Program-made: the position numbers and the translations under genes
Source of the DNA: Aureimonas fodinaquatilis
GTDB lineage: Bacteria > Pseudomonadota > Alphaproteobacteria > Rhizobiales > Rhizobiaceae
Length of the DNA: 64,000 nt
Assembly (NCBI RefSeq): GCF_008369445.1
Contig: NZ_VTWH01000005.1
Location: 186,001-250,000 of the forward strand
Reading direction: 5' to 3'
The notes under the pieces: model-generated
Seen by the model: only the letters and a program-made list of their open reading frames with translations
What the model was told of the DNA's origin: nothing
Databases searched by the model: none
Shown: piece by piece, positions 1 through 64,000 of the stretch
Layout: each line of letters starts with the position of its first letter
How positions within the stretch are numbered: the first letter of the stretch is position 1

Positions 1-231
1 GGCATCAAAACCATGGAAGACTTTGCAGGTTGCGCTGCGGATGATCTGATTGGCTGGACAGAGCGCAAGGACGGTGAAACCAAGAAATTCACCGGCACCC
101 TGTCGGCCTTTGAGCTGAGCCGGGTCGATGCTGAGGCAATGATCATGTATGCGCGGGTCAAGGCGGGCTGGATTGAAGCCCCGACCGAGCCGGTATTGGA
201 CGATGAAGAGGGAGCAGGCGAAGTGGCCTGA
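1..231 (+). CDS. nusA: Transcription termination/antitermination factor NusA, C-terminal end (5' truncated by window)
   Basis: The reading frame is open from base 1 and ends with TGA at 229-231, so only the last 76 residues are present. The sequence GIKTMEDFAGCAADDLIGW followed by an acidic tail matches the last C-terminal helix-hairpin-helix repeat of alphaproteobacterial NusA, which binds RNA polymerase and modulates pausing and termination. It lies 24 bases upstream of the ylxR-like gene and infB, the usual nusA operon order, which supports the call. The in-frame ATG at 13 is internal, not the real start. Confidence 0.9.
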   Translation, partial: GIKTMEDFAGCAADDLIGWTERKDGETKKFTGTLSAFELSRVDAEAMIMYARVKAGWIEAPTEPVLDDEEGAGEVA

Positions 232-255
232 TCGCAGCTTCGCAAGAGAAGGTGC

Positions 256-1020
256 ATGACGTTGGATGAGGATCAGGAATTCGAGGAGGCGGTGGTGAAC
301 GGACGCATGTGCATCCTTTCACGGCAGAGCCTGCCCGCTGAAAGCCTGATCCGGTTTGTGGCAGGGCCGGACGGGGCAGTTGTGCCGGACTTGAAACGGC
401 ATCTGCCCGGGCGCGGTGTCCATGTGGAAGCGCGGCATTCTGCCGTGGCGGAGGCGGCCCGCAAGGGGCTGTTTCGCCGCGGATTGAAGCGGGATGTGAA
501 GACGGGCCCGGAGCTTGCTGATCTGGTGGATATGCTGCTGGCGCGGTCTTGCCTTGGTGCAATGGGGCTTTGCCGCAAGGCAGGACAACTGGTAACAGGT
601 GCCGCCAAGGTAGATGCCACCGTGCGGGGCGGCCATGCGGCGGGTTTGTTGCACGCAGTGGATGGTGCAGCAGATGGTGTGCGAAAACTGGAAAGTGCGG
701 TTCGTGCGGCAGAAATGACGGGCCGGGCTGCAAGAGTGCCGAGTTTCCGATTATTCACATCGGAAGAAATGGATTTGGCACTTGGTGGCATGAATGTGAT
801 ACATGCAGCCATTCTATCCGGTAATGCGGGAACGGCATTGTTGAAGCGCCTTGATGCGCTGGCGAAATTTCGGGGCGTCAGCCCCAACTGTGACGAAGGA
901 ACCGGAGCGCAGGATTCTGGCTCCAACGGCACAGCACACGAACAGACGGGGCATGTAAAACATGCTCGCGGCACGGACGATAGGCGTGGGACGAACCCCG
1001 CGCAGGAAGCGGAAGCGTAA
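256..1020 (+). CDS. RNA-binding protein, YlxR (DUF448) domain fused to an L7Ae/YlxQ-like domain
   Basis: The 254-residue protein has a YlxR-type domain at about residues 16-70 (GRMCILSRQ, then PGRGVHV). A ribosomal L7Ae-like region follows at about 90-205 (LARSCLGAMGLCRKAGQLVTG...). This two-domain nucleoid/RNA-binding protein is standard between nusA and infB in Hyphomicrobiales. The last ~45 residues are hydrophilic, rich in Gly, Thr, His and Arg, and look disordered. The ATG at 256 has the purine-rich sequence AGAGAAGG a few bases upstream. The stop codon directly abuts the infB ATG with no spacer, so translation is probably coupled. The exact molecular role of the family is not settled. 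Confidence 0.88.
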   Translation: MTLDEDQEFEEAVVNGRMCILSRQSLPAESLIRFVAGPDGAVVPDLKRHLPGRGVHVEARHSAVAEAARKGLFRRGLKRDVKTGPELADLVDMLLARSCLGAMGLCRKAGQLVTGAAKVDATVRGGHAAGLLHAVDGAADGVRKLESAVRAAEMTGRAARVPSFRLFTSEEMDLALGGMNVIHAAILSGNAGTALLKRLDALAKFRGVSPNCDEGTGAQDSGSNGTAHEQTGHVKHARGTDDRRGTNPAQEAEA

Positions 1021-4000
1021 ATGAACGATACGAAATCCGGCGACGACAAGACGTTGAGCGTCAACCCGAAGAAGACTCTTTCCCTGAAACCGGGCGGCGT
1101 TCAGCAGGCTACGGTGCGGCAGAACTTCTCGCATGGGCGTAGCAAGAATGTCGTTGTGGAGACGAAAAAGCGCAAATTCTCCAAGCCGGAGGATGCTCGC
1201 CCTGCAGATGATGCGGGAGCGGGGCAGCGTGGCCTGACTCCAGCGCAGGCGCAGGCTTTGGCCAACGCCCAGGTGGAAGATCAGGCAAGAGCGCGCCAGG
1301 CAGCCGAGGCGGTGGCCAAAGAGGCGAAGGCGCAGGAAGAGGTTCTGGCCAAGGCGCAGGAACAGGCTGCACTGGAAGCGGAAAAGGCTGTGGCTGAAAA
1401 GCCAGCCGAACCTGCTCCGGCACCCGCTCCGGTGGCAGAAGCAGCGCCAGCACCGGCTCAGGCCAGTGTTGCGCCGGATGCCGCGCCAGCGAAAGCCGAG
1501 GCACCGCAGCCAGCCGTCAAGGCTCCCGCAGCGCCAGCACCGGTTCAGCCGGCCGCTCCGGTTGCATCGCAGCAGCCCCGCCCGGCAACTCCGCCGCAGC
1601 GTCCCGGTGCGCCGAATCAGGGCAACAACAATCGCGGTGGCCAGTTTAATCGGCCGGGTGGCAATCGTGGTCCAAATAACCGCGACAACAATCGGGACAA
1701 CGGGCGCAATACGCCAGCCCCGGGTGCTCGCCAGCCACGTGGTGCCGTTCTTTCGGACCTGTCGTCCAAGGAAATGGATGCGCGCCGCCGTGCATTGGAG
1801 CTGGCAAAGCAGCGCGAAGTTGAAGATCGTCGACTGTTCCAGGAAGCCGAAGCGCGTCGCGTAGCGGAAGATGAGCGTCGTCGTTCCGAAATGGAAGAGA
1901 GCGAGCGTCGGCAGGCTGAAGAAGCTGCCCGGCTTGAGCTTGAGGCTGTGGCCCGCAAAAAGGCCGAAGAGGATGCGGCTCGCCGCGTTCAGGCCCGGGC
2001 ACAAAATCGCAATCGCAGCACTCCAGCGGCAGCCGAGCCGGTTATTCCTGGCCCACCGCCAGTGGATGACGGTCTTGGCCTTCGTCCGGCAACGCGCACA
2101 GATTTGTCGCGTGGCAGCCGCCGCGCAACCGATGAAGAAGAAAGTGCCCGCGGTCCGGCAGGAGCCCGCCGCCCAACTCGTGGCGGCGCGGGTGCTGCCG
2201 AAGCTGCCAAGCCGGCAAGGTCACGAACCGCTGGCGATGACCGCCGTGGCGGCCGCGTCAACCTTGATCGTGCCTTGTCTGATGACGATTCGCGCGGTCG
2301 CTCCCTTTCGGCGATGCGCCGGCGCCAGGAAAAGTTCAAACGGTCGCAGCAGACCCAGACACGAGAGAAGATTTCTCGCGAGGTTACCATTCCTGAGACC
2401 ATTACCATTCAGGAACTGGCCAACCGTATGTCGGAGCGCTCGGTTGACGTTATCAAGTTCCTGATGGCGCAGAATCAGATGATGAAGCCCAGCGACGTCA
2501 TCGACGCTGATCTGGCAGAACTGATCTCCGGCGAATTTGGCCATACGGTCAAACGCGTTGCCGAGTCGGACGTTGAAGAAGGCTTCTTCAATGTCGCCAA
2601 TGATGAAAGCAAAATGCTTCCAAGGCCGCCGGTTGTGACCATCATGGGTCACGTTGACCACGGCAAGACATCGCTGTTGGACGCCATTCGCAAGACCAGT
2701 GTGGTTTCCGGCGAAGCGGGTGGCATCACCCAGCACATCGGTGCCTATCAGGTTGATCATCACGGGCAGAAGATCTCGTTCATCGACACGCCGGGCCATG
2801 AGGCATTCTCTGCCATGCGTGCACGCGGTGCTCAGGCCACTGACATTGCCATTCTGGTAGTGGCGGCGGATGACAGCGTGATGCCGCAGACAATCGAGTC
2901 CATCAAACACGCCAGAGCGGCTAAAGTGCCGATCATTGTTGCGGTGAACAAGATTGACAAGCCGGCCGCAGACCCGACCAAGGTTCGCACGGCTCTGTTG
3001 CAGCATGACGTGTTCGTGGAATCCATGGGCGGTGAAGTGCTGGACGTCGAGGTCTCGGCCAAAGCGCGGACCAATCTGGACAAACTTCTGGATGCGGTTC
3101 TGCTTCAGGCGGAAATTCTGGAATTGCGCGCCGATCCGACACGCACGGCTGAAGGTGTGGTTATCGAGGCGCAGCTGGACCGTGGTCGCGGCCCGGTCGC
3201 AACAGTTCTGGTTCAGGCCGGTACCCTCAAAACCGGCGACATTCTGGTTGCCGGCAATGAATGGGGCAAGGTGCGCGCGCTGGTTGATGATCAGTCGCGT
3301 CAGGTCAAGGAAGCTGGACCTTCCATGCCGGTAGAAGTGCTGGGCATGCAGGGCACGCCAGGTGCGGGCGACAGATTTGCTGTTGTGCAGAGCGAAGCTC
3401 AGGCACGGCAGATCGCAGAATATCGTCAGCGTCTTGCGCGTGAGAAGGCGGTTGCCAAGTCGGTTGGCCAGCGCGGTTCTCTGGAACAGATGATGAGCCA
3501 GCTTCAGGCCACCGGCCTGAAAGAGTTTCCGCTGGTCATCAAGGGCGACGTTCAGGGCTCCATCGAGGCAATTACGGCTTCTCTGGAAAAGCTCGGGACA
3601 GAAGAAGTTGCGGCCCGCATCGTTCATTCGGGCGCCGGCGCTATCACCGAGTCGGATATTGCACTGGCAGCGGCCTCGAATGCGGCCATCATCGGCTTCA
3701 ATGTTCGTGCCAACACTCAGGCACGGCAGGCGGCAGACCGCGAAGGCATCGAGCTGCGCTATTACAACATCATCTACGATCTGGTGGATGATGTTAAGCA
3801 AGCCATGTCGGGGCTGCTCTCGCCGGAACGGCGCGAGACATTCCTTGGCAATGCGGAGATTCTCGAAGTCTTCCACATCACCAAGGTGGGCAAGGTTGCA
3901 GGTTGCCGCGTTACCGAGGGCAAGGTCGAGCGCGGGGCAGGTGTTCGCCTCATCCGCGACGGTGTTGTCATCCACGAAGGCAAGCTTTCAACCCTCAAGC

Positions 4001-4131
4001 GGTTCAAGGACGAAGTGTCCGAAGTTCCGGGCGGTCAGGAATGCGGTATGGCCTTTGAGCGTTATGACGATTTGCGTCAGGGCGACGTCATTGAATGCTT
4101 CCGCGTAGAGCATGTGGCCCGCACGCTGTAA
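1021..4131 (+). CDS. infB: Translation initiation factor IF-2
   Basis: IF-2 is a GTPase that delivers initiator fMet-tRNA to the 30S subunit. The 1036-residue protein has a long low-complexity N-terminal part rich in Ala, Pro, Glu and Arg (to about residue 450). An IF2_N module follows ([20 protein letters not shown]), then the G domain with G1 GHVDHGKT (about 543-550), G3 DTPGHEAF and G4 NKIDKP, then the C-terminal beta-barrel domains ending in VEHVARTL. The length is typical for alphaproteobacteria, whose N-terminal extension is large. The ATG directly follows the preceding TAA. It is downstream of nusA and upstream of rbfA and truB, as usual. Confidence 0.98.
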
Positions 4132-4186
4132 GGCGCTGTCAGGCACAGACTCACACTGCGACCCGGCGCCGGGCATTGCAAAGTGC

Positions 4187-4227
4187 TGGATCAATCCCGC
4201 TATTCCATGAAAAGCGGGATTGATCCA
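4187..4227. repeat. Perfect 15-bp inverted repeat (hairpin) between infB and rbfA
   Basis: The arms at 4187-4201 and 4213-4227 are perfectly complementary (left arm TGGATCAATCCCGCT) around an 11-base loop. No T-run follows on either strand, so it is not a canonical intrinsic terminator. It lies in the 133-base infB-rbfA spacer. A stable hairpin at this place could be an RNase III processing or mRNA-stability site; that role is inferred. Confidence 0.8.
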
Positions 4228-4264
4228 CAGCGCGCGCCGTTGTTCATCGTGCAATTGAGATCCT

Positions 4265-4690
4265 ATGGTTCGTAAATCAAACATATCCAAAGAGCCCTCG
4301 CAGCGTCAGTTAAGCGTTGGCGAAAAGGTCAGGCATGCTTTGACTGAAATTCTCCAGCGGGGTGAAATTCGTGATCCGTTGTTGGAGAACGCGGTTGTTT
4401 CGGTCAATCAGGTTAAAATGTCGCCGGATTTGAAGCTGGGAACGGCATTTGTAACGGTGCTTGGCCAGAATGATGTTGCGCCCTTTGTCGATGCACTGAA
4501 CCGCAATCAGCGGTTTCTGCGTGGCCGTATGGCGCCTGCATTGCGCCAGATGAAATATATGCCGGAAATCCGTTTCCGCGCAGACGACAGTTTTGACAAC
4601 TATGCCCGTATCGACGCTTTGCTGCGCTCCCCCGAGGTGGTGCGTGATCTCGACCGCGATGACGAGGACAATGAAGGAGATGCCAGCTAA
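4265..4690 (+). CDS. rbfA: 30S ribosome-binding factor A
   Basis: RbfA is a cold-shock 30S maturation factor with a KH-like fold. The 141-residue protein begins with a basic tail and [27 protein letters not shown], then [23 protein letters not shown] and [20 protein letters not shown], all characteristic of RbfA. The C terminus is acidic ([14 protein letters not shown]). The stop TAA at 4688-4690 shares its last base with the truB ATG (TAATG), so the two genes are translationally coupled. Confidence 0.96.
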
Positions 4691-5676
4691 TGGCGCGCCG
4701 CGGTAAGGTGAAAGGTCGTCCGGTTTCCGGCTGGGTTATTCTGGACAAGCCCAGAGGAATGGGCTCCACAGACGCAGTTTCCAAACTGAAATGGCTTTAT
4801 TTTGCGCAGAAGGCGGGGCACGCTGGCACGCTGGACCCGCTGGCCTCGGGCATGCTGCCCATCGCGTTGGGAGATGCGACCAAAACCGTTCCCTATGTTA
4901 TGGACGGGCGCAAGGTCTACCGTTTTACGGTTCGCTGGGGTGCCCAGACATCAACCGATGATACGGAGGGGCCGGTCACCGAATCCAGTGATCTGCGCCC
5001 TTCTGCGGAACAGGTGGAAGCTGTTCTTGGCAACTATACCGGCGAAATCAGTCAGGTTCCGCCCCAATATTCTGCCATCAAGATAGAGGGTGAGCGCGCC
5101 TATGATCTGGCGCGCAGCGGTGAACTTGTGGAAATTGCAGCCCGTACCGTGATGATCTTCCGGTTGGAAATTGTTGCGACACCGGACCATGAAACCACGG
5201 TGTTCGAAGCGGAATGCGGCAAGGGAACTTATGTCCGGTCACTGGCCCGCGACATGGGCCGCGAACTGGGCTGTTTTGGCCACGTGATCGACCTGCGCCG
5301 CTTGTCGGTCGGCTGTTTCGGCGAAGATGACCTCGTAACTCTTGAAGAGTTGGAGCAGGCTGCCGAGGACGGCCGCGAGATCCTTGACGAAAGCTCGCGA
5401 GATGCGGGAGCCAAGGCGCGCGTTATCGACTTTGTGCCGCTGGACGATTATCTGCTGGCACCGGCAGCCGCATTGGCCGACCTTTATGAGGTTAATCTGT
5501 CCGAAGACCAGTCGGCCAGAGTTCTTGCAGGAAATCCCGTTTTGCTGCGTGGACGCGATGCACCGGCCTTTTGCGAAGAAGCCTTTGCCACCGGCCATGG
5601 GCGCCTGGTGGCCATCGGATCCATTGAGCAGGGCTCGTTTCACCCTCGTCGGGTTTTCAACGGCAAAAGCTCATGA
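4690..5676 (+). CDS. truB: tRNA pseudouridine(55) synthase TruB
   Basis: TruB makes pseudouridine 55 in the T-loop of tRNAs. The 328-residue protein has the N-terminal motif [17 protein letters not shown] and the catalytic box [11 protein letters not shown], in which Asp49 is the nucleophile. It also has [20 protein letters not shown] and [12 protein letters not shown]. The C-terminal part contains a longer insertion and a PUA-like tail. The start overlaps the rbfA stop by one base. The gene belongs to the nusA-infB-rbfA-truB operon and is followed by a leader region and rpsO. Confidence 0.97.
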
Positions 5677-5683
5677 AATTGCG

Positions 5684-5715
5684 GCGTTTTGGCAAGCCAA
5701 CAACTGCCAAAATGC
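5684..5715 (+). promoter_or_regulatory. Hairpin in the truB-rpsO spacer (possible rpsO leader element)
   Basis: The arms 5684-5694 and 5705-5715 pair over 11 positions with one G-U wobble (centred on TTTTGGCA / TGCCAAAA), with a 10-base loop. No T-tract follows. The 182-base spacer also holds GC-rich self-complementary sequence near 5807-5825. Ribosomal protein S15 autoregulates through leader RNA structures in several bacterial groups, so this spacer is a candidate. No experimental support is visible in the sequence. Confidence 0.4.
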
Positions 5716-5858
5716 TTCAGGGTGGTATTTGCGAGTCAATTGCCGTATATGCCGCCCATCATCGCACGCAGATTTTCGGTGCGGTGCAGCCGACCCACGC
5801 TGGACGACATCCCGGCGGCGGGTGTCCTTACCCTCTGACGTGAAGAAAGGGATATACG

Positions 5859-6128
5859 ATGTCGATTACGCCTGAACGTAAGGCCGAAATTCTGAAGGAC
5901 TATGCAACCAAGGAAGGCGACACTGGTTCGCCGGAAGTGCAGGTTGCCCTGTTGTCTGAACGGATTTCCAACCTGACCGGACATTTCAAGGACCACAAGA
6001 AAGACAACCACTCCCGTCGTGGCCTTTTGAAAATGGTTTCGCAGCGTCGCCGCCTTCTCGACTATTTGAAGGACCGCGAAACAGAGCGCTATCAGGCGCT
6101 TATTTCGCGTCTCGGCCTACGCCGCTAA
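5859..6128 (+). CDS. rpsO: 30S ribosomal protein S15 (uS15)
   Basis: The 89-residue protein has the full S15 signature: [15 protein letters not shown], then [35 protein letters not shown] and a C-terminal [27 protein letters not shown]. It binds 16S rRNA helices in the 30S platform. A strong ribosome-binding site (AAGAAAGGG) precedes the ATG. A perfect intrinsic terminator follows within 10 bases. It lies between truB and pnp, the conserved order in most proteobacteria. Confidence 0.98.
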
Positions 6129-6133
6129 CACTG

Positions 6134-6171
6134 ATTTGCGCTGCTGGAGTGATCTTGCAGCGCAAATTTTT
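6134..6171 (+). terminator. Rho-independent terminator of rpsO
   Basis: A perfect 11-bp stem (6134-6144 with 6157-6167, arm ATTTGCGCTGC) with a 12-base loop is followed by a run of T ending at 6171. It starts six bases after the rpsO stop codon. Confidence 0.88.
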
Positions 6172-6403
6172 ATGGGGGGAGAGCCGGCCTGCGTGCCGCT
6201 GTTCCCTGACATTCAGACGCTTCAGACAAAAGCGTCATCCCCCGGCTGAACCAACGATGGACAGCCGATGAGCCGACGCTCATGGGGCAGGATTGCCGGA
6301 TGCTTCTGTTTGGCGGAAGCCTCCTGTCGTCTTGCCCGTGTGCGTTTTATCTGACGAAACGTCGCAGCGTGCACAGCACGCGCGGCAGACAAGAGAGAAA
6401 CCT
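6172..6403 (+). promoter_or_regulatory. pnp leader region with small hairpins
   Basis: This 230-base untranslated stretch separates the rpsO terminator from pnp, so pnp must have its own promoter here or depend on readthrough. It contains short perfect stems: GACGCTT / AAGCGTC near 6216-6236 and GCGTGC / GCACGC near 6367-6381. In enterobacteria the pnp leader is an RNase III and PNPase autoregulation site. Such a role is plausible but unproven. No convincing -35/-10 pair was identified. Confidence 0.35.
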
Positions 6404-8536
6404 ATGTTCAACACCCATAAAGTGGAGATTGAATGGGCGGGTCGCCCGCTGACGCTGGAAACCGGTAAGGTTGCCCGTCAGGCGGATGCCGCTATCGTCG
6501 CAACTTATGGCGAAACTGTCGTTCTGGCGACGGTTGTGTCGGCCAAGGCCCCTAAGGCGGGCTTCGACTTTTTCCCCCTGACAGTGAACTATCAGGAAAA
6601 GGCTTTCGCAGCCGGTCGCATTCCAGGCGGCTATTTCAAGCGCGAAGGTCGCCCTTCTGAAAAGGAAACGCTGGTATCGCGGTTGATCGACCGTCCGATC
6701 CGGCCGCTCTTTGCTGAAGGCTACAAGAACGACACGCAGGTTGTTGTCACCGTTCTTCAGCACGATCTGGAAAATGATCCGGACGTCCTGGCAATGGTTG
6801 CCGTTTCTGCCGCGCTGACACTTTCCGGTGTGCCTTTCATGGGTCCAATCGGCGGTGCGCGCGTTGGCTACATCAATGGTGAGTTCAAGCTGAACCCACA
6901 TATTGACGAGATGGTTGAGTCCAAGCTTGACCTGGTGGTTGCCGGCACTCAGGACGCGGTGCTGATGGTTGAGTCCGAAGCGCAGGAACTGGACGAAGCC
7001 ACAATGCTGGGCGCGGTGATGTTTGGCCACAAGGGCTTCCAGCCGGTGATTGACGCTATCATCAAGCTGGCCGAACACGCCGCCAAGGAGCCGCGTGAGC
7101 ACAATGCTCCCGATTTCAGCGCGCTGGAAGGCGAAATGCTGAAGCTGGTCGAGGGCGAACTGCGCGATGCCTACAAGAACACTGACAAGCAGGCCCGTTA
7201 CGCCGCTGTTGATGCGGTCAAGGCAAAGGTTCTGGCGCATTTCCTTCCAGAAGGCGTAGAAGCTCCTGCGCATTCGAAAGAAGATGTCGGCTCGGTCTTC
7301 AAGGAATTGCAGGCCAAGATTGTTCGCTGGAACATTCTGGACACGCAAAGCCGCATCGATGGCCGCAACCTTTCAACTGTGCGTGCAATTGTTTCGGAAG
7401 CGGGCGTTCTGCCACGCACTCACGGCTCGGCGCTGTTCACCCGCGGTGAAACACAGGCGCTGGTCGTCGCTACGCTGGGCACCGGTGAAGATGAGCAGTA
7501 TGTTGACTCGCTCACCGGCACCTACAAGGAAACCTTCCTGCTGCACTACAACTTCCCGCCATATTCGGTGGGTGAAACCGGGCGCATGGGTTCGCCAGGT
7601 CGCCGCGAAATCGGCCATGGCAAACTGGCATGGCGCGCTATTCGCCCGATGCTGCCAGCCAAGGAAGCCTTCCCTTATACATTGCGGGTTGTTTCCGAAA
7701 TCACGGAATCCAACGGTTCATCTTCCATGGCAACGGTTTGCGGTGCGTCGCTGGCCTTGATGGATGCGGGCGTTCCTCTGGGCCGTCCGGTTGCCGGTAT
7801 CGCCATGGGTCTGATCAAGGAAGGCGAGCGCTACGCGGTTCTTTCCGACATTCTGGGTGACGAAGATCACCTCGGCGATATGGATTTCAAGGTTGCCGGT
7901 ACGGATCAGGGCATCACATCCCTGCAGATGGACATCAAGATCCAGGGCATCACCGAAGAAATCATGCAGATTGCTTTGGATCAGGCCAAGGATGGTCGTA
8001 TCTACATTCTGGGTGAAATGTCCAAGGCGCTTTCCGAAAGCCGTTCCGAGCTGGGTGAGTTTGCGCCGCGCATTGAAGTCATGCAGATCCCGACCGACAA
8101 GATCCGTGATGTTATCGGTTCGGGCGGCAAGGTCATTCGCGAGATTGTCGAGAAGACCGGCGCCAAGATCAATATTGAAGACGATGGCACAGTGAAGATT
8201 GCTTCTTCTTCCGGCAAGGAAATCGAAGCTGCCCGCAAGTGGATTCACTCCATCGTTGCCGAGCCTGAAGTTGGCGAAATCTACGAAGGCACCGTGGTCA
8301 AGACTGTTGAGTTTGGCGCATTCGTCAACTTCTTCGGTTCACGCGATGGTCTGGTGCATATCAGCCAGCTTGGAGCCGAGCGTGTTGCCAAGACCACTGA
8401 TGTCGTCAAGGAAGGCGACAAGGTGTGGGTCAAGCTCATGGGCTTTGATGAGCGCGGCAAGGTTCGTCTGTCGATGAAGGTTGTTGATCAGGCCACTGGT
8501 CAGGAAGTTAAGGCATCGGCAGAAGACGCTGCCTGA
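6404..8536 (+). CDS. pnp: Polyribonucleotide nucleotidyltransferase (PNPase)
   Basis: PNPase is a phosphorolytic 3'-5' exoribonuclease and degradosome component. The 710-residue protein starts [22 protein letters not shown]. It has two RNase PH-like domains (the first including [21 protein letters not shown], the second around residues 320-550 including [17 protein letters not shown]). A KH domain ([15 protein letters not shown]) and an S1 domain ([19 protein letters not shown]) follow. The frame is open further upstream to 6293, but the ATG at 6404 is preceded by AAGAGAGAAA and matches family N termini, so it was chosen. Tandem terminators follow the gene. Confidence 0.98.
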
Positions 8537-8556
8537 TCAGGTTGTCGACGATTAAA

Positions 8557-8621
8557 AAGGCCGGGATCGCACCCGGCCTTGCAAACTGTAAAACCTCTGG
8601 CGCAATCCGGAGGTTTTTTTT
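8557..8621 (+). terminator. Tandem intrinsic terminators after pnp
   Basis: The first hairpin is a perfect 9-bp stem, AAGGCCGGG (8557-8565) with CCCGGCCTT (8572-8580). The second pairs 8591-8600 with 8607-8616 through one G-U wobble and runs into eight T residues (8614-8621). The convergent tlpA gene ends at 8645, so the site probably also limits readthrough from the other strand. Confidence 0.9.
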
Positions 8622-8644
8622 GATTCATCAGGTGTTCGGTCTGA

Positions 8645-9316
8645 TCACAGCATAAACGCATTGATCAGCGACTTGGCGTCAGGGCTGGCCCATTCTGCTG
8701 GCCCATTCATGGCTGCGCGCGCGCAGCCTTCCTCATCCACCAGAAATGTGACCGGCATGCCAAAAGCAATGCCGTTGCTTTTCAAGGTGTTGAACAGCTC
8801 CAGAGTCTCATCGCGATACAGCGGCATATGGGTCAGATCATATTCACGATAAAATTCAGCCGGCTTATCGGTTTTGCCAAGATCGATATTGATTGGCACT
8901 ACGGCAAAGCGGTCGCTGCCCTCTTCCGCCTCCAACTGGTCAAGAACCGGCATTTCGGCGCGGCACGGTGCGCACCATGTGGCCCAGATATTGACGAGCA
9001 GCGTTTTGCCGCGCAAATCGCCCAAGGTCATGGGCTCGCCTTCAGCGGATTGAAAGGCCAGAGCCGTTGCGTCAAATGGCCGATCCAGCGCCAGCATGGC
9101 GGCAACCTCGCCACGCGCCGAAGCGTTGACCCGTTCATTTAAATTGTTGTTGAGCGGGCAGCTGTCAGCAACTTCGTTGCCAGACCGGCTCTCTATCACG
9201 TATACGCCGAGTGCACCGGCCGCAATGCCGCCAAGCAACGCCAACAGGCCAAAACGCAGCATGGAGCGGCTTTTGGGTTTAGCTGGGGTTGACGGCGGGG
9301 TTTGCGGATCGGACAT
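8645..9316 (-). CDS. tlpA: TlpA-type membrane-anchored thioredoxin-like protein
   Basis: The 223-residue protein has a Pro/Lys-rich N terminus and one transmembrane anchor (about residues 20-41, LRFGLLALLGGIAAGALGVYVI). A periplasmic thioredoxin fold follows with active site WATWCAPCRAEMP (Cys115, Cys118) and a cis-Pro region GMPVTFLVD. TlpA-type proteins reduce periplasmic thiols, classically for cytochrome oxidase assembly. The ATG at 9316 was preferred over the TTG nine bases upstream because AAAAGG is well spaced from it. The gene is divergent from argH, a common arrangement in Hyphomicrobiales. Confidence 0.9.
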   Translation of the reverse strand: MSDPQTPPSTPAKPKSRSMLRFGLLALLGGIAAGALGVYVIESRSGNEVADSCPLNNNLNERVNASARGEVAAMLALDRPFDATALAFQSAEGEPMTLGDLRGKTLLVNIWATWCAPCRAEMPVLDQLEAEEGSDRFAVVPINIDLGKTDKPAEFYREYDLTHMPLYRDETLELFNTLKSNGIAFGMPVTFLVDEEGCARAAMNGPAEWASPDAKSLINAFML

Positions 9317-9354
9317 AGCGAACAACCTTTTGACAGCATTGGCCGGAGGCCGGA

Positions 9355-10749
9355 ATGACCAGGAAGCCTGGCAATGAAATGTGGGGCGGCCGGTTCGCTC
9401 AGGGACCGGACGCGATTATGGAAGGCATCAACGCTTCCATAGATTTTGACAAGAGGCTTTATCGTGAAGATATCGCCGGGTCATTGGCTCACGCTGCCAT
9501 GCTGGCAGAAAATGGCATAATTTCGAAAGAGGATGAGGTTTCGATCCGTGAGGGGTTGGAAACCATCCGCTCTGAAATTGATAGTGGTGCGTTCAGTTTC
9601 TCGCGTGAACGTGAAGACATTCACATGAATATTGAGGCGAGGCTGGCCGAGTTGATTGGTCCGGCAGCGGGCCGTCTGCATACGGCGCGCTCACGCAATG
9701 ATCAGGTTGCTGTCGATTTCCGGCTTTATGTGAAATCCGCCCTGGTGGATGTTGATGCCGCGCTGACGGACCTGATCGAAGCGCTGCTGACTCGGGCGCA
9801 AGAGCATGCAGGCACGGTTATGCCGGGCTTTACGCATTTGCAGGCAGCCCAACCGGTAACATTTGGACATCACTGCCTGGCCTATGTGGAAATGGCTGCT
9901 CGCGACCGCTCCCGTGCGCGGGATGCGTTGCGCCGCATGGATGAGTCGCCTTTGGGCGCCGCGGCGCTGGCTGGCACCGGCTTTCCGATTGATCGCCACC
10001 GCACGGCAACGGAACTGGGGTTTCGCGAGCCGACCCGCAATTCGCTGGATTCGGTTTCCGATCGGGATTTTGCCATTGAGTTTCTGGCGGTGGCAGCGAT
10101 GACAGCAATGCATCTTTCCCGTCTGGCGGAAGAAATCGTCATCTGGTCGACGCCGCAGTTCAGTTTTGTGCAGCTCTCCGATGCGTTTTCAACCGGCTCG
10201 TCCATCATGCCGCAGAAGAAAAATCCTGACGCAGCGGAACTGGTGCGCGCCAAAACCGGGCGCATCAATGGCTCGCTTGTGTCGCTTTTGACGGTGATGA
10301 AGGGGCTGCCGCTGTCTTATTCCAAAGACATGCAGGAAGACAAAGAGCAGGTGTTCGATACGGTTGATTCGTTAAGCCTGGCCCTGGCGGCCATGACCGG
10401 CATGGTCAAGGATATGGCAATCAATGCGGACAAGATGCGCGCCGCGGCAGGCGCCGGCTTTTCCACCGCCACCGATCTGGCAGATTTTCTGGTGCGACAG
10501 GCTGGATTGCCGTTCCGGGAGGCGCACCATGTGACGGGGCGTGTGGTGGCTTTGGCCGAATCGCGCAAAGTGGCTCTGGAAGATTTGCCACTGGCAGACT
10601 TGCAGGCCATTGACGTAAGGCTGACGGATGAAGTGTACAGTGTGCTATCTGTCGACGCATCGGTAGCCAGCCGCAAAAGTTTTGGCGGCACGGCACCGGA
10701 AAATGTTGTGAGGCAGATTGCATATTGGCGGAATAGGCTGGCTGAGTAG
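9355..10749 (+). CDS. argH: Argininosuccinate lyase
   Basis: ArgH cleaves argininosuccinate to arginine and fumarate, the last step of arginine synthesis. The 464-residue protein begins [28 protein letters not shown] after a short extension. It contains [33 protein letters not shown] and the fumarase/aspartase signature [12 protein letters not shown]. The ATG at 9355 has GGAGG five bases upstream. It is divergent from tlpA and followed by a small lipoprotein and lysA. Confidence 0.97.
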
Positions 10750-10786
10750 ATAGCCGCGCAATTCCAGTAAAGAAAAGGCGGAGTTG

Positions 10787-11047
10787 ATGTCGTTTCGAGC
10801 GATGGGTGTTGTCGGTCTGGTGCTGCTGGTCACACTGGCGGGCTGCGGGCGCAAAAACCTGCCGGTGCCACCGGTGGCGGAAGGGCAGCCAGCCAAGCCT
10901 TATGTGATTGCGCCCGACGGGGCGGGGTTGGCACGTGCGCCGGTCATCACCAACCGCACGTCTGAAACATCGGTTGTCCCGTCAGAGGTCACGCGCAATC
11001 CGGGTGCAGAGAACAAGCCGTTTCTGCTGGATAGGCTGTTGAACTGA
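10787..11047 (+). CDS. Small lipoprotein (LptM/YifL-like)
   Basis: The 86-residue product has a hydrophobic signal followed by a lipobox (VTLAGC, Cys near residue 21), then GRKNLPVPPV and a proline-rich tail. Tiny lipoproteins of this type sit between argH and lysA throughout Hyphomicrobiales and resemble YifL/LptM, which helps the LPS translocon LptD fold in enterobacteria. Function here is inferred from that resemblance only. The ATG at 10787 has GGCGGAG just upstream; a TTG immediately before it is less likely. Confidence 0.75.
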   Translation: MSFRAMGVVGLVLLVTLAGCGRKNLPVPPVAEGQPAKPYVIAPDGAGLARAPVITNRTSETSVVPSEVTRNPGAENKPFLLDRLLN

Positions 11048-11119
11048 CATTATTTTTACAAACACCAGATCGTTGCACCCGCCGGCATTGTGCCGGTGGC
11101 CCACTGTCCCGGGCGTATC

Positions 11120-12385
11120 ATGAATCATTTTGACTATATCAATGGCGTGCTGCATGCCGAGAATGTCGATCTTCGCGAGATTGCCGGGCAGACAGGAACA
11201 CCGTTCTATTGCTATTCAACGGCAACACTGACGCGGCACTATCAGGTTTTCGCCAAAGCCTTCGCGGATATTGATTCCCTCGTCTGCTATGCTGTGAAAG
11301 CCAATTCCAACCAGGCTGTGCTGAAAACCCTGGCAGATTTGGGCGCGGGCGCGGATGTGGTCTCCGGCGGTGAGCTGCTACGGGCTTTGCGGGCGGGCAT
11401 TCCTGCGGAAAAGATCATGTTTTCCGGGGTCGGCAAAACGGATGAGGAAATTGATCTGGCCCTGAAGGCCGGGATTTTCTGCTTCAACATCGAGTCTGAA
11501 CCGGAGCTGCACGCGATTTCACGCCGAGCATCGGCGCTTTCCCGGGTGGCGCATGTTTCGTTCCGCATCAATCCTGATATTGATGCCAAAACCCATGCCA
11601 AAATTTCCACTGGCAAAAAAGCGGACAAGTTCGGCATCGCGTTTGACCGGGCCGAAGCGATCTATGAACTGGCGGCAACTCTGCCAGGCATCGCCGTTTC
11701 GGGCATCGACATGCATATCGGCAGCCAGATTATTGACATGGAGCCATTTGATCTGGCGTTCGGCCGCCTTGCTGAGCTGGTCGGGCGTTTGCGGGCGCGG
11801 GGACACGCTATCACGCATGTTGATGTGGGCGGCGGACTGGGCATTCCCTATCGCACCGACAACGCGCCGCCTCCAGAGCCCACCGCCTATGCGCAGATTG
11901 TCAAACGGCATGTGCAGGATCTTGGAGCGAAGGTCATTTTTGAACCGGGGCGGCTGATTGCTGGCAATGCCGGAATTCTGGTCACCAAGGTCATTTATGT
12001 GAAGGAAGAAGCGGGGCGAACCTTCATCATTGTCGATGCGGCAATGAATGATCTGATCCGGCCAACTTTGTATGAAGCGTGGCACGATATTTCGCCGGTG
12101 GTCAGGCAGGAATCTGACGCTGACTGGATAGTGGCCGATATTGTCGGGCCGGTGTGCGAGAGCGGCGACTATTTTGCCAAAGACCGGTCGATTGCTCCGG
12201 TGGCCGTGGGTGACCTCGTATCCATTTCGACTGCCGGTGCCTATGGGGCGGTGCAGTCTGGCACGTACAACACGCGGCCACTGATTGCCGAAGTGATGGT
12301 CAATGGGGATCAGTTCTTTGCAGTTCGCCCGCGCCAGACACTGGACGAACTGATCGGGCTGGACAAATTGCCGACCTGGCTTTGA
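11120..12385 (+). CDS. lysA: Diaminopimelate decarboxylase
   Basis: LysA is a PLP enzyme that decarboxylates meso-diaminopimelate to lysine. The 421-residue protein has the PLP-lysine region VCYAVKANSN and the histidine motif DMHIGSQI. It also has a glycine-rich phosphate-binding segment DVGGGLGIPY, EPGRLIAGNAGIL and the C-terminal PVCESGDYFAKDR with the active-site Cys. The ATG at 11120 (MNHFDYINGVLHAE) matches family N termini. An upstream in-frame GTG at 11090 would add ten unlikely residues. Confidence 0.96.
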   Translation: MNHFDYINGVLHAENVDLREIAGQTGTPFYCYSTATLTRHYQVFAKAFADIDSLVCYAVKANSNQAVLKTLADLGAGADVVSGGELLRALRAGIPAEKIMFSGVGKTDEEIDLALKAGIFCFNIESEPELHAISRRASALSRVAHVSFRINPDIDAKTHAKISTGKKADKFGIAFDRAEAIYELAATLPGIAVSGIDMHIGSQIIDMEPFDLAFGRLAELVGRLRARGHAITHVDVGGGLGIPYRTDNAPPPEPTAYAQIVKRHVQDLGAKVIFEPGRLIAGNAGILVTKVIYVKEEAGRTFIIVDAAMNDLIRPTLYEAWHDISPVVRQESDADWIVADIVGPVCESGDYFAKDRSIAPVAVGDLVSISTAGAYGAVQSGTYNTRPLIAEVMVNGDQFFAVRPRQTLDELIGLDKLPTWL

Positions 12386-12477
12386 TGGAAAATGCTGTTC
12401 CGCCTCGTCTTTGCCGCAAATTCCGCTAAGGTTTGGTTTAAACAGCAGTCCAGCCAAAGATAGAGCACAGTTCAAGG

Positions 12478-14988
12478 ATGCAGGGAAAACCCGCCCGGCC
12501 TGAAACGCCTGCAAATGGCGTCCGCACTGGTATGGTGCGGCTGGCGGCGGGGCTGTGGATTTTTCTGGAGCGGGTCTGGCCGCTTGTGCTGGCTCTGGGT
12601 GGTCTGATCGGCCTTTTCCTCATCCTGTCATGGGCCGGCATCTTTGCCATGCTGCCGGGGTTGGCGCGAATTGGCATTGTGGTGGCGTTGGTGCTGGCCG
12701 TTCTGGTGGCATTGTGGCGAAACCGCTCTGTTCGCATGCCGACCCAGCGCGATATCGAAACGCGCATTGAGGCTGAAACCCGGCTTGCTCACCAGCCATT
12801 GCAGACACAAAGCGATGTTGCGCTGGGGGATGATCCCGTATCGCTGGCGCTGTGGCAGTTGCATCAGAAGCGGATGGCGGAGCGGCTGTCGCATCTGGCA
12901 GCAGGCTTGCCGATCATGCGCACCGAGCGGCTGGACCCCCACGGGTTGCGGGCGGTTGTCGCGCTTTTGCTGGTGGTCAGCTTTGCTTATTCCTACGGTC
13001 CTGCGGGGGGGCGTGTGGCTGATGCGTTCATGCCGCTGGAGCAGTCTCTGCTGGCGCAGGTGCGGGTGGATGCGTGGGTGCAGCCACCGGCCTATACCGG
13101 CCGAGCGCCGGTTTTTCTCGGCGAAACACAATCGGGACAGAGACTGGAAGTTCCAACAGGCAGTGTGCTGTCTGTGAGGGTATCGGACGGGTCGGGCGTT
13201 GGCCTTTCGTTTCAAGAGGTTGACAGTGAAGAGGTGTCGCAGGCGCCGGTGAAGGCCGGTGAAACTTCCGGTCTGCCGCTGGAATTTGAACTGCCCGTAA
13301 CCCGGTCGGGGCGGGCATTGCTTGCCACCCGGTTCAGAACGCTGGGTGAATGGGACTTCGCAGTTATTGCCGATACGCCGCCATCAGTGCGCGTGGAAGG
13401 ACAGCCAAAGGTTGCGCGCAATGGCGCGCTGGAAGCTGCTTTTGTGGTGGAGGATGATTATGGCGTGGCACGCGGAAAGGCAAATTTCCTGCCGCTGGCC
13501 GAGCCTGCCCCCAATGCACGCCCGCTGGTCCAGCCACCGGAGCTGAACCTTGCGGTGCCTCACCGCACAAAGGGCGAGGCACGCGGGCGACTCTCCACCA
13601 ACCAGACCGAAAATCCCTATGCCGGAACACAGATGAATTTGGTTTTGAAGGTGGAGGATGATGCGGGGCAATCCGCCACCTCGCAGCCTTTTGCCCTGGT
13701 TCTGCCGGAGCGCAGTTTTACCAACCCGCTGGCACGCGCAGTGGTTGAACAGCGACGTATTCTGGCGCTGGATGCCAATATGGCGGGCCGTGTGGTGGAA
13801 ATGCTGGATGCGCTGACCATACATGGTGACAGTTTCATCAACCGCGCCACAGACTATCTGGCTCTCCGGGCAGTGCGGGAGCGCATTGCCAATGCCCCGG
13901 ATGATGCTGTGCTGCTTTCGGCTGTGGATTTTCTCTGGGACATTGCCCTTGGTATTGAAAGCGGCAACCTGTCCTTTGCCGAACGCCGCTTGCAGGAAGC
14001 GCAGGAAGCGCTGTCGCAGGCGTTGCAGGATGGTGCCTCGGAAGAGGAAATTGCCCAACTTATGCAGGAACTGCGGGACGCCATGCAGGAGTTCATGCAG
14101 GCCATGGCAGAGGCTATGCAGAACCAGCCACCGCAAAGCCAGCAGCAACTGGGTGAAGGGCGGGAAATTCGCCAGCAGGATTTGCAGCAAATGCTGGATC
14201 GCATTGAAGATCTGGCACGCACCGGCTCCAATGAGGCCGCGCAGCAATTGCTGTCAGAACTGCAGGAGATGATGAACAACCTGCAAATGGCGCAGCCGGG
14301 TGGCCAGCAGAATGAAGGTTCACCGCAACCGCTGGATGATCTGAGCAAATTGTTGCAGCAGCAACAGCAATTGATGGACCAGACCTATGATCTGGGTCGG
14401 GAGACTGCGCGTCAGCAGATGCAGGGCATGTGGGGCGAGGAGCAGCAGCCTGAGTCCGGGCAAAACAGCCAGGAGAACCAGCAAGGGCAGCAACAGCAAC
14501 GCTTTGACGACTTGCGCTCGGGGCAGGCAGATTTGCAGCAGCAGCTTGAGGCTTTGAAACAGGCGCTGGAAGAACTGGGTCTTGGTGAAATTGGCGATCT
14601 GGACCGCGCGGGCGAGGCCATGGGCGAAGCCGAGGGCGCGCTGGGCCAGGGCAATGACGGCGAGGCGGTGAACCGTCAAAGCGAGGCATTGCAAGCGATG
14701 CGGCAGGCAGGGCGCGAAATGATGCGTCAGATGCAGGAGGCCATGCAGGGCCAGCAAGGCCAGGGCATGGGGCAGGGCATGGGCAGCGCGGGTCAAAATG
14801 GTCGCGATCCGCTGGGACGGGATCGTGGCGGCATTGGGCGGGAAAGCGGCCAGAACACGGATATTCCGGAAGAAATTGACGTTCAACGCGCGCGCCGGGT
14901 GCTGGAACAGATCCGGCAGAGGTTACAGGATCGGCTGTTGCCCCAGTTGGAGCGCAGCTACCTGGAGCGCTTGCTGCAAATGCAATAG
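12478..14988 (+). CDS. TIGR02302 family membrane protein (DUF4175), glutamine-rich
   Basis: The 836-residue protein has three predicted transmembrane segments near the N terminus (about residues 24-45, 47-75 and 155-172). A long extracytoplasmic region follows, with a C-terminal half extremely rich in Gln, Met, Glu and Gly (repeated QQQ, QGQGMGQGMG). This matches the alphaproteobacterial family TIGR02302, always found downstream of lysA, whose function is unknown. The start is uncertain: the ATG at 12478 has AAGG almost touching it, and another ATG lies 18 codons in. Its TAG stop is part of a dispersed repeat copy (14986-15056). Confidence 0.85.
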   Translation: MQGKPARPETPANGVRTGMVRLAAGLWIFLERVWPLVLALGGLIGLFLILSWAGIFAMLPGLARIGIVVALVLAVLVALWRNRSVRMPTQRDIETRIEAETRLAHQPLQTQSDVALGDDPVSLALWQLHQKRMAERLSHLAAGLPIMRTERLDPHGLRAVVALLLVVSFAYSYGPAGGRVADAFMPLEQSLLAQVRVDAWVQPPAYTGRAPVFLGETQSGQRLEVPTGSVLSVRVSDGSGVGLSFQEVDSEEVSQAPVKAGETSGLPLEFELPVTRSGRALLATRFRTLGEWDFAVIADTPPSVRVEGQPKVARNGALEAAFVVEDDYGVARGKANFLPLAEPAPNARPLVQPPELNLAVPHRTKGEARGRLSTNQTENPYAGTQMNLVLKVEDDAGQSATSQPFALVLPERSFTNPLARAVVEQRRILALDANMAGRVVEMLDALTIHGDSFINRATDYLALRAVRERIANAPDDAVLLSAVDFLWDIALGIESGNLSFAERRLQEAQEALSQALQDGASEEEIAQLMQELRDAMQEFMQAMAEAMQNQPPQSQQQLGEGREIRQQDLQQMLDRIEDLARTGSNEAAQQLLSELQEMMNNLQMAQPGGQQNEGSPQPLDDLSKLLQQQQQLMDQTYDLGRETARQQMQGMWGEEQQPESGQNSQENQQGQQQQRFDDLRSGQADLQQQLEALKQALEELGLGEIGDLDRAGEAMGEAEGALGQGNDGEAVNRQSEALQAMRQAGREMMRQMQEAMQGQQGQGMGQGMGSAGQNGRDPLGRDRGGIGRESGQNTDIPEEIDVQRARRVLEQIRQRLQDRLLPQLERSYLERLLQMQ

Positions 14989-15056
14989 AGCATTCCCTGT
15001 TAAAGCTGGTTTGCTTCAACAGCAGGACAAAGTGGCAGAGCATTGCAGATGATCAT
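14986..15056 (+). repeat. Dispersed double-hairpin repeat, copy 1
   Basis: This is a divergent copy of the family whose consensus begins TAGAGCATTTC, holds an inner GTTGAA...TTCAAC palindrome and continues with ACAATGCGACAAA. Here it begins with the TAG stop codon of the preceding gene and lies between two convergent genes. Confidence 0.6.
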
Positions 15057-16243
15057 AGGAAGCGTTGCATCGCACCGATGGCGGCCATCAGAATGACCAC
15101 GAGCCAAGGCGGTGCCTTGGCTACGACCAGAAGCAGAAAACCACCCAGCGCCAGTGCAAAATCCAGCGGCTGCAGAATGGCGCTTGTCCAGACTGGATTG
15201 TAGAAAGCCGCTGCCAGTATGCCGACCACCGCGGCGTTGGCACCGCGTATTCCGGCCTGCACCATGGCGAAGTCTGTCAGCCGGTTCCAGAAGGGCAAAG
15301 CGCCGTACAGCAGCAGCATGCCGGGCAGAAAAATTGCAATCAAAGCCAGACTGGCGGTGGCGAGGCTATGGTCTGGCTGCCCGATCAAGGCACCCAGATA
15401 TGCGGCGAAAGTGAATAGCGGCCCGGGAACTGCCTGCGCCAGCCCGTAGCCGGCCAGAAAGCTGCTTTCATCCAGCAAACCGGGAGTGACAATCTGGGTT
15501 TGCAGCAGTGGGAGAACAACATGCCCGCCGCCGAACACCAACGCACCGGATTGGTAAAATGCGCTGAAAAGCTGCGCACCTTGTATCCAACCTATCGGAG
15601 CCAGCAGCAGCCCGGCAAACAGGACCAAGGCAGCAATTCCTGCAGATCGCGAAACTGGCAGATGCAGATTGGCTGAACGATATGCCCCGGAATTGCGGCA
15701 GAACAAAAGGCCTGCCACAGCACCAACGGCAATTGCCGCGACTTGCCGGGGCCAGCCGGGAAGCAGCAAAAGGGTGGCCACCGCAGACGCGGCAATGACC
15801 AGCCGGGTTATGTCCGGTGTCAGGCTGCGCCCCATGCCCAGAACCGCTTGTGCAACCACGGCCACGGCTACCAGTTTAAGCCCATGGACCAGCCCCGTGG
15901 TCCCTGGGCTGGAAAACGCTGTCAAGCCGAGCGCCAGAGCAAAGAGAAGCATGGCGGAGGGCAAGGTGAATGCCACCCATGCGGCGATGCCGCCCGCCAG
16001 ACCGCCGCCACGCAGAACGCCAATTGCAAAACCAACCTGGCTGGAAGCTGGCCCCGGCAGCAACTGGCACAGCGTCACCAGTTCGCCATAGGCTTTGTCA
16101 TCCAGCCATTGCCGCCGCGTTACAAACTCGTCCCGGAAGTAACCCAAATGCGCGACCGGTCCGCCGAAGGATGTCAGGCCCAGTTTCAGAAAGGCTGCGA
16201 AAACCTGCAGAATCGAGCCAATTTGAAGGCCGTTCACCAACAT
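15053..16243 (-). CDS. chrA: Chromate transporter, ChrA family (two-domain)
   Basis: The 396-residue membrane protein has two homologous CHR halves. The N-terminal half carries SFGGPVAHLGYFRDEFV and LVTLCQLLPGPASSQVGFAIG. The C-terminal half carries VFGGGHVVLPLLQTQIV and YGLAQAVPGPLFTFAAYLG. Both are standard for long-form ChrA proteins, which export chromate. Roughly ten to twelve hydrophobic segments are visible. It is convergent with the TIGR02302 gene and probably transcribed alone; no chrB regulator is present. Substrate in this organism is inferred from the family. Confidence 0.88.
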   Translation of the reverse strand: MLVNGLQIGSILQVFAAFLKLGLTSFGGPVAHLGYFRDEFVTRRQWLDDKAYGELVTLCQLLPGPASSQVGFAIGVLRGGGLAGGIAAWVAFTLPSAMLLFALALGLTAFSSPGTTGLVHGLKLVAVAVVAQAVLGMGRSLTPDITRLVIAASAVATLLLLPGWPRQVAAIAVGAVAGLLFCRNSGAYRSANLHLPVSRSAGIAALVLFAGLLLAPIGWIQGAQLFSAFYQSGALVFGGGHVVLPLLQTQIVTPGLLDESSFLAGYGLAQAVPGPLFTFAAYLGALIGQPDHSLATASLALIAIFLPGMLLLYGALPFWNRLTDFAMVQAGIRGANAAVVGILAAAFYNPVWTSAILQPLDFALALGGFLLLVVAKAPPWLVVILMAAIGAMQRFL

Positions 16244-16261
16244 ATTCCCAAGATTCTCTGG

Positions 16262-16322
16262 TTCCGGGTGTCGTCACATTGTCTTGCCGTTGAAATGCAA
16301 CTGTTCCAGCGGCAATGCTCTA
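16262..16322 (-). repeat. Dispersed double-hairpin repeat, copy 2
   Basis: Read on the minus strand it begins TAGAGCATTGCC at 16322 and continues through the inner palindrome to ACAATGTG. The TAG is the stop codon of the receiver-domain gene. It fills the space before chrA. Confidence 0.65.
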
Positions 16323-16718
16323 CGCCATGCGACGCACGGGTTCTTCGCTGGTATAATCCGGCAATATCTCGCGCATGTGACGGCGAATGTCGGCCAGCGT
16401 AAAAGGCTTGTCCACCACGCCTCGAATGATGCGGGTCAGATCATCAGCGGCTTCCCGTTGCTCGGCATAGCCCGTCATGAGCAGTACCGGCAGTTCCGGA
16501 AAACCGGCATGAATGGCATGCGCCAGCTCAATGCCGCTCATCACCGGCATGCGGATGTCAGAAAGCACGGCATCAATGGTGCCCGCCGCTGCAACAAGCA
16601 CTTCCAGCGCGGTTTCGCCATCATCGGCAGTCAGAACCTCATGGCCTTCAAGCCTCAGCGCGCGTGCCACCAGCAGTCGAATTCCTGCCTCATCATCAAC
16701 AATCAGAATTTTGGCCAT
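16320..16718 (-). CDS. Single-domain response regulator (CheY-like; CpdR-type possible)
   Basis: The 132-residue protein is one receiver domain: MAKILIVDDEAGIRLLVARAL with acidic pocket Asp8/Asp9, phospho-acceptor Asp54 in AVLSDIRMP, Thr in LLMTGYAE and Lys in VVDKPF. There is no output domain. Similar stand-alone receivers lie beside hpt in many Hyphomicrobiales, and CpdR, which directs ClpXP proteolysis, is of this type, but the identity is not certain. The ATG at 16718 follows GGGAGG. The longer frame upstream is not needed. The TAG stop lies inside a repeat copy. Confidence 0.82.
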   Translation of the reverse strand: MAKILIVDDEAGIRLLVARALRLEGHEVLTADDGETALEVLVAAAGTIDAVLSDIRMPVMSGIELAHAIHAGFPELPVLLMTGYAEQREAADDLTRIIRGVVDKPFTLADIRRHMREILPDYTSEEPVRRMA

Positions 16719-16850
16719 GGATGCCTCCCGGCCAATGGTTTTCTTTCTGGTTGAGCAAGTATCATTATCCGCTTTTCCACAATGTCCTGACCCGTTGGTC
16801 GCTGGGGCCATTATGGCGATAATGTCTTTAATAGAGCTTTCCGCTGTTGT

Positions 16851-17414
16851 TCAAATGCCGGATGTTTCCTCAATCACCCGGCCAACAAATGGCAACTCGC
16901 GAAATGCATGGCCAACATCCATTCCATAACCGACAACGAAATGGTCGGGGCAGTCGAAACCCACATGCTCTGCGTTGATATCGGTTTTGCGGCGCATGGG
17001 CTTGTCCAGCAGCACGGCAAGCTCCACACTGTCGGCGCCTCGGCTCAACATAAGATCGCGGGCATATTTCAGCGTCCGGCCGGATTCCAGAATGTCATCA
17101 ACCAGCAGAACCTGCCGGCCTTGCACATTGCTATCAATATCTCTCAGCACTTTGACCTCGGTTGACACCGTGCCAGAGCCGTAACTTGAAAGAGTAATAA
17201 ACTCAACTTCCGGTGCAACTCCGGCATGGTGCAACGCGCGAATAAGATCGGCGGCGAAAACGAAAGAACCTTTCAAAACAGACACAACAAGCATATCAGG
17301 CCGGGCGTTGGCGGCAATTTCACTGGCCATACGCTCAACTTCATGGGCAATCGCCTCACTGGAGTAAAGCGTTTCAATCTGTTTGCCGCGTACTTCAATC
17401 ATTGCGCATGCCAA
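16851..17414 (-). CDS. hpt: Hypoxanthine phosphoribosyltransferase
   Basis: The enzyme salvages hypoxanthine (and guanine) with PRPP to IMP and GMP. The 187-residue protein has the type I PRT fold with LVVSVLKGSFVFAADLIRAL, FITLSSYGSGTVS, the PRPP-binding motif VLLVDDILESGRTL, and the C-terminal hood HFVVGYGMDVGHAFRELPFVG. A second ATG four codons in (17402) is an equally good start; neither has a strong ribosome-binding site. The 230-base region before the divergent ftsE shows no clear gene. Confidence 0.94.
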   Translation of the reverse strand: MACAMIEVRGKQIETLYSSEAIAHEVERMASEIAANARPDMLVVSVLKGSFVFAADLIRALHHAGVAPEVEFITLSSYGSGTVSTEVKVLRDIDSNVQGRQVLLVDDILESGRTLKYARDLMLSRGADSVELAVLLDKPMRRKTDINAEHVGFDCPDHFVVGYGMDVGHAFRELPFVGRVIEETSGI

Positions 17415-17645
17415 TCGCTGGAGAACTTGTTAATCAAATCCTCTACATGGCTTTTCGAGCTATTGCGAACGATTCTCTGTGGGAAAATGCGGCGGGATCG
17501 GCTTCGCAATTTGGCTGCAATCTGCCGGGCAATAACTGAATGCGCATTTGCAAATGTGGCTTTAGCAAATGAGTAAGGTCTCATGGTTAATGAATATTAA
17601 AGCTGCTTTTGAGCATGGACGCAGACAGATTTTGAAGAGGCGGTC

Positions 17646-18305
17646 TTGATCAGGTTTGAAAATGTCGGGCTACGCTATGATACCGGGCCAGAGGTGCTGC
17701 GTGATCTGAATTTTCAGATTGAACAGCAATCCTTCCAGTTTCTCAGCGGTCCTTCTGGTGCGGGTAAAACCAGCCTGATGCGAATGATGTTTCTGGCCGT
17801 CCGGCCAACGCGCGGCGTGGTCACCATCATGGACAGGGATGTTTCAACCCTGTCGCGAACCGAATTGCCGGGTCTTCGCCGGCGCATTGGTGTTGTGTTC
17901 CAGGATTTCCGGTTGCTTGACCATATGAGCGTTTATGAAAATGTGGCGCTGCCGCTGCGGGTGCGTGGCAGGGAAGAGGCTAGCTACCGGCAGGATGTGG
18001 TGGATCTTTTGCGCTGGGTGGGGTTGGGAGAGCGCATGCAGGCGCTGCCCATGGTTTTGTCAGGCGGTGAAAAGCAGCGCGCTGCCATTGCCCGCGCATT
18101 GATAGACCAGCCCGATCTGCTGCTGGCCGACGAACCAACAGGAAATGTGGACCCGCCACTGGCGCGCAGGCTTTTGCGGCTGTTTCTGGAACTGCACAAG
18201 CTTGGCACAGCAGTTGTCATCGCCACGCATGATCTGTCGCTGATGGATCAGGTGTCGGCGCGGCGCATGGTGCTGGCAGATGGGCGGCTGACAATTCATG
18301 CGTGA
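17646..18305 (+). CDS. ftsE: Cell division ATP-binding protein FtsE
   Basis: FtsE is the ATPase of the FtsEX complex, which controls septal peptidoglycan hydrolases. The 219-residue protein has Walker A GPSGAGKTS, Q-loop VFQDFRLL, signature LSGGEKQRAAIARAL, Walker B DLLLADEPTG and the switch His in IATHD. The start is TTG at 17646, with GAGG upstream, giving MIRFENVGLRYDTGPEVLRDLNF as in relatives. The last eight bases overlap ftsX. Confidence 0.95.
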   Translation: MIRFENVGLRYDTGPEVLRDLNFQIEQQSFQFLSGPSGAGKTSLMRMMFLAVRPTRGVVTIMDRDVSTLSRTELPGLRRRIGVVFQDFRLLDHMSVYENVALPLRVRGREEASYRQDVVDLLRWVGLGERMQALPMVLSGGEKQRAAIARALIDQPDLLLADEPTGNVDPPLARRLLRLFLELHKLGTAVVIATHDLSLMDQVSARRMVLADGRLTIHA

Positions 18306-19266
18306 GCGGCTGGCCCTTACATTCGAAAGGTTGGGGCTTGGATGGAAGTCCGCTGGTCGCGCAGCCATTGTGCCACCGGGCAATATAGCCAACCATGCCT
18401 TGATGGCAGTTATCGCCATCATGACCTTTCTGGCCAGCCTGACGCTGGGCAGTGTGCTGCTGGTGGCAGATACATCGGCATCCTGGCAACGCGACATCGC
18501 GCGGGAGCTGACGGTGCAGATACGCCCGGAACCGGGAATGGACATGGATGCGGCAACAACCGCGGTGCAGGTGGTCCTGCTTGCCACCCCCGGCGTTGTA
18601 TCGGCCACGCCGCTGGATGATGCGGCCGCCAACATGCTTCTATCACCCTGGCTGGGTGATCTGGACCTGACGGCATTGCCAGTGCCGAGGCTGATTGCGG
18701 TGGAAATTGACTTGGGCAGCGCGCTGGACTTCGCCGCTTTGGAGGAGGCTGTGGAACGGGCGGTGCCACAGGCCAGTCTGGATGACCATAGGGCATGGAT
18801 TTCCCGCCTGGCGGTTATGGCCGGGGCCATGGTGACTGCCGGGGTTGCAATATTGGCTCTGGTACTGGCCGCAACGGTTTTAACCGTGGTTTTTGCCACA
18901 CGCGGTGCCATGACTGGCAACCGCCATATCATCGAGGTGCTGCATTTTGTCGGTGCCAGCGGGTCGTTTATCGCTGGTCAGTTTCAGCGGCATTTCCTGC
19001 GGCTTGGGCTCATTGGTGCCGCCATTGGCGGGGCAATTGCGCTTGTGCTTTTCCTTCTGGTCGGGTGGTCCCTGCGACCGGATCAGGTTGGCGCAGAGGC
19101 GGATCAGTTCCGGGTTATGTTCGGCACATTTAATCTTGGGATCTGGGGCTACTCATTAATCGTTATGCTGGCGCTGGCGGTTGCGGTGTTGACGGCTTTA
19201 ACCTCGCGCTTCACCGTATTGCGCCAGCTTGCAGCTATCGATCTTTTGGCTCCGGTGGATGGGTGA
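18298..19266 (+). CDS. ftsX: Cell division protein FtsX
   Basis: FtsX is the permease-like partner of FtsE. The 322-residue protein has a cytoplasmic N terminus and a first membrane helix (about residues 37-60, LMAVIAIMTFLASLTLGSVLLVAD). A periplasmic loop follows (about 60-170), then three helices near residues 175-200, 225-255 and 283-303. The typical DLLAPVDG-like C terminus is present. It overlaps ftsE by eight bases, indicating coupled translation. YdcF and PlsC genes follow, the usual order in Hyphomicrobiales. Confidence 0.94.
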   Translation: MRERLALTFERLGLGWKSAGRAAIVPPGNIANHALMAVIAIMTFLASLTLGSVLLVADTSASWQRDIARELTVQIRPEPGMDMDAATTAVQVVLLATPGVVSATPLDDAAANMLLSPWLGDLDLTALPVPRLIAVEIDLGSALDFAALEEAVERAVPQASLDDHRAWISRLAVMAGAMVTAGVAILALVLAATVLTVVFATRGAMTGNRHIIEVLHFVGASGSFIAGQFQRHFLRLGLIGAAIGGAIALVLFLLVGWSLRPDQVGAEADQFRVMFGTFNLGIWGYSLIVMLALAVAVLTALTSRFTVLRQLAAIDLLAPVDG

Positions 19267-19344
19267 ACAGGTTTGGCAAGGCTCAAGCACAGTTTCACCC
19301 GCATAGGATACAGGCGGCAGGAACGGCATTTGGCAGAAGGGCAG

Positions 19345-20028
19345 ATGAGCGCGAAGCGTAGGCAGGCGTCAAAGCAGGGCAGGCACACATCACGGCTTCG
19401 GCCGATGCTTTGGCTTATGCTGATTGTGCTGGCCGCGCTGACTTATTTCGCAGGTGGTTTCCTGCGCTTTGCCAGTGATGTCGCCAATCTTTCCGCGCCG
19501 CAATCCATTGCCAATGTGGATGGCATTGTTGTGTTGACAGGCGGTGAGGCACGCCTGCAACAAGCGGTCAATCTGTTGCGTCAGGGCACGGATGTCAGCC
19601 CCGGCAAACGGTTGTTGATCAGCGGGGTCAATCGCGGCACCAGCCTGGCGACGCTGGCCAAAATCACCGGTGGCGACCGTGCCTTGTTCGAATGCTGCGT
19701 TGATCTGGACTATGCTGCGCTGGATACAATCGGAAATGCGAAAATGACGGTCGAGTGGGCGCGCGAACACCACATGGCGCGTATTGCGCTTGTGACAAGT
19801 GATTACCACATTCCCCGTGCGCTGGTGGAGCTTTCGGCAGTGCCGGATGCGCCCGAAATCGTGCCATATCCGGTTTCGCCGCAAAAATTATGGCGTGCAG
19901 ACGGGCTGCCGACTCGGCTTGGCTTAAGGTTGCTGGTGCAGGAATATGCCAAGGTGCTTGCGGCCAAAGCACGCTTTGCAACCGGCTTCGATATTATCGA
20001 GCGGCTGGGGCAGCGGGCAGGCTCGTAA
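19345..20028 (+). CDS. YdcF family (DUF218) membrane-anchored protein
   Basis: The 227-residue protein has a basic start and one membrane helix (about residues 20-42, PMLWLMLIVLAALTYFAGGFLRFA). A DUF218 domain follows with DGIVVLTGGEARLQQAVNLL, KRLLISGVNRGTS and the late motif ALVTSDYHIPRALVEL. Members such as ElyC/SanA influence envelope polymer synthesis; the precise role is unknown. The ATG at 19345 follows GAAGGGC. The frame is open back to a TTG at 19273, which would add 24 basic residues. Confidence 0.85.
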   Translation: MSAKRRQASKQGRHTSRLRPMLWLMLIVLAALTYFAGGFLRFASDVANLSAPQSIANVDGIVVLTGGEARLQQAVNLLRQGTDVSPGKRLLISGVNRGTSLATLAKITGGDRALFECCVDLDYAALDTIGNAKMTVEWAREHHMARIALVTSDYHIPRALVELSAVPDAPEIVPYPVSPQKLWRADGLPTRLGLRLLVQEYAKVLAAKARFATGFDIIERLGQRAGS

Positions 20029-20111
20029 ATCTCTGGCGCAATTGCTCTTGCGAAAAAATGCGCTACAAACCAATGCCTTTCCCGGAGTGCTCCTACTGAC
20101 ATAAGGTGCCA

Positions 20112-20912
20112 ATGACCGCCCTTCGCTCTTTTGCCTTTCAGGTGCTGTTCTACGCAAATCTGGTGGCGCACCTCATTGTGTTTTCGCCGGTTTTCTTTTT
20201 TCTGCCGGAAGCCTCCTGCTGGAAAATCGTCAAGAACTGGGCGCGTTCCTCTCTCTGGCTGCTGCGCTGTGTGGCGGGCACGCGGTCGGTGATCCGGGGC
20301 CAGGAAAACCTGCCTTCCGGCGCATTCATTGTGGCTGCCAAACATCAGTCGTTCTGGGAAACATTTGCTCTGGTTCCGCAATTGCCCCGGCCGACTTTCA
20401 TCCTGAAAAAGGAATTGATGCGCATTCCATTGTTCGGAGCCTACTGCCGCCGAATGGGGATGATACCCATCGACAGACAGCGTCGCGGGGCAGTCATGTC
20501 AGCCATGCTGGATCGTGCATCCGAAGCTATGGCTCAGGGACGTCAGATTATCATTTTTCCGGAAGGCACTCGCACCACACCGGGAGCCGAGCCGAACTAC
20601 CGCCCCGGCATCCACTTTCTTTACGCCGGGCTTAATGTGCCCGTTGTGCCCGTTGCATTGAACGCTGGTCTGTTCTGGCCAAGGCAGGCCTTTCTGCGCA
20701 GGCCGGGCACAATCACGGCAGAGTTTCTGCCAGCCATAGCGCCCGGCATGGAGCGGGAACAATTTCTGGCGCTGCTGCGTGATGTGGTGGAAGAGAAAAG
20801 CTGGCAACTCATCCGCGAGGCCTATGCTACCCAACCAGACTTGCCGGCCAATGAGTTTGTGGCACGACATCTGCAAAATGAGATGACGCGAGATGCAAAG
20901 GAGTGCTGTTGA
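20112..20912 (+). CDS. plsC: 1-acyl-sn-glycerol-3-phosphate acyltransferase (PlsC family)
   Basis: The enzyme acylates lysophosphatidic acid to phosphatidic acid at the inner membrane. The 266-residue protein has an N-terminal hydrophobic segment and block I as KHQSFWET, that is His-X4-Glu rather than the classical His-X4-Asp. Block II (LKKELMRIPLFGAYCRRMGMIPIDR) and block III FPEGTRTTPGAEPNYRPGI follow, then VPVVPVALNAG. The ATG at 20112 with AAGG upstream is preferred to a GTG two codons earlier. It follows ftsEX and ydcF, probably in one transcription unit. Confidence 0.9.
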   Translation: MTALRSFAFQVLFYANLVAHLIVFSPVFFFLPEASCWKIVKNWARSSLWLLRCVAGTRSVIRGQENLPSGAFIVAAKHQSFWETFALVPQLPRPTFILKKELMRIPLFGAYCRRMGMIPIDRQRRGAVMSAMLDRASEAMAQGRQIIIFPEGTRTTPGAEPNYRPGIHFLYAGLNVPVVPVALNAGLFWPRQAFLRRPGTITAEFLPAIAPGMEREQFLALLRDVVEEKSWQLIREAYATQPDLPANEFVARHLQNEMTRDAKECC

Positions 20913-20992
20913 AAAACAGACTCCAAACAGTTATAATTTAACAGATTGATGATATATGAATTCAACGCACTCTCTTTTCAGAGCATTTTTGC

Positions 20993-21781
20993 ATGAACAG
21001 TCCGATCTCGTCTCCGCTTTCGGTTCAGGGTGAGCTTCCGCTTTTCTACACGGATGCAAGAGTTTTGCGTTTCGCAGATCATGCCGGTCTGGGCATTCGG
21101 CGCAGCAACAATTTGCGGTTTGCAGCAGCCGCAACCACTGTTCCTGTCATGCTCAGCGAATTTGCGGCCGCAATCCGGTTTTACCCGCTGGTTTTCATCG
21201 GCAGGGAACAGCCCGTGCCAATGCTGGCACTGGGGTTTGATGGCGGGCGCAACCTGTTTGTGGATGGGGTGGGGTCCTGGCGCAAGGACCATTATGTTCC
21301 AGCCTATGTTCGCCGCTACCCGTTTCTTGCCAGCAAAGACGTCTCTGGCAATCATCAATTGCAGGCAGATTTCAGCAGCGGGCGAATTGTTTCGCTAACG
21401 GGCAGCACCGGTGTGGAGCCGCTGTTTGAGGCGGATGGCGCGGCAGCCCCTTATGCGCGCACCATCATGCTGCTGTGTCAGGCTATCGAAAAAGGCGGTC
21501 AACAGGCGGCCGAGTTTTCCAGTGCACTGCTGGAAGCCGGTCTGCTTTCCGAGCGGAAAGTCGAGTTCGAGTCGGATATCGGGGAGGCTGTACGCTTTGC
21601 CGGCTTTTACTCGGTGGATGAGCGAGCCTTTCGCGCCTTGCCTGCCGCAAAACTTGCCGATTTTTCCGCCCGTGGCTGGTTGGAGCTTATCGTGATGCAC
21701 ATTGTGTCTCAGCAGAACTGGCGGCCGATGATGCAGGCTGTGACGCGCAGCAGGGTGCAGCCCGTAGCAGCAAAAATGTGA
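20993..21781 (+). CDS. SapC family protein
   Basis: The 262-residue soluble protein has no signal peptide. It contains FAAAATTVPVMLSEFAAAIRFYPLVF, then FIGREQPVPMLALGFDGGRNLFVDG and YVPAYVRRYPFLAS, the arrangement of the SapC family (named after a Campylobacter S-layer protein but widespread in alphaproteobacteria). The biochemical function of alphaproteobacterial SapC proteins is not established. It is preceded by an AT-rich gap and followed by a dispersed repeat, so it is probably monocistronic. Confidence 0.8.
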   Translation: MNSPISSPLSVQGELPLFYTDARVLRFADHAGLGIRRSNNLRFAAAATTVPVMLSEFAAAIRFYPLVFIGREQPVPMLALGFDGGRNLFVDGVGSWRKDHYVPAYVRRYPFLASKDVSGNHQLQADFSSGRIVSLTGSTGVEPLFEADGAAAPYARTIMLLCQAIEKGGQQAAEFSSALLEAGLLSERKVEFESDIGEAVRFAGFYSVDERAFRALPAAKLADFSARGWLELIVMHIVSQQNWRPMMQAVTRSRVQPVAAKM

Positions 21782-21813
21782 TGCCCTTTGGGCCATTCTG
21801 GCGCCCACCCAGA

Positions 21814-21889
21814 GTTGAACTCCAGTTCTTTGTTTTGTCGCAATTTTCTTGCCGTTGAAACGATTCCGTTTCAATCAGAAATGCTCTAT
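21814..21889 (-). repeat. Dispersed double-hairpin repeat, copy 3
   Basis: On the minus strand it begins AGAGCATTTCTGATTGAAACG at 21889, one of the closest matches to the family consensus. It continues through the TTTCAAC arm to a CGACAAAACAAAGAACTGGAG-like tail. It lies between the SapC-family gene and the TauE/SafE gene. Confidence 0.75.
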
Positions 21890-21922
21890 GGAGTGGTTTC
21901 CATTCCGTAAGGGTTCCTTGCT

Positions 21923-22780
21923 ATGTTGTTGGATATTCCCGCTGCCGAGGCGGCTTGGCTCATTGCTGCCTTGCTTGCCGGCGGGGCGCTGACTGGCGTT
22001 CTGGCTGGTGTGTTTGGTGTCGGCGGTGGCGCGGTTGCCGTGCCCATTCTTTACGAGCTGTTCCGCATTCTTGGCGTTCCCGATGAAGCGCGCATGCCGC
22101 TCTGTATCGGAACGTCGCTGGCAATTATCATTCCCACCTCGCTGCGGTCATTTTCTACCCACTACAAGCGGGGTGCGGTGGACATGTCGATCCTGAAAGT
22201 CTGGGCCGTGCCGGTTGTGCTCGGCGTCATCGCGGGCAGCTTCATCGCGCGATACGCGCCGGCAGATCTGTTCAAACTGGTGTTCATCGGCGTGGCGGGC
22301 ATTTCCGCTATCAAGCTTCTTTTCGGGCGCGATAGCTGGCGACTGGGACTGGATATGCCAAGGCGCGGGCTGATGCGCCTTTATGGCGGTTTGATAGGCG
22401 TTCTATCCTCATTGATGGGCATTGGCGGCGGGCAGTTGTCTTCTTTGTTCATGACCTTCTACAATCGGCCTATTCACCAGGCGGTTGCCACATCTTCGGG
22501 GCTGGGCGTCATTATCTCCATTCCCGGCGCGCTCGGCTATATTTATGCAGGCTGGCCGGTGGCAGCGCAGTTTCCCAATGTTGCTGCACTCCAGCACCCG
22601 CTGGCGCTCGGCTATGTCTCGCTCATCGGTTTTGTGCTCTTTTCCATCACCAGCGTCATCACGGCGCCAATGGGTGCCAATCTGGCGCATCGCCTGAACA
22701 AAAAGCGGTTGGAAACGGCATTTGGTGTTTTCCTGCTGTTGATCTGTCTTCGTTTCGCTGTTTCCCTCGTCCTCAGTTAA
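21923..22780 (+). CDS. Sulfite exporter TauE/SafE (TSUP) family permease
   Basis: The 285-residue membrane protein has about eight hydrophobic segments. The two TSUP repeats are visible: GGALTGVLAGVFGVGGGAVAVPILYELFRILGVP and GGLIGVLSSLMGIGGGQLSSLFMTFYNRP. Family members export sulfite, sulfoacetate or other small organic anions; the substrate cannot be read here. The pncB gene follows 18 bases downstream on the same strand and is probably co-transcribed. Confidence 0.88.
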   Translation: MLLDIPAAEAAWLIAALLAGGALTGVLAGVFGVGGGAVAVPILYELFRILGVPDEARMPLCIGTSLAIIIPTSLRSFSTHYKRGAVDMSILKVWAVPVVLGVIAGSFIARYAPADLFKLVFIGVAGISAIKLLFGRDSWRLGLDMPRRGLMRLYGGLIGVLSSLMGIGGGQLSSLFMTFYNRPIHQAVATSSGLGVIISIPGALGYIYAGWPVAAQFPNVAALQHPLALGYVSLIGFVLFSITSVITAPMGANLAHRLNKKRLETAFGVFLLLICLRFAVSLVLS

Positions 22781-22798
22781 AATCGCTGGAGCGCCATT

Positions 22799-24103
22799 AT
22801 GGTCGCCATCGACATTGCCACACGCGTCTGGAACCACACGTTCAAGCTGGACCCGATTATCCGCAGCCTTCTGGACACAGATTTTTACAAACTTCTGATG
22901 CTGCAACTGATCTGGGGGCGGTATCGCGATGTCGATGTGACGTTTGAGCTGATCAACCGCAGCCACACAGTGCGCATTTCCGATGAAATTGACGAGGCTG
23001 AGCTGCGGGCTCAGCTTGATCATGCCCGCACGGTGCGGTTTTCCAAGCAGGAAATGATCTGGCTGGCGGGCAACACGTTCTATGGCAAAAAACAGATTTT
23101 CCGGCCGGAATTTCTGCAGTGGCTGGCAACGTTTGAACTGCCGCCATACGATCTGAAGCGCGCAGATGGCCAGTACGAGTTGTTGTTCCACGGACCGTGG
23201 ATGTACACGATGATGTGGGAAATTCCTGCACTGGCCATTATCAATGAACTGCGGTCCCGCTCGGCCATGCGGGGTCTGAAGCGGTTTGAACTCGATGTTC
23301 TTTACGCGCGTGCCAAAACCAAGATGTGGGAGAAAGTCGAGCGCCTTTCCAGCCTGTCGGACATTCGCATATCCGATTTCGGCACGCGGCGGCGGCATTC
23401 GTTTCTGTGGCAGCGTTGGTGCGTGGAAGCGCTGAAGGAAAAGCTTGGCAGCCGGTTTTCTGGCTCGAGCAACGTGTTGCTGGCCATGCAGACCGATCTG
23501 GAAGCTATTGGCACGAATGCCCATGAACTGCCTATGGTGGCCGCAGCGCTGGCTGAAACTGATGAAGCGCTGAGCACTGCCCCTTACCGCATGATGCAGG
23601 ATTGGCAGGAGTGGTATGACGGCAATCTGCTGGTGGTTCTGGCAGATACGTTCGGCACGCGCTCTTTCCTGGAAGGTGCTCCTGACTGGGTTGCGCAATG
23701 GACCGGATTTCGGCCGGATTCCGCTCCGCCCATTCAAGGGGGAGAGGAGATTATTGACTGGTGGCAGGAACGGGGCGTTGACCCGCGGGAGCGTCTTCTG
23801 GTGTTTTCCGATGGCATGGATATTGATTCGATTGAGGAAACCTATCACCACTTCAAAGGGCGGGTGCGGATGAGCTTTGGTTGGGGCACCAACCTGACCA
23901 ATGATTTTCGCGGTGTGGCACCAGAGCCGATGCCCGGGCTGAAGCCGATCTCTCTGGTGTGCAAGGTGAAGGAGGCTAACGGCCGTCCGGCGGTGAAACT
24001 TTCCGACAATCCGGCAAAGGCTACGGGGCGACCGGAAGAAATTGCCCGCTACCAGCGCGTGTTCGGCACCGAAGGCGCCATTCTGCGAACTGTTGAAGTT
24101 TGA
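22799..24103 (+). CDS. pncB: Nicotinate phosphoribosyltransferase
   Basis: PncB converts nicotinate and PRPP to nicotinate mononucleotide for NAD salvage. The 434-residue protein has the N-terminal motif [15 protein letters not shown], then [14 protein letters not shown] (containing the autophosphorylation-region His), [25 protein letters not shown] and the phosphate-binding [11 protein letters not shown]. Length and motif order are typical for the proteobacterial enzyme. The ATG at 22799 follows the TSUP gene closely. Confidence 0.95.
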
Positions 24104-24236
24104 GAATATTCTTTCTCGCAATTGCCGAAATTTTGGGCCAAGACACTGCCAGACATTATATAACACTGGATATGCTGGAGGTAGCTGGCAGGCGGTTCCA
24201 TCCGCTGCTGGCTGCATCAAATGCGAGGCCGCTTTT

Positions 24237-25058
24237 ATGAATGCTATCGTCAAGCCGGATGTTTCTGAAACAACGCAGTTCCCGATTCCGGCCAATGTGT
24301 TTGCCGAAACGGTGACAGAGGTGCGTCATTACACTGACAGCCTGTTCAAATTCCGGATGACACGGCCAGCCAGTTTTCGGTTCCGCACGGGCGAGTTTGC
24401 CATGATTGGTTTGCCCAATGCAGAAAAGCCGGTATTCCGGGCTTATTCGATTGCCAGCCCGTCATGGGATGAGGAACTGGAATTTTTTTCAATCAAGGTG
24501 CCCGACGGCCCGCTGACCGAGCATCTGCAAAAAATACGGCCTGGCGACACGGTGTTGATGCGCAAAAAGCCGACTGGGACTCTGGTGCTGGATGCCTTGA
24601 TTCCGGGGCGGCGGCTCTATCTGTTTTCCACCGGAACGGGCATCGCGCCCTTTGCCGGCACCATCCGGGACCCTGAAACATACGAAAAGTTTGAGCAGGT
24701 TGTGCTGGTGCAGACAACGCGCGAGATTGCCGAACTTGCTTATGGCCGGGAGCTGGTTGAAACAATTCGCAACGACGAAATTCTCTCGGAACTGGTGGGC
24801 GACAAACTGCTTTACCACGGCGGCGCAACGCGTGAGGGTGAGCCGCGCGGCCAGCGAATTACAGAACTGTTGCAAAGCGGAAAACTGTTCACCGATCTTG
24901 GCCTGCCGCCTTTGGACCCTGCCATAGACAGGGCGATGATTTGTGGTTCGATGGCCATGCTGAAGGACACGGCTGCCCTGCTGGAGGCTGCCGGTCTGGA
25001 AGAAGGGGCCAACAACAAGCCTGCAACCTATGTGGTTGAACGGGCATTTGTGGACTGA
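24237..25058 (+). CDS. fpr: Ferredoxin--NADP reductase (subclass FPR)
   Basis: The 273-residue flavoprotein has the FAD-binding motif FRAYSIASPSWDEELEFFSIKVPDGPLTEHL, the NADP-binding stretch LYLFSTGTGIAPFAGTIRDPETYEKFE and a C-terminal ICGSMAMLKD...YVVERAFVD. The C terminus VERAFVD is typical of bacterial FPRs that reduce ferredoxin or flavodoxin with NADPH. The frame opens inside pncB, but the ATG at 24237 with GCGAGG upstream gives the family-like start MNAIVKPDVSETTQFPIPANVFAETV. The 133-base gap upstream contains an AT-rich TATATAAC box that could belong to a promoter. Confidence 0.94.
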   Translation: MNAIVKPDVSETTQFPIPANVFAETVTEVRHYTDSLFKFRMTRPASFRFRTGEFAMIGLPNAEKPVFRAYSIASPSWDEELEFFSIKVPDGPLTEHLQKIRPGDTVLMRKKPTGTLVLDALIPGRRLYLFSTGTGIAPFAGTIRDPETYEKFEQVVLVQTTREIAELAYGRELVETIRNDEILSELVGDKLLYHGGATREGEPRGQRITELLQSGKLFTDLGLPPLDPAIDRAMICGSMAMLKDTAALLEAAGLEEGANNKPATYVVERAFVD

Positions 25059-25080
25059 CCACAAGCCGGAGAGAGTTTCA

Positions 25081-25323
25081 GTGCGCGCAATTTTTGTTCA
25101 GTTCAAATGCCAGCCTGGCAAAGCTTATCAGGTTGCGGAAAATCTGGTGGAAACGGTGGAGGAATTGTCGGAAGTTTTTTCCACATCCGGCCAGTTTGAC
25201 CTGATTGCCAAATTCTATCTGGAGCCGGAGCGTGACACTGGTCATTTTGTTACCGAGCGTCTTCAGACACTGGACGGCGTGGCGGATACGTTTACGACGG
25301 TCGCATTCAAAGCTTTTCGCTAA
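25081..25323 (+). CDS. Stand-alone Lrp/AsnC ligand-binding (RAM) domain protein
   Basis: The 80-residue protein is only the C-terminal RAM domain of Lrp/AsnC regulators: MRAIFVQFKCQPGKAYQVAENLVE, SGQFDLIAKFYLEPERDTGHFV and a closing TFTTVAFKAF. There is no helix-turn-helix. Such stand-alone domains form oligomers that may bind amino acids. The start is GTG at 25081 with GGAGAGAG upstream, 22 bases after fpr, suggesting co-transcription. The TAA stop at 25321 is the first codon of a dispersed repeat. Confidence 0.88.
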   Translation: MRAIFVQFKCQPGKAYQVAENLVETVEELSEVFSTSGQFDLIAKFYLEPERDTGHFVTERLQTLDGVADTFTTVAFKAFR

Positions 25324-25438
25324 AGCATTTCTCGTTGAAGCGGAATCGCTTCAACGTAAGACAATGCAGCAGGCAAAAGAGCCCAGTGAGGGCTGATAGC
25401 ATCGCCTGAAATGGTCCATTCATTTTCAGGTGCAATCG
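25321..25438 (+). repeat. Dispersed double-hairpin repeat, copy 4
   Basis: It begins TAAAGCATTTCTCGTTGAAG, with a near-perfect inner palindrome GTTGAAGCG...CGCTTCAAC and ACAATGC. A second hairpin follows (ATCGCCTGAAATGG with CATTTTCAGGTG). The TAA is the stop codon of the Lrp-type gene. Confidence 0.8.
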
Positions 25439-25503
25439 CCCCCTTCCTAAATCGGCGATGAGGCTTTAACCTGTGGTTGGGCATCGATAGAGGGAGGGCT
25501 GCC

Positions 25504-25875
25504 GTGCGTTATCGGCTCCAATCTATCCTTTTGGCATTGGTTCTTTTGCCCGGCATTGCCCTGGCACAGGAAGCGTCAAGCCAAAGGTCCACCATTTCCA
25601 GTCATGATTACCCGACAGAAGCGGTTGCAGATTATGTGTTTGCCTGCATGCAGACCAATGGGCAAACGCAAACGGCGTTGCGCCAATGCTCCTGCTCATT
25701 TGACATCGTGGCATCGTTGATACCCTATGATGATTACGTCGAAGCCAGCACCTATCTGTCCATTGGTCAGCTAACTGGCGAAAAGGGCGTAATCTTCCGC
25801 ACGTCGGAAGCTTCAAGAGCAGCAGTCAGCAATCTGCGTCGTGCGCAGGCCGAAGCCGAGGTCCGGTGCTTCTGA
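25504..25875 (+). CDS. Secreted hypothetical protein with Cys-X-Cys motif, beside the PQQ relay genes
   Basis: The 123-residue product has a signal peptide (LQSILLALVLLPGIALAQ). The mature protein has four Cys: FACMQ, then RQCSCSFD, and a C-terminal RCF. The segment CSCSFDIVASLIPYDDYVEAST is distinctive, but I cannot assign a known function. The start is GTG at 25504 with AGGGAGG upstream. It converges on the SoxYZ-like gene with a 31-base gap, at the edge of the xox region. A role in periplasmic redox or metal handling is a guess from context and cysteines. Confidence 0.7.
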   Translation: MRYRLQSILLALVLLPGIALAQEASSQRSTISSHDYPTEAVADYVFACMQTNGQTQTALRQCSCSFDIVASLIPYDDYVEASTYLSIGQLTGEKGVIFRTSEASRAAVSNLRRAQAEAEVRCF

Positions 25876-25906
25876 AGCGTTTCCTGCGATATGCCTTGAT
25901 GCCGTA

Positions 25907-26704
25907 TCAGGTTTGATCGGGTGCAAAAACCTGCGAGAAGCTGCGCCCGTCAGTATCGCGAGCATAGACCTTGAACTCGCCGGCAGGCCCGTCATAAGTG
26001 AAGCGGAAATTGGGGTCTTCGGAAATTGATATGCCGCCTTCCATGGACAGGAACGGGTGGTTTTCGAACTCAATGTTCAGCTCGGATACAAAGTGCGCGG
26101 GTATATAGAGATGTGAAATCTGGTCGCGCTGCAGGCCCGAATTGTTTGGATGTCGGATCATCAATTGTGCAACGTGGCGATCCGTCATGCCAGTTTCCAG
26201 AAATCGCCGCAGCCTCATCTGCCCAAGCTGCGCCGTAGATTCAGCCGGGTTGCGGGCGGCCGGAGCAGCGCAACCGCCGGATGCTTTCACATAGTGACTG
26301 GCCATGTAGAGCTGGCCGTTTTCATCTTCGCCCACAACGCGGATATTGCTGTAAGCATTGACGCGCAATCGCGTTTCAATGGTGGTTATCCGTGCGTTGT
26401 TATCCAGCGTAAATGTGGCCGCAACCGGGGCCGGATTTTCATCAACAATCAGTGTCAGAGTGCGAAAACGGGTGTCTGCATCCAGAGAAATCCTGACAGG
26501 TACCATGGCTGGGTCTGGAGCACGGTCGGGCGCTTCCAAGGTCAGGATGTTCGTTTCTTCCCGCACGGACTTTTCGCCGAAAAGATCACTTTTCAACTGC
26601 ATCCATGACTCAGTGGAAGGAGCCTGCGCCAGTGCAGGGCCGGCAAATGCCATGGCGCACGCGCAGAAAATCAGGGTCAGCTTGAGCGGAACACGCATTG
26701 TCAT
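25907..26704 (-). CDS. Quinoprotein dehydrogenase-associated SoxYZ-like carrier protein
   Basis: The 265-residue secreted protein has a signal peptide (LTLIFCACAMAFAGPALAQA). A SoxY-like domain (about 25-160) ends in the Cys-bearing swinging-arm-type motif SGGCAAPA. A SoxZ-like domain follows (about 165-265, ending KVYARDTDGRSFSQVFAPDQT). In sulfur oxidation SoxYZ carries substrate on the SoxY Cys. This fused form belongs to a family found beside PQQ dehydrogenases and a SoxH-like hydrolase, where its cargo is unknown. The start is placed at the ATG 26704; an ATG two codons later is equally possible. The metallohydrolase gene lies just upstream on the same strand. Confidence 0.85.
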   Translation of the reverse strand: MTMRVPLKLTLIFCACAMAFAGPALAQAPSTESWMQLKSDLFGEKSVREETNILTLEAPDRAPDPAMVPVRISLDADTRFRTLTLIVDENPAPVAATFTLDNNARITTIETRLRVNAYSNIRVVGEDENGQLYMASHYVKASGGCAAPAARNPAESTAQLGQMRLRRFLETGMTDRHVAQLMIRHPNNSGLQRDQISHLYIPAHFVSELNIEFENHPFLSMEGGISISEDPNFRFTYDGPAGEFKVYARDTDGRSFSQVFAPDQT

Positions 26705-26762
26705 TGTCCCAATCCGGGGTGCCCGCTGCGCAGTCTGCGCCAATTTTCAATGATAGGGAAGA

Positions 26763-27767
26763 CTATTCCCATTCCAGTTCACTATAGGCGGCAGATGCAT
26801 TCTGTCCCTGATAATCGTCAAACAACAGCCATTTGCTACGCTCGGATGCCGCTGCCTCCGTTTGCGCCAGACCCAGCGATTGCCCTTGCGAGATGAAGGC
26901 GCGTGTATCATCTGCCAACTGGTTGAGGAATTGCTTCTGCGCATCAAGGCTGGTGTGCCAGTCTTCGGAAACCTGGCCATGGCCGGGTACGACGCGGTCT
27001 GCGGCAATGCCGGCAAGCTCCGGCATGATGGCAAGCCAGCCCTTCAGGCTGCCGTCCAGCGTCGGGACATGGCGAACAAACAGGAGATCACCGGCAAACA
27101 AGGTCCGGGTCCGGGTATCCAGCACCGTCAGGTCATTGTCGGTATGAGCGGTCGGCCATGCCTGAAGAACCAGCGTTCGATCTCCGAGGTCGATTTCCAT
27201 TCGGTCATCAACACCAATATCGGGCAAGGCGAATTCAAATTCTGCCACCGGCTTTGCTTGTCTGCGCGCTTCCAACTCTGCGTAAAACTGTTTTCGTGCT
27301 TCCATGGACGCGGCAAAATTGTGATGCGCCACAAGCTCAGCGCCCTCCGCGGTCAGGCTGGCAGCCCCCGCACTGTGATCGGGGTGCATGTGGGTTAGAA
27401 TAACATGGCTGATCGGCAGGTCCGTAACACTGGCCACCGCCGCGCGAATCTTCAAGCCAAATTCCGGCGAGCCGCCGCTGTCGATCACTGCAACCGAAGA
27501 GTTGCCGATCACAAATCCGCTATTGGATGTGTTGCCATCGGTTTCAGGCGTGGGCAGTGCAATATCACCGATATGTGCATAGACCCCCGGTGCGATGAGA
27601 GCAAAGGCCGGTTCGCCCGAACCTGCAAGGGCTGGCACATGCAGCACGAGTGCAAATGCGACAAGGACAAAGCCCGACGCTGCTTGAATTCGGGAAAAAA
27701 TCCTCGTCGCAAATTTGAACGTTTTTAAAATAGAATCACTCCATCTAAACGTGTGGTTGAGGAACAA
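26763..27767 (-). CDS. Quinoprotein relay system zinc metallohydrolase (SoxH-related)
   Basis: The product of up to 334 residues has an N-terminal hydrophobic signal (FVLVAFALVLHVPALAG) and a metallo-beta-lactamase fold. Metal ligands are visible in THMHPDHSAG, then AHTDND and VVPGHGQ. SoxH-related hydrolases of this type accompany the SoxYZ-like carrier next to PQQ alcohol dehydrogenases; the reaction is not established. The start is uncertain: the frame begins with TTG at 27767 and no ATG precedes the signal peptide. It is divergent from xoxF. Confidence 0.84.
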   Translation of the reverse strand: MFLNHTFRWSDSILKTFKFATRIFSRIQAASGFVLVAFALVLHVPALAGSGEPAFALIAPGVYAHIGDIALPTPETDGNTSNSGFVIGNSSVAVIDSGGSPEFGLKIRAAVASVTDLPISHVILTHMHPDHSAGAASLTAEGAELVAHHNFAASMEARKQFYAELEARRQAKPVAEFEFALPDIGVDDRMEIDLGDRTLVLQAWPTAHTDNDLTVLDTRTRTLFAGDLLFVRHVPTLDGSLKGWLAIMPELAGIAADRVVPGHGQVSEDWHTSLDAQKQFLNQLADDTRAFISQGQSLGLAQTEAAASERSKWLLFDDYQGQNASAAYSELEWE

Positions 27768-28038
27768 ACATCGGTTGAATCAGCACGTCACAATGACGGT
27801 CGAGCCAAAATCAGCAAGATTGCATTTCACGGCAAAAGAAAATTCAAAACCAAATTTCAATAAATACATAATTGTTTGGCGAATTGCCCGCCATGAAGCT
27901 TTCACATCACTGGGAATTTATATTTGAATGCTGAAGAATTACAAAACAATACCATTACACGCACATCGTAAGTGATATTTTGTGCAGCGCAATACATAAC
28001 TATATGGCAATGCAACATTAAACTTTGCTTTTTGATAC
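27768..28038. other. AT-rich intergenic region upstream of xoxF promoter
   Basis: This is the first part of a 508-base stretch without a convincing gene between the divergent metallohydrolase gene and xoxF. It is clearly more AT-rich than its surroundings. It is the likely site of the metallohydrolase promoter and of upstream regulator binding for xoxF. A small 70-codon frame at 27715-27927 has no ribosome-binding site and no recognisable product. I see no perfect operator palindrome. Confidence 0.5.
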
Positions 28039-28067
28039 TTGCACAATCAGAAAACTAAGCCTAGCTT
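28039..28067 (+). promoter_or_regulatory. Candidate xoxF promoter
   Basis: A -35-like TTGCAC (28039-28044) and a -10-like TAGCTT (28062-28067) are separated by 17 bases. The predicted transcription start, seven to eight bases downstream, falls at about 28074-28075. That is exactly where a long-range RNA stem begins (see the leader entry). The match to consensus is only moderate. Confidence 0.4.
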
Positions 28068-28074
28068 AATCCTT

Positions 28075-28197
28075 GGTTTCCGGCTTCAAGTCTGCCGATG
28101 TTGGGAGCGTCGGCGGTTCTCGAAGGCCTCGGTAGGGCGAAATTTAACGGTGCCCACCAGGACCCCTATTGGCGGTCGTGACACGCTGCCGGAAACC
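28075..28197 (+). ncRNA. Candidate structured RNA leader of xoxF (unidentified class)
   Basis: The ten bases GGTTTCCGGC at 28075-28084 are perfectly complementary to GCCGGAAACC at 28188-28197, closing a 123-base domain. Inside are a 7-bp hairpin (28094-28100 with 28108-28114, loop of seven) and a second stem of seven pairs with one bulged A (28131-28138 with 28152-28158, 13-base loop). A further hairpin (GTGCGGT / ACCGCGC) lies downstream at about 28222-28241, before the ribosome-binding site at 28265-28270. The domain starts at the predicted transcription start. I do not recognise it as FMN, TPP, cobalamin or SAM riboswitch, or confidently as 6S RNA. A cis-regulatory role for xoxF is inferred. 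Confidence 0.45.
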
Positions 28198-28275
28198 GTC
28201 CCCATCAGGAATAGCGATTAACGTGCGGTTGTTCGACCGCGCGCAGCCTGCTTACGCTTGTTTTGGGAGGAAACC

Positions 28276-30123
28276 GTGCTGAAATCAACAACGAAGGCGG
28301 TCATCGCCTCGGCGATGCTGCTTGGTCTGGGTCAGGCCGCCAATGCCAATGATGCCTTGGCAGAATTGGGCAAAGATACGGCAAACTGGGTGATGCAGAC
28401 CGGCGACTACGCCAATACCCGATATTCGCCGCTCAAGAACATCAATAAGGAAAATGTCGGAGATATGCAGGTTGCGTGGTCATTCTCGACTGGCGTTCTG
28501 CGTGGTCATGAAGGCGGACCACTGATTATTGGCGACACAATGTACGTCCATACGCCTTTCCCCAATATCGTTTATGCGCTGGATTTGAAGGAAGATGGCG
28601 CAATCAAATGGAAATATGAGCCACGGCAGGATGCCAGTGTCATCCCCGTCATGTGCTGTGACACGGTCAACCGTGGCGTGGCCTATGCACCGGCAGACGG
28701 CGACCAGCCGGCAAAAATAATCCTGCATCAAGCTGATACAACTGTTGTGGCATTGAATGCCGAAACGGGTGAGCAGATCTGGTCAGTCAAGAATGGCGAT
28801 GCCGCAAAAGGGGAAACGGGCACAGCCGCACCGGTGGTCATCAATGACAAGGTTTTCATCGGCATTTCCGGTGGTGAATTTGGCGTTCGTGGCTCTTTGA
28901 CAGCCTATAATCTGAGCGATGGTTCACAGGCATGGCGGGCTTACTCCACAGGGCCAGACGCTGAAATGCTGTTTGACCCTGAAAAGACCATGGAGTTGGG
29001 CAAGCCGGTTGGAGCCGACTCTTCGCTGAATTCCTGGGAAGGGGATCAGTGGCAGATCGGTGGCGGCACCACTTGGGGTTGGTTTGCCTATGATCCGGAA
29101 TTGAACCTGATCTATTACGGGTCCGGCAACCCATCGACCTGGAATCCATCTCAGCGCCCTGGCGACAACAAATGGTCGATGGCCATTTTTGCTCGCGATG
29201 CGGACACTGGCATGGCCAAATGGGTCTATCAGATGACGCCCCATGATGAATGGGATTTTGACGGCGTCAACGAGATGATCCTGGCGGATATTCCGGTGGA
29301 TGGTCAGGAAAGAAAGGCACTCGTGCACTTTGACCGCAACGGTTTTGCCTACACGATGGATCGTGAAACCGGCGAATTGCTTGTGGCCAAGAAGTATGAC
29401 CCGGTTGTAAACTGGGCTACGGAAGTGGTGATGGACAAGAATTCTGATCAGTATGGCCGCCCGCAAGTGGTGGATCAGTACTCAACGGAATTCAACGGCG
29501 AGGATGTCAACACAACCGGCATCTGCCCTGCAGCTCTTGGAACAAAAGACCAGCAGCCAGCGGCTTTCTCGCCGGATACCGGACTGTTCTACGTGCCGAC
29601 AAACCACGTCTGCATGGATTATGAACCATTCCGTGTGGCTTACACCGCGGGGCAGCCTTATGTGGGCGCAACCTTGTCGATGTATCCTGCACCCAACAGC
29701 CATGGCGGCATGGGCAATTTCATTGCCTGGGATGCTGGCACCGGCGAAATCAAATGGTCTCTGCCAGAAAAATTCTCTGTCTGGTCAGGCGCCTTGGCCA
29801 CAGCCGGCAATGTGGTGTTCTACGGAACGCTGGAAGGCTACCTCAAGGCGGTTGATGCCAACACGGGTGAAGAGCTTTACAAGTTCAAGACTCCGTCAGG
29901 CATTATCGGCAACGTCACCACATACGAGCATGATGGTCAGCAATATATCGCTGTTCTGTCTGGTATCGGTGGCTGGGCCGGTATCGGACTTGCGGCTGGC
30001 CTGACAGACGCCAATGACGGTCTGGGTGCTGTGGGTGGTTACGCTGCACTGTCACGCTACACCGCCCTGGGCGGACAGCTGACTGTGTTCACCGTTCCGG
30101 ACCAGACAGCCGCTAACAATTGA
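28276..30123 (+). CDS. xoxF: Lanthanide-dependent methanol dehydrogenase XoxF (PQQ enzyme)
   Basis: XoxF oxidises methanol in the periplasm with PQQ and a lanthanide ion, passing electrons to XoxG. The 615-residue precursor has a signal peptide ending near QAANA and the eight-bladed propeller tryptophan-docking repeats. The adjacent Cys127-Cys128 pair lies in VMCCDTV. Metal ligands by family alignment are Glu201 (SGGEFG), Asn285 (YYGSGN), catalytic Asp327 and Asp329 in [11 protein letters not shown]. The extra Asp329 (Ala in calcium-type MxaF) is the lanthanide signature. The start is GTG at 28276 with GGGAGG five bases upstream. An intrinsic terminator follows directly, then xoxG and xoxJ. 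Confidence 0.96.
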
Positions 30124-30140
30124 GTTGAATGACTCTGACA

Positions 30141-30172
30141 ACAAGGCCCGTTTTGTCGAACGGGCCTTGTTT
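30141..30172 (+). terminator. Intrinsic terminator after xoxF
   Basis: A perfect 12-bp stem (30141-30152 with 30159-30170, arm ACAAGGCCCGTT) has a six-base loop and a short T-run. It lies 18 bases after the xoxF stop and before xoxG, so it could attenuate xoxG and xoxJ relative to xoxF. Confidence 0.78.
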
Positions 30173-30190
30173 CGCTGATTTTCGCGGCTC

Positions 30191-30299
30191 AGGTCTGGAC
30201 CGTTTCATGCGATCTCATGATCGGCAAAAGCTCCAGCTCCTTGGTTCGTCGCATTGTCCCGACGTTGAAGCGACACCGCTGCAACCGGAACTGCTCCAG
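30191..30299 (-). repeat. Dispersed double-hairpin repeat, copy 5 (inside the xox operon)
   Basis: On the minus strand it begins CTGGAGCAGTTCCGGTTGCAGC at 30299. It shows GACAATGCGACGAACCAAGGAG and the second-hairpin tail GATCATGAGATCGCATGAAAC. It occupies most of the xoxF-xoxG spacer between the terminator and xoxG. Confidence 0.75.
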
Positions 30300-30330
30300 A
30301 AAAGCAACGCATTCACTCAGGGAATACGCA

Positions 30331-30924
30331 ATGATAAAGCAAATGACGGCCCTGACTTCTGTTCTGTTTGTCATGACCGGACTGGCATGGGCACAGGCAC
30401 CTGCAACCCCACCGGAAAACAGCGCTGCACCTGCAACGGATCAGCCGAAAGTTTCCGCCAACCCTTCGAAAGATACTGCCACGAACGGCAATGAGGGCAC
30501 ACAGGGGGAGGCCGCCAAATGGGTCGATTCCGCCGATGTGCCGACTTATCATATTGAGCCGGATGGCACGGCGGACTTCTATTCCTGGCGCGGCTATAAA
30601 AAATACACCGCCAATTGTTTCCAGTGCCACGGGCCGGATGGAATGGGGTCTTCCTTTGCCCCCAATCTGCTCGATTCACTCAAGCGGATGGACTATTATG
30701 AGTTCACCGGAATTGTGGTGGGTGGCCAGCAGAATGTCTGGAACACCAGCGGCAATTCCGTCATGCCCGCATGGGGCGAAGACAAGAATGTCATGTGTTA
30801 TCTGGACGCCATCTATGTTTACCTCAGAGGACGCGCTGATGGGGTTTACGGCCATGGGGAGCCCAAGCGTCCGCAGCCAAATGACGAAGCGCGCGCGGTG
30901 GAAAACCAATGTCTCGGCTTCTGA
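30331..30924 (+). CDS. xoxG: Cytochrome c electron acceptor of XoxF (cL-type)
   Basis: The 197-residue periplasmic cytochrome accepts electrons from XoxF. It has a signal peptide (ALTSVLFVMTGLAWAQA), then a ~45-residue Ala/Pro/Asn/Gly-rich linker. A single heme motif CFQCH (Cys96, Cys99, His100) is followed by GPDGMGSSFAPNL, with a probable axial Met145 in VMPAWGE. The linker is longer than needed for a plain class I cytochrome. The ATG at 30331 follows AGGGAA. The frame is open upstream through the repeat copy, which is not coding. It overlaps xoxJ by 16 bases. Confidence 0.92.
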   Translation: MIKQMTALTSVLFVMTGLAWAQAPATPPENSAAPATDQPKVSANPSKDTATNGNEGTQGEAAKWVDSADVPTYHIEPDGTADFYSWRGYKKYTANCFQCHGPDGMGSSFAPNLLDSLKRMDYYEFTGIVVGGQQNVWNTSGNSVMPAWGEDKNVMCYLDAIYVYLRGRADGVYGHGEPKRPQPNDEARAVENQCLGF

Positions 30925-31757
30925 TGTTGACAGCCTGTGTTGCCTTGCTGGCTGTGGTGCCGGCAAGGGCTCAGGATCGCGAATTCGGTGGGGCCATTGA
31001 GCTGGTCGATCCAGACGTGCTGCGGGTTTGCGCAGATCCCAACAGCTTGCCTTATTCAAACGAGGCAGGTGAGGGCTTTGAAAACGAACTGGCGAATTTT
31101 CTGGCGGAAAAACTTGGCCGCAAGTCGGTAAGTTACACCTACTTTCCACAGGCGACCGGCTTTGTGCGGATGACGTTGGGCCTGCACCGCTGCGACATTA
31201 TCATGAGTTACCCGCAGGGCGATGAGCTGGTGCAGAACACCAATGCCTATTATCGCACGGCCTATTCGCTGGTTTACCCCAAGGGATCGGACCTTGATGG
31301 TGTGGAAACGCTGGAAGATCCGCGCCTGAAGGACAAGGTCGTGGGCGTGGTAGCGGGCACACCGCCGGCCACATATCTGGCCAAGGCCGGCTTGATCGGC
31401 AAGGCCAAGGGCTATCAGCTGATGGTAGACACGCGGCTGGAAAATTCTGCCAAAAACATGATCACCGATCTGAACGAAGGGGAAATTGACGCGGCTGTTC
31501 TGTGGGGCCCTCTTGCGGGCTATTATGCCAGAGAGTCCGGTCGTGATTATGCGGTGGTGCCGCTTTTGAAAGAGCCGCGTGGCCCTGCAACTGTTTTCCG
31601 TATCACCATGGGGGTTCGCCCGTCTGATCAGGAATGGAAACGCACACTGAACCGCACGATTGCGGAAAATCAGGATGCTATCAACGACATCCTGTTAAAA
31701 TATGGGGTGCCGCTGCTGGATGAGCAGAACCGCCTGATTTCCAGCAAGGAAAACTAG
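30909..31757 (+). CDS. xoxJ: XoxJ, quinoprotein dehydrogenase-associated periplasmic binding protein
   Basis: The 282-residue protein has a signal peptide (LMLTACVALLAVVPARAQ) and a family 3 solute-binding fold: DPDVLRVCADPNSLPYSNEAGEGFENELANFLAEKL, later GEIDAAVLWGPLAGYYAR. Its structure class resembles ABC binding proteins, but family members sit next to XoxF and XoxG without a cognate permease and are thought to help activate or mature the dehydrogenase. The 16-base overlap with xoxG indicates coupled translation. Confidence 0.92.
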   Translation: MSRLLMLTACVALLAVVPARAQDREFGGAIELVDPDVLRVCADPNSLPYSNEAGEGFENELANFLAEKLGRKSVSYTYFPQATGFVRMTLGLHRCDIIMSYPQGDELVQNTNAYYRTAYSLVYPKGSDLDGVETLEDPRLKDKVVGVVAGTPPATYLAKAGLIGKAKGYQLMVDTRLENSAKNMITDLNEGEIDAAVLWGPLAGYYARESGRDYAVVPLLKEPRGPATVFRITMGVRPSDQEWKRTLNRTIAENQDAINDILLKYGVPLLDEQNRLISSKEN

Positions 31758-31759
31758 CG

Positions 31760-32296
31760 ATGTGCTGGCGCTGGGTCGGGCTGCTCCTGTTGCTCAGCAC
31801 ACCGGCTTTGGCGCAGACCATTCCAGAGCCGCAGAGCTATCGCGTAGAAGAGTATCGAGCGCCGACGCCCGCGACTTTACAAGGAGCCAAGGTGCTGGAT
31901 ACGGCAGAGGCCGCCGCCTTGTGGAAAGCCGGCTCAGCTAAATTTGTTGATGTCATGCCGCGCGCGCCAAAACCTGCTAACCTGCCGAAGGGCACGATCT
32001 GGCGGCCTGCCGAACGGCGTGGTATCCCCGGTTCAATCTGGCTGGTGGATACCGGCTATGGCGACCTTGCCCAATCGGTAGAGAGCTATTTTCAGCACGG
32101 GTTGCAGACGGCTACGAGTTCGAACCTTGCGCAGCCTGTTGTGTTTTACTGCCAGCGAAATTGCTGGATGAGCTGGAACGCCGCCCGACGTGCTGTGCAC
32201 TTGGGTTATACGCAGGTGAAATGGTATCCCGAGGGCACAGATGGGTGGGCTGAGGCGGGCTTTCCGCTGGAGGTGCATGAGCCGTCAACGCTATAG
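31760..32296 (+). CDS. PQQ-dependent catabolism-associated Cys-Trp motif protein (rhodanese-like)
   Basis: The 178-residue protein has a signal peptide (VGLLLLLSTPALAQ). A rhodanese-like domain carries the family motif FYCQRNCWMSWNAARRAVHLGY near residues 131-152. The family is known as the CXXCW protein of PQQ-dependent catabolism clusters; here the spacing between the two Cys is three residues (Gln-Arg-Asn). A redox, sulfur or metal role is unproven. It starts two bases after xoxJ, so it is the fourth gene of the xox operon. Its TAG stop overlaps the TAG of the convergent gene in the hexamer CTATAG. Confidence 0.86.
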   Translation: MCWRWVGLLLLLSTPALAQTIPEPQSYRVEEYRAPTPATLQGAKVLDTAEAAALWKAGSAKFVDVMPRAPKPANLPKGTIWRPAERRGIPGSIWLVDTGYGDLAQSVESYFQHGLQTATSSNLAQPVVFYCQRNCWMSWNAARRAVHLGYTQVKWYPEGTDGWAEAGFPLEVHEPSTL

Positions 32297-33064
32297 GGAA
32301 TCCCTGAGCGTGCGGCCAAATGCGAACATTCGCTGCTCGATCAATATCGGCACTTCGCAGACATAGGTCAGCGAAAGCCGCCTTTCATCAAAGACCCGGG
32401 TCTGCCACAACAGAGCTTCCTGCTGGGCTTCCAGTTCTTTCAGGTCTGGTTGCGGCTGGCTCATCAATTGATCCAGTTTGCCGGTTTCTTCTCTTATGCG
32501 TGACGCCAGACCTTTTTGCTTGCTGGCATAGCGCACAATGCCCTGCACCACATCGGCCCGCTCGCGGTTGAACGTCGAAAGCAGCTCCGAAAACAGGGTT
32601 TGTGCACTGCTCTCTCTCTGGCTTTCCGGCAGGCTGGCAATGTAATCCCGCAATTGTTTTTCGCCCTCGGCCAGCGGCACACGGCGCTGTGCAACCTGCT
32701 GCACCAGGGCGCGTGTCTGTGCCGAGCGTTCCTGCTGGCCTCCATCCGCAGGAAAATCTGGCCAGATCTGCCCGGCGTCTATGCGCTCTACACGGCGCTG
32801 CACACATGGCCAGTCTGTACTGCCATGATGGGCGGGTGCGGCAATGGCCGGGTTGGCAGGCGCAGCTCGGGTCGGCTGACCCGTTGGGGCAGGGCCGGGA
32901 ACCACGAAGCCATCGGGTACTGCACGTGGGGCAGGAGCACCCGTGGGTGCGGGGCCTGGGACAACAAAGCCATCAGGTACTTCCCGCGGGGCAGGAGCTT
33001 GCGCCATCGCCGATGTGGTGAACATGGCCAAAGCCAGAACCGAAGAACTGAAATGCAACATCAT
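32291..33064 (-). CDS. Secreted hypothetical protein with tandem Pro/Gly repeat, coupled to ABC permease
   Basis: The 257-residue product has a signal peptide (SSSVLALAMFTTSAMAQA). Two tandem ~20-residue repeats follow (PDGFVVPGPAPTG twice, about residues 30-62) in a proline-rich linker. The rest is a mostly helical charged domain (about 85-257) with two Cys, DWPCVQRRVERI and TYVCEVPILIEQR. I do not recognise the family with certainty. Its ATG overlaps the stop of the ABC permease by four bases (ATGA), so it is probably part of the same export system of the PQQ cluster. Confidence 0.75.
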   Translation of the reverse strand: MMLHFSSSVLALAMFTTSAMAQAPAPREVPDGFVVPGPAPTGAPAPRAVPDGFVVPGPAPTGQPTRAAPANPAIAAPAHHGSTDWPCVQRRVERIDAGQIWPDFPADGGQQERSAQTRALVQQVAQRRVPLAEGEKQLRDYIASLPESQRESSAQTLFSELLSTFNRERADVVQGIVRYASKQKGLASRIREETGKLDQLMSQPQPDLKELEAQQEALLWQTRVFDERRLSLTYVCEVPILIEQRMFAFGRTLRDSL

Positions 33065-33903
33065 TGGCGAGCTTCTCCTTTGCGGGCAATTGTGCCGCGC
33101 ATGGGGTCATAGGCCAGAATTGCCAGCCCCAGAAAAAGGACCGTGCAACCGGCAACAACGCTGAAAGCCACCAGATTGAACTGACCATACAGGGCAAACC
33201 GGATCAATTCCACCCCGTGAGTGAAGGGGTTGTACTGGCAGATATAATACAGAAGCGGAGAAGACTCGCGAATTCGCCACAAGGGGTAAAGGGCGGAAGA
33301 AGCAAAATACATCGGAAAAATGACAAAGTTCATCACCCCGGCAAAATTTTCGAGCTGGCGGACAAGCGAGGACAGCAACATGCCCAGGGAGCCCAGCATA
33401 AGACCAACGAGAACAATGGCGGGGAGAACAGTCACGTAACCGATTTCCGGTGGTTTCACGCGCCAGAAATAGGCAATAAGCAGAAACACATAGGCTTGCA
33501 GCACTGCAACAAGCACTCCGGCAAACAATTTGGAAACCAACAGAAACCAGCGCGGCAACGGGCTGACAAGCAAGGTCTTCATCGACCCGGTTTCCCGGTC
33601 ATACACCATGGATAGAGACGATTGCATTCCGTTGAACAGCAGGATCATGCCAATGAGGCCGGGCGTTATGAAAACCTCATACAGAATATAGGTCTTGTAA
33701 GGTGCGATAATGGAAACGCCCAGCACCTGACGAAACCCGGCGGCAAAGATGAAAAGCCACAGCAATGGCCGCACCAGAGCCGATATGAACCTTTCCCGCT
33801 GATGCAGAAACCGCAGAATTTCACGGCTGGCAATACCGTAGAAGCACCGCCAGTAATGAATGGCGCCAAGCTTTTGGGGGTTGGGTGCAACGGGCGCGTT
33901 CAT
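33061..33903 (-). CDS. ABC-2 type transporter permease of the PQQ-dependent alcohol oxidation system
   Basis: The 280-residue protein has six hydrophobic segments and an ABC-2 membrane fold. Family-like motifs include REILRFLHQRERFISALVRPLLWLFIFAAGF, NGMQSSLSMVYDRETGSMKTLLVSPLPRW and YNPFTHGVELIRFALYGQ. Related permeases (PedC-type) lie in PQQ alcohol dehydrogenase clusters and in methylotroph clusters linked to lanthanide use. Direction and substrate are not known; ABC-2 proteins are usually exporters. Its ATG overlaps the ATPase stop by four bases. Confidence 0.88.
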   Translation of the reverse strand: MNAPVAPNPQKLGAIHYWRCFYGIASREILRFLHQRERFISALVRPLLWLFIFAAGFRQVLGVSIIAPYKTYILYEVFITPGLIGMILLFNGMQSSLSMVYDRETGSMKTLLVSPLPRWFLLVSKLFAGVLVAVLQAYVFLLIAYFWRVKPPEIGYVTVLPAIVLVGLMLGSLGMLLSSLVRQLENFAGVMNFVIFPMYFASSALYPLWRIRESSPLLYYICQYNPFTHGVELIRFALYGQFNLVAFSVVAGCTVLFLGLAILAYDPMRGTIARKGEARQ

Positions 33904-34670
33904 GCGATGGTGCCTCGCGCTGGGGCCATTGTTGTCAACCGCGTGTACGCTTCGCCAATATTGCCGGCGTCTTCAGCTTCCACAATATCGCGGCTGGCAC
34001 CTTCTGCCAGCACCTGGCCATGATGCAAAATCACAACACGGTCCGTGGCATCAATTTCGTCGATCAGGTGAGTTGCCCAAAGAACGCTGACCCCTTCCCT
34101 GGCCACAAGTTCACGGACAGTGCGAATGATTTCGGCCCTTGCCGCTATATCCAGCCCGACGGTTGGCTCGTCCAGAAGGATCAGCCGGGGGCGGTGCATG
34201 AAGGCACGGACAATTTCGACCCGGCGCAATTGTCCGCCGGATAATGTGCGCGCTTTATCGCCCATGCGGTCTGCCAGAACGGTACCCGCCAGAATTTCAA
34301 CCGCTCTTTGGCGGGCCTGACTTCGGGACATGCCGTGCAGTGCTGCGTGGTATTGCAGATTCTGCCGGATCGAGAGGTCGAGATCCAGCGTGCGGCCCTG
34401 AAACACGACGCCCATTGCAGCCAATGCCTGGCTGGGGCGGGTTGAAACATCATGGCCCATAACTCGCACAGCACCATGACGAGGTGTGAACAGACGGGTG
34501 ATGAGCGAGAACAACGTGCTTTTTCCGGCACCATTCGGGCCGAGCAGGGCGGTAAAGCTGCCTTGTGGAACGATGAAGGACACATCATCCAAAGCCCGGC
34601 GCGCGCCGTAGGAGTGGCTGACCCCTTCGACTTCCAGAGCCGGTGATACTCTACGCGTTTTCGGGTCCAT
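33900..34670 (-). CDS. ABC transporter ATP-binding protein of the PQQ-dependent alcohol oxidation system
   Basis: The 256-residue ATPase has Walker A GPNGAGKSTL, signature LSGGQLRRVEIVRAF, Walker B RLILLDEPTVGLD and the switch region LWATHLIDEI. It resembles ATPases of drug or polysaccharide ABC-2 exporters and the specific PQQ-cluster subfamily. It is the first gene of the three-gene unit ATPase-permease-secreted protein. A dispersed repeat begins one base upstream of its start codon, so its promoter must lie in or beyond that repeat. Confidence 0.9.
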   Translation of the reverse strand: MDPKTRRVSPALEVEGVSHSYGARRALDDVSFIVPQGSFTALLGPNGAGKSTLFSLITRLFTPRHGAVRVMGHDVSTRPSQALAAMGVVFQGRTLDLDLSIRQNLQYHAALHGMSRSQARQRAVEILAGTVLADRMGDKARTLSGGQLRRVEIVRAFMHRPRLILLDEPTVGLDIAARAEIIRTVRELVAREGVSVLWATHLIDEIDATDRVVILHHGQVLAEGASRDIVEAEDAGNIGEAYTRLTTMAPARGTIA

Positions 34671-34774
34671 TAAAGCATTTCTGGTTCAAACGGAATCGTT
34701 CTAACGGCTGGACAATGCGACAAAACAGAAAGTTGGAGCGTTTCAGATGACCGTTTGATCACCCGAAACGCTTT
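34671..34774 (+). repeat. Dispersed double-hairpin repeat, copy 6
   Basis: This is one of the clearest full copies. It starts TAAAGCATTTCTGGTTCAAACG, followed by ACAATGCGACAAAACAGAAAG and the second hairpin GAGCGTTTCAGATGACC...GATCACCCGAAACGCTTT. It lies between the ABC ATPase start and the end of the poly-Asp protein gene on the same strand. Confidence 0.85.
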
Positions 34775-34795
34775 ATTATAGTCGCGCAGGTGGGT

Positions 34796-35398
34796 TCAGG
34801 GAACAACCGTGATTGTGCCTTTCATGCCCTGCGAACCATCCAGACCTTCGATCCACCAGTCAAAATTGCCGGGGCGCACAGTGTTGAACTGCACCTGGAT
34901 GGTGCCTTTCGCGTCATATTCCAGCCAGGCGGGTGGCCCTGCCATGTGCAGTTCCAGATCGCTGATAACGATCTGGTTGAACCAGATGTTGCGGAAGAAA
35001 TTCGGCGCATGGAATTTATACTCCAATGCCCCATCCGAGGTGATGCGCCAGCGATAAGCCTGACCGACCCGCATGACGAAATCTGTTTCATTCACCGCAA
35101 AATCATTGTCGGCCGAACCCAGGACCAGTTCCGGCACATCCTGACTTGAGCGGGAAAGCGGTGCCAGCCCAAGCGCATCAGCGGACATGGCGCTGGCAGG
35201 CATTTGTGCGTTGCCTGCCCCCGTTGCGGCAGGGGCCGCAGCCTCGCCGTCATCATCGTCATCGTCGTCGTCATCCGCCTGCGTTTCACCTGCGGGTGCA
35301 GTTGTGCCCTGCGCATAAGCAACCCCGGCCGGGGATAGCGCCAGGAAGGCGGCCAGCAACAGGCGCGTTGCCACAGGGTCAAGCTGGTTCAATCTCAT
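34796..35398 (-). CDS. Secreted cupredoxin-like protein with a run of nine Asp residues
   Basis: The 200-residue protein has a signal peptide (LLLAAFLALSPAGVAYA). A low-complexity linker includes nine consecutive Asp (residues 42-50, coded by mixed GAT/GAC). The C-terminal beta domain (about 95-200) ends FDWWIEGLDGSQGMKGTITVVP. That ending resembles cupredoxins, but the positions of the copper-binding Cys and His are occupied by other residues. The acidic run is a plausible hard-metal (calcium or lanthanide) site, which fits the PQQ/lanthanide neighbourhood; this is inference. The ATG at 35398 has GGAGG upstream, 14 bases after the beta-propeller gene. Confidence 0.78.
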   Translation of the reverse strand: MRLNQLDPVATRLLLAAFLALSPAGVAYAQGTTAPAGETQADDDDDDDDDGEAAAPAATGAGNAQMPASAMSADALGLAPLSRSSQDVPELVLGSADNDFAVNETDFVMRVGQAYRWRITSDGALEYKFHAPNFFRNIWFNQIVISDLELHMAGPPAWLEYDAKGTIQVQFNTVRPGNFDWWIEGLDGSQGMKGTITVVP

Positions 35399-35412
35399 AC
35401 TGTTTCCTCCAG

Positions 35413-36399
35413 TTACTGCTTTGCCGCCACGGTTACGCCCCATGGCTGCTGGCCCACCTGTACAGACTTGATGACTTCGTCAGTTTTCGTGTCGATGATC
35501 GATATGTCGTTCGATATGCCATTGGTGGAAAACAGGTGCGCGCCGTCCGGTGAAAACGCCAATTGCCAGACGCGCTGCCCGACCAGCAGATAGTCGAGCA
35601 CCTCATAAGTGTTGCCATCCACCACGGCCACGCGGTTTGCCGGTCCCAGCGCCACATAGGCTTTGGAGCCATCTTCCGTCAGCCGCACACCAACCGGCTG
35701 GATCAGTTCCGGGCTGATGCCGGGAATTTCGAATGTGACCTTGTGTTTGATGTCACGGGTGGCAGCATCAATAACACTGACTGTGCCGCCGATTTCTGCT
35801 GATACCCACACTTCCGAATTGTCTTTCTTGAATTCGGCAAAGCGTGGGCGGGAGTCCACCAGAACATTGGCGATGATCTGCTCGCTATCCCGGTCGATGA
35901 AATGCGCCATATTGGTGGTTTCGGAGGTGTTGACGATGATTTTGCCATCGGGAGAGATGCCCATCCCCTCTGGCTCAACACCCACCGGAATTTCCACAAT
36001 CCGGCTGCCGGTCTGCAAATCAATCACAGTTACAAGATTATCGTCCTCATTGGCCACATACATGAGCGTGCCGTCGGGAGAAACGACCATAAGCTCCGGG
36101 TCGGGGCCAGAAGGCAGAGTGCCGATAATCTGGTGCGTGGCAGTGTCAATGATTTCAATCGTGTCATCATCGCTGGCGCAAACATATATTTTTGTGCCAT
36201 CGGGTGAGACCGCAATGCCACGTGGTCGCTGGCCAACCTTGATGGTCTCCACCACCTCGAAATTTTCCGAATCCAGCACGGTCACATCATTGCCGCGTTC
36301 GTTGGAAACATAAATGCGGTAGGCAAACGCCGGGTTGGCCGTCAGGCACAGAGCGGAAATGAGCGCCATTCCGGCAATTATGCGAACAGGTTTTGGCAT
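35413..36399 (-). CDS. PQQ-dependent catabolism-associated beta-propeller protein
   Basis: The 328-residue periplasmic protein has a signal peptide (RIIAGMALISALCLTANPAFA). About seven YVTN-type beta-propeller repeats follow, for example RIYVSNERGNDVTVLDSENFEVVETIKVGQRPRGIAVSPDGTK and later copies with the same VSPDGT spacing. Proteins of this family accompany PQQ alcohol dehydrogenases and the ABC transporter above; the function is unknown. The ATG at 36399 follows GGAGG. It is the first gene of a two-gene unit with the poly-Asp protein. Confidence 0.9.
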   Translation of the reverse strand: MPKPVRIIAGMALISALCLTANPAFAYRIYVSNERGNDVTVLDSENFEVVETIKVGQRPRGIAVSPDGTKIYVCASDDDTIEIIDTATHQIIGTLPSGPDPELMVVSPDGTLMYVANEDDNLVTVIDLQTGSRIVEIPVGVEPEGMGISPDGKIIVNTSETTNMAHFIDRDSEQIIANVLVDSRPRFAEFKKDNSEVWVSAEIGGTVSVIDAATRDIKHKVTFEIPGISPELIQPVGVRLTEDGSKAYVALGPANRVAVVDGNTYEVLDYLLVGQRVWQLAFSPDGAHLFSTNGISNDISIIDTKTDEVIKSVQVGQQPWGVTVAAKQ

Positions 36400-36424
36400 A
36401 GGACCTCCATTCCAAAAATGCCTT

Positions 36425-36514
36425 GAGCGTTCACATGATCTCTGGATCGCCTTAAACACTCTCATTCTTTGTATTGTCGTTGAAACGTCGCCGGCTCAAC
36501 GGGAAGCGCTTCTG
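36425..36514 (-). repeat. Dispersed double-hairpin repeat, copy 7
   Basis: On the minus strand it reads from 36514: GAAGCGCTTCCCGTTGAGCCGG...GTTTCAACGACAATAC, then the tail AGAGTGTTTAAGGCGATCCAGAGATCATG. It lies between the beta-propeller gene and the response regulator. Confidence 0.65.
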
Positions 36515-36587
36515 AAATGGATGCTATTTTGAGTTGTGGATTTAACCTATGGGAATAGTTCCCGGTCTTTGGTCCTTTTCGCGCCGA

Positions 36588-37217
36588 CTATATTTCGCCG
36601 CCCAACAATCTGCCGCCTCGTGTTTCAACAGCAAAGCGTATCAGGTCTGAGGTCCGCTCCAATCCGAGCTTTTCCTTGATGCGGGTGGAGGTGTTGGCAA
36701 TGGTTTTGTATGCAACGCCCAGCCCGTTTGCGATGTCCGTCAGGCTTTGACCTTCGCCCAGCATATGCAGAATTTCCAGCTCACGAGTGGACAGGCGTGA
36801 TGCCACATTCAGCCCTGCCATTTCCTGCGCACTGGCGGTTACACTGTCCACATAGGCTTCACCCCGGGCAGCCTTGCGAATGGCGGTCAGCAGTTCGTCG
36901 GAAGGCGCGCTTTTGGAAACATAAGCCAGCGCACCTTCTCGCTGGGCCGAGGTGGCATAGACAAGATCAGAATACATTGAAAACACGATAATGGCGGCCT
37001 TGGCATCGTTGGAATGCAGACGGCGGAGAACCTCCAGACCGCTGCCGCCACGCAGGTTGATATCCAGAATAATGATGTCGGGGCGCATTCGGCGGAAGGA
37101 AACAAGCGCTTCAAGCGGTGTTTCCGCCTCGGCGATCTCTTCAGGTTCAAGACTGGAAACCAGCCGCCTGACGCCATCGCGCACCACCATATGGTCATCG
37201 ACAATCAGAATTTTCAT
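36588..37217 (-). CDS. LuxR/NarL-family response regulator
   Basis: The 209-residue protein has a receiver domain (MKILIVDDHMVVRDGVRRLV, phospho-acceptor Asp52 in IIILDINLRGG, Lys in YVSKSAP). A C-terminal LuxR helix-turn-helix follows (LSTRELEILHMLGEGQSLTDIANGLGVAYKTIANTSTRIKEKL). Regulators of this type control PQQ alcohol dehydrogenase and xox/mxa genes in other methylotrophs. Control of the xox genes here is inferred from proximity. It overlaps the upstream kinase gene by four bases (ATGA), so the pair is translationally coupled. Confidence 0.92.
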   Translation of the reverse strand: MKILIVDDHMVVRDGVRRLVSSLEPEEIAEAETPLEALVSFRRMRPDIIILDINLRGGSGLEVLRRLHSNDAKAAIIVFSMYSDLVYATSAQREGALAYVSKSAPSDELLTAIRKAARGEAYVDSVTASAQEMAGLNVASRLSTRELEILHMLGEGQSLTDIANGLGVAYKTIANTSTRIKEKLGLERTSDLIRFAVETRGGRLLGGEI

Positions 37218-38569
37218 GCGGCCTCCTTGCGATACGCTGTGTTGCCGCCCGTCTGGTCATGCAGGGGAACGCAGCCCGCAACACGCAGCCCGGCCGGCAT
37301 GAGAACAGGTTCAATAGCAAGTCTGCCACCCGCTGCTTCCAGGCGTTCACGCATGCCGGAAATGCCGAATCCATGTTGAAACTGTGCACTGCCGCCACCA
37401 TTGTCCTTCACTTCAAACTCTATCTCATTGCCCTGGCGCATTAGGGAAACGTCGATGCGCGTAGGGGTGCCGTGGCGCAGCGCGTTCAGCACGGCCTCTC
37501 GCAGAACCCGCAGCAGCAGCGCTTCTGTTTCCGGATCGAGGGAACCGATCTGCATCGTCAACCCGAATCTGGTGGCCGGGTGCTGTGCCTCAAAACTGCT
37601 GATCATGTGGGTCAAAGTTTCCTGCAAACCCAGCCCAGGCAGAAGGCCAGGCCGAAGATTGCCTAATATGCGGCGCACAGCCTTGCGTGCATGGTCTGCC
37701 GCGGCGCGAATGGATGCGGCTTTGCTTTGCAGCGGTTCCGGTGCACTGGCCTGCAATGCTGTGGCATCCACATCGATGCTGAAGAGAAACGGGCCGATTT
37801 CGTCATGCAGATCACGGGCAAGTTCGGCACGTTCTTCTTCCTGCAGGCGATAGACCAGTTCACCAAGGCGGCGGTTTTCGTTTGTCATGGCCTGCAGCCG
37901 AACGGCCATGTCGTTGCAGCTTGCCGCGAGCGCCTGCACCTCCGGCGGCCCCTTGCCATCCACGCGCACGTCATATTGGCCGTCACCTATCCGCCCCATT
38001 GCGATGCGCAGCGCTTTCAGTGGTTTCAGCGATGTTCTGGCAATCACATAGACCAGCAGCAGGGAAAGGCAGACAAACAGGCTGATAATGGTCAATCCAA
38101 GGCCCAGATCGGTCCAGACATCCCGGGTGTGACTGGCCGGGTCCAGCACCAGTTCCAATGCGGAAACCGAGCCACCGGTTGTCAGCGGTACGACACTGAC
38201 AATTGCGCGCGGGGCGAAGAGGGCGGAAAACCATTCCGGCGCAGGTTGGCGCGGCAATTGCAGGTGGGAGCGGGCAATAGGCTTGCCATCGCGACCCAGA
38301 AGCGAAAGCCGCGCATGACGGTCGCTGTCGAAGGTGCGCAGGAGCGCGCGGAATTTGCCCTCGTGATCCATGGTGGCAGGCAATTCGGCAATTTGCCGTG
38401 CGATGCGGTGCTCGGCAACGATATGGGCAGAGCGCATTTCATTTTCGATGCGCTCACGCACATGCAGGCTGCTGGCAAGCCCGCCCAAAAGCAGCATTGC
38501 CGCCAGCGCGCCCAGTATTGCAACAATCAACCTTGCCTGCAAAGACACGTCCGGGCTGCCTCCCTGCAT
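37214..38569 (-). CDS. NarX-type sensor histidine kinase (HisKA_3)
   Basis: The 451-residue protein has a membrane helix near residues 12-34, a periplasmic sensor region (about 35-160) and a second helix (about 162-185). A HAMP domain, a HisKA_3 dimerisation domain with phospho-His in EERAELARDLHDEIGP, and an HATPase_c domain (LREAVLNALRHGTP, VKDNGGG, GFGISGMRERLEAAGGRL) follow. It partners the adjacent LuxR-type regulator. The signal sensed is unknown; methanol, formaldehyde or metal status would fit the location. The ATG at 38569 lacks a ribosome-binding site, while a GTG seven codons later has GGGAGG upstream. Confidence 0.92.
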   Translation of the reverse strand: MQGGSPDVSLQARLIVAILGALAAMLLLGGLASSLHVRERIENEMRSAHIVAEHRIARQIAELPATMDHEGKFRALLRTFDSDRHARLSLLGRDGKPIARSHLQLPRQPAPEWFSALFAPRAIVSVVPLTTGGSVSALELVLDPASHTRDVWTDLGLGLTIISLFVCLSLLLVYVIARTSLKPLKALRIAMGRIGDGQYDVRVDGKGPPEVQALAASCNDMAVRLQAMTNENRRLGELVYRLQEEERAELARDLHDEIGPFLFSIDVDATALQASAPEPLQSKAASIRAAADHARKAVRRILGNLRPGLLPGLGLQETLTHMISSFEAQHPATRFGLTMQIGSLDPETEALLLRVLREAVLNALRHGTPTRIDVSLMRQGNEIEFEVKDNGGGSAQFQHGFGISGMRERLEAAGGRLAIEPVLMPAGLRVAGCVPLHDQTGGNTAYRKEAA

Positions 38570-38637
38570 CCGGTAACCGGTGGTAGATTGGACTGATTAC
38601 GCCGGATTGTCACGACTTCCGAGCATTTCTGAAAGAT

Positions 38638-39831
38638 TCACAGTTTGCAGGTGCTTTCGGGTCGGTCCACACCCAGTGTGTCCAGCTCTGTTGCCTGATG
38701 CAAGAACCCTTCCTGCGGAGAAGCGGAAACTACCGACAATTCATCTCCCAGCAGCACTGGCTGGCGCAACTGCCAGTTCCAGTCCCGGAAAGTCAGCCGC
38801 TGGCCTTTGAAAGCGGCGATGGAAAAATCCGCTCCTTTGATGAAGTCGATGATGACCTCGGGATCGGCGGAATTGGTGCGTGAGGCGGCCTCGCCGACAA
38901 TGCGCACAGCGGTCCATGCCTGCATGTCACGCGGCTGCATGCGCCGGCCGGCAGCCTTTTCGAACCGGTTTTGAATCTGCGCACCGCCCCATTGCTCGCT
39001 GGCCGGGTGCCATGATGCCGGAACAAGCCCGGATGTTCCGGCAACCGGGCGCGGTATCCATGTGTGCCATGGAATATAGGTGCCAAAAACTTCGCTCTCA
39101 TCGGCCACCAGCACAACATCATGATCTGGCAGGCCCTGCATGAACACGGGTATCTGCCGCTGCACCTGCGCTTGCCCGGAATCGGTTGCACGGGCGCCGC
39201 CTGCATCCTCAAAGATTCGCTCTTCCAGTATATTGCCACCAAACTTTGTGGCGGAGTTCTTCATTGCCTCGGCGAACTGCTGGTCAGGCTCGTGCTCTCC
39301 GGCCACCAGAACCCAGTTGCGCCATTGCTTCCACATCAGATACTGCGCCAGCGCATCCGTCAGCATGGAACGGGACGGCGCGGTGTGCAGCATATTGGCC
39401 CGGCAATTTTCGTCGCGCAGTGAATCGTCGGTGGCGCCGGCGTTCAGAATTGTTGCGCCGGCTCCCTTGGCCATATCGGCAACTTTCAGCGTATCGGCGG
39501 CTGAAAGGTCGGTGAGAATGAAGTTGTTGCCGGCATCCAGCAATTCCTGCATGGCGGGGCCGACATCCTCACCAGGCTTGTGGGTGGAAACCGACAGCTC
39601 GAACGTCTGTCCCATGAACTGCCCGGTGGTGTTGTTGTCAGCTATGGCAAGATCGGCTCCATCAACCCCGATGGATTCCGGCGGAATGTTCAGCGCTGAA
39701 AGTGCCAGCACCGGCTCATAGCTGCGCAAGAAGCCAATCTTGATTGTTTGTGGCTCTGGGGTTTGCGCCTGTGCTGAAAATGCTGCCAGACCCGCTATGA
39801 GAGTTACGGCAAATTTTGCGCTGGTTTTCAT
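38638..39831 (-). CDS. Periplasmic binding protein of the PQQ-dependent alcohol dehydrogenase ABC system
   Basis: The 397-residue secreted protein has a signal peptide (KFAVTLIAGLAAFSAQAQ) and a type I periplasmic-binding (branched-chain amino acid-like) fold: IKIGFLRSYEPVLALSALNIPPESIG, NNFILTDLSAADTLKVADMAKGAGATILNAGA, MLTDALAQYLMWKQWRNWVLVAGEHEPDQQF. This is the binding-protein family specific to PQQ dehydrogenase clusters, and the cognate ATPase and permease are 4-6 kb away. The ATG at 39831 with GGAGG upstream is chosen over one five codons earlier. It is upstream of, and transcribed toward, the two-component genes. Confidence 0.9.
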   Translation of the reverse strand: MKTSAKFAVTLIAGLAAFSAQAQTPEPQTIKIGFLRSYEPVLALSALNIPPESIGVDGADLAIADNNTTGQFMGQTFELSVSTHKPGEDVGPAMQELLDAGNNFILTDLSAADTLKVADMAKGAGATILNAGATDDSLRDENCRANMLHTAPSRSMLTDALAQYLMWKQWRNWVLVAGEHEPDQQFAEAMKNSATKFGGNILEERIFEDAGGARATDSGQAQVQRQIPVFMQGLPDHDVVLVADESEVFGTYIPWHTWIPRPVAGTSGLVPASWHPASEQWGGAQIQNRFEKAAGRRMQPRDMQAWTAVRIVGEAASRTNSADPEVIIDFIKGADFSIAAFKGQRLTFRDWNWQLRQPVLLGDELSVVSASPQEGFLHQATELDTLGVDRPESTCKL

Positions 39832-39854
39832 TCCAAAAGCCTCCATCTGCGCTT

Positions 39855-39953
39855 AGACAGTTTCAGGCGATTTCATGATCGCTCAAAACAGTGCAACTCT
39901 TTGCTTCGCCGCATTGTCTTGTCGCTGACGCTGTTGCGCTTCAATGAGAAATG
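39855..39953 (-). repeat. Dispersed double-hairpin repeat, copy 8
   Basis: On the minus strand from 39953 it reads GGGCATTTCTCATTGAAGCGC...GCGACAAGACAATGCGGCGAAGC, then the second hairpin GATCATGAAATCGCCTGAAAC. It lies in the divergent region between the binding-protein gene and the H4MPT island. Confidence 0.8.
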
Positions 39954-40097
39954 CCCAAGCCCCCAGCAAGTCGGAAATACTGGCGGGTGACAAGGCGATT
40001 TTTTCCCGTTTTGCGTTTGGGGGGCATCTTGCCGCTGGCACTGGTGGCATGGGCAGGGCAAGATGGCGACAACTGCCGAAATGTGAAGAGACCGCCC

Positions 40098-41141
40098 GTG
40101 GCAAAAATGCTGGTAAGTGTGCGCAATGTGGATGAAGCGGTGCTGGCGCTCCACAATGGCGCGGATATTATAGACCTGAAAGAGCCTGGGCAGGGCGCTT
40201 TGGGGGCTGTTGGCGCGGAAATGCTGGCGGCTGTGCAAGCAGAAATTGCGGGGCGCAGGCCAGTTTCCGCCGTGGCTGGAGATCTCCCGATGGACCCGGC
40301 GGTCATAACGCCTGCAGTGCAGGCAAGGGCGGCGGCAGATTTTGTCAAAATCGGCTTTTTCCCGGCAGAGCGTGAAGCCTGGGAGGCAGTTTGTGCCGAT
40401 CTGGCCGCAAAGACGCCTGGCATTGCCAAAGTGGCAGTGTTTTTTGGTGAGGATGGGGTGGACCCCGACTTCATGCCGATATTGCATCAGGCAGGCTTCA
40501 CGGGAGCCATGCTGGACACCCGTACAAAAGATGGCCGTCGTCTGCTGGACCACATGTCGCTGGCAGCGTTGCGGCATTTTGTTGATGCTGCCAGCGCTGC
40601 GGGTTTGCAAACCGGGCTTGCCGGCTCGCTGGAAGCACCAGATGTCGCGCGGTTGCTGCCACTTGCGCCAGACTATTTGGGGTTCCGCGGTGCCTTGACG
40701 GCGGGTGAGCGCGCGGGTGAGCTCGCTGCGGAAAAGGTCAAAGCCATGTCAGCGCTGTTCAAGCCGATTATGGTCAACGAGGCCAGCCAGACAGACCGCG
40801 TGTTCATCCGCGATTTTGTGCAGAATATGGAAATTGGTGCCTATGGCTTTGAGCGCGGGCGCAAGCAGCAGGTGCGGTTCACTATCGAGGCGGATGTTCT
40901 GCGCGTATCCCGCCAGCCGGAAAGCATGGGCGATGTCTATTCTTATGATGTGATGATGGACGCAGTTGCGCAGATCGCAGAGCGCGGCCACACCGATCTG
41001 GTTGAAACTTTGGCCGAAGAACTGGCAGCAACCATTCTGGCAGACTCGCGTGTGGTTGAAGTCACGGTGCGGGTGGAAAAGCTGGACCTTGGTCCTGCTT
41101 CCGCAGGCATCGAGATTCGCCGCAAATGCGAAAGACTATGA
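40098..41141 (+). CDS. MfnB-like (5-formylfuran-3-yl)methyl phosphate synthase fused to a dihydroneopterin aldolase (FolB) domain
   Basis: The N-terminal ~225 residues match the MfnB (DUF556) family: MLVSVRNVDEAVLALHNGADIIDLKEPGQGALGAV, AADFVKIGFFP, GAMLDTRTKDGRRLLDHM. MfnB condenses two glyceraldehyde-3-phosphates into the furan precursor of methanofuran/methylofuran. The C-terminal ~120 residues (DRVFIRDFVQNMEIGAYGFERGRKQQVRFTIEADV...) are a FolB-type domain, which cleaves dihydroneopterin in pterin synthesis. One protein therefore may serve both cofactors of the island. The start is GTG at 40098 with AAGAGA upstream; an ATG three codons later is the alternative. Confidence 0.88.
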   Translation: MAKMLVSVRNVDEAVLALHNGADIIDLKEPGQGALGAVGAEMLAAVQAEIAGRRPVSAVAGDLPMDPAVITPAVQARAAADFVKIGFFPAEREAWEAVCADLAAKTPGIAKVAVFFGEDGVDPDFMPILHQAGFTGAMLDTRTKDGRRLLDHMSLAALRHFVDAASAAGLQTGLAGSLEAPDVARLLPLAPDYLGFRGALTAGERAGELAAEKVKAMSALFKPIMVNEASQTDRVFIRDFVQNMEIGAYGFERGRKQQVRFTIEADVLRVSRQPESMGDVYSYDVMMDAVAQIAERGHTDLVETLAEELAATILADSRVVEVTVRVEKLDLGPASAGIEIRRKCERL

Positions 41142-41309
41142 TGCACTGCAGCATAGAAGTGATCGGCTAAGTTATTGCAGTTCGGTGGAAAAAGGCGAAA
41201 GAGTGGCAGCTAATCGGTTATCCAAAACCGTGGGTTAACTTTTCCGGGTCGAGCCAGCCTGCTTTGCATGCTTTGCTTCCCGAGCATTTGTGCTGAAGGA
41301 GTAGCCGAT

Positions 41310-41966
41310 TTGAAAGAGCTGCTGATTATCAAGGTAGGTGGTAGCTCGATTTCTTCTCCCGACCTGAAGGTGTGGATTGAAAGTATCGAGCAAACGATTC
41401 GACCGGTGGTGCTTGTGCCCGGTGGGGGGCCGTTTGCAGACACTGTGCGACGATATCAGAAAGTTATCGGCTTTGATGATGATGCAGCGCACCATATGGC
41501 AATTCTGGCGATGGAACAGTTTGGCCGTGCAATTGTGAGCCTAGGCAACCGACTGGTGGCAGTTGCCACCAAGGAAGCAATTCGCAAGGCATTGTCTGAA
41601 AACAAGATACCGGTGTGGATGCCGGCCAAGCTGGCGCTGCGTGCGGGAGAAATTGGCCGAAACTGGAGTGTTACCTCAGACAGCCTTGCCGCCTGGCTGG
41701 CTGGCCAGTTTTCCGGTTGCTCGCTGTGCCTGATCAAACAGCTTGATCTGCCTGAAGGTTCAACCTTGCATGCGATTTCCAGAGCCGGGGTGGTGGATCA
41801 GGCGTTTGCACGGCTGCTGCATGAAGAAACCGCGGTTTACATTGCCGGGCCGGGTGATTTGCGGCTGGCCGGACGCAGGCTGGCCATCGGCAATGTGCCG
41901 GGGCACGCAATTGTGCGCGATGACAAATCGGGCAATGGCGGATCGGTGGCCGAAGCGGCGGAGTAG
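41310..41966 (+). CDS. Amino acid kinase superfamily protein, MfnE-like
   Basis: The 218-residue protein has the amino acid kinase fold: LLIIKVGGSSISSPDLKVW, VVLVPGGGPFADTVRRYQ, and a late nucleotide-site segment CLIKQLDLPEGSTLHAISRAGVVD. In archaea MfnE of this superfamily phosphorylates the aminomethylfuran phosphate in methanofuran synthesis. Location between MfnB and a DHPS-like gene supports an equivalent role. No ATG fits; a TTG at 41310 with AAGGAG upstream is the best start. No clear promoter is seen in the 168-base gap upstream. Confidence 0.78.
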   Translation: MKELLIIKVGGSSISSPDLKVWIESIEQTIRPVVLVPGGGPFADTVRRYQKVIGFDDDAAHHMAILAMEQFGRAIVSLGNRLVAVATKEAIRKALSENKIPVWMPAKLALRAGEIGRNWSVTSDSLAAWLAGQFSGCSLCLIKQLDLPEGSTLHAISRAGVVDQAFARLLHEETAVYIAGPGDLRLAGRRLAIGNVPGHAIVRDDKSGNGGSVAEAAE

Positions 41967-41974
41967 GCGGTCAG

Positions 41975-43411
41975 GTGCAGATGCAGGGGCCGTTTTCGGG
42001 GCAGAAACTGCTTTTTCTGACTGGGCATCTTGCCTTGCAGCGTTTGCACAAGGTGCTTGCCGAATTGCCGGAGCCGGATTTCACCCACACAGTGGTGGAT
42101 ATTGGCGTTAAAGTTGCAGCGCTGATGACCGGCGAAATCATTGAACGGCGGCTGCCTCGACCGGTAGACGCCACGCTGGTTGTTGTGCCGGGTCGTTGCC
42201 GCGCCGATCTCGACCGTTTGGCCAGGCATTTCGGCCTGCCTTTTGTGCGCGGGCCGGACGAGATTGCTGACTTGCCGGAATTTCTGGGCCGCAAAGGGGG
42301 CAAGCCGGATCTGTCGCAGCACGATATGCGCATTTTTTCCGAAATTGTGGATGCCTCTGCGTTGACACCGGGCGAAATCTTGCGGCGCGCGCTGGCCATG
42401 CGGGCTGCAGGCGCGGATGTTATCGACCTTGGCTGCCTGCCGGATACGCCATTTCCGCATCTCGAAAAGTCAATCGCCCTTTTGAAACAGGCGGGGCTGA
42501 CTGTCAGTGTGGACAGTGCCGACCGCAATGAGCTGCTGCGTGCCAACCGCGCCGGGGCGGATTATCTTCTGAGCCTGCATGAGAACAGCCTGGACGTGGC
42601 GTTGGAGGGAAATGCGGTTCCAGTGCTGATACCGGAAGAGCCGCGCGACCTGGACTCTCTGCTGCGGGCGATGGACAAAGCGGAGGCAATGGGGCTGAAT
42701 TTCATTGCAGACCCGGTTCTTGACCCGATACATTTTGGTTTTTCCGCATCGCTGGCACGCTATCACCGCTTGCATGAACTGCGTCCGGGCGTCGATGTGA
42801 TGATGGGGACGGGCAATCTGACAGAGCTGACGCAGGCCGACACGTCCGGCATTACGGCAATGTTGCTGGGTATTGCCTCGGAACTGTCGATTAACAATCT
42901 TCTGGTTGTCCATGTCAGCGCGCACACAAGAGCAACTTTGCAGGAACATGACCTCGCGCGGCGCATCATGTTTGCTGCAAAGGCGGATGGCGCATTGCCA
43001 AAGGGCTATAGTGCGGGCCTTTCACAGGTTCACGATATCAAACCCTTTGCCAACACCTCTGCCGAAATTGCCGAACAGGCCGCCATGGTTCGTGATCGCA
43101 ATTACCGGATCGAAACTGCGGAAGACGGCATTCACCTCTACACGCGGGGCATGCATGTGGTTGAGCAGAACGCGTTTGCAGCTTTCCCGCATCTTGAAGT
43201 CAAGGATGATCCTGCACATGCCTTTTACCTTGGAGCAGAATTGCAGCGGGCTGAAATTGCCTGGCGGCTTGGCAAAAGATTTGCACAGGACGAGCCGTTG
43301 AATTTTGGCGTGGCAACACCGGAGGATGCGCAGGAAGATCGCACGAGGCTGGCAGAAGCGGGGCACACCTTGAAGGCCGGAAAAGACAAGTCCGGGAAGG
43401 ATGAGGCATGA
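41975..43411 (+). CDS. DUF6513 dihydropteroate synthase-like protein of the H4MPT island
   Basis: The 478-residue protein has an N-terminal Rossmann-like part (LLFLTGHLALQRLHKVLAELP...). A TIM-barrel, pterin-binding-type domain follows from about residue 125: RIFSEIVDASALTPGEILRRALAMRAAGADVIDLGCLPDTPFPHLEKSIALL, GLTVSVDSADRNELLRANRAGADYLLSL. Homologues occur in methanogens and H4MPT methylotrophs and are thought to act in H4MPT synthesis; the step is not proven. GTG at 41975 or ATG at 41981 are both plausible starts. The last four bases overlap the DUF447 gene. Confidence 0.83.
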   Translation: MQMQGPFSGQKLLFLTGHLALQRLHKVLAELPEPDFTHTVVDIGVKVAALMTGEIIERRLPRPVDATLVVVPGRCRADLDRLARHFGLPFVRGPDEIADLPEFLGRKGGKPDLSQHDMRIFSEIVDASALTPGEILRRALAMRAAGADVIDLGCLPDTPFPHLEKSIALLKQAGLTVSVDSADRNELLRANRAGADYLLSLHENSLDVALEGNAVPVLIPEEPRDLDSLLRAMDKAEAMGLNFIADPVLDPIHFGFSASLARYHRLHELRPGVDVMMGTGNLTELTQADTSGITAMLLGIASELSINNLLVVHVSAHTRATLQEHDLARRIMFAAKADGALPKGYSAGLSQVHDIKPFANTSAEIAEQAAMVRDRNYRIETAEDGIHLYTRGMHVVEQNAFAAFPHLEVKDDPAHAFYLGAELQRAEIAWRLGKRFAQDEPLNFGVATPEDAQEDRTRLAEAGHTLKAGKDKSGKDEA

Positions 43412-43986
43412 TCCGCGAAGTGATTTTGACCACGGTTAGCAGCGCGGGCGAGGCACATATCGCACCTTTGGGATTGGTGCAGGCGCACGAGAGTGACAAC
43501 CGCCATTGGATCATAGCGCCGTTTGCGCCATCCCGAACACTCGACAATATTGCAGTCAGCCGCATTGCCATTGCCAATTATACCGATGATCCGTTGATCT
43601 TTGCCGGATGCCTGACCGGGCGCAAGGACTGGCCACTAACGTCCGTGCCGGGTGTGGCAGTGCCGAGGCTGAGTGCGGCGCTGGCGCATGATGTGTTGCA
43701 AGTGGAGGCGGTGGAAGACCACGCACAAAGGCCGCGCTTCACCTGCGTCATTGTTCAATCCGCCACGCATGCACCGTTTACGGGCATGAACCGGGCGCGC
43801 TCGGCGATATTGGAACTGGCAATTCTGGTTTCACGGCTGCACATCCTGCCAAAGCAAAAGGTGCAGGCGGAAATTGCCTATCTATCAATCGGGCTGGAGA
43901 AAACCGCCGGCCCGAACGAGCAACTGGCGTGGCAATGGCTGATGGAGCGGGTGAACGCATTTTACGGCACAGATGGCCTGAAGTGA
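43408..43986 (+). CDS. DUF447 family protein of the H4MPT island
   Basis: The 192-residue protein starts MIREVILTTVSSAGEAHIAPLGLVQ. It contains RIAIANYTDDPLIFAGCLTG, FTCVIVQSATHAPFTGMNRARSAILELAILVSRL and a helical C terminus, matching the DUF447 family with a split-barrel flavin-binding-like fold. The family occurs in methanogens and H4MPT-using bacteria; its function is unknown. The ATGA overlap with the preceding gene shows translational coupling, and it ends the plus-strand cofactor unit. Confidence 0.82.
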   Translation: MIREVILTTVSSAGEAHIAPLGLVQAHESDNRHWIIAPFAPSRTLDNIAVSRIAIANYTDDPLIFAGCLTGRKDWPLTSVPGVAVPRLSAALAHDVLQVEAVEDHAQRPRFTCVIVQSATHAPFTGMNRARSAILELAILVSRLHILPKQKVQAEIAYLSIGLEKTAGPNEQLAWQWLMERVNAFYGTDGLK

Positions 43987-44074
43987 TCTTTCAATCAGGT
44001 CAGGCAATCCGACCCTTTGATCTGACGTCTCGTCTTGCCGTTGAGATGATCATGTTTCAACAAGAAATGCTTCA
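43985..44074 (-). repeat. Dispersed double-hairpin repeat, copy 9
   Basis: On the minus strand it begins TGAAGCATTTCTTGTTGAAAC at 44074 and runs to GGCAAGACGAGACGTC and a degenerate second hairpin. The TGA is the stop codon of the hydantoinase-like gene. It separates two convergent genes. Confidence 0.75.
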
Positions 44075-45091
44075 GGTCTGGATCGCTGCCAGCGCTACAG
44101 CCGGCGCGGCGCGACTGGCCGCTTCCCGCAATGTGGCCCGGCAGTCTGCAAGATCCGCAAAATCGACGACGCCCCTGTCCAGCCGCGCTGCCAGACGGCG
44201 CAGCAATGGTCTGCCGGAGCCCGCCAGGATCAATGGTGCATCTGCTGCAATGTCCCCGCGCGACAGAACCTGCAACGCCGCATCGTGAATTCGGCGAAGC
44301 TGCGCTTCGGCAAAGGCTCCGGCAACAGCGGTCCATTCTTCCGACGTGGCATCATCCGCGTCATGGCCCAGCATTCGCGCCAGCCTTGCACGGCTTGCTG
44401 CCTGTGATTTGTCCCGCCCGTCGGCGCTGGGCATCTGGTCGTCTGTCTCGTCAAAATTGCCGATCAGCCTCTGTGCATCGGCCATGGTGGCAAAATGTTC
44501 TGCCATAACCGGGGCAGCCCTGCCCCTGAATGGCACATTCAGAGCAACAGCCATCAGGCTGGTGCGTGTAAAGCCCTGATAAACCAGCTCTCCAGCCGCC
44601 AGCCGTTCAGCATCCGTGTAGCCGATGTTGCAGATTTGCCCTCCCGAAACCGGCACAATGTCGGTGGTGGTGGAGCCCATATCCACCAACAGGCCCTGTT
44701 GCAGCCTGCTGGCTACCAGTGCGGCACTGGCATGCCAGTTGGCGGAACCAACCAGCGCGGCAAACTCTGTTGCCCTCTGTGGCGGAACAAGGCCCTTTTC
44801 ACCCGCATAAATCGCCAGATCCGGGCCCAGTCGCCTTTCCAGGCAATGCGTCAGCTGCTGCACACCCGCCAGCCGGTCAGGAAAAATATCTGCCAGTTCG
44901 CCGGTCATTGTCAGCCTGTGAGCTGCCACCGGGCCAGTCTGTGCAAGAATGTTGGTCAGGGCGGTTTCAAGATGGTCCAACCCCAGCCACAAGGGGGAGG
45001 GCTCCTGCCAGACTCCGACAATTCTTCCTTCGTCATGCAAGGCGGCTTTCAAATGCGCGCCGCCGACATCCCACCCCAATCGTCTTGTCAT
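44072..45091 (-). CDS. H4MPT-linked C1 transfer pathway protein (hydantoinase/oxoprolinase-like)
   Basis: The 339-residue protein has an actin/hexokinase-like ATPase fold: MTRRLGWDVGGAHLKAALHDEG, GLLVDMGSTTTDIVPVSGGQI, LILAGSGRPLLRRLAA. This is the family annotated as H4MPT-linked C1 transfer pathway protein, restricted to methanogens and H4MPT methylotrophs. A role in methylofuran or H4MPT synthesis is likely, but the reaction is not certain. The ATG at 45091 follows a GGGGGG ribosome-binding site; an upstream in-frame extension of 20 residues is rejected. Its TGA stop is inside a repeat copy. Confidence 0.85.
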   Translation of the reverse strand: MTRRLGWDVGGAHLKAALHDEGRIVGVWQEPSPLWLGLDHLETALTNILAQTGPVAAHRLTMTGELADIFPDRLAGVQQLTHCLERRLGPDLAIYAGEKGLVPPQRATEFAALVGSANWHASAALVASRLQQGLLVDMGSTTTDIVPVSGGQICNIGYTDAERLAAGELVYQGFTRTSLMAVALNVPFRGRAAPVMAEHFATMADAQRLIGNFDETDDQMPSADGRDKSQAASRARLARMLGHDADDATSEEWTAVAGAFAEAQLRRIHDAALQVLSRGDIAADAPLILAGSGRPLLRRLAARLDRGVVDFADLADCRATLREAASRAAPAVALAAIQT

Positions 45092-45161
45092 GTCCCCCCA
45101 ACCCGACAATTCGCAATCGTCGCAGCTTACATCAGCCCTTCGCCGCCGCATACCGCATTAC

Positions 45162-45263
45162 AGAGCCTGTCAGGTTATCTTGATCACCCTGACAGGCTCT
45201 AACTCCTTGTTCTGTCGCATTGTCCTAAGTTGACGCAATTTCGCTTCAACCGGAAATGCTCTA
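45162..45263 (-). repeat. Dispersed double-hairpin repeat, copy 10 (complete)
   Basis: On the minus strand it begins TAGAGCATTTCCGGTTGAAGCG at 45263, followed by GGACAATGCGACAGAACAAGGAG. It ends with a near-perfect second hairpin, AGAGCCTGTCAGGG (45185-45198) with CCTGACAGGCTCT (45162-45174). It is one of the best copies for deriving the consensus. Confidence 0.85.
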
Positions 45264-45286
45264 AAGGGGCCATTGCGGCCCCTTTT
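45263..45286. terminator. Hairpin with terminal T/A runs near the fae 3' side
   Basis: A perfect 9-bp stem AAAGGGGCC (45263-45271) with GGCCCCTTT (45277-45285) has a five-base loop and a short T-run on the plus strand. It abuts the repeat copy and lies about 100 bases beyond the fae stop. It could act as a weak bidirectional terminator. Confidence 0.5.
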
Positions 45287-45389
45287 GTGGTGGTTGAATG
45301 GCAATCTACTGATAGCCAAAAATGGCGGCCAATCGCCGAAGAAGCCCGGCCTTCATCGCCGGTTGCTCTTCCACGGGATGGTCTCTTGT

Positions 45390-45899
45390 CTAGGCACCGG
45401 CAAACGGATGGTGCGCTGCGCCCTTCTGCGACACAACTTCAGCGGCAGTTGGCTTGCCACTGACCGCCCGTTCAATGGATTCAAGCGTCGCGCGGTAATT
45501 GTAATCGCGAATTTTGGCGTCATCCTCTGCCTCCCAGTGGATGAACACGCCAACGCAAATGAACAGATCATCCGCCTCATCTGCCGGAATGATGCCCTTT
45601 TCCACCGCATCTGCCACGGCGCGTGCCACAGCGGTTTGTGCCGGGCCAAACATCTGAACTGCCTGTTTGGCGCCCTTGATCGTAACCTTGTTGAACATGA
45701 CGGTGTTTGGCTTGGTGGCCAGATTGGGTGCAATCACCGCCAACAGCGATGTGAATCCATCCTTGTTGTTGGTCAGTGAGTTGCAGAAGGCGATTTCAGC
45801 GGCTGAGCCGCGTGGGCCGATGATGAGGTCGATATGCGCAACTTCGTTGCCCTCGCCCACCAAAGACTCTCCCACCAGCACTTTGTTGATTTTTGCCAT
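45390..45899 (-). CDS. fae: Formaldehyde-activating enzyme
   Basis: Fae condenses formaldehyde with H4MPT to methylene-H4MPT, the entry to the dissimilatory pathway. The 169-residue protein is almost a consensus Fae: [38 protein letters not shown] with the catalytic His at residue 22, then [43 protein letters not shown] and [17 protein letters not shown]. The ATG at 45899 follows GAGAGGA. The 282-base region upstream, before the next gene, must hold its own promoter, as expected for a highly expressed protein; no consensus pair was clear. Confidence 0.98.
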
Positions 45900-46181
45900 G
45901 ATCAATTCCTCTCCCTGATTAAACTGTTTTTCGCATGCCCATGGCCGGGTTTTCCCAGCCAGATTCGTTTCCGGTCCGGTAAAGGCCGAATATGCGCTGC
46001 AAGAGTCTGTCGTATGGTGAAGCTGTCATGCCGACCCCCGCAACCCGGCCGCATACCGGCCTGGCTTTTGACTGCCCTTGTTATCGGCGTCCCGCGGGGG
46101 ACCGGTTTGCCGGACAGTTGCATTGAGACTGACCCTACTGATTGCGCCAGTCAATCCTTTTAAGCAAAGATATCTCCTTAA

Positions 46182-47018
46182 TCAGAAGGGTTTGCCGCAA
46201 ATTCTCAGCAAGTGCGCTGCAAAAACAGTTGCAACTGTCAGATCAGCCGAGGTGCCTGGGTTGATGCCGCGCGCCTTCAGGTCCGCGTCAAATGCCAAAA
46301 GAGCGCAATGGCGGGTTTCAGGATCAACCGTCATGACCAGTTTTTCATGAAACCTGCGAAACTCCATTTGTATCGCCTGGGCTATGTCCGGTCCAAATTT
46401 GCGCTGGATGTGGCTGTCATGAAACCGCCCGGCAAAACCAAGGTAAACCCGCAATACGTCTGGCAAAGCATCTGGCGTGGTCAGGTCTGTCATGCCCTGC
46501 GCAAAAACATCATCAAAGTCATTGCAATATTGCGCAGCAATTCTGTCACGCCCTGCGGCCAGCGCCATGGCTTGCAACAGGCTCATGCCGGGTGGGTGAC
46601 GCACGTCCTGCTCGGCCACCTGACCCAGACCGCCGGGGGCTGCCAGCGCAATCGCCTGAAAGGTCAACGTGGCGTCATCCATCGTCAGGTCCTGCAGCAC
46701 TGCATGCAAGGAGACTTGCAGAGACGTGGTGTCTGCGCGCTCTGCTGCCATCGCCAGGGGCGCACACAGCAGCAAAATTCCAAGATTGCTGTTCTGTCCC
46801 ACAGTCTGCTGCGTGGCGGCCACCGCGCCCAGGATCCGCTGCCCCAATGGTTGGCCCGGCGCTGTCACAAATGGAGCAGAAGCTGCCGCACTGGCTGTAA
46901 AAACCGCCACATCCATGCCGTGACCAGCCGCAAAGCGGTGCACATTGCCGGGTTTGAGCACATCCAGTTCAGACTGGCATGCCGCAATATATGCGGACTG
47001 AATTTGCGCTGCCAACAT
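46182..47018 (-). CDS. Triphosphoribosyl-dephospho-CoA synthase-like (CitG family) protein of the H4MPT island
   Basis: The 278-residue protein has the CitG/MdcB fold: ELDVLKPGNVHRFAAGHGMDV near residues 16-36 and NSNLGILLLCAPLAMA. C-terminal segments are KLVMTVDPETRHCALLAFDADLKARGINPGTSADLTVA. CitG homologues are a fixed member of H4MPT islands, proposed to transfer a ribosyl-phosphate group in cofactor synthesis (related to orf5 of Methylobacterium). No citrate or malonate decarboxylase genes are near, so the classical CitG role is unlikely. Its ATG shares one base with the TGA of the ATP-grasp gene upstream. Confidence 0.85.
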   Translation of the reverse strand: MLAAQIQSAYIAACQSELDVLKPGNVHRFAAGHGMDVAVFTASAAASAPFVTAPGQPLGQRILGAVAATQQTVGQNSNLGILLLCAPLAMAAERADTTSLQVSLHAVLQDLTMDDATLTFQAIALAAPGGLGQVAEQDVRHPPGMSLLQAMALAAGRDRIAAQYCNDFDDVFAQGMTDLTTPDALPDVLRVYLGFAGRFHDSHIQRKFGPDIAQAIQMEFRRFHEKLVMTVDPETRHCALLAFDADLKARGINPGTSADLTVATVFAAHLLRICGKPF

Positions 47019-47923
47019 CAGACGGCACGCGCAAAAGGCGAAATGCGCGCAGGCAGGTTGGCTATCAGGTCCCCTGCACGAATTGCGGCTATGTCTATGC
47101 CGGTGGCGCGTTGCAGCCCCGTCCAGGCGGGCATCGAGTTGACCTCAATCACCTGTGCGGTTCCGTCCACGCCCTGCAGAATGTCCACTCCGCAAAAACT
47201 GGCGCCAACAGCCGCTGCTGCTGCCACTGCCAGCCCGCTCATGTCGGCATCGGCAGTTATGGCCACGCCTTGTGCCCCCTGCTTGATATTGGTGATCCAG
47301 CTTGCCGAAGAGCGTCGCATCATGGCCGCCACCACCCGGCCGTTGGAAACCATGAGGCGATAGTCGCTCCAGAATCCGTTTCGGTGGCAACCGGCAAATT
47401 CCTGCAGATAGTACACGCCGCTGACAGCGTCGGGTTCCGGAAGGTCTGCGGATGTTTCAACCAGAGCAATGCCCTTGCCCTGCGCGCCGAACAGCGGCTT
47501 CAGAACCAGAGGCACGGGCGACTGACGCAGAAAAGCTTCAGCTTCTGCCCGCGTTTCCACCACCTTGCTGCGCGGAGATGGAATTTTTGCCTGCGCCAGA
47601 AGAAAGCTGGTCATGGATTTGTCCGTGCAGCATTCCACCGCCCGCGCAGTGTTGGAAACCGGCACGCCCAGCGCTGACAATGCGTGCAATATCGACAAGC
47701 GGCGGGTCACGGCTTCAAAGCTGCCGCCATTCATCGTGCGCAGGCAAACCGCATCCGGCAGCTCTTCGCCAAAATGCGGCAGAACCAGCCCATGGCGCGC
47801 AGTGCTGTCAAATGCCACATCGGCCAGTTCAAACATAAGGGCGTCTGCGTTTTGCGCCGAAAAAGCCCGCACGAGCTGGCGGGCATGGCGGTCTCTGCTG
47901 GCAGACAAAAGGGCAATGCGCAT
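47018..47923 (-). CDS. RimK-type ATP-grasp ligase of the H4MPT island
   Basis: The 301-residue protein has an ATP-grasp fold: RAVECCTDKSMTSFLLAQAKIPSPRSKVVET, PLVLKPLFGAQGKGIALV (ATP-binding loop), YYLQEFAG and metal-binding FCGVDILQGVDGTAQVIEVNSMPAW. RimK-like ligases such as MptN add glutamate to H4MPT in methanogens, so this is a candidate for tailoring of the methanopterin side chain. The substrate is inferred. It is five bases downstream of mch and overlaps the CitG-like gene by one base. Confidence 0.85.
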   Translation of the reverse strand: MRIALLSASRDRHARQLVRAFSAQNADALMFELADVAFDSTARHGLVLPHFGEELPDAVCLRTMNGGSFEAVTRRLSILHALSALGVPVSNTARAVECCTDKSMTSFLLAQAKIPSPRSKVVETRAEAEAFLRQSPVPLVLKPLFGAQGKGIALVETSADLPEPDAVSGVYYLQEFAGCHRNGFWSDYRLMVSNGRVVAAMMRRSSASWITNIKQGAQGVAITADADMSGLAVAAAAAVGASFCGVDILQGVDGTAQVIEVNSMPAWTGLQRATGIDIAAIRAGDLIANLPARISPFARAV

Positions 47924-47928
47924 TGTGC

Positions 47929-48897
47929 TTATCCAAACGAAGCGTCGATCAGGCTGTCATTGATAGCGCCCGAATGAAAGATTTCACCTGTTTCCAGTGC
48001 TACGACGGCAACCTGCGAAGGCGAAAACAAGCTTGGATCAATCTGGTAAAAATCGCCCTTGTATTGCCGGAAGATTTCGGCGAACGGCCGGCCATAATCC
48101 TTGCACTGGCTGCTTGGTAGATTCTGCGCCAGCCGCTCGGCTTCAGATGCCGGACCCGTCACATGCAGGCAAACCCGGCCGCCATAAATTACTGCATCAT
48201 TGGTGCGGCCCATTGCGGTGATGAAATCGGGATGGGGCGGGGGAAGCGGCGCAGTGCCAATGCCTTCCACTATATTTGCCAGCTCAAACCCGAGTTCGTG
48301 GGCCTTGTGCAGAGCCACCTCCACCACCCTGGCAACAATTTGCACCATGCCCGCAAGGCTTTGTGTGGGCGCGTAAAGAATGGTCAGGTTAACGGGCTCT
48401 ACGCCGCAATCCTGACAAATGCGCCGCACCAGATCGGCAGGCGGGGGGCTGGCCGTTTCCAGAACCAGCGCGGCAGTGTCGCTTTCATCCCGGTAGCCGA
48501 GGTCCTCAAACAGGGTTTCGCGGCGGGCCAAAGCGCGGGCCGGGCCGGAACCCATGGAAAAATAAGGCTTGGCACCAGCATCGCTGGTCAATTGCCAACC
48601 GGCATACTGGCTGGCAAGGCATGCCAGTACCGGGCTGGATGTGCGAACAGTCACGCCAAACGGAAATTTGCTGACGCTGCTGGCCGCATCCAGAGTAACG
48701 TCGGCCAAGCCGCCCAGGCAAATTTCCGCCAGCCGACGCCCGGCCTCTATACTGCCAAGAACGCTCGCCCCGGCATCAACCAGCTTTTCACCCTCGGCAC
48801 CTTCGCCAAGGCCAATCCGCAATTGGCTGGCGTCCTGCCGCATGCGGTCAATCAGGGCCTCAACGCCGCGGTTTACCGAGTAATGGCCGTTGCTCAT
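47929..48897 (-). CDS. mch: Methenyltetrahydromethanopterin cyclohydrolase
   Basis: Mch hydrolyses methenyl-H4MPT to formyl-H4MPT. The 322-residue protein has GASVLGSIEAGRRLAEICLGGLADV, LACLASQYAGWQLTSD, YFSMGSGPARALARRE and IVEGIGTAPLPPPHPDFITAMGRTNDAVIYGGRV, all typical of Mch. The ATG at 48897 with AAGGAG upstream was chosen; the frame extends 71 codons further but only into the upstream gene. It overlaps that ATP-grasp gene by four bases (ATGA). It sits between two ATP-grasp genes as in other methylotroph islands. Confidence 0.96.
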   Translation of the reverse strand: MSNGHYSVNRGVEALIDRMRQDASQLRIGLGEGAEGEKLVDAGASVLGSIEAGRRLAEICLGGLADVTLDAASSVSKFPFGVTVRTSSPVLACLASQYAGWQLTSDAGAKPYFSMGSGPARALARRETLFEDLGYRDESDTAALVLETASPPPADLVRRICQDCGVEPVNLTILYAPTQSLAGMVQIVARVVEVALHKAHELGFELANIVEGIGTAPLPPPHPDFITAMGRTNDAVIYGGRVCLHVTGPASEAERLAQNLPSSQCKDYGRPFAEIFRQYKGDFYQIDPSLFSPSQVAVVALETGEIFHSGAINDSLIDASFG

Positions 48898-50018
48898 GCT
48901 GCGCTCCTTTGCAGGGCGGCAAGCAAAGTCACCTGCCGTTCGGTAAACAGTTGATAGAGCTGGCGTTCGTCGCAGTCCGCACCTGTGGCCTCTGCAACAA
49001 TGGTGCAAACCGGCTCTCCCGACGCAATTCCTGCGCCGGGGCGTGGCAGATCTGCCGCCCATTCCGGCCACATGAAATTCTGCGGCACAATGATGGGCTG
49101 TTCTGCCCACAGCAGTCCGCTGGCGCGGCGGGGGCCGATGGGTGCTGGGAATGCTGTACCCTTGCCATGAAAGGCAGCCATATGCCGTTGAAACAACGGA
49201 TACTCGGCATTTTCAAACACATCCAGCGTTGCACCCGCCCGCGGGTTGATTTCCAGAAGCACAGGCGGTTGGCCCTCGGTGATCAGAAAGTCTGCGCTGC
49301 ACAGGCCCAGAAGCGGCATGGACTGCGCAATGGCTGCAACAGCGGCAACCAATTCATTTTCCTGGGGCAGGTTCAGCGGGCCAAGCGCGCCGCCATAGCG
49401 GTAGGGAGCCTCTGCAATTGGCTGGTTCCATTGCCGCGTTAACCCAAGCGGCGATATGTGACGGCCCATGCCGATCAATCCGAGCGAAATCTTTTCACCC
49501 GGTAAAATCGGCTGAAAGTAATAGCCGTTGGCATCCTTGACAGTTTCCGCTGGCACAATGTGGCTGCCGCCTGATCCGCCCATTTTTTTGGCCAGCCAAC
49601 CAGTGGCTGGTCGGGGTGGCGCCAGCGCGGTTGGCGGATGAGCAATGCCGGCTTGCCTGCACAAAAGGGCAAAGGCAGCGGGGTCTTTCAACTGCCGAAC
49701 GGTGTTGGCGCAATTGCCCAGAATCGGCCAGCGCTGGCCGATTGCATCCAGCAAATCCGGCCGGTCCTCAAACCCCGCACCATAGACAAAGCCCAGTGGC
49801 TCCCTGCCAAGCGCCAGCTTTTCCAACGTGTCCAGCAGCGCTTGCGCGTCAAATCCGTCTGGGTAATGGCCGGTCAGCAAGGCGCTGACGGCGCAATACT
49901 GCCCCAGGTCAAGGTCGTTGAAAAAATCGACGGCCAGCGCGTCATAGCCGGCCAATTGGGCCGAGCGGGCAATCTGTCGCGCCGAAAATGCAGCAATAAG
50001 AACGGAAGGACGCGTCAT
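48894..50018 (-). CDS. ATP-grasp protein of the H4MPT/methylofuran island (orf17/MfnD-like)
   Basis: The 374-residue protein has an N-terminal Rossmann part (VLIAAFSARQIARSAQLAGYDALAVDFFND), then an ATP-grasp domain with GWLAKKMGGSGGSHIV and CSADFLITEGQPPVLLEINPRAGATLD. In archaea the ATP-grasp enzyme MfnD ligates glutamate to tyramine in methanofuran synthesis; a comparable step in methylofuran assembly is plausible. It overlaps mtdB and mch by four bases each, so all three are co-translated. Confidence 0.82.
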   Translation of the reverse strand: MTRPSVLIAAFSARQIARSAQLAGYDALAVDFFNDLDLGQYCAVSALLTGHYPDGFDAQALLDTLEKLALGREPLGFVYGAGFEDRPDLLDAIGQRWPILGNCANTVRQLKDPAAFALLCRQAGIAHPPTALAPPRPATGWLAKKMGGSGGSHIVPAETVKDANGYYFQPILPGEKISLGLIGMGRHISPLGLTRQWNQPIAEAPYRYGGALGPLNLPQENELVAAVAAIAQSMPLLGLCSADFLITEGQPPVLLEINPRAGATLDVFENAEYPLFQRHMAAFHGKGTAFPAPIGPRRASGLLWAEQPIIVPQNFMWPEWAADLPRPGAGIASGEPVCTIVAEATGADCDERQLYQLFTERQVTLLAALQRSAA

Positions 50019-50917
50019 TTCTGGCCGACAATGCCTCTGGCAAAGGCAAATGCATCACGAAAATCCAGAACCAGCGGCTTGTCCGTTTTAATCATCCGGC
50101 GAAACAGGCCTGATTCGGTTTTATATTTTATATTGCCAATCGCCAGCGCTCCAATGCCGACGGCTTTGGTGCCTGGCAGTTCCTTGCCATCATCCGTGGC
50201 CTCCACCCCTTCAATCCCGCTGGGCGGTACGGCATTGACATCTGCGGCCACCAGAAGGTCGGGCGCGCTGGCCAGCTCTGCGGCAGAAAGCACCCGAATG
50301 CCTGCTTTGGCGGCTGTCAGCACGATATCGGCATCTTTCAGGATGGCGGATTTTTCGTCCGCATTGGCCGCGCTGGCTGCGTGTACATCCGCTTTGAAAC
50401 GTTGGCGCATTTCCTCGGCACGGCCAGCAACGCGCGTCACCCCGTCATGCCCCGCCAGCGTCACCCTGGCGCCCTCAAGCGCGGCAATGACGGCTGAGCA
50501 ATAGCCAACAACGCCCGTTGCGCCAAACACAGCGATGCGGGCCTGATCCAGCGTGCGCCCGGTCTGTGTCTTCAACTGCTTTTCCACACAGGCCACCATA
50601 GCGGCCGCGGTTGTGAATGACCCGGACGGATCGGCAAAAACATTGATGGCAAAGGGCGGCACCATGGCCTTGCGTGCTGCATCCATCATATCCAGCGCCA
50701 GCACCGCATCATTGCCGCCGATAAACAGGCTGGTGGAAACACCCCATTTGGGTGGGCGGGAAAAAATTGCGTCCTGCACAAGGTCTTCCACATCGGCAAG
50801 CTCAACCTGTTCGTAAGGGATTATCACCTCGAATCCTGCGTCCGCGGCCATGTTCACGTCGAACGGGCTGATATGCCGATGCGGCGTCAGCATATGAAGA
50901 ATCTTTTTCTCACTCAT
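50015..50917 (-). CDS. mtdB: NAD(P)-dependent methylenetetrahydromethanopterin dehydrogenase
   Basis: MtdB oxidises methylene-H4MPT to methenyl-H4MPT with NAD or NADP. The 300-residue protein starts MSEKKILHMLTPHRHISPFDVNMAADAGFEVIIPYE. It has the pterin-side motif TSLFIGGNDAVLALDMMDAARKAMVPPF and a Rossmann motif IAVFGATGVVGYCSAVIAALEGARVTL. The ATG at 50917 follows AAGGA; a TTG nine codons upstream is less likely. It lies 23 bases after the RFAP synthase gene. MtdB rather than MtdA is favoured by the H4MPT island context and motif pattern. Confidence 0.94.
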   Translation of the reverse strand: MSEKKILHMLTPHRHISPFDVNMAADAGFEVIIPYEQVELADVEDLVQDAIFSRPPKWGVSTSLFIGGNDAVLALDMMDAARKAMVPPFAINVFADPSGSFTTAAAMVACVEKQLKTQTGRTLDQARIAVFGATGVVGYCSAVIAALEGARVTLAGHDGVTRVAGRAEEMRQRFKADVHAASAANADEKSAILKDADIVLTAAKAGIRVLSAAELASAPDLLVAADVNAVPPSGIEGVEATDDGKELPGTKAVGIGALAIGNIKYKTESGLFRRMIKTDKPLVLDFRDAFAFARGIVGQK

Positions 50918-50940
50918 GGAATGGTCCTTAACCGAAACAC

Positions 50941-51918
50941 TCAAGCCGGAGTCAGTTGGGGCAGGGTTTCAACGCTTGCGCCGCTGCTGCGGCCTGAAAC
51001 AATTCGAATCTCAAGATTTTCCGCGTGGGATTCCCTCAGCAAGGTGTCCACCCAGTTTTGCGCGATCTTCTGGCTGGGAGCAAAGGCAAAGCCGGTTGGC
51101 CCCCACGAGCTCTGGCCGCTGCCAAAAGCGCCCAGTGCGTCCAGTCTGCCCATTGTCTGCGCCACGCGGGCACTGGCAAAAACGCCGCCTTGCGCCGGAG
51201 CGAAATAGGCTCCTGCCAGTCGCTGAATATCAAACACGGCACTGCCAAAGGCGGCAATGTCCTGTTCTGCCAGCGCAGGCAGAAGCTGCATCAGCGTCAA
51301 GCGGCAGATTGTCTGGGCTGCACTTTCAGGAAAGCGGGGAAGCGTCGCAAATGCGGCAATTTCCTTGGCGCCATGGACGCCAGTTGAACCATGGTCCAGC
51401 ACCAGAATGACCCGCCAGTCGGATGGAAAATCCTGAGCAGCAATGATTGGCGGCAATCGTGTATCGGGACCTCTGCCACCATCGACCAGAAGCCCGCCGG
51501 TGCGAAAAAACGCTGCACCAAGGCCAGATCGCGCTCCGCGCTCCAGCACCATCGCGTCCTCTGCCGCATTCAACGGCAAATGGTGAAGGCGGCGCAGTGC
51601 CTGCGCAACTGAAAGCGCCATCTGTGTGCCGGAACCCAACCCGGCATGGGCCGGCAATGCTTCCTCGACATGCAGGGCATATGCGCCTTCCAGTTGCAGG
51701 GATGCCGCCATCTTAGTCAGGTAATTTTCAGCGCGATTTGCCTGGGAACCGGTCACCTGCGTTCGGCCATGCTCGGAAAATTTCAGCGTCAGACGCGTTT
51801 GCGGCTCTGCCAAAGCAAGGCCAATTCCACCGAATTTTCGGCCTAAACCGCCATTCAGGTCCAGAAAGCCCAGATGCAGGCGGGCGGGCGCTGTAACGCG
51901 AACGACTTGTGTTTTCAC
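50941..51918 (-). CDS. Beta-ribofuranosylaminobenzene 5'-phosphate (RFAP) synthase
   Basis: RFAP synthase couples p-hydroxybenzoate or p-aminobenzoate with PRPP, the first committed step of H4MPT synthesis. The 325-residue protein has a GHMP-kinase fold: VRVTAPARLHLGFLDLNGGLGRKFGGIGLAL, LPAHAGLGSGTQMALSVAQALRRL, RSGLGAAFFRTGGLLVDGG. The start is GTG at 51918 with AGGAG upstream. It is the first gene of the minus-strand unit RFAPS-mtdB-ATP-grasp-mch-ATP-grasp-CitG-like, divergent from fhcB. Confidence 0.93.
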   Translation of the reverse strand: MKTQVVRVTAPARLHLGFLDLNGGLGRKFGGIGLALAEPQTRLTLKFSEHGRTQVTGSQANRAENYLTKMAASLQLEGAYALHVEEALPAHAGLGSGTQMALSVAQALRRLHHLPLNAAEDAMVLERGARSGLGAAFFRTGGLLVDGGRGPDTRLPPIIAAQDFPSDWRVILVLDHGSTGVHGAKEIAAFATLPRFPESAAQTICRLTLMQLLPALAEQDIAAFGSAVFDIQRLAGAYFAPAQGGVFASARVAQTMGRLDALGAFGSGQSSWGPTGFAFAPSQKIAQNWVDTLLRESHAENLEIRIVSGRSSGASVETLPQLTPA

Positions 51919-52071
51919 GAGTGCTCCTGCAATCGCGTGCCCGTTCGCAGTATGTTGCAAAACAACCTGTGAGCCAAGAGGTATTGACAACATTGCAGTG
52001 CAGCATGGTTTTCGCTTTAAAAGCTGTACTGGATCGGGCTAAAAACATGCGGGTGCCAGAAAGCGGGTCGT

Positions 52072-53127
52072 TTGGGCAAGGCTTATATTGAGGGTACAGC
52101 CGCTGCGCTCGACGGGGCGTTATCGCTGGCAGCGTCGATGTTGTCACAGGCCCGCCAGCCGCTTCTCCTGCTGGGCGCCGTGGATGTGCCCGCCTGCCGC
52201 GCGGCCATTGCGCTGGCAGGGCGTTGCGGCGGCGTGGTCGACCATGCAAATTCGGCTCAATTGTTTCCATTTTTGTCCGCCCTGCGAGAGTGCGGCATGA
52301 TTTCCGGGGTGCCGGCGGAAGTGCGGCGTCGCGCCGGACGTCTGTTGCTGATTGGTGCGGACGCACTAACACACTGGCAAGAGCTTCCGGCGTTTCTGGC
52401 AAATGGTTTGCCGCAGCGTACAGCGTTCTGGATTGGGCCGCCGAACATGCTGCCGGATTTCGGCTCTGGAGTGGATGTGCATTGCATTGCCTGCCCGCAG
52501 GACCGGCTGACAGAAGCGCTTGGCATTTTGCGGGCTGCGTTGTCAGGGCGGCCACATGGCGTTGGCCCATTCGCACAGGGCGAGGTTGAACGGCTCAAGA
52601 CATTTCTCGAAACCGGCGATTTTGGCGCGGCCATCTGGTCAGTGCCGGAAACGGACGCGATTGGCCATGAAATGGCAATGGGTCTGGTCATGGATTTGAA
52701 CAAGGTCGCTCGCTTCACGGCGATGCCGGTTTTCCAGGCCGATCAGGCCTATTCGTCAGCGTTGGTTGCAACCTATGCCACGGGATTTCCGCTGCGCGTT
52801 GGCTTTGCCAGTGGCGATGCGCGGCACGACCCGTGGGCTTTTGCCGGCGACCGATTGGCTGCCACTGGCGAATGCGATCTGATTGTTTCGATCGCGGCAG
52901 GCATGTTGCCCCGGCGGGCCGATATTTTGCTTGCAGCAGCGCCGCAGGCGAACGCCGCCACTGTCGTGCTGCACTGCCAGGATTTGCAGCCCGGCAGTGT
53001 GCAATATCGCCGGGAACTGGCCAGCTTTGCCGCAGGGCCGCGGGAGCCAGCGTCTTTGCCGGAGCTGAATTCTCTGTTGCATGAGATTGCCAACCTTCTG
53101 CCGGCCAGACAGATGGAGGCTGTGTGA
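52072..53127 (+). CDS. fhcB: Formyltransferase/hydrolase complex subunit FhcB
   Basis: FhcB is the bacterial relative of the molybdenum/tungsten subunit FwdB/FmdB of formylmethanofuran dehydrogenase. It is shortened and, in the characterised complex, does not catalyse formate oxidation. The 351-residue protein has YIEGTAAALDGALSLAASMLSQARQPLLLLG, NSAQLFPFLSALRECGMISG and FPLRVGFASGDARHDPWAF. The reading frame is closed upstream at 52018 and the only start before the conserved N terminus is TTG at 52072, a weak start. The stop TGA shares one base with the fhcA ATG. Confidence 0.93.
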   Translation: MGKAYIEGTAAALDGALSLAASMLSQARQPLLLLGAVDVPACRAAIALAGRCGGVVDHANSAQLFPFLSALRECGMISGVPAEVRRRAGRLLLIGADALTHWQELPAFLANGLPQRTAFWIGPPNMLPDFGSGVDVHCIACPQDRLTEALGILRAALSGRPHGVGPFAQGEVERLKTFLETGDFGAAIWSVPETDAIGHEMAMGLVMDLNKVARFTAMPVFQADQAYSSALVATYATGFPLRVGFASGDARHDPWAFAGDRLAATGECDLIVSIAAGMLPRRADILLAAAPQANAATVVLHCQDLQPGSVQYRRELASFAAGPREPASLPELNSLLHEIANLLPARQMEAV

Positions 53128-54749
53128 TGCGGTTGTTGCTCACAGGCGGGCGGGTCATCGACCCCGCAAATGGACGCGACGAGATTGCCGATCTGATGGT
53201 GGAGGATGGCCGCATCGTTGCCAGCCTGACCGGAACACCCGACACGGTGGTTGATTGCACTGGCCAGATTGTCATGGCTGGGGCGATTGACATTCACGCG
53301 CATATAGCAGGCGGCCATGTCAACACAGCGCGTTTGCTGCTGCCGGAATTCCACCCCGCGCACCAGCCCCGACCGCCGCTGACACCGCTGGCGCAAATTG
53401 GCTGGACCACAGGCGAAACCGGCCTGCGTTATGCGCAGATGGGTTTCACGCTGGTGGTGGAACCCGCCACGGGCCCGTCCAGCGCGCTGCACGCACATCT
53501 GGAACTGGCAGATATTCCGATCATTGACCGTGCCTGTCTTGTGGTTCTGGGCAATGACGAATTTCTGCTTTCTCTGTTGCGAGACAAGGCGAGCAACAAC
53601 GAAATTGATGACTATGTCGCCTGGCAGGTTTCTGCCGCGCAGGCGCTGGGTGTCAAATGCATCAATGCCGGCGGTTCAGCCGCGTTTAAAGCCAATGTGC
53701 GCGCCTTCAGCTTCGATGATGAGGTGCCTGGCTACGGCCTGACGTCGCGGCAGATTGTCAAGGCGTTGCAGGGCAGTGTCGAGCGGCTGGGAATTGCCCA
53801 TCCCCTGCATGTTCATTGCAACAATCTTGGCGTTCCCGGTGCAGGGCAGGACGCGGTCATGGCAACCATGGCGGCGGCGGAAGGTTCGCCCATGCATCTG
53901 GCCCATATCCAGTTTTATGGTTACGGCACAGAAGGGTCGCGCGGCTTTTCCTCGGCGGCAGCGCGAATTGCCGAAAAGGTCAACACTACGCCGGAAATTA
54001 CCGTGGATATTGGGCAGGTGATGTTCGGGCCAACGGTCACCATTTCATCTGACGAGCTGCGGCAGTTCGCGGGCAGCGCTTTGGCTCGCCCACACAAAAG
54101 CATCCTCCTGGATGGCGATGCCAATGGCGGCGGCGTTGTGCCGATGAATTATCGAAAGGCGAGCTACTACAACGCACTGCAATGGGCGATCGGGCTGGAG
54201 CTGTTTTTGCTCATCAATGATCCATGGCGGGTGTTTTTCACGACGGATCATCCCAACGGCGCGCCATTCACCGCCTATCCCGACCTGTTCGCTCTGCTGA
54301 TGAGCCGGGATTTACGACAGGAATGGCTGGCCGGTCTGCCTGACGCTGTGCAGAAACGCACTGCCCTTGGCGAGCTTGGCCGCGAATACAGCCTCACCGA
54401 AATTGCCACGATGACACGGGCCGCACCTGCGCGCTTGTTGGGCGTGGCGGATCGCGGCCATCTTGCTGCCGGGGCTCTGGCGGATATTGCGGTTTACCAG
54501 CCCCAGGCCGACATTGCCGCATTGTTTGCCCGTGCGGCCTGTGTGGTCAAAAATGGCGAAGTTGTCGTGCGCGATGGCGCGGTCGTGCATCGACGGCGCG
54601 GGCGCACGCTGGCGCTATCTCCCCCGCGGGACCCAGCCATGGTGAAGCGGCTGGAGGCCTTTCACGAGCAGAAATTTGGCCTGCCGCTGGCATGGTTTGA
54701 AGTCACAAAATCTGCCTTGGGGGATGATGTGCTTGAGGCGGCATCATGA
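53127..54749 (+). CDS. fhcA: Formyltransferase/hydrolase complex subunit FhcA (formylmethylofuran hydrolase)
   Basis: FhcA is an amidohydrolase-type subunit that releases formate from formyl-methylofuran. The 540-residue protein has the metal-binding DIHAHIAGGHVNTARLLLPEFHP. GVKCINAGGSAAFKANVRAF is a region expected to hold a metal ligand. HPLHVHCNNLGVPG, MHLAHIQFYGYGTEG and FFTTDHPNGAPFTAYPDLF follow, all diagnostic of FhcA/FwdA. The ATG at 53127 overlaps the fhcB stop by one base. It ends overlapping fhcD by four bases. Confidence 0.96.
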   Translation: MRLLLTGGRVIDPANGRDEIADLMVEDGRIVASLTGTPDTVVDCTGQIVMAGAIDIHAHIAGGHVNTARLLLPEFHPAHQPRPPLTPLAQIGWTTGETGLRYAQMGFTLVVEPATGPSSALHAHLELADIPIIDRACLVVLGNDEFLLSLLRDKASNNEIDDYVAWQVSAAQALGVKCINAGGSAAFKANVRAFSFDDEVPGYGLTSRQIVKALQGSVERLGIAHPLHVHCNNLGVPGAGQDAVMATMAAAEGSPMHLAHIQFYGYGTEGSRGFSSAAARIAEKVNTTPEITVDIGQVMFGPTVTISSDELRQFAGSALARPHKSILLDGDANGGGVVPMNYRKASYYNALQWAIGLELFLLINDPWRVFFTTDHPNGAPFTAYPDLFALLMSRDLRQEWLAGLPDAVQKRTALGELGREYSLTEIATMTRAAPARLLGVADRGHLAAGALADIAVYQPQADIAALFARAACVVKNGEVVVRDGAVVHRRRGRTLALSPPRDPAMVKRLEAFHEQKFGLPLAWFEVTKSALGDDVLEAAS

Positions 54750-55654
54750 GCGCAACTGTTCGAAATGGCGTAACCATTGATGATACATTTGCCGAGGCAT
54801 TTCCAATGCGCGGCACCGCGCTGGTGGTCACGGCATCCAGCCATGACTGGGCGCTGGAAGCGGCGCGTTCCTTTGCCGGCTTTGCAACATCGGTCATAGC
54901 CTGTGGCTGTGAGGCCGGCGTGGACCGGCTTTTGCAACCGGATGAAACGCCAGATGGCAGGCCCGGCCTGCGCATATTGCTGTTTGCCATGGACACGAAA
55001 AGTCTGGAAAAGCAACTGGCAGTGCGGCTGGGGCAATGCATACTCACCAGCCCCGGCTCTGCCTGTTTTGCCGGGTTGGAAGGCGAGGCACCCTTGCCGC
55101 TGGGCAATGCCATCCGCTATTTCGCCGATGGCTGGCAGGTTTCCAAAAAATTTGGCGGGCGGCATTTCTGGCGGTTGCCGGTCATGGACGGCGAGTTTCT
55201 GTGCGAGGCGACAACGGGCCTGACCAAACAGGCGGTGGGCGGCGGCAACCTCCTGATCATGGGCGAGACAGCGGCCAAAACCCTCTGCGCTGCCGAAGCC
55301 GCGCGGGATGCCATTTTGACCGTTGAAGGCTGCATCATGCCGTTTCCCGGTGGCATCGTGCGCTCTGGTTCCAAAATCGGCGGCAAATACAAGGGCATGA
55401 TTGCATCAACCAACGATGCCTATTGCCCGGTGCTGAAAGGAGCCACGACAACGGCGCTCAGCGCGAATATTGAGTCGGTGCTGGAAATCGTCATCGACGG
55501 GCTGACTGCCGAGCGGGTTGCCAGCGCCATGCGCGCGGGGCTTGAAGCCATTGTTGCGCTTGGACCGCAGAGCGGGGCCGTGCGGGTTTCAGCAGGCAAT
55601 TACGGCGGCAAGCTTGGGCCGCATCATTTCCACCTCAGGGAGTTGCTGCCGTGA
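54746..55654 (+). CDS. fhcD: Formylmethanofuran--tetrahydromethanopterin formyltransferase FhcD
   Basis: FhcD (Ftr) transfers the formyl group from formyl-H4MPT to methylofuran. The 302-residue protein has VRNGVTIDDTFAEAFPMRGTALVVTA, PLGNAIRYFADGWQVSKKFGGRHFWRLPVMDGEF, GCIMPFPGGIVRSGSKIGGKYKGMIASTNDAYCPVL and a C-terminal GNYGGKLGPHHFHLREL, close to archaeal Ftr. The ATGA overlap with fhcA and the GTGA overlap with fhcC show tight coupling of the four complex subunits. Confidence 0.97.
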   Translation: MSATVRNGVTIDDTFAEAFPMRGTALVVTASSHDWALEAARSFAGFATSVIACGCEAGVDRLLQPDETPDGRPGLRILLFAMDTKSLEKQLAVRLGQCILTSPGSACFAGLEGEAPLPLGNAIRYFADGWQVSKKFGGRHFWRLPVMDGEFLCEATTGLTKQAVGGGNLLIMGETAAKTLCAAEAARDAILTVEGCIMPFPGGIVRSGSKIGGKYKGMIASTNDAYCPVLKGATTTALSANIESVLEIVIDGLTAERVASAMRAGLEAIVALGPQSGAVRVSAGNYGGKLGPHHFHLRELLP

Positions 55655-56448
55655 GCCGTTTGACCCTGACCTTGCGAGGTGAGCCACCGGAACGGCTGGA
55701 CCTCTCACATTTTGTTCCGCAAAATCTTGCGGGATTGAGTGAAAGCGAAATTGCGCATCTTCCCGTTGGCACCACAAGGCGCAAACTTTTGGCTGGCGAC
55801 GTTTTTGCCATTGCCATGGGTGATTGTGAGGCCATGCTACTGGCCGGTGGTTCTTCTTTGTACGACCGGGTGGGCGAGGGGATGGCTGCCGGAACCCTTC
55901 ATGTTGAAGGTGATGTCGGGCAACTGGCCGGACGCCGCATGACGGGCGGACATTTGCATATACACGGCAACGCGGGGCCCTTTGCCGGTTCGGGCATGAG
56001 CGACGGCCTGATCACCATCGGCGGCGATGCGGGGGATAACCTAGGCGGGCCAATGGCGGGCGAAATGGCCGGAATGACTGGCGGTGAAATATCGGTTGGC
56101 GGCAATGCCGGGCAGCGTGCGGGTGACAGGTTGCGCCGGGGCGTTATCAGCATTGCGGGCGTGGCTGGCGATTATGCAGGCGCGCGGATGATTGCCGGAA
56201 CTCTGGTGCTGGCGCATGCGCCGGGTGTCGGAACCGGGCAATTGATGAAGCGCGGCACCATAATCGTCACGCAAATGCATCTGGCTTTGACAGCCACCTT
56301 CGTGGACAATGGCCCGGGAGAATTTCTGTTTCTGCCGATGCTGGCGAAGTCGATCAGCGGCGCCTGGCAGTTCCCCATGCGGATGCGGCGCTTTTCCGGC
56401 GATATGGCTGTTCTGGGTAAGGGCGAGGTTTTGTTGCCCGTTGAATAG
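55651..56448 (+). CDS. fhcC: Formyltransferase/hydrolase complex subunit FhcC
   Basis: FhcC is related to FwdC and to the glutamate synthase gxGxG domain, a right-handed beta-helix that scaffolds the complex. The 265-residue protein shows repeated glycine-rich turns: EGMAAGTLHVEGDVGQLAGRRMTGGHLHIHGNAGPFAGSGMSDGLITIGGDAGDNLGG, then GEISVGGNAGQRAGDRLRRG. The start is GTG at 55651 overlapping the fhcD stop, with GGGAG upstream. It is the last gene of fhcBADC; a dispersed repeat follows directly. Confidence 0.95.
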   Translation: MSRLTLTLRGEPPERLDLSHFVPQNLAGLSESEIAHLPVGTTRRKLLAGDVFAIAMGDCEAMLLAGGSSLYDRVGEGMAAGTLHVEGDVGQLAGRRMTGGHLHIHGNAGPFAGSGMSDGLITIGGDAGDNLGGPMAGEMAGMTGGEISVGGNAGQRAGDRLRRGVISIAGVAGDYAGARMIAGTLVLAHAPGVGTGQLMKRGTIIVTQMHLALTATFVDNGPGEFLFLPMLAKSISGAWQFPMRMRRFSGDMAVLGKGEVLLPVE

Positions 56449-56549
56449 ACCGCTTCAGGTCATCATTGCACGGCCTGAAGCTATCCAACTCACTGCCTTA
56501 ATGCCGTGTCTGGCCGTCAAAACGCTTCCGGGTCAACCGGTATGCTTTA
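56447..56549 (-). repeat. Dispersed double-hairpin repeat, copy 11
   Basis: On the minus strand it begins TAAAGCATACCGGTTGACCCGG at 56549, with a GCATTAAGGCAG centre and the tail AGCTTCAGGCCGTGC...ACCTGAAGCGGTC. The TAA is the stop codon of the small secreted protein gene and the other end touches the fhcC stop. It fills the entire gap between them. Confidence 0.75.
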
Positions 56550-56852
56550 GCTGCCGTCGGGCTTTGGCGTGGCGTTGGACATGGCATTCATCGCCGAGCG
56601 GATCGCGTCGAGCTGCACGCCGATGTGCAAACGTGGCATCGGATATAACTCACCGGGGTTGCCACCGATATATTCGGAGCCAGTGGAAAGATCGTCGATG
56701 ACAAATACCCCCGAGCCTGGTGTGGCATTGGGGGCAGGCATGTTGTTGTCGCCAGGAGGTCCAATCGGGCTTGCGTCCTGCGCCATTACGGGCGCTGTCA
56801 CCAGCAGAGCGAGGCCCATCATTATACCGGGCAGAAGCATGGGCAATTTCAT
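56547..56852 (-). CDS. Small secreted hypothetical protein
   Basis: The 101-residue product has a signal peptide (LLPGIMMGLALLVTAPVMAQ). A Pro/Asn/Gly-rich stretch (DASPIGPPGDNNMPAPNATPGSG) is followed by VFVIDDLSTGSEYIGGNPGELYPMPRLHIGVQLDAIRSAM. I do not recognise the family. The start is uncertain between ATG 56852 and an ATG five codons upstream; neither has a strong ribosome-binding site. It lies 72 bases downstream of another small secreted protein gene on the same strand. Its TAA stop belongs to a repeat copy. Confidence 0.6.
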   Translation of the reverse strand: MKLPMLLPGIMMGLALLVTAPVMAQDASPIGPPGDNNMPAPNATPGSGVFVIDDLSTGSEYIGGNPGELYPMPRLHIGVQLDAIRSAMNAMSNATPKPDGS

Positions 56853-56924
56853 CGTAACACCGCTCATCCAAGGGTTGTTTGATTGAGAATGCATTGCTTT
56901 TGTTTGAATGGGAAGCCCTGCATG

Positions 56925-57353
56925 TCAATCTACGATAATTGCACGCCCGGGAGTGCGACGCCCACCAAGCGAGGGGCGTGTTACATTGCTGCTGCCGATA
57001 GCGGCAGGGCCGGACCTTGCGAAATAACCGGAATTGACGCTGTTCAACGTTGAACGGCCCTGAGTTGCCCGCAATTCCATTGGGGTTCCGAGCCTTGGCC
57101 GCGGAATATTCTGGCGCAGATAACTGTCGTCATAGGCTCGGCCATAGGCGCGCTTTTCCGGCGTATCGCCATCAAGATTGGGCGACGAAATATCCACACC
57201 CCGATTGATTGACGGCGCGCCGTCAATGCGCATTCCGGCTGCCGACTGTGCAGGCGGTGCAATCGGGCCTGGTGCATAAATCTGGGCGATGGCCGGGCCG
57301 GACATAGCCAAAGGAGCTACCAGGGCCAGAATTGCAAAAACGCGGTTTGACAT
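56925..57353 (-). CDS. Secreted hypothetical protein, basic Arg/Pro-rich C terminus
   Basis: The 142-residue product has a signal peptide (VFAILALVAPLAMSGPAIAQ) and a low-complexity mature part with APGPIAPPAQSAAGMRIDG, EKRAYGRAYDDSYLRQNIPRPRLG and a basic Gly/Arg-rich end (PSLGGRRTPGRAIIVD). No known domain is recognisable. The ATG at 57353 follows AGAAGGA. The frame upstream of it runs into a dispersed repeat and is not coding. It shares its secreted, Pro/Gly-rich character with its downstream neighbour. Confidence 0.65.
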   Translation of the reverse strand: MSNRVFAILALVAPLAMSGPAIAQIYAPGPIAPPAQSAAGMRIDGAPSINRGVDISSPNLDGDTPEKRAYGRAYDDSYLRQNIPRPRLGTPMELRATQGRSTLNSVNSGYFARSGPAAIGSSNVTRPSLGGRRTPGRAIIVD

Positions 57354-57379
57354 GGCGCTGGTTCCTTCTGGTTCCAGTC

Positions 57380-57480
57380 TGAAGTATTTCTCGTTGAAAC
57401 GGAATCGTTCCAACGGCAGGGCAATGCGCTAAAGCGCAAAGACAGAGTTTTAGAGTTGATCGATGATCATCTCAGACTTT
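57380..57480 (+). repeat. Dispersed double-hairpin repeat, copy 12
   Basis: It begins TGAAGTATTTCTCGTTGAAACG, with a perfect-looking inner palindrome (GTTGAAACG...CGTTCCAAC with one change) and GCAATGCGCTAAAGCGC. The tail is GAGTTGATCGATGATCATCTC. It lies between divergent genes, upstream of the MliC-family gene. Confidence 0.8.
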
Positions 57481-57519
57481 CCATATAGTATCACATCAGA
57501 GCAAATGCAGGGATAAGAT

Positions 57520-57867
57520 ATGCGAGCTTTTATGATTGGAATGGCCATTCTGGCTGGAACCGGCGCAGCGGCGGCTGCCACCACTCAATTGCCACTGCCA
57601 GGCGAAGTGGAAGAAATTCGCCAGACCTATCAGTGCAGCGACGATCAGGCTCGGGATGTGAGTTACTACAACTCTGAGGAAAACAGCCTCGCCGTGGTTC
57701 AGACCGGTGATTCACAGCGCATTTTCGTCAACGTCATTTCCGGTTCTGGCGCGCGTTATGCTTCCGGCCCATACATCTGGTGGGTTAAAGGCAATGATGC
57801 CGATCTTTATGACGAAATGGCAGACAAGGACGCCAAGCCAATTTCGTGCACCGGCGCGAAAGAGTAA
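57520..57867 (+). CDS. MliC family (C-type lysozyme inhibitor-like) secreted protein
   Basis: The 115-residue product has a signal peptide (AFMIGMAILAGTGAAAAATT) and one MliC-type domain. It has YQCSDDQARDVSYYNSEENSLAVVQ, then NVISGSGARYASGPYIWWVKGNDADLYD and a C-terminal Cys (SCTGAKE) that would pair with the first. MliC proteins inhibit host lysozyme or bind cell-wall components in the periplasm. There is no lipobox, so it is soluble. The gene converges on puuE-uraD with a five-base gap. Confidence 0.85.
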   Translation: MRAFMIGMAILAGTGAAAAATTQLPLPGEVEEIRQTYQCSDDQARDVSYYNSEENSLAVVQTGDSQRIFVNVISGSGARYASGPYIWWVKGNDADLYDEMADKDAKPISCTGAKE

Positions 57868-57872
57868 CGCAG

Positions 57873-59300
57873 TTACTCGGTCGCAAATATTGCATTGATG
57901 CGCAGCCGGGCAATTTTCTCCACCTGTGCACATGCCTGTGCAAACTCGACCTCGCGCGTGTTGCCAACCCGCTGGCGAAACGCCTCAAGAATGCTCTGTT
58001 TGTTCAAGCCACGCACGGCAATGATGAACGGGAAGCCGAACTTGTGCTGATACTGGCTGTTAAGCTCGGTGAATTCAGTCAGCTCTTCCGGCGTCAACTG
58101 GTCCAGACCGGCTGACGCCTGCTCGCTTCTGGAGTCTGCGGTCAAAACATTCGCCAGTGCCAGCCGCCCGGCCAGGTCAGGGTGGGCCTGCAATATGCCA
58201 AGCCGCTCGGCCTCGCTGGCCAGTCGAAACTGGATTGTCAGCCCGCTGGCAAGCCCCGTGGCCGTGTCATGGCTGTCCAGAAGGCCCTTGTCGTAGGCGC
58301 GCTCGGCAATAAAGGACGAGTGCTCAAACACGCCGCCAAACAGCGACAGAAAAACTGGGCGCTCCATGTGGCTGGGCATCAGACCGGGTTTGTAGGGAAA
58401 ATGCGTTCGCCAATGATTGGCGATGTCGATACGCCTGGCCACCCACACTTTGTCATGCGTCAGCACATAGTCGATGAAGCGCGCCAATGATGCAGCGCGG
58501 CCAGGGCGACCAACGAGCCGGCAATGCAGACCGATGTTCAACATTTTTGGCGCGCCTGCCGCGCCCTCGGCGTAAAGCGTGTCAAAACTGTCTTTGAGAT
58601 AGCTGAAAAACTGGTCGCCAGAGTTGAAGCCCTGCGCGGCGGCAAAGCGCATATCATTGGAATCCAGCGTATAGGGCAGCATCAGCAGCGGGCCGGAGCG
58701 CGTTTCCTGCCAGTAAGGCAGGTCGTCGGCATACACATCGGATGAATAGGCAAAGCCTTGTTCTGCGGTCAGTTCTATTGTGTGGGGTGAGGAACGGCCG
58801 GTATACCAGCCCTTTGGTGCCTCACCGGTAACGGCGGTGTGCAGGGCAATGGCGGCCAGCATGTCGGCGCGCTCCGCTTCCATTGTGAAATCGCGATAGT
58901 CGATCCATTTCAGCCCGTGCGATGCAATTTCCCAGCCTGCCTCCTGCATGGCTGCCACCTGTTCAGGAGATTTTTCCAGAGCCGTTGCAACGCCGTAAAC
59001 TGTGACCGGCAGGTTGCGCGCTGTGAACATGCGCCATAAGCGCCAGAACCCGGCTCTTGCGCCATATTCATAAATCGATTCCATGTTCATGTGCCGCTGG
59101 CCCGGCCATGGTTGTGCCCCGACAATCTCTGACAGAAACGCCTCTGACGCCGCGTCACCGTGCAGAATGCTGTTTTCGCCCCCTTCTTCATAATTGATGA
59201 CGAACTGCACACAGATTTTCGCCTGCCCGGGCCAACGGGGATCAGGCGTTGTGCGGCCATAGCCGCGCAGATCACGAGGGTAGCGAACGGATTTGGTCAT
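57873..59300 (-). CDS. puuE-uraD: Allantoinase PuuE fused to OHCU decarboxylase UraD
   Basis: The N-terminal ~310 residues are a polysaccharide-deacetylase-type allantoinase (RYPRDLRGYGRTTPDPRWPGQAKICVQFVINYEEGGENSILHGD, GWEIASHGLKWIDY, AEQGFAYSSDVYADDLPYW). The C-terminal ~165 residues are a UraD domain with signature HPDLAGRLA and LTPEELTEFTELNSQYQHKFGFPFIIAVRG. UraD makes S-allantoin from OHCU and PuuE opens it to allantoate, so the fusion joins two consecutive-acting enzymes of urate breakdown. The 475-residue product starts at ATG 59300 after AGAGGA. It is divergent from uraH. Confidence 0.94.
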   Translation of the reverse strand: MTKSVRYPRDLRGYGRTTPDPRWPGQAKICVQFVINYEEGGENSILHGDAASEAFLSEIVGAQPWPGQRHMNMESIYEYGARAGFWRLWRMFTARNLPVTVYGVATALEKSPEQVAAMQEAGWEIASHGLKWIDYRDFTMEAERADMLAAIALHTAVTGEAPKGWYTGRSSPHTIELTAEQGFAYSSDVYADDLPYWQETRSGPLLMLPYTLDSNDMRFAAAQGFNSGDQFFSYLKDSFDTLYAEGAAGAPKMLNIGLHCRLVGRPGRAASLARFIDYVLTHDKVWVARRIDIANHWRTHFPYKPGLMPSHMERPVFLSLFGGVFEHSSFIAERAYDKGLLDSHDTATGLASGLTIQFRLASEAERLGILQAHPDLAGRLALANVLTADSRSEQASAGLDQLTPEELTEFTELNSQYQHKFGFPFIIAVRGLNKQSILEAFRQRVGNTREVEFAQACAQVEKIARLRINAIFATE

Positions 59301-59431
59301 CAATTCCTCTGCTGCGATATTTTGCCGGTCTGCGTCGGGTCTGGAATCATTGTAAACCACTCTGGACGAATGGTCGGAGACGTGTGCAGACTGCTCTATG
59401 TTATAAATGAAGACAACTGAAAGTGCGTTTC

Positions 59432-59803
59432 ATGAATCAGGCAGATTCCGGGGCTGGCAGGTTAACAACTCACGTTCTGGACACTGCGCGGGGCGCACCC
59501 GCAGCAAATCTGGGAATATCTCTATTCCGGCTGGTAGAAGGGCGCCACGAGCTTGTAACGGAAGCCGTTACCAACAGCGATGGCCGGGTGGACAAGCCGC
59601 TTCTGGCCGGGGAAGATTTTGTCGCCGGTTTTTATGAGCTGGTGTTCGATGCGGGCGATTACCTGCGAAGGCAGAACGAGGATCTGCCGGAGCCATTGTT
59701 TCTGGATGAGATTGTTGTGCGGTTTGGCGTATCCGGCATGGGGCATTATCACGTGCCGCTGCTCTTGTCCCCCTATGGCTATTCCACCTACCGTGGGAGC
59801 TGA
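59432..59803 (+). CDS. uraH: 5-hydroxyisourate hydrolase (transthyretin-like)
   Basis: UraH hydrolyses 5-hydroxyisourate, the urate oxidation product, to OHCU. The 123-residue protein has LTTHVLDTARGAPAANLGISLFRL, TNSDGRVDKPLL, YHVPLLLSPYGYSTYRGS. The C-terminal Tyr-Arg-Gly-Ser and the early His and Arg positions are the active-site signature. The ATG at 59432 is chosen; a GTG three codons upstream is in frame. It is four bases upstream of xdhA and forms a unit with the xanthine dehydrogenase genes. Confidence 0.95.
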   Translation: MNQADSGAGRLTTHVLDTARGAPAANLGISLFRLVEGRHELVTEAVTNSDGRVDKPLLAGEDFVAGFYELVFDAGDYLRRQNEDLPEPLFLDEIVVRFGVSGMGHYHVPLLLSPYGYSTYRGS

Positions 59804-59806
59804 TGC

Positions 59807-61246
59807 ATGGCGCAGATCCGATTTTTACTTAATGGTCAGGAACGCACGATTGACGGCGCGGCGCCCACAACCACGGTTCTGAACTATCTGCGCTATCAGG
59901 AGCGGTTGACCGGCGCAAAGGAAGGCTGTGCCGAGGGAGATTGCGGCGCTTGCACGGTGCTTCTGTCCGAACCTGACGGCATGGGCGGTTTGCGCCGCAG
60001 GGCTGTTAACGCATGCATTCTGTTTGTGCCAGCATTGCATGGCCGTGCGGTGGAAACGGTGGAGGCGCTTGCACAGGACGGTGTGTTGAACCCGCTGCAA
60101 ATGGCAATGGTGGACCACCATGCCAGCCAATGCGGTTTTTGCACGCCCGGCTTTGTCATGCAGTTGCAGGCCTCCTGGCTAAATGGCGCGCTCAGTGACC
60201 GGCAATCAGTGAAAGATGCGATTTCGGGCAATCTGTGCCGATGCACCGGTTATGGCCCGATTATCGACGCAGGGCTGGCGCTTGCCGAGGTTGAGCGTGC
60301 CGACAGCCGCGTTTCCGATGCCGCTTTGGCACAAAGGCTGGCCGACATTCGCGGCACGGGTACATTCACCTATGAAACCGCAGAAGGCGTCTGGCATTCG
60401 CCGGAAAATGTCGATGACCTTGCGGATCTATATGCCGCTGCGCCAGACGCGGTTCTGGTAGCGGGCGCCAGCGATGTTGGCCTTTGGGTTACCAAGCAGC
60501 ATCGCGCCTTGCCCGTGCTGATTGATATTTCCCGCGTGGAAGATCTTCGCTTTGTTGAAGAGGGTGGCGGCTCTGTCTTTTTCGGGGCGGCGGTAACGCA
60601 TGAAGAGGCGCGGCCGCGACTGGCCCTTATTCACCCGGCGCTGGATGAGTTGATGCGGCGATTTGCCGGCTCTCAGGTGCGCAATTGCGGCACAATCGGC
60701 GGCAATATTGCCAATGGTTCGCCAATTGGCGATTTGCCGCCCGCACTGATTGCGCTGGGTGCAACATTGCATCTTCGCTCTGGCGATGAGGCGCGCCAGC
60801 TTCTGCTGGAAGAGTTTTTCATCGACTATGGCAAGCAGGACCGTGCCCCCGGCGAGTTTGTGGCGGCAGTGGAAGTGCCGGAACTGGAGCTTGATGAGCG
60901 TTTTGCCTGTTACAAAATCTCCAAAAGAATGGACTCGGATATTTCGGCGGTTCTTGCGGCATTTCGCTTAAGACTGGATGGTGATGTCGTTTCGGATGTC
61001 ACACTGGCTTTTGGCGGCATGGCGGGCACGCCGCGCCGCGCCAGAAATGCCGAGGCGGCGTTGATCGGCCGGGTTTTCGACAACGCGGCGGTTGCCGCCG
61101 CTCAGGCCGCATTGGCGGCAGACTTTCAACCGCTGAGTGATATGCGGGCAAGTGCGAATTACCGACTGACGGTTGCGGGCAACTGCTTGCAGCGGTTTCA
61201 GATGGAATTGGCGGGAGTACCGACCAGAATTGCCGAGGTGGCATGA
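59807..61246 (+). CDS. xdhA: Xanthine dehydrogenase small subunit (2Fe-2S and FAD domains)
   Basis: XdhA carries electrons from the molybdenum site to NAD. The 479-residue protein has a plant-type 2Fe-2S cluster (Cys41, Cys46 and Cys49 in GCAEGDCGACTVLL). A second cluster domain follows (QCGFCTPGFVMQ, GNLCRCTGYGPI), then an FAD-binding domain with VAGASDVGLWVTKQ and RNCGTIGGNIANGSPIGDLPP, and a CO-dehydrogenase-type C-terminal domain. The ATG at 59807 follows uraH closely, and its stop overlaps xdhB by four bases. Confidence 0.96.
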   Translation: MAQIRFLLNGQERTIDGAAPTTTVLNYLRYQERLTGAKEGCAEGDCGACTVLLSEPDGMGGLRRRAVNACILFVPALHGRAVETVEALAQDGVLNPLQMAMVDHHASQCGFCTPGFVMQLQASWLNGALSDRQSVKDAISGNLCRCTGYGPIIDAGLALAEVERADSRVSDAALAQRLADIRGTGTFTYETAEGVWHSPENVDDLADLYAAAPDAVLVAGASDVGLWVTKQHRALPVLIDISRVEDLRFVEEGGGSVFFGAAVTHEEARPRLALIHPALDELMRRFAGSQVRNCGTIGGNIANGSPIGDLPPALIALGATLHLRSGDEARQLLLEEFFIDYGKQDRAPGEFVAAVEVPELELDERFACYKISKRMDSDISAVLAAFRLRLDGDVVSDVTLAFGGMAGTPRRARNAEAALIGRVFDNAAVAAAQAALAADFQPLSDMRASANYRLTVAGNCLQRFQMELAGVPTRIAEVA

Positions 61247-63642
61247 TGGATGAAACGCGGATTCAGGACAGAGGCGAGGCCGGCACCATCAGCCCCGATG
61301 CGCTGGATAAGCATGGACCTGCATTTCGGGCCAGTCTGGCGGGCGGCGTTGGCGCTGCCATTCCGCATGACAGCGCTCCGCTGCATGTCAGCGGGCTGGC
61401 GCGCTATGTTGACGATGAACCGGAACTGCCCGGAACCCTGCACATCTACCTTGCCATGTCGCAAAAGGCGCATGCGCTGGTGCAGGGCATGGAATTGAGT
61501 GCTGTTCGCGCAGCAAAAGGCGTGCATGCGGTCATGACAGCGGCCGATATTCCCGGTGAAAACGATTACTCGCCGGTGTTTGGCGATGATCCGATTTTCG
61601 CTGACGGGCGCGTCGACTATGTTGGCCAGCCCTTGTTTGCTGTTGTTGCCACAACACTTGCACAGGCGCGCGCGGCGGCCGGGCTGGCAGACATTGCCTA
61701 TGAAGAACAGCCAGCGGCGATTGACCTTGAGGCGGCCTTGCAACTGGCAGATGCCATTGGCAAAGACCTGCTGCCGCCGCACACAATGCGGCTGGGGGAT
61801 GCGACGGCAGAACTGGCGAAAGCGCCGCATCGGCTGCGTGGGCGGGTGGAAACCGGCGGTCAGGACCACTTCTATCTGGAAGGGCAGATTGCCTACGCTA
61901 TCCCGCAGGACAATGGTGACATGCTGGTGCGCTCATCCACACAGCATCCATCCGAAGTGCAGCACAATGTTGCCCGCGCGCTTGGCATTGCCGAACACAG
62001 CGTCGTGGTGGAGGTGCGGCGCATGGGCGGCGGATTTGGCGGCAAGGAAAGCCAGCCCGCGCTTCTGGCAAGTGTTGCGGCCCTGGCGGCCAGCCTGACC
62101 GGTTGCCCGGTCAAATGCCGGCTGGACCGTGATGATGATATGGAAATGACCGGCAAACGCCATGAAATGCTGGCTGAATATGATGTCGGGCATGATGCTC
62201 AAGGGCGAATTCTGGCAACCGAGTTGCAGCATTTTGTTCGCTGCGGCTATTCCAGCGACCTGTCCGCAGCGATTGCGGACCGGGCCATGTTTCATGCTGA
62301 CAATGCCTATCACCTGCCTGCAGCGCATATTCATTCGCGGCGTCTGAAAACCCACACGGTTTCCAACACCGCCTTTCGCGGCTTCGGCGGGCCGCAGGGC
62401 ATGGTGGCCATCGAACGGGCGATGGACAGGATCGGCCATAATCTGGGCATTGATCCGCTGGATGTTCGCAAGCGCAATTTTTACCCGGAAGATGGGTCGG
62501 GCATAACGCCCTATCACATGCCGGTCACCGATAGTGTTATCGGCGAAATTGTCGAGGAACTCGAACTCTCGTCTGACTATCGGGCGCGGCGAGAGGCGGT
62601 TCAGACCTTCAATCAGCAGAATGTCGTGCTGAAGAAAGGGCTGGCCCTGACGCCGGTCAAGTTTGGCATTTCCTTCACCACCAGCCACCTCAATCAGGCG
62701 GGGGCGCTGGTGCATGTGTACAAGGATGGCTCGGTGCTGCTGAACCATGGCGGCACGGAAATGGGGCAGGGCCTGTTCACCAAAGTTGCGCAGGTGGTGG
62801 CGGAAGAGTTTCAGATTGATGTGGACCGCGTCAGAATTACTGCCACCAGCACCGGCAAAGTTCCGAACACCTCTGCCACGGCTGCCTCGTCCGGGTCTGA
62901 CCTCAACGGAATGGCCGCACAGGCCGCAGCGCGCATTATCAAGCAGCGGCTGGTGGACTATGCCGTGTCGCGATACGGCGTTACCACAGAGGACGTGGCG
63001 TTTTTGCCCGGGCGGGTGCAGATCGGGTCAACGGCGGTCAGTTTCAATGATCTGATTGCAGAGGCCTACCTGGCGCGGGTTTCACTGTCTTCCACCGGTT
63101 TTTACGCAACGCCGGACATTCACTATGACCGGGCGGCTGCATCCGGCACGCCCTTTTATTATTTTGCTTATGGCGCAGCGTGTTCAGAGGTGGTGATTGA
63201 CACGCTGACCGGTGAAAATCGCCTGCTGCGGGCCGATATTCTGCACGATGTCGGGCGATCTCTGAACCCGGCCCTGGACCTTGGCCAGATTGAAGGCGGG
63301 TTCGTTCAGGGCATGGGCTGGCTGACCATGGAAGAATTGTGGTGGGACGCGAAAGGGCGGCTGCGCACACATGCTCCCTCCACCTATAAAATTCCGACGG
63401 CCAATGACCGGCCGGATGATTTGCGGCTGCGCCTTTGGGAAAAGGGCCGTAACCGCGCTGCCACCATTCACCGCTCCAAGGCGGTGGGTGAGCCGCCATT
63501 CATGCTGGCGCTATCGGTGTTTTCTGCGCTGGCGGATGCCGTGCTGGCGGCAGGTGGCTACAAGAACTTTCCGGAACTGGACGCTCCTGCCACACCGGAG
63601 CGGATTTTGCGGGCGGTGCAGGCTGTGCGAGGTGCAGCATGA
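61243..63642 (+). CDS. xdhB: Xanthine dehydrogenase molybdopterin-binding (large) subunit
   Basis: XdhB oxidises hypoxanthine and xanthine to urate at a molybdenum cofactor. The 799-residue protein has RMGGGFGGKESQP, AFRGFGGPQGMVAIERAMDRI (molybdopterin contacts), HGGTEMGQGLFTKVAQV and the late SKAVGEPPFML with the catalytic Glu. These match the bacterial two-subunit enzyme. A second ATG one codon in is possible. It overlaps xdhA and xdhC by four bases each (ATGA), so the three are translated together. Confidence 0.96.
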   Translation: MMDETRIQDRGEAGTISPDALDKHGPAFRASLAGGVGAAIPHDSAPLHVSGLARYVDDEPELPGTLHIYLAMSQKAHALVQGMELSAVRAAKGVHAVMTAADIPGENDYSPVFGDDPIFADGRVDYVGQPLFAVVATTLAQARAAAGLADIAYEEQPAAIDLEAALQLADAIGKDLLPPHTMRLGDATAELAKAPHRLRGRVETGGQDHFYLEGQIAYAIPQDNGDMLVRSSTQHPSEVQHNVARALGIAEHSVVVEVRRMGGGFGGKESQPALLASVAALAASLTGCPVKCRLDRDDDMEMTGKRHEMLAEYDVGHDAQGRILATELQHFVRCGYSSDLSAAIADRAMFHADNAYHLPAAHIHSRRLKTHTVSNTAFRGFGGPQGMVAIERAMDRIGHNLGIDPLDVRKRNFYPEDGSGITPYHMPVTDSVIGEIVEELELSSDYRARREAVQTFNQQNVVLKKGLALTPVKFGISFTTSHLNQAGALVHVYKDGSVLLNHGGTEMGQGLFTKVAQVVAEEFQIDVDRVRITATSTGKVPNTSATAASSGSDLNGMAAQAAARIIKQRLVDYAVSRYGVTTEDVAFLPGRVQIGSTAVSFNDLIAEAYLARVSLSSTGFYATPDIHYDRAAASGTPFYYFAYGAACSEVVIDTLTGENRLLRADILHDVGRSLNPALDLGQIEGGFVQGMGWLTMEELWWDAKGRLRTHAPSTYKIPTANDRPDDLRLRLWEKGRNRAATIHRSKAVGEPPFMLALSVFSALADAVLAAGGYKNFPELDAPATPERILRAVQAVRGAA

Positions 63643-64000
63643 AACTGTCTGTTGCGCTGGCGGATTGTTTGCGGGCGGGGCAGGCGGCAATTCTTGTTAC
63701 CGTTGAGGATGCGCAAGGCTCTACCCCGCGCGACCGCGGCACCAACATGCTGGTGTTGGCGACAAGTGCCAAAGGCACAATTGGCGGGGGCGCTCTGGAA
63801 ATGGAAGCCATTCTGGAAGCGCGCCGGCTTCTGACATGTGGTGAAAGTCGTTCACAGCGGGATATCGCACTTGGCCCGGCCATTGGCCAATGCTGCGGCG
63901 GGCGGGTGGTTCTGTCATTCTGCCGGGCCGATGCGGCTGTTCTGGAAGCCCTGAGCGCTGCGGAAGAAGAGTTGGAACAGGACTTCGCACCGGTTTTCAT
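63639..64000 (+). CDS. xdhC: Xanthine dehydrogenase accessory protein XdhC (3' truncated by window)
   Basis: XdhC binds molybdenum cofactor and inserts its sulfurated form into XdhB. About 120 codons are present before the window ends: MKLSVALADCLRAGQAAILVTVEDAQGSTPRDRGTNMLV, then GTIGGGALEMEAILEARRLL and a Cys-Cys motif GQCCGGRV thought to bind the cofactor. The ATG at 63639 overlaps the xdhB TGA. The frame is open to base 64000 with no stop. Confidence 0.93.
   Translation, partial: MKLSVALADCLRAGQAAILVTVEDAQGSTPRDRGTNMLVLATSAKGTIGGGALEMEAILEARRLLTCGESRSQRDIALGPAIGQCCGGRVVLSFCRADAAVLEALSAAEEELEQDFAPVF

Follow-up and report, generated by a model that had tools for sequence, protein, structure and literature searches.

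A conserved structured RNA upstream of xoxF in Hyphomicrobiales is a candidate for a new riboswitch class

A conserved folded RNA precedes the lanthanide methanol dehydrogenase gene xoxF in many Hyphomicrobiales; it has no counterpart among the catalogued RNA families and is a candidate for a riboswitch, so far undescribed, that would control this gene. The element was analyzed in a 64,000-nt stretch of the Aureimonas fodinaquatilis genome (contig NZ_VTWH01000005.1, positions 186,001–250,000; referred to below as the window, whose numbering is used throughout), where the original prediction had placed a cis-acting RNA controlling xoxF. As far as the structured leader is concerned, this prediction stands, and on firmer ground than at first: covariation, gene context, strand, promoter-like spacing and the absence of an Rfam match give strong support to a putative new structured cis-acting RNA at this site. 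The sensing of a ligand is the interpretative part. We consider it probable that the structured 5′ leader of xoxF constitutes, from about position +1, the aptamer of a new riboswitch class controlling translation. The features identified in the window are listed in Table 1.

XoxF, the enzyme that the carriers of the element share, requires PQQ and a lanthanide, and its product is formaldehyde. The xoxF gene of the window shows 72–74% DNA identity to three plasmid genes annotated as XoxF5. A GTG codon (28276) was preferred over TTG (28258) as the probable start because of the ribosome-binding site. In the flanking regions (25907–27767 and 30217–32296), which resemble the neighborhood of Sagittula xoxF5, the minus strand carries SoxYZ-like and metallo-beta-lactamase-like genes, and the plus strand genes of the cytochrome c, periplasmic binding and rhodanese-like kinds. 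The window also contains a methylotrophy island (39951–56448). This includes an FhcB homolog (52087–52902; TIGR03129, E 5.3e-30, under the curated cut-off), followed, up to 56448, by frames resembling the remaining Fhc subunits, and minus-strand frames that we take to encode Fae-like (45390–45905), Mch-like (47929–49110) and MtdB-like (50015–50944) proteins.

The perfect outer stem of the original prediction is present, GGTTTCCGGC (28075–28084) being the exact reverse complement of GCCGGAAACC (28188–28197) over 10 bp, and the first of the two enclosed hairpins (28094–28114) is real: it corresponds to P2, all six pairs of which show two-sided changes among 79 aligned members. The second hairpin (28131–28158) was seen in the minimum-energy fold, but the comparative data favor in its place a stem, P3a, with an inner arm of variable length. 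A further hairpin, expected just before the ribosome-binding site, was recovered at 28222–28243 in the minimum-energy fold of this one leader. The leader RNA is about 120–160 nt long in the members seen.

The folding energy of the whole leader (28068–28280) is unimpressive (z −2.02; 7 of 200 shuffled sequences at least as stable), and that of the domain 28075–28197 reaches z −3.17 (2 of 200). Folding energy by itself is too weak to carry the claim; the domain is raised above chance because relatives conserve it with compensatory changes.

Table 1. Features of the xoxF leader and gene in the window.
Feature	Position	Strand	Basis
Promoter-like TTGCAC (28039–28044), 17-nt spacer, TAGCTT (28062–28067)	28039–28067	+	Sequence; pattern in relatives
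P1, 5′ strand, GGUUUCCGGC	28075–28084	+	9/10 P1 pairs changed on both sides, 79 sequences
Junction J1/2, UUCAAGUCU	28085–28093	+	CUUCMA in 56/79 members
P2 hairpin (28094–28099 with 28109–28114), GGGA in loop region	28094–28114	+	Covariation
Junction J2/3, UCGNA, near-invariant	28120–28124	+	77/79 members
P3: basal stem P3a, GGCC (28125–28128) with GGUC (28174–28177); variable arm inside	28125–28177	+	Covariation
Junction J3/1, GUGACACGCU, near-invariant	28178–28187	+	GUGACAC in 77/79, GUGACACGCUG in 61/79 members
P1, 3′ strand, GCCGGAAACC	28188–28197	+	Sequence; covariation
Tail UCCCCA, candidate partner of the P2 loop (pseudoknot) or Shine-Dalgarno	28199–28204	+	Modest support
Ribosome-binding site, UGGGAGGA	28264–28271	+	Precedes GTG 28276; from sequence
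xoxF (XoxF5-type PQQ methanol dehydrogenase)	28276–30123	+	TIGR03075, 753.8 bits

Comparison by blastn of the region 28039–28290 with 61 genomes (its own and 60 relatives) revealed matches in nine genomes. Within the genus, the leader was found in 4 of 20 genomes (85–86% identity), the other 16 giving no match. Among four further genomes there were two real matches, one in another family of the order (L006) and one in another genus of the family (L007); although of low identity, each has retained GTTTCCGGCTTCAAG at one end of the element and GGTCGTGACACGCTGCCGGAAA at the other, and xoxF is directly downstream. Matches L008, L009 and L010, with different genes and without the P1 partner strings, were rejected as chance.

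When 397 genomes of the order were searched with a first covariance model (R1, built from 6 sequences), 17 matches were obtained, and 15 of these precede xoxF. The two with no xoxF downstream (L024, E 4.7e-4; L027, E 0.0071) were taken as chance; the score of L024 equals that of true members. With a second model (R2, built from 12 sequences) there were 34 matches in the 397 genomes, and all 27 with E ≤ 5.2e-4 were placed directly before xoxF, in ten families according to the genome labels. Three weaker matches (L166–L168), read among the seven above this value, were considered chance. Since these genome searches, in which eight candidates were scored per genome under strict filters, can miss diverged members, the upstream regions of xoxF were scored separately (see below).

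The pattern GGCTTCMA, 70–100 nt, TCGTGACACGCTG was also sought in a species-level genome collection and retrieved at least 114 stretches, of which R2 confirmed 108 among the matches listed (76/80 and 32/34). It did not confirm L040, L043, L067, L097, L117 and L122 (Bacteroidota and one Blastocatellia MAG), and these were rejected as chance. The confirmed records belong to genera that we take to be members of Hyphomicrobiales: Mesorhizobium, Aureimonas, Aurantimonas, Fulvimarina, Jiella, Phyllobacterium, Rhizobium, Ensifer, Neorhizobium, Ancylobacter, Xanthobacter, Methylocapsa, Enterovirga and others. Downstream genes were called by blastp to the window XoxF (E 1e-5). XoxF was downstream in 96 of the 108 confirmed named loci, or 96 of the 104 in which the downstream gene is readable, four loci (L072, L033, L101 and L124) being cut by the locus end; the 96 include L073, whose readable XoxF frame starts 459 nt downstream. 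Seven of the 108 copies, all in Xanthobacter, precede a membrane-protein-like gene, and one is located upstream of fhc genes in Methylocapsa acidiphila.

In the Xanthobacter loci (L032, L035, L039, L049, L053, L068 and L108), the element lies about 200 nt before the gene of a protein of about 280 aa, which by eye has a secreted, outer-membrane or barrel-like appearance. No Pfam/NCBIfam match was obtained for the one such protein tested; homologs are present on nine plasmid records, with the annotation “transporter” in five. In M. acidiphila (L056:6068–6193), a ribosome-binding site and a 27-codon frame come after the element, and fhcBA comes next; the short frame may represent a leader peptide or a remnant. 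The start of fhcB, a gene named on the basis of 163.5 bits against a cut-off of 327.8, is 316–340 nt 3′ of the element.

For the analysis of covariation, 79 members were aligned (sequences of the named and first-found set that were under 92% alike, plus 27 diverged ones). The alignment was fitted to the covariance model, so the following counts lean towards its structure. A plain MAFFT alignment of the P3 region was misaligned, and covariance-model alignments were used instead; the same compensatory changes are visible in plain MAFFT alignments. Nine of the 10 pairs of P1 (91.0% of cells paired), six of six in P2 (81.5%) and three of four in P3a (96.8%) have changed on both sides, with GGCC/GGUC, GGUU/AACC and AGUC/GACU as examples of the compensations in P3a. 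Overall, 89.5% of the 1532 cells of these three helices pair, compared to 70.5% in shuffled data. The covariation score was 0.558, compared to 0.241 after shuffling (none of 500 shuffles reached the observed value) and to a maximum of 0.156 when the 3′ partners were slid by 1–3 columns. Covarying pairs, whose absence would have counted against the original prediction, are thus present in homologous xoxF leaders.

A purpose-built tree-aware null (FastTree tree; 60 null alignments, in which substitutions were placed anew on branches drawn at random) was applied to the same question. The six best of 8128 column pairs were all model pairs, as were eight of the best nine. No more than three pairs outscored every one of the 60 null alignments; the null is heavy-tailed, and individual pairs from rank four downwards therefore exceed E 0.05. 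An extra pair, 28090–28118 (E 0.33), may extend P2, and another, 28132–28170 (E about 11, not significant), hints at a stem P3b inside the P3 arm, in an uncertain register. Two unpaired strings are fixed in 77 of the 79 members, namely UCGNA (exceptions L020 and L044) and GUGACAC (exceptions L020 and L196). The alignment contains 197 G-U cells compared to 30 A-C cells, which indicates that the RNA is read from the xoxF strand. The element combines two hallmarks of riboswitches. It has a conserved aptamer-like domain, in which the helices covary and unpaired nucleotides are fixed, and, judging from sequence context, it occupies a 5′ leader position on the same strand as a gene of coherent function.

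The promoter-like hexamers noted originally, TTGCAC and TAGCTT with a 17-nt spacer, were read in the sequence as described, the latter ending 7 nt before the stem; the pair was not listed by a consensus promoter scan. A looser pattern, TTGM-N15-19-YTA, picked after the sequences had been seen, is present within the 60 nt upstream of 55 of the 79 members, compared to 4.7±2.2 for base-shuffled sequences. Among these 55, the spacer is 18 in 46, and YTA lies 12–15 nt before P1 in 48. This near-constant spacing suggests that P1 begins at about +1, and transcription is thus likely to start near 28075, at the base of P1. A simple terminator scan detected no plus-strand terminator-like site in 27700–28400, which argues for control on translation rather than on termination.

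A match to an unrelated RNA family, which would also have counted against the original prediction, was not obtained: nothing in the window reached the gathering score of an Rfam 15 family. The same result was obtained for 20 loci with members, and none of seven diverged members matched at E 1. The sole Rfam model scoring at E up to 5 on 28039–28290 was the SAH riboswitch (RF01057; 14.5 bits, E 1.8). This score is far under the gathering score of 37, and the match spans 28091–28162 only, with P1 and the GUGACACG string outside it; the leader was not assigned to this family. Like riboswitches with translational platforms, as these are generally known, the xoxF leader has a multi-stem domain at the putative +1, fixed junction nucleotides, covarying stems and a tail that might mask the ribosome-binding site, whereas no riboswitch in Rfam 15 corresponds to it in sequence core and gene context.

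The motifs Methylobacterium-1 and Rhizobiales-2 of Weinberg 2010 (PMC2864571) overlap with the xoxF leader in order or genus, but their Rfam models (RF01712 and RF01723) give no match to it, and neither xoxF nor methanol is mentioned in the main text of that paper. If the ligand were a lanthanide ion, the Li, Na and Mn metal-ion riboswitches would be the nearest kind; such of these families as Rfam has showed no sequence relation to the leader. In PMC12530212, riboswitches and xoxF are reported in one organism, the riboswitches (c-di-GMP, cobalamin, TPP and SAM) being placed before other genes, and PMC11852156 treats lithium riboswitches and XoxF separately. Among the papers listed in searches of an open-licence library, none has a title or abstract on a leader RNA or a riboswitch that belongs to xoxF; subscription papers and preprints lie mostly outside this scope, and a prior description is possible. 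If a ligand is proven, the xoxF leader would represent a new class within a familiar type of regulator.

In the mechanism that we propose, P2 and P3 branch off a junction closed by P1, and UCGNA, GUGACACG and the top of P1 would form the probable binding pocket. In the ligand-bound state, the UCCC tail just after P1 would be held by the GGGA of the P2 loop, leaving the Shine-Dalgarno free; in the ligand-free state, the same tail would pair with the Shine-Dalgarno. In the minimum-energy fold of the leader in the window, CCCA of the tail (28201–28204) pairs with UGGG (28264–28267), and UCCU (28070–28073) with AGGA (28268–28271) of the ribosome-binding site. The tail is also complementary to the GGGA of the P2 loop.

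The Shine-Dalgarno pairing was examined in 70 of the 79 members (six were dropped because the element is not before xoxF, and three had no usable start; a few of the assigned starts may be misplaced). Tail–Shine-Dalgarno pairing averaged 0.29, compared to 0.17 for shuffled tails (Wilcoxon p 7e-4), and exceeded 0.3 in only 29 of the 70; total Shine-Dalgarno pairing was unchanged (0.70, compared to 0.69 with shuffled tails). Loop–tail complementarity was 10.81, compared to 10.11±0.26 when tails were swapped between distant members (the highest of 300 swaps gave 10.92). Among 85 sequences, loop GGG and tail CCC occur together in 59, the loop string alone in 16, the tail string alone in none and neither in 10 (Fisher p 1.7e-6, kinship ignored), and the compensations include UGGGGAU with AUCCCCA and CGGGGA with UCCCCG. 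Beyond GGG/CCC, the length of the loop–tail helix was no better than in swapped pairs (92 of 500 reached it). The competition between the pseudoknot and pairing of the ribosome-binding site, for which there is modest support, is a reasoned model and not a result.

A protein search of the 397 genomes of the order identified at least 130 XoxF homologs (≥60% identity), 127 of which were examined (G037, one of G353 and the partial G230 were left out, and the upstream piece of L228 had 203 bases only). The element was found before 45 of the 127: 27 from the R2 search, 17 that reached 20.8 bits or more on the sense strand in a position-by-position scoring of 100 upstream regions, and L181, recognized by a broader model (R3) and the CGUGACAC string. 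It was not found before the other 82, among which are six with a possible altered form (described below). Since 82 of the 127 homologs lack a copy, xoxF does not depend on the element and can work without it.

A class-wide search with R2 (385 genomes) gave six matches. Two of these are real, i.e. the one in the A. fodinaquatilis genome and one in another member of Hyphomicrobiales, and the remaining four (L143–L146) were judged by eye from the sequence to be chance. Nothing below E 0.05 was found when 14 XoxF loci of other alphaproteobacterial orders and two Rhodobacterales plasmids were scored, and the xoxF region of a Sinorhizobium medicae plasmid gave no match at E 1. A 16-bit match in Paracoccus (L270), about 2.4 kb from the gene, was rejected as chance. 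No copy was thus found outside the order in the 385 genomes, the 14 loci and the two plasmids.

The comparative data would also fit a structured leader whose binding partner is not a small molecule but a protein, either an RNA-binding one that responds to C1 compounds or metals or a factor associated with the ribosome, with the fixed junction strings as the protein site and control exerted on translation or mRNA stability. The apparent limitation to one order is common for protein–RNA pairs, but long invariant unpaired strings in a junction of several stems are, as a rule, more typical of aptamers than of protein sites, and we regard a protein regulator as rather unlikely. A role devoid of sensing, in which the leader is a structural 5′ stabilizer or a translation enhancer of a highly expressed mRNA, would agree with an RNA starting at the putative +1, and highly expressed methanol dehydrogenase mRNAs could benefit from it. 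Such a role is improbable: the unpaired strings hardly vary among diverse sequences (77 of 79 keep them), which goes beyond the needs of a stabilizer, and 82 of the 127 xoxF homologs manage without the element.

An attenuating leader or a ribozyme, such as a self-cleaving leader, might likewise display a compact junction, a possible pseudoknot and invariant strings, but Rfam contains no ribozyme matching the element, and we give this explanation very little credence. The original prediction had also named a free-standing small RNA, e.g. 6S RNA, as an alternative, and a 6S or trans-acting RNA placed before xoxF by chance would account for the promoter-like site at the 5′ end of the element. It is nevertheless disfavored, to the point of being highly improbable: among the 108 confirmed named loci, 96 have the element upstream of xoxF and on its strand (four of the remainder being unreadable), the region 27700–28400 has no plus-strand terminator-like site, and no Rfam family matches; neither the window nor 20 member-bearing loci reached the gathering score of a 6S covariance model.

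If the leader is an aptamer, as we prefer to read it, we lean towards a ligand that would report the usefulness of XoxF (a lanthanide or PQQ) or towards a C1 metabolite common to the carriers. The more specific proposal, that the aptamer senses a lanthanide ion (or PQQ) and so couples XoxF synthesis to its own cofactor supply, is possible but doubtful. A homolog of formylmethanofuran dehydrogenase B (E 1e-20 or better) is encoded in 20 of 29 element-bearing genomes, although none of the homologs reaches the curated cut-off, and among 14 control genomes only the two methanogens match. Since 9 of the 29 have no such homolog, a ligand made solely by the H4MPT pathway is unlikely; the occurrence of the element tracks xoxF rather than the H4MPT genes. 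The fhc context in M. acidiphila is weak evidence for an H4MPT-derived ligand, because the 27-codon frame, with its own ribosome-binding site, intervenes before fhcB.

Beyond a few model methylotrophs, it is an open question how lanthanides, PQQ and C1 compounds affect xoxF expression. A Paracoccus profile (PMC12848317) likewise lists this question as open. With a lanthanide or PQQ, riboswitch ligands would gain a new type; the leader would then be a natural RNA sensor of an f-block metal, a missing piece of the lanthanide switch in xoxF bacteria and a ready biosensor for rare earth recovery. The RNA is short, discrete and transferable, and is found before xoxF in many rhizobia, Aureimonas-like, Xanthobacter-like and methylotrophic bacteria, which makes in vitro tests feasible.

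Two groups of divergent leaders were observed. At six loci under one genus label (L199, L207, L215, L216, L230 and L233, in genomes G425, G153, G351, G232, G210 and G378), a P1/P2-like start is visible by eye, with a loop–tail complement of 6–8 bases (best, AGGGAUAG with CUAUCCCU), and the junction core, including GUGACAC, is absent. R3 gave 11–19 bits for three of them and nothing for the others, and they were excluded from the 45; these leaders may represent an altered-specificity or degenerate variant. Twelve diverged members under one family label (L161, L162, L177–L180, L186, L187, L191, L192, L201 and L209) have a different tail, RGUCCAA, followed by an AT-rich sequence. In most of them the tail CGCARGUCC can, by eye, pair with GGACUGCG just before the ribosome-binding site, which suggests that these members use another expression platform.
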